A stretch of 17,425 nt of DNA from Lachnospiraceae bacterium (GTDB lineage Bacteria > Bacillota > Clostridia > Lachnospirales > Lachnospiraceae): assembly GCA_022798035.1 (NCBI GenBank), contig JAAWLS010000009.1, positions 1 to 17,425 on the forward strand, read 5' to 3'. The position numbers and the translations under genes were made by a program. Below are positions 1 through 17,425 of the stretch, one piece after another. The stretch's first letter is position 1; each line of letters begins with the position of its first letter. Below the pieces are notes generated by a model. It had not been told where the DNA came from and made no database searches. It saw only the letters and a program-made list of their open reading frames with translations.

Positions 1-338
1 ACCAGCTCTTTCGTCTGTTTCGGCTTCATCAATGGGGCAATTTTGGCTATCGTCTCTATCTCTGTCTCCTGGTTTTTCAGATATTCCTTCTCGTTTCCTC
101 CAATCACCTGCTCTACCAGTTCTGCCTCCTTGGAGTCTCCCAGTATCTCATCTATGCTGCTGCCCAGAATCAAGGCCAATTGAGGCAGTTTGGAAATATC
201 CGGCATGGAATTCCCTCTCTCCCAGTTGCTGACTGCCTGATAGCTGACTCCCATCTCATCTGCAAGTTCCATCTGGGTCTTATTGGCCTCTTTCCTCAAC
301 GCTGCAATTTTCTTTCCTACTGTTCTTGTATCAAACAT
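1..338 (-). CDS. Xre-family helix-turn-helix transcriptional regulator, partial (3' end outside window)
   Basis: Reading leftward from an ATG at 336-338 there is an open frame of 112 codons running off the left edge. Residues about 7-63 form an Xre/Cro-type DNA-binding domain: the core reads TQMELADEMGVSYQAVSNWE (residues 21-40), followed by RGNSMPDISKLPQLALIL, the usual fourth and fifth helices. The part after residue 70 is charged and probably helical, with an APLMKPKQ stretch near residues 101-108 of the kind seen in C-terminal repeats of clostridial Xre regulators. An AAAGGA ribosome binding site lies about 9 bases upstream of the start. It follows the 55-codon small ORF by 30 bp and is probably co-transcribed with it. 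It is unlikely to belong to the NRPS operon, because a hairpin and about 550 bp separate them; its target is unknown. Confidence 0.88.
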   Translation of the reverse strand, partial: MFDTRTVGKKIAALRKEANKTQMELADEMGVSYQAVSNWERGNSMPDISKLPQLALILGSSIDEILGDSKEAELVEQVIGGNEKEYLKNQETEIETIAKIAPLMKPKQTKEL

Positions 339-368
339 CTCTTTTTTTCCTTTCTCATCTTTGCTGAT

Positions 369-536
369 TTACCGTAATATCTGTCTTATTTTCTCCACAT
401 CCATCATCTCCATAATTTCCATAGAACTGATGGTATCTTTTTGCAGTGCACCATACAATCCACCCTCTCTTTTATTGAAAAGATTCAAAATCCCACTTCC
501 ATTTTTCCATTTCCTTCCTCTGCCTATTTTCCTCAT
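369..536 (-). CDS. small hypothetical protein, 55 aa, unrecognised
   Basis: A 55-codon ORF with ATG at 534-536 and TAA at 369-371. It is preceded by a textbook ribosome binding site, AAAGGAG at 544-550, with a 7-base spacer, which is the main reason to believe it. The product has a strongly basic start (MRKIGRGRKWKNGSG), then LNLFNKREGGLYGAL, and ends in a likely amphipathic helix rich in Met, Glu and Ile (SSMEIMEMMDVEKIRQILR). There is no signal peptide, membrane segment, Cys pair or other motif I recognise. It sits 30 bp ahead of the Xre regulator on the same strand, so the two may form a small operon. No function is proposed. Confidence 0.5.
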   Translation of the reverse strand: MRKIGRGRKWKNGSGILNLFNKREGGLYGALQKDTISSMEIMEMMDVEKIRQILR

Positions 537-575
537 ACTGTTTCTCCTTTCGCTGCTGTGTCTGTGACTGATTTC

Positions 576-584
576 ATCCTAGCA
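576..584 (-). promoter_or_regulatory. possible extended -10 promoter for the small ORF and Xre gene
   Basis: On the minus strand the 9-mer TGCTAGGAT fits an extended -10 element (TGn followed by TAGGAT, 4 of 6 to TATAAT). It would start transcription about 30 bases before the small ORF's ATG. No good -35 hexamer is seen at 16-18 bp. The call rests on this motif and its position only. Confidence 0.25.
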
Positions 585-615
585 AATCTGTTCCAAATAC
601 AACAGCAATCAACAG

Positions 616-630
616 TTGAGTTTCACTCAA
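616..630. promoter_or_regulatory. perfect inverted repeat, possible operator
   Basis: TTGAGT-ttc-ACTCAA: two perfect 6-base arms with a 3-base centre. It lies about 35 bp upstream of the candidate -10 element at 576-581, between the terminator-like hairpin and the small ORF/Xre pair. Size and symmetry suit a dimeric regulator such as the Xre protein itself (autoregulation), which is inference. As RNA it would be only a weak hairpin with no U tract. Confidence 0.3.
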
Positions 631-649
631 GCAGTAGTTGAAATTCCCT

Positions 650-672
650 AAAAGCGCTGATTAGCGCGTTTT
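650..672 (-). terminator. terminator-like hairpin downstream of the operon
   Basis: The arms GCGCT and AGCGC with a GATT loop are flanked by AAAA on one side and TTTT on the other, with one bulged base, so the stem can extend through the A/T runs. It could act in either direction. It lies about 220 bp past the stop of the sensor kinase gene and is the only plausible rho-independent terminator seen between that gene and the next leftward unit. The U tract is short (four), so strength is uncertain. Confidence 0.35.
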
Positions 673-892
673 CCTAGAGATTTGTTCTGTACAATGGCAC
701 CCATCGCGTCCCTGCAGCTGGGGCAGACGGCAAAACAGCGCTCAAAGCAATTCTCTCTACCATGAAAGATATCGCATTGAACGCCATTTTGCAATCGCTT
801 TATATCATTTTCCGTAATTCTTTCAACTATTCAACCCTATCATTGATATGACAGCCCTGTTAAAAATGTAAAGCCAAACCGCTGCATCTTCC
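673..892. other. non-coding spacer, no confident gene
   Basis: The stretch between the hairpin and the sensor kinase stop has no ORF with a ribosome binding site on either strand. A short minus-strand ATG frame ending near 675 (MAFNAISFMVERIALS...) lacks a Shine-Dalgarno sequence. A plus-strand frame contains a YHERYRIERHFAIALYHF-like stretch at about 757-812 that vaguely recalls a transposase C-terminus, but it is too short to call. A small palindrome TATCA-t-TGATA lies at 838-848. It may be decayed sequence. Confidence 0.4.
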
Positions 893-2191
893 TCAGGCGG
901 AAGGCAGATTCAGAATAATTCTTGCCACAAACATCCCTCCTATCACGGAGAAATCCGTCTCCCCGTAATAACGTGACGCTGTTGAAACAACGCTTGGCAC
1001 CCCAAGGCCTCTGCTCTTTCCAGCTTCTGGCAGTCTTTTGGAAAAATTTATCCCTTGGTCGCTGGTATTGCTGAACCGAATAATAATTTTCTTCCCCTTC
1101 TGCGCAATATAAATGTCAATTTCCTGGTCTGTCATCCCAGAAGAAAGACACCCATGAATGGCATTCTCAAAGACATTCGCCAGAATCGCCACCCAATCCA
1201 CATCACGAACTGCCAGCCCTTTGGGTACTGCAGCATTTATTTTCACCTTAATATTATAACTTTCAGCTTTTCTCGCATAAGCAGAGAGAATACTGTTGAC
1301 AGCTTTGTTTGCGCAGATATTTTTTGACCTGCCATTTTCTATGTCCGCGCTGTACTCTTCCAGATAATCCAGCAGACTGTTGTACTCTCCTTTTTGGATA
1401 TATTCCCCGATTAAGAGAATATGATGCCGCATATCATGGCGTATTCTGGCCGCTTCCTCCTCAGACTCCTGCATCAGCTCCATCTGCCGGTGCAAAAGCT
1501 GCTCGTTTTCCTCCAGCAGTTCTTTTTCCTTCTGGTAGTAATGCTCCTGTCCCAGATGAATATACAAGTGCAGAATGGCATATTGGATGACGCCTGCCAT
1601 AAACAGCGTCGTAAAAGCCCGCACCATATTAAATATGGAAAATCCCTGCAGATTGGGCCAGTAGGCTATGATTGCCCCCGTCAGCACAGATATAAATAAA
1701 GTCACTCCGCTGAATAAATCCATCTCCTCTATCAGAAAATCTATCCCAGAAAGAAACATCTTCCTCAATTTTTTCCAGGTGAGAATCAGAATAATTGCAA
1801 GAACAGCTGCCCGCACTGCAATATCTACCCATACATTTCCCTGGAACCACCAGCGGGCCACGTCCACGCCGCAGAACGTACACACAGAAAACATGTAAAA
1901 AGCAACTGCCATTTTATAAAGAGACAGATAATACACCTCACTGCTCATCCATCCGCAGAAAATTCCAATGACAAAAAGAGAAGACAAACTTGCAAATTTC
2001 ACAAAGCTGGCCGTCGCAAAATAATACCAGGCGCTATAACTGACAATCACAGAAATTCCAAATATAACGTAGCACCAAATCGTTTTTCTCATAGAAAATT
2101 TGGGGCGGTCCAGCATCAGAAAAAAGGTCATCATCAACACTACACTGATGGTGTTCCGCAAAAATGCAATCCAAAAAGGACCTCCTAACAT
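893..2191 (-). CDS. AgrC-like GHKL sensor histidine kinase
   Basis: Membrane sensor kinase of 432 residues, the likely partner of the LytTR regulator encoded just upstream (49 bp gap). Residues 1-212 hold about six or seven hydrophobic segments (near 8-27, 38-57, 66-83, 88-108, 122-140, 160-178, 188-212). A coiled-coil-like Glu/Gln-rich stretch (215-248) leads to the phosphoacceptor motif RHDMRHH (His252), typical of AgrC/ComD-type kinases. The GHKL ATPase domain follows with an N-box around ANVFENAIHG (Asn339, Glu342, Asn343) and a G-box SRGLGVPSV (394-402). The start is supported by AAGGAG 9 bases before the ATG. AgrC-type kinases usually sense a peptide made by AgrB/AgrD, but neither is encoded here. 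The signal is unknown; the NRPS product is one candidate. It is the last gene of the transcription unit. Confidence 0.9.
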   Translation of the reverse strand: MLGGPFWIAFLRNTISVVLMMTFFLMLDRPKFSMRKTIWCYVIFGISVIVSYSAWYYFATASFVKFASLSSLFVIGIFCGWMSSEVYYLSLYKMAVAFYMFSVCTFCGVDVARWWFQGNVWVDIAVRAAVLAIILILTWKKLRKMFLSGIDFLIEEMDLFSGVTLFISVLTGAIIAYWPNLQGFSIFNMVRAFTTLFMAGVIQYAILHLYIHLGQEHYYQKEKELLEENEQLLHRQMELMQESEEEAARIRHDMRHHILLIGEYIQKGEYNSLLDYLEEYSADIENGRSKNICANKAVNSILSAYARKAESYNIKVKINAAVPKGLAVRDVDWVAILANVFENAIHGCLSSGMTDQEIDIYIAQKGKKIIIRFSNTSDQGINFSKRLPEAGKSRGLGVPSVVSTASRYYGETDFSVIGGMFVARIILNLPSA

Positions 2192-2240
2192 GTCTCATTT
2201 CTCCTTACACTGTTATCTGCCATAAGACGGTTTCTGTTCT

Positions 2241-2972
2241 TTATTCACAGTAATAGTCAAAATACTGTTCTTTTAAAGGCTGATAGGCCCCTCTGGGCAG
2301 ATATATCTTTTTTTCATTATCCATCTGCAGTTCTCTGGCATTCAGCGCATTTACGTGGTCTAAATTGATAATATAAGAAGCCCCGACTTTTACAAATTCC
2401 GGATGCCCAGAGAGCATTTCATAAATCTTCGCCATGGTCATGGAGAGCAGAAGCTGTGTATTGTCCGCCAGATAGAGACATTGTTTTCTTTTCTGGGCTT
2501 CAAAATAGATAATCTCATGCAGAGAAATTCGTCGAATCTTTCCGTCCGTTTTCAGAATCAAGTACTTCTTTTTCTTCATTTCCATATCTTCCAGCCAGCG
2601 GTCAAGCACCGGAAATAATTCTTTCTCTGAAACGGGCTTTACCAGATACTGGTCCGCCTCCACCCGAAAAGCTTCCAGGGCAAACTCTTCCGACATTGTA
2701 AGAAATACAATATTGCAGGTATTTCCCATTTTTCTCAGCTCTCTGGCTGCTTCTATTCCGGTTTTCTTCTGCATAAAAATGTCCATCAGCAGCAAATCCG
2801 GCATGCATTCTCCCTCTGTTATCTTCCAGAGCAGTTCGTCTGCATCCTCAAATCTCTCTATCTGAAAATCGCACCCGCTTTGTCTGCTTCGGTAAGCCTC
2901 CAGCATCCCTTCCGTCTTATCAAGTTCTTTCTCCTCGTCGTCACAAAGTGCGATTAAGTACATATGCCGCAT
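2241..2972 (-). CDS. LytTR-family response regulator
   Basis: 243 residues. Receiver domain at about 5-125: acidic pair Asp11/Asp12, phosphoacceptor Asp64 in LLMDIFM, Thr92 in VFLTMS and Lys112 in YLVKPVS, so all key residues are present. LytTR DNA-binding domain at about 137-240, with the usual opening (ILKTDGKIRRISLHEIIYFEA) and the FVKVGASYIINLDHV core. LytTR proteins bind paired 9-bp direct repeats; a candidate pair lies in front of the STAS gene (9509-9538). The gene follows the RsbW-like gene by 30 bp and precedes the sensor kinase by 49 bp, so the pair is co-transcribed. Two ATGs compete: the first (2972) has AGGAG only 2 bases away and the second (2963, starting MYLIALCDD) has it 11 bases away; I cannot decide from spacing. 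Confidence 0.93.
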   Translation of the reverse strand: MRHMYLIALCDDEEKELDKTEGMLEAYRSRQSGCDFQIERFEDADELLWKITEGECMPDLLLMDIFMQKKTGIEAARELRKMGNTCNIVFLTMSEEFALEAFRVEADQYLVKPVSEKELFPVLDRWLEDMEMKKKKYLILKTDGKIRRISLHEIIYFEAQKRKQCLYLADNTQLLLSMTMAKIYEMLSGHPEFVKVGASYIINLDHVNALNARELQMDNEKKIYLPRGAYQPLKEQYFDYYCE

Positions 2973-3002
2973 CTCTCCTGTCTTTTCCTTTATACTATAT
3001 TA

Positions 3003-3410
3003 TTAAATATTCTTTTTTATCTGCAGAATATTCTGTCCATTCTTATATTCATAGGAAATATCATCCATACATTTTTTGACCATGTAAATGCCAAGGCCGC
3101 CGATTTCCCGCTCTTCTGCCGACAGGGATACATCCGGGTCTGCTTTTGCCAAAGGGTCATAGGGGACGCCCTTATCTATAAAAGTAATGAGCACTGCCAA
3201 AGGAGCCTCCGTCACCTCCACCCGGACTGTAACCGGCCCTTCTCCTGGATGATATGCATAATGGGCAATATTGCCAAACAGTTCGTCAATGGCAACAGCA
3301 ATCTGTGCCTGGGCTTTCATCGGACATCCATACCGCTCTAACTGTTCCTCCACAAAGGATGTAACCTGTGCAATATGTTCTACCGCTGCATCAATTGTCA
3401 ATTCTTTCAT
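3003..3410 (-). CDS. RsbW/SpoIIAB-like anti-sigma factor / serine kinase (HATPase_c_2)
   Basis: Soluble ATP-binding protein of 135 residues (MKELTIDAA...). The frame is open further upstream, but I start it at the ATG at 3408-3410. That ATG has GGAAGG 6 bases before it and overlaps the phosphatase stop codon by 4 bp (ATGA), while the upstream start would overlap by about 58 bp. GHKL motifs are intact: N-box IDELFGNIAHYAY with Glu43 and Asn47 (the catalytic-type Glu and Mg-binding Asn of SpoIIAB/RsbW), G1 box IDKGVPYDP with Asp79, and lid motif GGLGIYMVKK (104-113). In this family the protein phosphorylates a STAS antagonist and alternately binds it or a sigma factor. The STAS protein and the opposing PP2C phosphatase are encoded in the same unit, so this is probably their kinase partner. 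No sigma factor gene is present in the window. Confidence 0.9.
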   Translation of the reverse strand: MKELTIDAAVEHIAQVTSFVEEQLERYGCPMKAQAQIAVAIDELFGNIAHYAYHPGEGPVTVRVEVTEAPLAVLITFIDKGVPYDPLAKADPDVSLSAEEREIGGLGIYMVKKCMDDISYEYKNGQNILQIKKNI

Positions 3411-4870
3411 AACATACCTTCCTTTCCCCGGCAGTCCCGCATTTTTTTCCTGTATTCCAGACACAGCATCGTAATATCATCAAACTGCTGTGCTCCGCCG
3501 ACAAAATCATCAATATCCTCCTTCACACAGGAAAGCAGTTCAAAAGGCGGCAAATCAGCATTCTTACACAGCACTCTGCCAAGCCGTTCCATTCCATAGA
3601 GTTCATTCTCCTGATTCATGGCTTCTGTCACGCCGTCTGTATACTGAAAGAATTTATCTCCCTCTTCAAACTGTATCACACCGCTTCGATACTGTATGTC
3701 CTCCATCCCGGCCAGCACAAATCCCGGACGCGTCTTATAAGGCTCAAATTCCCCATTCTTTCTGCAGAGAAACGGTATTTCATGCCCTGCATTTACAAAG
3801 CGGAACTCTCCCGTCACAAGGTCTAATACGCCCTCAAAAGCAGTGATAAACATTCCCTCGCTGTTAGATTCACACAGAAGGTGATTGACCTCTGTAAACA
3901 CTTCGCCTAAATCTCTGCCCGGCTGCGTATGGTCTTTTATCAGCGTCTTGCCGATTACCATAAACAGCGCTGCCGGCACTCCCTTCCCAGAGACATCCGC
4001 CGCCACAACAGCAAGATGACGTTCATCCACCATAAAGAAATCATAAAAGTCCCCGCCCACCTCCTTCGCCGGTTCCATAGAGGCAAAGACATCGAACTCC
4101 TCCCGCTCGGGAAAGGCAGGAAAAATACAGGGCAGCATGGATTTTTGAATATTTGTGGCAACATTCAGCTCCGCCGACGTTTTCATAGTCTTTGCGCTCT
4201 GATTGATAGAGTAAAATATCATCCAGAACTCAACGACAAAAATTACACATACCGTAACATACAGTACAAAAAACCACACGCTATCCGGGTAGATTCCCAC
4301 ACCGTTAGACACCAGGTTTATCATGTAAAAACCTACTACTGAGATAAACAAAGCAGGCAAAAATACCGTCATTTTTCCCTCCACTGCTTCCATAGTGCGG
4401 TGAATGGTCTTCCTTAAAAAACGCGCGTACAGGACAGAAAGTATGCCATAGACTACCAGCTTAATTCCAATAAAGAAAATCAGATTTTCCGTATCATAGG
4501 GACTTTCTGTAATCAGGCCAAGGGACGGGGCCAGAAGAGTGTCCGTGGTTCCGCAGAGCATAAATGTACTGACATTGGCAATGAGACATGCTGTCAGGGC
4601 AACCGCCAGTTTCGTGGACGGGCTGTCTTTATACAATAATTGTGACACCAGGCACACCAGAGCAGAAAGTCCCAGAATTCCCACCGCGTCATTATATAAA
4701 TTGATGGAATAGCTGACAAAGGCCGCCGTATAGCCTGAAATGGCGCCAATCCCCCAGAACAGTGCTCTGACACTCCCTTTGTATTTGGGAGTAAGTGTGA
4801 TTCCCGTCAGCAGTCCTGCAAAAACAGACGCCATGAAAACTGCAAAACTCCAAAGTGCAACAGATACCAT
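3407..4870 (-). CDS. membrane SpoIIE/RsbU-type PP2C serine phosphatase
   Basis: 487 residues if started at the ATG at 4868-4870. GGAGG at 4879-4883 sits 8 bases from that ATG; an in-frame TTG at 4885 overlaps this site and is therefore unlikely. Residues about 4-222 contain around seven hydrophobic membrane segments with no recognisable sensor fold, followed by a short linker. The phosphatase domain spans about 238-478: IQKSMLP (241-247), VGGDFYD (Asp274, Asp277), ADVSGKGVPAALFM (Asp292), NAGHEIPF, YTDGVTEA (Asp412) and QFDDITML (Asp464/465), which are the PP2C metal ligands and family motifs. RsbU/SpoIIE enzymes dephosphorylate phospho-STAS antagonists. Here the substrate is probably the STAS protein encoded two genes upstream, with membrane signals controlling activity. 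The gene lies 15 bp after the second NRPS and overlaps the kinase gene by 4 bp. Confidence 0.93.
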   Translation of the reverse strand: MVSVALWSFAVFMASVFAGLLTGITLTPKYKGSVRALFWGIGAISGYTAAFVSYSINLYNDAVGILGLSALVCLVSQLLYKDSPSTKLAVALTACLIANVSTFMLCGTTDTLLAPSLGLITESPYDTENLIFFIGIKLVVYGILSVLYARFLRKTIHRTMEAVEGKMTVFLPALFISVVGFYMINLVSNGVGIYPDSVWFFVLYVTVCVIFVVEFWMIFYSINQSAKTMKTSAELNVATNIQKSMLPCIFPAFPEREEFDVFASMEPAKEVGGDFYDFFMVDERHLAVVAADVSGKGVPAALFMVIGKTLIKDHTQPGRDLGEVFTEVNHLLCESNSEGMFITAFEGVLDLVTGEFRFVNAGHEIPFLCRKNGEFEPYKTRPGFVLAGMEDIQYRSGVIQFEEGDKFFQYTDGVTEAMNQENELYGMERLGRVLCKNADLPPFELLSCVKEDIDDFVGGAQQFDDITMLCLEYRKKMRDCRGKEGML

Positions 4871-4877
4871 CTCAAAT

Positions 4878-4884
4878 TCCTCCA
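4878..4884 (-). promoter_or_regulatory. ribosome binding site fixing the phosphatase start
   Basis: TGGAGGA on the minus strand, with an 8-base gap between GGAGG and the ATG at 4868-4870. It overlaps the TTG that would otherwise extend the ORF by five codons, so the ATG is preferred. Confidence 0.75.
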
Positions 4885-4885
4885 A

Positions 4886-7800
4886 CTAAAATAAACCCAT
4901 TCCCTGCAAAGCAGACAGATATTTTCTAATATACTCATCGGTAATAACGCTCCATCCGCCCGACAATTTTTCCAGCCGCCGCTCTGTGATTTCCTGAATA
5001 ACTGGAATTTCGTGATAATCTTTGGCATACTCATTTGTAACCAGGCCCTGCAGACGCTCTCTCCCCTCTTCTGTCTGCCTCAGTTTTCTCAGAAGTTCCT
5101 CAAACTCCCGCTCTGGCAGAACCTCTATCGGGCTGCCCATTGCTCTCACTTCCTCAAACAAATCGGCAAATTTCAGCTCCACAGGAGGATAAACATGAAA
5201 TACTGCTCCCCCTTCTCCCGTGGCTGTCAAAGTCACAATGTTGTGAGCGGTCTCATCCACCGGTGAAAAGTTGACGCTGCCCTCATAGACAGACTGGGGT
5301 ACCGCTCCCATCTTGATATAGGAAGAAAATTGACGGGTAAACGCGTTAGAGTGCAGGTTCATCTGAAACTCTCCGTCAGAAATCCGTCCCTGAAGGTTCC
5401 CGACCCGCAGTATTTTAATCTTTAATCCTTCATCTACCGCTGCCCGCAGCATTTCATACTCCGCCATATATTTTGAATAAATGTATTTATTGTGTATTTC
5501 CTGTCCAACATAGAAATCTTTTTCACAGAAAGGCTCTTTTGTCCTGGATTCCATCGTCATGCCGGAAACGCTGATAGTGGAAATCTGGCAGAGCATGGCA
5601 TGTTCCTTTTGAGCATAATCAATCAGATTTCTGACTCCTGCCCGGTTGATTCTGTCCAGGTCATCTCCATAGGAAAAATGAGCCACATCAGCCGCAGAAT
5701 TTATAATCGTATCAATGGAGACGGGACATGGCCTGGCAAAAATGCTGTCTTCTGTGATGTCACCCTCCACAACAAGCCACTTTTCTCCGTAATTACAGGA
5801 AAAATCCTCTTCTGCATAGTAGAACAGAGATGATTTCACCCGCTTTTCTGCACTGAGTTTCCTCTTTGGGCGTGCAAGACAGACAATCTTGTCACAGCAC
5901 TCAGGATGCCTGAGCAAATCAATCAAAATATGGATTCCCAGATAACCGGTCACTCCCGTCACAAGCACATTTCCAAGATGGCTGCAGGTGATTTCATTTT
6001 CAACGTGCAGCTTCAGGTACTCATCAACCCCCTGGTAGTTCAAATTTTTAATATCAAATCCGCAGTCGGTTTCTTGTTTTTTGTAAATTTTTTCCAACAG
6101 CAGTGCAGGCGTCGGAAACCGATACAAGTCCCCAAATTCCAGCTGGTTTTCCCGCAGATTCAGCGTTTCCTCTATACAGAGCACTGCTGCAGCCGCACTG
6201 AGAGAATCCCCGCCAAGTTCAAAGAAATTGTCGTCAAGTCCAATCTGAGAAACTTTCAGCGTTTCCTCAAACACACTGCAGATTTGTCTCTCTTTCTCTG
6301 TCTCTGGTTTCCGGTAAACCCGGGTGTACGTCAGCGGTTCCGCCTCCAGCGCCTTCCAGTCTGTCTTTCCGTTGGGAGTCTGCGGCATCTCAGCCAGCTC
6401 TTTTATCACATCCGGCACCATGTAAGAAGTCAGCCTGGATTTCATGTGCTTTTTTAACTGTTCCTCATTCACGGCGCCTTTTCCAACAACGGTGTAAAAA
6501 CCAACTAAATGCTCCGTTTTATCAATTTTACGCACCATACAGCTGCAGGACGCAATGCCCGGAAACTCTCCCATTACATTTTCAATCTCTGAGAGTTCTA
6601 TCCGCAGTCCCCGCAGTTTTACCTGCCTGTCATTTCTGCCGCAGTAGATTAAATTTTTTTCTTTGGAAAAATATCCCAAATCTCCGGTCCGGTAAATCCG
6701 GATTCCGTTCCAGATAATATATTTTGATTTCGTCTCCTCAGGCCTGTCTTTGTAACCAATCCCCACTCCACTGCCATACACGCAGATTTCTCCCACTGCT
6801 CCAAAAGGCACAGGTCTGCGGTTTTGGTTCAGCAGCACAACTCCCATATTTCCAATGGGCCTGCCGATGCTCTCCGTATCTCCGGCCTCCGTGATTGTGG
6901 CTCCAATCGTAGTCTCTGTGGGTCCATACCCATTGTACATGCGAATCTTATAAGTGTCTTTCAGACGTCTCACAAGACTGCCCGGCAGAACTTCCCCCGC
7001 TGCCAGAATAGCTTTCACATGACAGAGAGCCTTGGAAAACTCCTCATTCCCAAGATACGCCAAGATGCGCGAAGGTGTGCAGTGCAGCATATCCGCATGA
7101 TGGCGCAGAATATGAGCAGCCAGTTCCCCGGCGTCCAGCATGGCTTTCTCACTTCCCAGCTCTACAAACAGTCCATTCATCAGTGGCACAAAGATTTCAA
7201 AAAGCGAAATATCAAAACAGATGGAGCCGATGGCTGCAATGCCGTGACAGTTCTTTGTCACATCACGGTTAAAAGGATTGTTATCCGGGTGGACAATATT
7301 GGCAATTCCTCTATGAGAGAGCATAACTCCTTTTGGCCTTCCCGTTGTGCCGGAAGTGTAAATCATGTAAGCGAGGTCCTCCTGCCCTATCTGGGGCAGC
7401 ATATCAAGCTCCGGCTCCTGAGCCGCCAAAGCGTCAATCTCTATATAATCGTAATTCTCTGCAATTTCCACATCTTTGGAGGAGAGAATACAGCGGGCCC
7501 GGCTGTTCTCCACAATATAAGAAATCCGCTCCATGGGATAGGCAGGGTCTATGGGGATAAAAGCTGCTCCTGCCTTTGAGATGCCAAGAATTGCAGGAAT
7601 CAAGCGAAAATCCCGCTTCAACAGAAAAGCGGCGCCGTCTCCTTTCTGCACCCCGCATCTTAAAAGCCCGCAGGCAATCCTGTCGCTCATCTCATCCAGT
7701 TCCTCAAAGCTCATCGTGACATCCCCTGCATAGACTGCAGGCCTGTCTCTGTATTTCTTTACGGCCCGTCGAAACAGAGAGGATATCGTATCATCCGGTT

Positions 7801-9079
7801 CGATAAAAAGAGATTTTCCGGTAACAGAAATAATTTTCTGATACTCTCCTTCCCCTATTGTCTGCATATTGGAAAGTTTTCTGTTCTGCACTCCCTCGGA
7901 AAGAATCAAAAAAAGTGCGTCACAGAGATGCCTCACCTGCCCGCTGGTATAAATGCTCTTCTGGTAATCAAACTGTACATCCAGTCCACCGCTCTCATTG
8001 TAAAAAAGATTAAAAGTAATGTGATTCTGCATGCCTCCGGCGACATTAAAGCGGACTTGAAAAGGCAAATCTGTCCGAAAAGAGAAACGATAAAAGTTAA
8101 ACACATACTCAGAGACAGTATCTGCAATCACATTCTCCTCCCGCAGTCTGGAGAGAATCTCATCAAAACCAGCGTCTTTGTGGGCTGAGGCCTCCCTCGC
8201 CGCCTTTTTCACTTTCCGGCACAATGTCCCAAAAGTATCTTCCGGCGACACCGAAACCCGTACCGGAACCAGAAGGGTATAGCATCCCAGACATTCCTTC
8301 TGCTCTTTGGTTCGATTCAGCCGGGGCATCAAAAAGACCGCATCCGGCCGGTCTGTGGCCTGTGCCAGATAAAAAGCATAGGCAGCGGCAGCTATATACG
8401 GAATGGAAACGTCTTCCTGCCTCCCCAAAAACTTCATGGACTGTAAGATGATATCCGGCAGGGGAACCCGGTAACTGCCGTATTCCATTCCTGTCGCTTT
8501 TCCGGAAAATATGGAAGGCTCAAACTCTGCATCAGAAAAATATCCGCTCCAGAAACTGCTGTCCCCTTTTATCCCATTCCCACAGCGGGCAGCGAACAAA
8601 GAAGGCTTGATTTTCTTTCCTGCAAGTACATCCAGCACCCTCTGCACAAATAAGCTCATACCATAACCGTCTATGATAATATGGTGGAACCGCACATACA
8701 AAAAGACTCCACCTTCTAAAAGGGGAATCACTTCTGCCTGATACAGGCTGCCCTCCAGATTCATAGGCTGTCTGTCGGCACTGTCCATATATTCTTCCGC
8801 TGCATCCGCAGACTGTTCTTCTGTTATACGGCATGCATCCTTTTTCTCTCTGCCATAGTCCATACGCCATCCCTTTTGGGTGGGGCGCAAAAAGGCTGCA
8901 AAAATATCTGCGCTGTCCAGCACGATATCCGCCGCCTTCTTCACCTGCTGAGACGTATGCCTGGGCAGAAAAAGCTTTAGAGAAATTGTATTTTTTCCGC
9001 TGCCTGGGCAGCTCAGCTCTGTCATTGCAATTTCTCTCTGAGATAAATTCAGTCCATCCATTTGTCTCTCTGTTATCAT
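4886..9079 (-). CDS. NRPS, single module C-A-T with terminal thioester reductase
   Basis: 1397 residues from the ATG at 9077-9079, which has GGAG 8 bases upstream; the ATG at 9085 has it only 2 bases away. Domains: condensation about 8-423 with intact HHIIIDG (132-138); adenylation about 428-913 with YTSGTTGRPKG (574-584), GYGPTE (717-722) and the A10 lysine in NGKTD; carrier about 923-998 with LGGDS (phosphopantetheine on Ser959); reductase about 1035-1397 with nucleotide-binding GVTGYLG (1042-1048) and catalytic YIYSK (1199-1203). Aligned by eye to GrsA, the specificity code reads D-I-F-H-L-A-G-I-G-K, which matches no substrate I know. The reductase would release the thioester as an aldehyde or alcohol. 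The condensation domain starts the protein, so its donor must come from another carrier or an acyl-CoA. The first C motif (LNLSQREIAMTEL) is divergent. The gene sits 18 bp after the STAS gene. Confidence 0.95.
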   Translation of the reverse strand: MITERQMDGLNLSQREIAMTELSCPGSGKNTISLKLFLPRHTSQQVKKAADIVLDSADIFAAFLRPTQKGWRMDYGREKKDACRITEEQSADAAEEYMDSADRQPMNLEGSLYQAEVIPLLEGGVFLYVRFHHIIIDGYGMSLFVQRVLDVLAGKKIKPSLFAARCGNGIKGDSSFWSGYFSDAEFEPSIFSGKATGMEYGSYRVPLPDIILQSMKFLGRQEDVSIPYIAAAAYAFYLAQATDRPDAVFLMPRLNRTKEQKECLGCYTLLVPVRVSVSPEDTFGTLCRKVKKAAREASAHKDAGFDEILSRLREENVIADTVSEYVFNFYRFSFRTDLPFQVRFNVAGGMQNHITFNLFYNESGGLDVQFDYQKSIYTSGQVRHLCDALFLILSEGVQNRKLSNMQTIGEGEYQKIISVTGKSLFIEPDDTISSLFRRAVKKYRDRPAVYAGDVTMSFEELDEMSDRIACGLLRCGVQKGDGAAFLLKRDFRLIPAILGISKAGAAFIPIDPAYPMERISYIVENSRARCILSSKDVEIAENYDYIEIDALAAQEPELDMLPQIGQEDLAYMIYTSGTTGRPKGVMLSHRGIANIVHPDNNPFNRDVTKNCHGIAAIGSICFDISLFEIFVPLMNGLFVELGSEKAMLDAGELAAHILRHHADMLHCTPSRILAYLGNEEFSKALCHVKAILAAGEVLPGSLVRRLKDTYKIRMYNGYGPTETTIGATITEAGDTESIGRPIGNMGVVLLNQNRRPVPFGAVGEICVYGSGVGIGYKDRPEETKSKYIIWNGIRIYRTGDLGYFSKEKNLIYCGRNDRQVKLRGLRIELSEIENVMGEFPGIASCSCMVRKIDKTEHLVGFYTVVGKGAVNEEQLKKHMKSRLTSYMVPDVIKELAEMPQTPNGKTDWKALEAEPLTYTRVYRKPETEKERQICSVFEETLKVSQIGLDDNFFELGGDSLSAAAAVLCIEETLNLRENQLEFGDLYRFPTPALLLEKIYKKQETDCGFDIKNLNYQGVDEYLKLHVENEITCSHLGNVLVTGVTGYLGIHILIDLLRHPECCDKIVCLARPKRKLSAEKRVKSSLFYYAEEDFSCNYGEKWLVVEGDITEDSIFARPCPVSIDTIINSAADVAHFSYGDDLDRINRAGVRNLIDYAQKEHAMLCQISTISVSGMTMESRTKEPFCEKDFYVGQEIHNKYIYSKYMAEYEMLRAAVDEGLKIKILRVGNLQGRISDGEFQMNLHSNAFTRQFSSYIKMGAVPQSVYEGSVNFSPVDETAHNIVTLTATGEGGAVFHVYPPVELKFADLFEEVRAMGSPIEVLPEREFEELLRKLRQTEEGRERLQGLVTNEYAKDYHEIPVIQEITERRLEKLSGGWSVITDEYIRKYLSALQGMGLF

Positions 9080-9097
9080 AACCATGTCTCCGCTATC

Positions 9098-9394
9098 TTA
9101 CTCAATTGTCAAAATGTCTGCAAACCCGGTCACTTCAAATATTTCCATAATGGTGTCATTAACGTTTGTCACCTGCATGGTTCCCTGTTTGTTCATGGTT
9201 TTCTGAGCTCCCAAAAGAACTCGAAGTCCTGCAGATGACAGATAGTCCAGCCCTTTCATGTCGATGGTCAGTTCTGTGATTCCCTCAATGGAATTTTTTA
9301 AAGCTTCTTCCAGCTCCGGCGCTGTATTGGTATCCAGTCTTCCTTCCAGTGCCAGACACAAATTGCTTCCGTTTCCTGTTTTTGCTATCTTCAT
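9098..9394 (-). CDS. STAS-domain anti-sigma factor antagonist (SpoIIAA/RsbV-like)
   Basis: 98 residues, essentially one STAS domain. The LEGRLDTNTAPELEEAL opening and the IDMKGLDYLSSAGLRVLL stretch (44-61) are diagnostic. By alignment to SpoIIAA, Ser54 is the expected phosphoacceptor. AGGGG and AAGGA runs lie just before the ATG. Such proteins, when unphosphorylated, bind an RsbW-type kinase and free its other partner. This window encodes two RsbW-like domains (3003-3410 and the C-terminus of the exporter at 10225-11997) and one PP2C phosphatase (3407-4870), so the STAS protein is the likely hub. It is the first gene after an internal promoter and lies 18 bp before an NRPS gene, an unusual neighbour for a sigma-regulation protein. 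Confidence 0.95.
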   Translation of the reverse strand: MKIAKTGNGSNLCLALEGRLDTNTAPELEEALKNSIEGITELTIDMKGLDYLSSAGLRVLLGAQKTMNKQGTMQVTNVNDTIMEIFEVTGFADILTIE

Positions 9395-9433
9395 TTCCTT
9401 TTCCCCTTCCTCAATGGCCTGTCTCTGCAGTCA

Positions 9434-9445
9434 ACTGCCGGCAGT
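9434..9445. repeat. perfect 12-bp palindrome in the STAS leader
   Basis: ACTGCCGGCAGT is fully self-complementary and lies about 17-28 bases downstream of the start point predicted from the -10 element at 9469-9474, in the untranslated leader of the STAS gene. It could be an operator for a dimeric repressor or contribute to RNA structure. No matching copy was noticed elsewhere in the window by eye. Confidence 0.35.
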
Positions 9446-9468
9446 CCATTTTTTCTATCGTTATTTGC

Positions 9469-9477
9469 ATTATATCA
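9469..9477 (-). promoter_or_regulatory. extended -10 promoter upstream of the STAS gene
   Basis: On the minus strand TGATATAAT is a perfect TATAAT with the TGn extension, about 75 bp before the STAS ATG, in the only sizeable gap of the gene block. The -35 position (about 9492-9497, GCAGAA) does not resemble TTGACA, so the promoter either relies on the extended -10 or needs an activator. It would drive the STAS gene through to the sensor kinase independently of the NRPS1-exporter-transferase part. Confidence 0.55.
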
Positions 9478-9508
9478 AATCACAATTCCCTTTCTGCTTT
9501 CACGTCAT

Positions 9509-9538
9509 AATTAGCATTTTTTTCAGCATATTTTGCAT
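9509..9538 (-). promoter_or_regulatory. candidate LytTR-type direct repeat (9 bp, 12-bp spacer, 9 bp)
   Basis: On the minus strand ATGCAAAAT and ATGCTAATT (7 of 9 identical) are separated by exactly 12 bp, the architecture used by LytTR regulators such as AgrA and ComE. The proximal repeat ends about 12 bp upstream of the expected -35 position, where an activator would sit. The bases themselves do not closely match the AgrA or ComE consensus and the region is A/T-rich, so chance is possible. Confidence 0.3.
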
Positions 9539-9562
9539 CAGCCAAACATTTTTCCGGCCGGG

Positions 9563-10228
9563 TCAGAAATAAAAAGGCCGGCGGAAACACACTGCCGCAT
9601 AATACTCTTCAAGCCGAATTTCCTTGAACTGATAATCTGCCACATCCAAATCATGAAAAACATCTGCCCGTCCATCTGGCATAATGCGGATTTCAAAGGA
9701 ATTTAGGGGAAGGGAAAACCCTGTCCCCGCTGCCTTTGTAAAGCTCTCTTTCAATGTCCACAGACGGTAAAAGGCTTCTCTGCGCTTTTTTCCCTCTGGC
9801 TGCCCGGCAATATACTGATATTCACCGGAAGAAAAGAACCTCTTTGCCAGCTCCATATCTGCATCCTGCATTTTCTCAATATCACAGCCTGCCTCCACCT
9901 CCGCAAACACAGCCAGAACCATCTCTCCGGAATGAGATAAATTAAAATGAATGCTTGGGTGTTCCGGCAGATAAGGCTTTCCATTTTCTCCATAGGCAAC
10001 GACAGCCTCACGCTCCTGCAGTCCATAATTTTCCAGTCCCTTTTTCATCAGAATCCCCGCCGCCAGAGACAGCCTTTTGTCCTCCAGGCGCATATAAGAA
10101 TCTACTTTTTTACGGCGCGCAATTGACAGTGATTTGTAATGTTCGTCAAAATGCGATTCGTCCTTCAATTCTTTCGTATGCATTAAGTACAGCTTTGCGC
10201 CGTATTTTTCTATCACCAAATGCTTCAT
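9563..10228 (-). CDS. Sfp-type 4'-phosphopantetheinyl transferase
   Basis: 221 residues, the usual length for an Sfp-type enzyme. It transfers phosphopantetheine from coenzyme A to the carrier-domain serines of the two NRPSs. Motifs in order: GKPYL (83-87), HFNLSHS (94-100), GCDIE with Mg ligands Asp116 and Glu118, and WTLKESFTKA with Trp157, Lys160 and Glu161. The ATG overlaps the exporter's TGA by 4 bp (ATGA), indicating translational coupling, and AGGAG lies 9 bases upstream. It ends the first part of the gene block; the next gene starts after 168 bp. A CCGGCC/GGCCGG inverted repeat spans its stop codon. Confidence 0.96.
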   Translation of the reverse strand: MKHLVIEKYGAKLYLMHTKELKDESHFDEHYKSLSIARRKKVDSYMRLEDKRLSLAAGILMKKGLENYGLQEREAVVAYGENGKPYLPEHPSIHFNLSHSGEMVLAVFAEVEAGCDIEKMQDADMELAKRFFSSGEYQYIAGQPEGKKRREAFYRLWTLKESFTKAAGTGFSLPLNSFEIRIMPDGRADVFHDLDVADYQFKEIRLEEYYAAVCFRRPFYF

Positions 10229-11997
10229 TCTTCCCTGCTCCTCTTCATGTTCAATTCCATAATCGTATTATTCATATTCAGTACCCGCATATACTGAAAT
10301 CCTGACATCATTTTCTGCAGTATCGGAATACCTCCCACTACCGGCCCATCCTGAATGCGGCTTTGTTCCAGAGGATTAAAGGGGATGCCGTCATCCCGAA
10401 TCCGCAGAATATAGCTGCCGTCCTGAACTGTGAAACTGATGTCGATATAATTCTCTCTGTCGCTGCGATAGCCGTACCGAATAATATTGACGGCGATTTC
10501 TTCTAAAGCCATGCCCAGGAACCCGGCGTCTCTCTCACTGATACCGTTATCCGCACAAAAATCCATCAGATTATCCCGAAATTCTGACACATTCTCCAGA
10601 CAATTTCCCATGGAAAAATCCAGACAGGTTTCATTCTCCACTGAGGGCAGCATGTATCTGCCTCCATCCGGAAGTTTTCCGGCTCTCTGGGCCGTTATCC
10701 GATACAGCACCCCCAAAAGAATCGTCAGCATTTCACTTACCGCCGCGGCAATGCACACTCCTTCCAGTCCCAGCCAGAAGATCCCTGCCAGCGTCAGAGG
10801 CACAATCACTGCAAATCCCTGAAGAACTGTGATAACGGTGGAAAGCCCCGGCTGCAAAATCGTCTGATAATAGGACATCAGGAACTTGTTGTACACATAG
10901 AAGGGGAAACTGCATGCAAAAATGCGCAGCGCCGTCTTGCACAACGCCAGCATTTCTCCCCCTTCAATGCCAAAAAGGGCTGCAATCGCCTGTGGAAAGG
11001 CCAGAAACAAAAATAACAGTACTGCAATCGCCAGATAGCTGTACAGAAGAACTTTTCTGCAGAGCATACGGATTCCGTAATAATCTCTTTCCCCGTAGAG
11101 GATTCCAGCAATATTGGGAATCAGGCCGATAATACCTCCCACGCACAGTTCTGCAATCAGCACCGCATTGGCACAGACAGAATACACTGCCATAGAATCT
11201 GAGCCCAGAAACCGCACAATGGCAGAGTTGATAATCACAGATTTCAGAGCCGACATCATGGTAAATGCTGCGCTTGGTATTCCAGCCCTGGCCGCCAGTT
11301 TCACATGGGAAATCGTTCCTCTTTTTAACTTCTGCAGCTTCAGCATTCTGTGGGGAGAGCGCAGATAGAAGATAACCGTCACCATGCCTGTCAAATACCC
11401 AATTACTGTGGACAATGCGCTGCCGGCCATTCCCATGTGAAAGACTTTGAGAAGCAGAATGTCCAGCCCCAGATTTACCACATTGGCAATGATAAAAAGC
11501 GCGCTGCCAAGCTGGGGATGATTATCTGCATTCATAAAATAACAAACAATAATTGCAGCCGTTAAAATAGGAATTCCTCCAAAATTCACGGCCAGATAAG
11601 GCTCCACCAAAGATGCCATCTCATCACTTCCAGCAAGAAGCACTGAAAGAGGGGAGGCGAGAACAGGAGTCAACAGCGCAAAAAGAAGCGCTGCCAAAAC
11701 TCCGGCTGCCAGGGAAGCGCCAAACACTTCCCCCGCCTTTTCTGTCTCTCTTTTTCCCAGCAGCACCGCCGTCTCGGCAGCTCCTCCCATAGCCAGCATT
11801 ACAGCCGGCATCTGCAAGAGCAGCAGCACCGGCATGGAAAGTTCAATCGCCGCCATGGCGTCAGGGCCTAAGATATTTCCCACAATCATGCCGTCTACCA
11901 CATTGCCCAGCTGCATTGCCACTGTCATCAAAATTCCCGGCAGAATGTACTGGTGGATTTTCCTGTTGATTAAAAATCCATTTCTCTCCATATTCAT
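10225..11997 (-). CDS. MATE-family exporter fused to a C-terminal RsbW/SpoIIAB-like ATP-binding domain
   Basis: 590 residues against about 450 for an ordinary MATE transporter. Residues about 10-435 carry some twelve membrane segments and MATE features (MQLGNVVDGMIVGNILGPDAMAA at 28-50; a second half starting near 230), so it should export small molecules using an ion gradient. Residues about 455-590 form a HATPase_c_2 domain: N-box ALEEIAVNIIRYGYR with Glu500 and Asn504, G1 box IRDDGIPFNP with Asp535/Gly537, and a lid region GGIPILQKM (555-563) in which the usual GLG reads GIP. The family equivalent phosphorylates or binds STAS proteins, and one is encoded nearby. It follows NRPS1 by 6 bp and overlaps the transferase by 4 bp. 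A second ATG at 11991 has GGGGG 6 bases upstream and may be the true start. The fusion frame is continuous, with no sign of a frameshift. Confidence 0.93.
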   Translation of the reverse strand: MNMERNGFLINRKIHQYILPGILMTVAMQLGNVVDGMIVGNILGPDAMAAIELSMPVLLLLQMPAVMLAMGGAAETAVLLGKRETEKAGEVFGASLAAGVLAALLFALLTPVLASPLSVLLAGSDEMASLVEPYLAVNFGGIPILTAAIIVCYFMNADNHPQLGSALFIIANVVNLGLDILLLKVFHMGMAGSALSTVIGYLTGMVTVIFYLRSPHRMLKLQKLKRGTISHVKLAARAGIPSAAFTMMSALKSVIINSAIVRFLGSDSMAVYSVCANAVLIAELCVGGIIGLIPNIAGILYGERDYYGIRMLCRKVLLYSYLAIAVLLFLFLAFPQAIAALFGIEGGEMLALCKTALRIFACSFPFYVYNKFLMSYYQTILQPGLSTVITVLQGFAVIVPLTLAGIFWLGLEGVCIAAAVSEMLTILLGVLYRITAQRAGKLPDGGRYMLPSVENETCLDFSMGNCLENVSEFRDNLMDFCADNGISERDAGFLGMALEEIAVNIIRYGYRSDRENYIDISFTVQDGSYILRIRDDGIPFNPLEQSRIQDGPVVGGIPILQKMMSGFQYMRVLNMNNTIMELNMKRSREE

Positions 11998-12003
11998 CCC
12001 CCG

Positions 12004-15000
12004 TCAATCAATTTTCCCATCGAAGAATCCCAGACTTTCCAGTGCTCCCAGAGCATTGCGCAGATAATTTCCGTCAGGCATAGGCCATTTAAAGCCCAGC
12101 CGGTAAAGAACTTTTGTGGTAAAGCTGTTCTCCGCATCAATGTAAACGCTCTTGGTATCTTTGTCGCTGGACAGATATGCAATTAAACCAGATATCAGTT
12201 CATTTTTATTCTCATCTTCAAGCGCCCGCTCAAGAGCCTCCTGAAACTCCTCATCACTCACTGTCTCGACTGGAATGCCGACAGCATTCATCTGCAGAAT
12301 CACATCTGCCATCTGAATCACATAACTGCTGTAGGCGTGGAACACACTGAAATCACTCTCTGCTCCGGCAAGCCTCACAATGGCGTCCGCGGTAGAGTCA
12401 ATAGGGGAAAACTCCGCAGGCATATCCAAGAGGGAAACCGGGAATTTGCCAAGAGCTACATATCCGCGCAGTGTCCGCATAAATCCATTGGTGACAGAGT
12501 TAATCTGGAACTCTCCGTCACTGACACGGCTCATCAGATTTCCCACTCTGATTACTCTTCCTTTCATTCCCTCAGCCACAGCTTCCAGAACGGCCCGTTC
12601 TGCCCGGAATTTTGTGTCGATATATTTGTTGGTAATGTTCTGTCCAAAATCCAGTTCATTCTCATGAATCTTCTTCTCCTCCGGGAACTTGCCGCCTACG
12701 TTCTCTCCGGCAACGCTCACTGTGGAGATTTGAATCAGGCTTCTGTCTGTCTCCATACAGAGCTGAATCAGATTCAGCACTCCCTGGTAATTAATTCTCT
12801 CTAACGTATCGTCTGCGGAAAAATGTTTTACACAAGCTGCGCAGTTGATGACCTGGTCAAACTCATACTCTCTCAGACGGCTTACACTGTCTTTCTCTGT
12901 TATATCTCCTTCCAGCACCACGATTCTGTTTCCGAAAAGTTCCTCATAAGGATTGCTGAAATAGTACACCAGCATACTCTTAAGCCTCTTTTCCACAGAG
13001 GAGGCATTTCCCTTCCTCAACAGACAGTAAATGGTGCTTTGGCTGTTCTCTATCAGAGTTTTCAGAATGTGGGAACCCAGGAATCCGGTAGCTCCCGTCA
13101 AGAGGACATTCCCTGGCAGACCTGGCCGAATCTCATCCACATGTTCCAGGGTATTCTGTTCCAGCACCTGCTGCAGCACATCTTGATTTCCTGCTTCCTT
13201 TTCCTTATGAACTGTCTGTTCTTCCGTTTCTCCTTGAGCCCGCTCCTGCAGCAGATACTCCTCTAAGGCGAGAGGCGTCTTGTATTCAAATAAATCGGCA
13301 TAAGAAATTTCAATTCCCGCACTCATGCACTTCATGGCTACTTTCGAGGCGGAGAGAGAAGTTCCTCCATTTTCAAAGAAATCATCTTCGATTCCAACCT
13401 GCTCCAAGCCGAGCGCCATTCCAAATATTTCACATAGCTTACGCTGCAGCTTGGTGCGGGGCTCTACGTAATTTTTCTTCTCCATGGTGTACTCTGGTTC
13501 CGGAAGGGCCCGCTTATCTACCTTGCCGTTATTGGTAAGGGGCAGTTCTTCTAACTGCATCAATACGCTTGGCACCATGTAAGGAGTCAGATATTTCTGC
13601 ATATAGCAGGTCAGATTCTGTTTCTCCACCTGTTCCTCTGCCACAAAATAGCCGCACAGGAACTGAATGGAATCTTTCTCTTTCACAAGGACAACGCTGG
13701 ATTTTACTGTGGGGTACTGGTTCATGACATTTTCAATTTCATCCAGTTCTACACGAAGTCCCCTCAGTTTCACCTGGTTATCCATCCTGCCCATAAACTC
13801 TATTTTTCCGTGATGATTCCACTTGGCCAAATCGCCGCTGCGATAAGATTTCTTTCCTTCAAAGCGAATGAATTTGTCTTTTGTCATCTCCGGTTTACCC
13901 ACGTAACCTCTTCCCACGCCGTCTCCTATGATAAGCAGCTCACCCGGCACTCCGGCAGGAAGGAGATTTCTGTATTTGTCTATCATCACCATCTTAGTAT
14001 TGGCCATAGGCTTTCCAATGGTAATCTTTTCTCCTGTCACCTGCTCAAAGGCACAGCCAATGGTAGTCTCCGTGGGCCCGTACCCGTTAAACACCACCGC
14101 CTGGCTTCCCAGAGCCATAATCTTGTCATAAAGAGCGTCCGGAAATGCTTCTGCTCCCACATTGAACACCTTTATCTGAGACAAGGAATCTTTCATCTCC
14201 GGCATATCAATGATATTTGTCAGGAAGGATGGGGTGCAGGTCATCATATCCACACCATGCTCTGTGATTAATTGAGAGAGAGCCATGGGATTGTGAATTT
14301 CCTCTTCATTCGCCATGCAGACGGTGATTCCATGATACAGTGGAATACATTCTTCCAAAATGGACACATCAAAAGTAATAGCCGCAAAAGCCAGAGACAC
14401 TGTGGCATTCTGCACATAGGAGCGGGCCTCCACATTGTACGGATTATCATTTACATAATTTACCAGATTGCGGTGCTCTATCATCACGCCTTTGGGCTTT
14501 CCGGTGGAGCCGGAAGTGTAGATACAGTAGCAAAGCTGTTCCGGTCTCACGTCCACATTTGGATTCTCTGTACTGCCTTCTGACAGAAGTTCCTCCACCA
14601 CAAGCACTTTTGCATTTAACTGCTTCACAAACTGGCTGCGCTCTTTTGCAATCTCTCTTGTGAGAATGACAAATCCTGCACCGGAATCCTCCAGAATATA
14701 GGAAATACGCTCATCGGGATATTCGGGGTCGATAGGAAGAAAGGCACCTCCCGCTTTCATAATACCCTGTCTTGCCGCGTACACATCCACCGTCCGGGGC
14801 AGCATCACACCCACCATCTGCTCTGAAACAAGTCCCAGCTCCAGCAGATGATTTGCAATTTTATTGGCGTTCTTATTGAGCTCACGGAAAGTCCGTCTCT
14901 CTCCATTGGCAATCACCGCTGTTTTCTTTGGGTATAACAGCACCTGGTGCTCAAAGAGACGGTTAGCCGTGGTCTGCTCTACCGGACAATCTGTCTCGTT

Positions 15001-17425
15001 GTAACTGTCAATCTGGCGTCGTGCTTCTTTACTCACCATAGAAATTTCCTTGAGATATTTCTTGTTTTGAAGTTCCACAACAACCGTAACCAGACTGTCC
15101 ACAAAACCTGCTATCGTGCTTTCCTCATAGAAATCGCTGCGATATTCCATCTGACAGCAGATTTCATTTCCATTTAAGACAACATCCAGAGACAGAGGAG
15201 CTTTGGCTGTGTCAAGCTGCAGTTCTTCCATAACAGCTTTCTTTCCTGCAATTTCCTTAAACTGGAAATTATCCCCCTGGAATGCAAACATCAAGTCCGC
15301 CTTAATATCGTATGCTCTGCTGATTTCCCCAAAGGAATAGATGTCAGCATTCATGCTGTTCATCAACTGCTCTCCCGTTTCCTTCAGGTAATCGGCCACC
15401 TTTTTCTCTCCGTCAATACTGCAGTACACCGGCAGCGTCTTCACCAGCATACTGATAATACCGGACAGTCTGGAATCATTTCTCCCATTGTAGATAGTGG
15501 TAAAGACTGCCTCCTCCTTGTTGACATACCGTCCTGTCACAAAGCCGAACGCAGCTGTAAACAGTGTGTTCATGGTAATCTGTCTCTCTGCACAAAAAGC
15601 AGTCAGTCCCTTGACATCCACTTTCACATTCCGGCAGTACATCCCTCTGCCCGGCGTTCCCTCTCTCTGGTCTTTGGCTGGAAGGAAATCTGTATCACAT
15701 CCCGAGAATACAGAGTCGTAGTAACCCTTGGCTGCCTGGTATTCCTCTCCCTGCAGGGCTTTTTGCTCCACAAGAGCAGCTTCAAAACCGGAGAACTGCT
15801 CTCTTTCCAGATGTTCTCCCCCGTAAGCCCGGTTCATATCCTGCAGGAAAATGCCGCAGGAGGTTCCATCACTTATAATATGATGGAACTCCAGAAACAG
15901 ATACTTGCCTTCTTCCGTATTATACAGCTCTATGCGGAACAAACGCTCTCCCAGAATCTGATAAGGCTTTACCAGCTCTTCCCGACAGAGGCGGTCCTTG
16001 ATTTCCACCGTAAATTCTTCCTCATCCTGCCGTTTCTGCCAGATATCTCCATTTTCGTCCATATGTAATGTGGTTTTCAGATAAGGATGCGCCATCACGG
16101 TTTCTTCCACTGCCTGTTTCAACCGGGGCAGATCCACCTCCTCATCCAGATGAAACAGAAATGGAATATTGTAAATGGTACTTCCCGGGTTGGCGGCGCA
16201 CTCCACAAAAATTCCGTTCTGTGTCTGTGTCAGCGGATACAGCTCCCGTCTCTCAAAGGTTTCCTCCTTCTTTCCCTGCAGGAGAAAATGCTCCAGTTTT
16301 TCTACAGTGTCATACTCTTTCAAATCTTTATTCCGAATCACCGCTCCCTCAAAGGTTGAAGACAAGAGGGCATTGAGTTTTACTGCACCGATGGAAGTAA
16401 GGCCCGCCCGGTAAATGTTGGTGGAAGCGCCGAACTCCCGATGCCCAATCACCTCCGCCACACAGTCAAAAATCTGCTGCTGCATCTCTCCCACCGGCTC
16501 TGTGAATACCTCTTTTTTACGCTCCGGTTTGGGAAGGGCCCGTTTATCTACTTTCTGATTCTGGTTCAGAGGAATCTTCTCAATCTGCATAGTCACTGCC
16601 GGAACCATATAAGGAGGCTTGCTCTCCTCAATAAACTCATTCATGGCTTCAATGTCCACCGTCTCCTCTGACACCACGTAAGCGGCGATGTATTTTCCTC
16701 CCGCCGGCTCATCAAAAGCTGCCACTGTAGCGTCTTGAATCCCTGGAAATTTACGGATAATCTCCTCCACCTCTGTCAGTTCAATGCGGAATCCTCTGAT
16801 TTTTACCTGACCGTCCCGCCTGCCGATAAACTGTATGTTCCCATCTGGGAGAAACCGCACAATGTCCCCTGTATGGTACATTTTCTGACAATTTTTTAAC
16901 TCGCAGAAAGGATTGGAAGTGTAGACTTCCGCCGTCTTATCCGGCCGGTTCAGATAGCCTCTGGACACCTGCTCTCCTGCAATACACAGTTCACCCGGCA
17001 CTCCCGGCGGCACTCTTCTGCCGCAGCTGTCCGTCACATAGACCCTTACATTGGCAATGGCTTTTCCAATAGGAATGTCTTCCTCATAGACTTCCACCGG
17101 ATAATTTGTGACAAAAATCGTACACTCTGTGGGCCCATATATGTTTTGATATTTCGTCTTTCCCTTTGGCTCAAAAGGCGTCAATGCTTCCCCGCCCATC
17201 AAAAGATACTGCAGGCTGTTATTTTCCATGGTAGTGGCAAACGCCCGCCCAATCTGGGTGGTCATAAAGGAATGAGTCACGCCCTGCTTCTCAAAATACT
17301 GATTCAGTTCCTGCAAATCCAGGCGAATGGCTTCCTCCACAATGCAGACAGCAGCGCCTGTCGTCAGGGCCGGATAAATATCCATCATATGAGTGTCAAA
17401 CCCGTAGCTGGCATAAGCCGCCACC
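12004..17425 (-). CDS. NRPS, partial (A)-T-C-A-T with terminal thioester reductase; 5' end outside window
   Basis: The frame is open to the right edge, so the visible first residue (a GTG at 17422-17424) is not a real start: the sequence begins inside an adenylation domain just before its A4 motif (GFDTHMMD). Counting from there: A1 to about 300 (YGPTE 96-100, A10 lysine in NQKVDK); carrier about 310-383 with GLTSIG (Ser344); condensation about 394-810 with HHIISDG (514-520); A2 about 820-1308 with YTSGSTGKPKG (969-979), GYGPTE (1114-1119) and NGKVDK; carrier about 1320-1393 with NGGTS (Ser1356); a Gln/Glu-rich linker; reductase about 1437-1806 with GATGFLG (1444-1450) and YIDTK (1601-1605). 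Codes read by eye: A1 D-T-M-F-L-G-I-I-F-K, resembling codes for aliphatic residues; A2 D-V-L-T-N-G-G-I-G-K, not recognised. The product would be at least a dipeptide released reductively. No epimerase or thioesterase domain is visible. Confidence 0.95.
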   Translation of the reverse strand, partial: VAAYASYGFDTHMMDIYPALTTGAAVCIVEEAIRLDLQELNQYFEKQGVTHSFMTTQIGRAFATTMENNSLQYLLMGGEALTPFEPKGKTKYQNIYGPTECTIFVTNYPVEVYEEDIPIGKAIANVRVYVTDSCGRRVPPGVPGELCIAGEQVSRGYLNRPDKTAEVYTSNPFCELKNCQKMYHTGDIVRFLPDGNIQFIGRRDGQVKIRGFRIELTEVEEIIRKFPGIQDATVAAFDEPAGGKYIAAYVVSEETVDIEAMNEFIEESKPPYMVPAVTMQIEKIPLNQNQKVDKRALPKPERKKEVFTEPVGEMQQQIFDCVAEVIGHREFGASTNIYRAGLTSIGAVKLNALLSSTFEGAVIRNKDLKEYDTVEKLEHFLLQGKKEETFERRELYPLTQTQNGIFVECAANPGSTIYNIPFLFHLDEEVDLPRLKQAVEETVMAHPYLKTTLHMDENGDIWQKRQDEEEFTVEIKDRLCREELVKPYQILGERLFRIELYNTEEGKYLFLEFHHIISDGTSCGIFLQDMNRAYGGEHLEREQFSGFEAALVEQKALQGEEYQAAKGYYDSVFSGCDTDFLPAKDQREGTPGRGMYCRNVKVDVKGLTAFCAERQITMNTLFTAAFGFVTGRYVNKEEAVFTTIYNGRNDSRLSGIISMLVKTLPVYCSIDGEKKVADYLKETGEQLMNSMNADIYSFGEISRAYDIKADLMFAFQGDNFQFKEIAGKKAVMEELQLDTAKAPLSLDVVLNGNEICCQMEYRSDFYEESTIAGFVDSLVTVVVELQNKKYLKEISMVSKEARRQIDSYNETDCPVEQTTANRLFEHQVLLYPKKTAVIANGERRTFRELNKNANKIANHLLELGLVSEQMVGVMLPRTVDVYAARQGIMKAGGAFLPIDPEYPDERISYILEDSGAGFVILTREIAKERSQFVKQLNAKVLVVEELLSEGSTENPNVDVRPEQLCYCIYTSGSTGKPKGVMIEHRNLVNYVNDNPYNVEARSYVQNATVSLAFAAITFDVSILEECIPLYHGITVCMANEEEIHNPMALSQLITEHGVDMMTCTPSFLTNIIDMPEMKDSLSQIKVFNVGAEAFPDALYDKIMALGSQAVVFNGYGPTETTIGCAFEQVTGEKITIGKPMANTKMVMIDKYRNLLPAGVPGELLIIGDGVGRGYVGKPEMTKDKFIRFEGKKSYRSGDLAKWNHHGKIEFMGRMDNQVKLRGLRVELDEIENVMNQYPTVKSSVVLVKEKDSIQFLCGYFVAEEQVEKQNLTCYMQKYLTPYMVPSVLMQLEELPLTNNGKVDKRALPEPEYTMEKKNYVEPRTKLQRKLCEIFGMALGLEQVGIEDDFFENGGTSLSASKVAMKCMSAGIEISYADLFEYKTPLALEEYLLQERAQGETEEQTVHKEKEAGNQDVLQQVLEQNTLEHVDEIRPGLPGNVLLTGATGFLGSHILKTLIENSQSTIYCLLRKGNASSVEKRLKSMLVYYFSNPYEELFGNRIVVLEGDITEKDSVSRLREYEFDQVINCAACVKHFSADDTLERINYQGVLNLIQLCMETDRSLIQISTVSVAGENVGGKFPEEKKIHENELDFGQNITNKYIDTKFRAERAVLEAVAEGMKGRVIRVGNLMSRVSDGEFQINSVTNGFMRTLRGYVALGKFPVSLLDMPAEFSPIDSTADAIVRLAGAESDFSVFHAYSSYVIQMADVILQMNAVGIPVETVSDEEFQEALERALEDENKNELISGLIAYLSSDKDTKSVYIDAENSFTTKVLYRLGFKWPMPDGNYLRNALGALESLGFFDGKID

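Follow-up and report, generated by a model that had tools for sequence, protein, structure and literature searches.

Partner switching is best known for the control of sigma factors, as exercised by the SpoIIAA/SpoIIAB/SpoIIE and RsbV/RsbW/RsbU sets, and in a few cases it acts on diguanylate cyclases. What, then, would such a set control when it lies among NRPS genes with no sigma gene in view? The window (the whole stretch of DNA analyzed, 17,425 nt, positions 1-17425 of contig C308 in a Lachnospiraceae MAG that is 63.6% complete) carries one minus-strand block, 17424-893, with two reductase-ended NRPSs, an exporter, a PPTase, the switch genes, and a LytTR/GHKL pair:

12004..17424, minus strand: NRPS1, visible domains A-T-C-A-T-R, truncated on the 5′ side where the contig stops (Pfam AMP-binding, Condensation, PP-binding, NAD_binding_4)
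10225..11997, minus strand: MATE exporter with a C-terminal HATPase_c_2 (RsbW/SpoIIAB-like) domain at about residues 441-590 (Pfam, AF2, phmmer)
9563..10228, minus strand: 4′-phosphopantetheinyl transferase, overlapping the exporter gene by 4 bases (PF01648, 3.9e-19)
9098..9394, minus strand: STAS antagonist, predicted phosphosite Ser54 (PF01740, 1.7e-17; TIGR00377 over cut-off)
4886..9085, minus strand: NRPS2, C-A-T-R (Pfam)
3407..4885, minus strand: PP2C phosphatase (SpoIIE type), N-terminal ~230 residues with about six hydrophobic segments (PF07228, 5.2e-45; hydropathy)
3003..3410 (likely ATG start), minus strand: stand-alone RsbW-like Ser kinase (PF13581, 5.8e-24)
2241..2972, minus strand: LytTR response regulator (PF00072 and PF04397)
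893..2191, minus strand: GHKL (HATPase_c_5) sensor kinase with several hydrophobic segments (PF14501, 5.6e-9; hydropathy)

The sequence-only reading of this DNA had placed a STAS protein, a PP2C phosphatase, an RsbW-like kinase, and an exporter-fused RsbW-like domain on one strand among NRPS genes, and Pfam searches found all of them. The extent it gave, 2241..11997, begins with the LytTR regulator (2241-2972) and does contain the switch and exporter parts; the full block is longer at both ends, taking in the downstream GHKL kinase (893-2191) and, on the other side, the NRPS truncated by the end of the contig at 17424. Its remark that no sigma gene is in view was borne out within the 17,425 nt of the window, the 5′ side of which is cut by the contig end; because the contig ends inside NRPS1 and the MAG is incomplete, the region 5′ of NRPS1 is invisible in this genome. 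The LytTR and GHKL genes recur in some relatives.

Switch proteins, exporter, and synthetases

The three switch proteins described earlier from the sequence (a STAS antagonist with Ser54, a PP2C with all metal-binding Asp residues, and an intact RsbW-like kinase) all stood up to comparison. Position 54 is Ser in 45/45 aligned STAS domains, and the nearest solved relatives of the STAS protein include RsbV (6m36_B) and SpoIIAA. The phosphatase scores 154 bits with PF07228 (SpoIIE; cut-off 25), and its Asp motifs GGDFYD, ADVSGKG, YTDG, and FDDIT, none of them missing, show 90-100% conservation among 41 aligned domains. An alignment of 34 stand-alone HATPase domains shows no variation at E, N, DxG, and GGxG of the ATP site; the window's protein falls below the NCBIfam equivalog cut-offs for RsbW (42.3 of 145 bits) and SpoIIAB (25.9 of 135 bits). 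Its true start is probably the ATG at 3410, which overlaps the PP2C stop as ATGA, rather than the GTG at 3464; many homologs begin MKEL. In four rumen relatives (L051, L052, L054, and L055) the PP2C and HATPase form a single protein.

The second RsbW-like domain, noted earlier as fused to the exporter, is likewise upheld, with matches to MatE (PF01554, 1.1e-21, 77.6 bits against a cut-off of 24.9) and to HATPase_c_2 at the C-terminus (PF13581, 1.2e-13, 51.6 bits against 27.4). The AF2 model of the whole exporter has the MATE structure 6fhz as its best PDB match (E 1.5e-13, TMt 0.83), and the modeled fold of the fused domain is predicted to be SpoIIAB-like, its best matches being SpoIIAB (1l0o/1til/1th8) and then RsbW (6m37); 1til and 1th8 are complexes of SpoIIAB with SpoIIAA. 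By phmmer, the domain matches SpoIIAB at 5e-6. Its ATP-site residues (E, N, DDG, and GG) are kept in 30-31 of 31 close copies, and the G2 motif reads GGI.

A different pattern was found in the second MATE-HATPases that directly follow a STAS gene: 10/10 examined lack the N-box Asn together with one or both Asp residues of DDG, which fits a docking role that may have outlasted catalysis. In L022, L031, L239, and L245 the gene immediately upstream of STAS encodes an ABC ATPase whose tail resembles a degenerate HATPase; in Pfam the tails are below the HATPase_c_2 cut-off (14.8 bits in one of three, unlisted in two), so their homology rests on our own profile. The MATEs of 563-566 aa that neighbor NRPSs in L160-L163 were also considered as carriers of degenerate HATPase tails. 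The idea found no support in L160, L161, and L162; it is backed in L163 alone, by hhalign (E 1.5e-7) and by hmmsearch with the full profile (E 1.3e-5, 18.6 bits, against 4.6 bits for the best of 200 shuffles). The MATE tails of L161 and L162 are identical.

Each NRPS has a terminal reductase domain (NAD_binding_4), in agreement with the reductive setting proposed earlier, and a domain scan shows longer relatives of NRPS1 with the organization A-C-A-C-A-R. As in the aureusimine (AusA/AusB) and ruminopeptin (rup) systems, a reductase-ended NRPS is accompanied by a PPTase, and the window matches the AusA and AusB models; its scores are far below the cut-offs for both. For AusA (NF047350) they are 988 (NRPS1) and 584 bits against 2500, short of the equivalog score, in a test made harsh by the 5′ truncation of NRPS1 and the single-module form of NRPS2. 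Ruminococcus bromii is the source of the ruminopeptins, which are dipeptide aldehydes (PMC12327764).

Linkage and co-occurrence in relatives

Relatives were compared all-against-all by blastp. The profiles for STAS, PP2C, HATPase, and MATE-HATPase were built from the same loci that they scored; these profiles also scored the 40 control regions, which came from the same genome set and mostly from contigs bearing a MATE-HATPase or R-domain match. At 42/52 named MATE-HATPase loci there are NRPS C or R domains, versus 0/40 control regions (p=6e-17), and the full STAS, PP2C, and HATPase set at 22/52 versus 0/40 (p=5e-7). One locus, L044, is cut before the HATPase domain; both exporter domains are present in 51/52, and the NRPS count becomes 43/52 if L044 is included.

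Genome-level co-occurrence points the same way and spans genera: STAS is present in 36/38 genomes with a MATE-HATPase match versus 44/212 without (p=8e-19). Where STAS and MATE-HATPase share a locus, 42/43 STAS genes are on the same strand and 20/43 lie within 300 bases (two loci overlap). Of the genomes whose MATE-HATPase locus, as far as it is covered, lacks STAS, 11 were examined (8 close, 3 intermediate), and all 11 encode a STAS elsewhere, 43-84% identical to that of the window; in the 8 close genomes, these other regions contain PP2C and/or HATPase plus NRPS2 or GH3 in 6/8. As far as relatives can show, the control regions and the co-occurrence across genomes rule out chance grouping, the possibility against which the earlier claim was to be judged. 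The combination is often kept in related gut and rumen bacteria.

The association has limits. Neither STAS, PP2C, nor HATPase was found at 19/48 close or intermediate named loci (13/33 close, 6/15 intermediate), although at 11 of these the sequence continues for more than 8 kb downstream of MATE, or in 23/40 fetched family MATE-HATPase regions (drawn from 65 non-own places, mostly the better-scoring; L132 and L150 overlap). Twenty STAS-centered regions (L259-L278) were drawn from the 44 genomes with STAS and without a MATE-HATPase match, and the window's STAS subfamily also occurs beside NHLM exporters or a GGDEF protein; the STAS family therefore has other targets. No confirmed relative was found in viral_contigs, and the 41 matching plasmid records are all below 60% identity; in none does a single place cover 80% of the query.

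The suggestion that reductase NRPSs in general carry the switch found no support: in 14 fetched loci with R domains less than 40% identical to that of the window, a MATE-HATPase is absent throughout, and a STAS, PP2C, or HATPase occurs at 3. The switch set belongs to one clade of reductase NRPSs. The R-domain matches comprise 38 places, including two in the window itself; G054 (two), G230, G103, G159, and G021 were left out; G233:C253, on a 4.3 kb contig, was set aside. A 90-residue R fragment in G157:C16 (65% identity), beside a MATE-HATPase (L119), lies outside the 10/14 tally.

Target of the switch

We propose, with confidence that is evenly balanced, that these genes form a partner-switching module which works without a sigma factor and acts on the exporter of its own cluster. 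On sensing a signal, the membrane PP2C would dephosphorylate Ser54 of the STAS protein, and the stand-alone HATPase would rephosphorylate it, a cycle predicted from knowledge of these families. Unphosphorylated STAS may then dock on the MATE-fused RsbW-like domain and gate export of the NRPS product, in a direction that is itself conjectural. The observed basis is gene content, conserved residues and folds, linkage, co-occurrence across genomes, and the fact that sigma genes are not enriched; a candidate nonsigma target, the MATE-HATPase, lies in the same gene block as the STAS, kinase, and phosphatase. This suggests that the switch acts on export rather than on gene expression. The idea that the exporter may be the output was already part of the sequence-only reading, and it gains from STAS-exporter adjacency, from ATP-site loss in the second MATE-HATPases, and from the ABC ATPase tails. 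Of the wider interpretation, the tie between a sigma-less STAS/kinase/PP2C set and the MATE-HATPase stands, and a tie to reductase NRPSs generally, or one exclusive to NRPS clusters, does not.

Classical partner switching through a sigma factor encoded elsewhere, with the stand-alone HATPase as anti-sigma factor and the MATE-fused one as a second kinase or STAS sink, is in our judgment unlikely. The component types equal the Rsb/SpoIIA set, and the incomplete MAG has 13 Sigma70_r2 matches on other contigs; however, the best 8 of these 13 are SigA, SigG, SigF (cut), SigE, SigK, FliA/WhiG, and two ECF types, with no SigB-like orphan among them, and sigF already has its own spoIIAA-spoIIAB (contig C126). 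With SigA, the cut SigF, FliA/WhiG, and two ECF proteins of this genome as the five queries, sigma genes were found at 5/92 MATE-HATPase loci versus 1/40 controls (p=0.67). L239 has an ECF sigma gene immediately upstream of its cassette-type HATPase, in the same orientation, and L038 and L253 each have one no more than 1 kb from a switch gene, but these 3 of 8 sigma genes over 152 regions compare with a mean of 1.8 under random placement in those loci (P=0.25). The search for an adjacent sigma gene was negative in the window and showed no enrichment in relatives, with L239 as an exception and the window's 5′ side cut. A distant sigma factor also leaves the HATPase-exporter fusion unexplained.

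The exporter could instead be an input: as a kinase coupled to transport it would phosphorylate STAS and so signal the export flux, the target being the stand-alone HATPase, the LytTR system, or the enzymes of the cluster. Such a role, which we regard as rather improbable, is favored by the intact ATP site in nearly all the close MATE-HATPases (30-31 of 31) and draws on the LytTR and GHKL genes of the window and some relatives, but it is at odds with the second MATE-HATPases (10/10 examined without the ATP-site residues), with the degenerate look of the ABC-fused tails, and with the dedicated stand-alone kinase already present. Least probable by far is control of the flanked enzymes rather than the exporter: the arrangement STAS-X-PP2C-HATPase surrounds NRPS2 (in the window, L019, and L164) or GH3 with a second MATE-HATPase, but X varies among unrelated enzymes, and our own profile scans detected no HATPase-like domain in the NRPS and GH3 proteins.

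Like the RsbV/RsbW/RsbU and SpoIIAA/SpoIIAB/SpoIIE sets of Bacillus, the locus combines a STAS protein with a conserved Ser, a GHKL Ser kinase, and a PP2C, and RsbW and SpoIIAB are the best PDB matches of its MATE-fused domain; it differs in having no linked sigma gene in the window, a second RsbW-like domain on a MATE exporter, and a location among NRPS genes. The exporter-directed switch proposed here would share with SiaABCD, HptB-HsbR-HsbA/HsbD, and BgrSTUWV/BgrR a sigma-independent output that depends on how far a STAS or STAS-like protein is phosphorylated; in those systems the output is a diguanylate cyclase (PMC8457831), whereas the candidate output here is an exporter bearing its own RsbW-like domain. 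A precedent for STAS on a transporter ATPase is MlaFEDB, in which MlaB binds MlaF and a phosphomimetic at the STAS Thr weakens binding; it is an ABC lipid transporter, and in the part of the source covered MlaB phosphorylation is not demonstrated and a HATPase domain on the transporter is not mentioned (PMC7367683). SspH of Streptomyces, a HATPase-only pleiotropic regulator that affects biosynthetic gene expression and antibiotic biosynthesis, also ties a HATPase-domain protein to natural-product formation; the portion of the paper covered mentions no transporter fusion (PMC9137472). Going by titles and abstracts, literature searches (few subscription journals covered) brought up no description of a MATE-HATPase, or of partner-switching genes within an NRPS cluster.

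More broadly, and more tentatively, RsbW-like domains may have been grafted onto exporters and transporters of Clostridia (MATE and ABC ATPases), where a diffusible phospho-switch protein would dock, with receptor phosphatases gating secretion post-translationally and NRPS, GH3, and NHLM clusters sharing one STAS family. If the exporter is the target, an external signal could turn secretion of a gut microbial peptide on or off with no need for new transcription, and the ligand of the PP2C receptor would be a release trigger open to testing in this group of gut and rumen NRPS clusters.

Organization of the gene block

The window is contig C308 of a metagenome-assembled genome (MAG) of 2.26 Mb that is 63.6% complete. 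A block of genes on the minus strand combines two reductase-ended NRPSs with an exporter and the parts of a partner switch.

Features of the window, in order of transcription
17424-12004, minus strand: NRPS1, first gene transcribed, 5′ end cut
11997-10225, minus strand: MATE-HATPase, an exporter with a C-terminal RsbW/SpoIIAB-like domain
10228-9563, minus strand: PPTase
9394-9098, minus strand: STAS
9085-4886, minus strand: NRPS2
4885-3407, minus strand: PP2C
3410-3003, minus strand: stand-alone HATPase, ATG start at 3410
2972-2241, minus strand: LytTR
2191-893, minus strand: GHKL kinase
338-3: HTH_3 gene, about 550 bases beyond the GHKL kinase gene

Intergenic gaps in the block are 50 bases or less, except for 168 bases ahead of STAS, and the PP2C and HATPase genes overlap at ATGA. 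An extended -10-like sequence, TGATATAAT, is readable in the PPTase-STAS gap (9469-9477, minus strand) and may mark a separate transcript start for STAS-NRPS2-PP2C-HATPase; a promoter scan returned no more sites than shuffled sequence. The LytTR/GHKL pair (893-2972, minus strand) closes the block and is possibly a second, transcriptional control; some relatives have related genes close to the cluster (e.g., loci L049, L030, L040, and L038).

The sequence-only reading had described a STAS antagonist with Ser54, a PP2C with its Asp residues, an intact RsbW-like kinase, and a second RsbW-like domain fused to the exporter, all on one strand among NRPS, transferase, and exporter genes. Gene order bears out the arrangement, and each part is borne out in turn. 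The position of Ser54, which we take to align with the phosphorylated serine of SpoIIAA/RsbV, is Ser in 45 of 45 aligned STAS domains; in 34 aligned domains the E-x-x-x-N, DxG, and GGxG positions of the stand-alone HATPase are kept, and in 41 the PP2C Asp motifs are 90-100% conserved. Sequence and fold both place the MATE-fused domain among RsbW/SpoIIAB-type GHKL domains (AF2 model, pLDDT 82.9; best PDB matches SpoIIAB, then RsbW), and the model of the whole protein has a MATE fold (pLDDT 76).

Conservation of the association

Scanning of genome contigs with the MATE-HATPase gave 70 loci in relatives. The exporter is present in 52 of these (L019-L070), with both domains in 51 (L044 is cut ahead of the HATPase); L071-L088 match the HATPase part only. 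NRPS condensation (C) or reductase (R) domains accompany the whole exporter in 42 of the 52, STAS is found in 29, PP2C in 24, HATPase in 23, and all three switch genes in 22. Forty control regions of 20 kb from the same set of genomes contained no STAS, HATPase, MATE-HATPase, or C or R domain; what they did contain was a PP2C, a sigma factor, and two each of adenylation-type proteins and plain MATEs. The co-occurrence that the earlier reading had proposed to look for thus holds in relatives, and chance neighbours are discounted.

Close loci (n = 33) carry an NRPS in 28 cases and a full, partial, or absent switch set in 15, 5, and 13, respectively. All 15 loci of intermediate identity (35-42%), most of them from rumen MAGs, have an NRPS, with the set full in five, partial in four, and absent in six. 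The four distant loci are without an NRPS, and two have the full set; one of these, L069, opens partway through a first MATE-HATPase's tail, and its lack of an NRPS may be no more than truncation. In 11 of the 19 close or intermediate loci with no switch gene, the sequence continues for more than 8 kb past the MATE gene, and the absence is therefore local and not an effect of the contig end. Eleven genomes whose MATE-HATPase locus lacks STAS (L021, L023, L026, L027, L036, L041, L042, L046, L059, L061, and L066; eight close) were searched, with three genomes with a local STAS as positive controls; all 11 encode STAS elsewhere (43-84% identical). Among the close genomes, NRPS2 and PP2C and/or HATPase accompany this STAS in L239, L243, L244, and L246; in L240 and L245 its companions are GH3, PP2C, HATPase, and a second MATE-HATPase; L241 and L242 have neither PP2C nor HATPase nearby.

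Across 250 genomes of the family, 38 match the exporter's HATPase domain at 1e-6 and 80 match STAS at 1e-10. STAS occurs in 36 of the 38 (the window's own genome included; G014 and G199 are the exceptions) versus 44 of the remaining 212 (Fisher p = 8e-19). In the class-level set of 291 genomes, 22 have a match to the exporter domain. The NRPS1 R domain matched 38 places in 32 of the 250 genomes. At 40% identity or more, 10 of 14 informative places other than the window's own lie beside a MATE-HATPase, the other four being beside a MATE of 563-566 aa (with a HATPase-like tail in L163 only), whereas none of the 14 fetched places below 40% has a MATE-HATPase neighbour. The association therefore belongs to a single NRPS clade; as a link to reductase-ended NRPSs in general, it does not stand. 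In L119 (G157:C16) a MATE-HATPase is adjoined by a 90-residue reductase fragment; the NRPS seems to have decayed there while the exporter was retained.

A movable set with several partners

The switch genes are a movable set, STAS-X-PP2C-HATPase, in which X varies: NRPS2 in the window, L019, and L164; a second MATE-HATPase plus GH3 in L032, L037, L039, L040, L043, L045, and L048; and a second MATE-HATPase plus GNAT in L033, L035, and L069. STAS and MATE-HATPase are co-oriented in 42 of 43 cases and lie within 300 bases in 20. PP2C and HATPase are fused as one polypeptide in rumen relatives (L051, L052, L054, and L055). The PP2C sensor parts differ (dCache-HAMP in L033, HAMP in L028 and L051, 5TMR-LYT in L059), as expected for receptors with different ligands. 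GH3 is present in 10 of the 52 loci; these acyl acid amido synthetase-type enzymes (L040:14497-16191, plus strand; L067:8265-9980, plus strand) adjoin STAS, MATE-HATPase, PP2C, and HATPase genes.

STAS regions were also taken from 20 of the 44 genomes that match STAS and not the MATE-HATPase; HATPase is present in 17 and PP2C in 12, and the switch therefore serves other partners too. The same STAS family is found near NHLM bacteriocin export ABC proteins (TIGR03796/TIGR03797 matches; L255:10637-15030, plus; L264:10221-12404, minus; L268:10640-15371, minus), with STAS and HATPase directly adjoining them in L268. In L262 (9412-11460, plus strand), a GGDEF protein comes after HATPase-STAS and may be a diguanylate cyclase output by analogy with SiaABCD-like systems. 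L144 (G234:C24, from about 16300, plus strand) encodes a natural STAS-HATPase fusion of 526 aa near PP2C and a second STAS.

Candidate outputs of the switch

As the earlier reading had noted, no sigma gene lies within the window. Among relatives, 5 of 92 MATE-HATPase loci (the 52 and 40 further family regions) contain a sigma gene, versus 1 of 40 controls. One rival explanation is a sigma factor encoded elsewhere. Contigs of the MAG other than C308 give 13 Sigma70_r2 matches, the eight best being SigA, SigG, SigF (cut), SigE, SigK, FliA/WhiG, and two ECF types; its sigF has its own spoIIAA-spoIIAB. Together, the 152 related regions contain eight sigma genes, and only in L239 does one touch the switch, an ECF-type gene (870-1487, plus strand) immediately ahead of, and co-directional with, a cassette-type HATPase gene. 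Other ECF genes lie 415 bases from a PP2C fragment (L253) and 944 bases from HATPase (L038), and a sigma gene lies 2.2 kb from STAS in L154. Three within 1 kb of switch genes, versus a mean of 1.8 for random placement in the same loci (P = 0.25), are treated as background, though any sigma output would best be sought in L239. We consider the switch probably sigma-independent.

In the SpoIIAA/RsbV family, unphosphorylated STAS binds its RsbW-like partner and phosphorylated STAS does not. Given a single free kinase, a single receptor phosphatase, and an exporter that bears an RsbW-like domain, the simplest circuit involves docking on the exporter: a signal would act through PP2C to yield unphosphorylated STAS, which would dock on the exporter's RsbW-like domain and alter export, opening or closing the pump. 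In all 10 second MATE-HATPases examined that come directly after STAS, the N-box Asn is gone, as is one Asp or more of DDG; first close copies keep both motifs (31 of 31). The easiest reading of such a domain, carried by an exporter next to STAS and probably inactive as a kinase, is that it serves as a docking site. In four loci the gene immediately upstream of STAS encodes an ABC ATPase, presumably of amino-acid uptake type, that ends in a degenerate HATPase-like tail; Pfam HATPase_c_2 matched one of three tested tails, under the cut-off (14.8 bits).

Tailed ABC ATPases
L022:16430-17581, plus strand: directly upstream of STAS
L031:6323-7669, plus strand: directly upstream of STAS
L239:5864-6985, plus strand: directly upstream of STAS
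L245:8718-9878, plus strand: directly upstream of STAS
L266:17304-18395, plus strand: about 7 kb from STAS

Sigma-free partner switching has been described with diguanylate cyclases as output (PMC8457831), and the outputs of several single-STAS systems are given as unknown (PMC8256260). For STAS control of a transporter, MlaFB is a precedent (PMC7367683). The diguanylate cyclase systems would resemble this one in switching without a sigma factor, but there the output is the cyclase and here the candidate is the exporter; among the titles and abstracts listed by literature searches, none had a MATE exporter with an RsbW-like domain as a candidate target. The exporter may instead act as a sensor, or the switch may control the flanking enzymes. 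The lost ATP sites (10 of 10) and the L239 sigma gene pull the exporter-gating reading in opposite directions; gating is the best single reading, held with about equal confidence and doubt. The composition of the cluster and its conservation are well supported.
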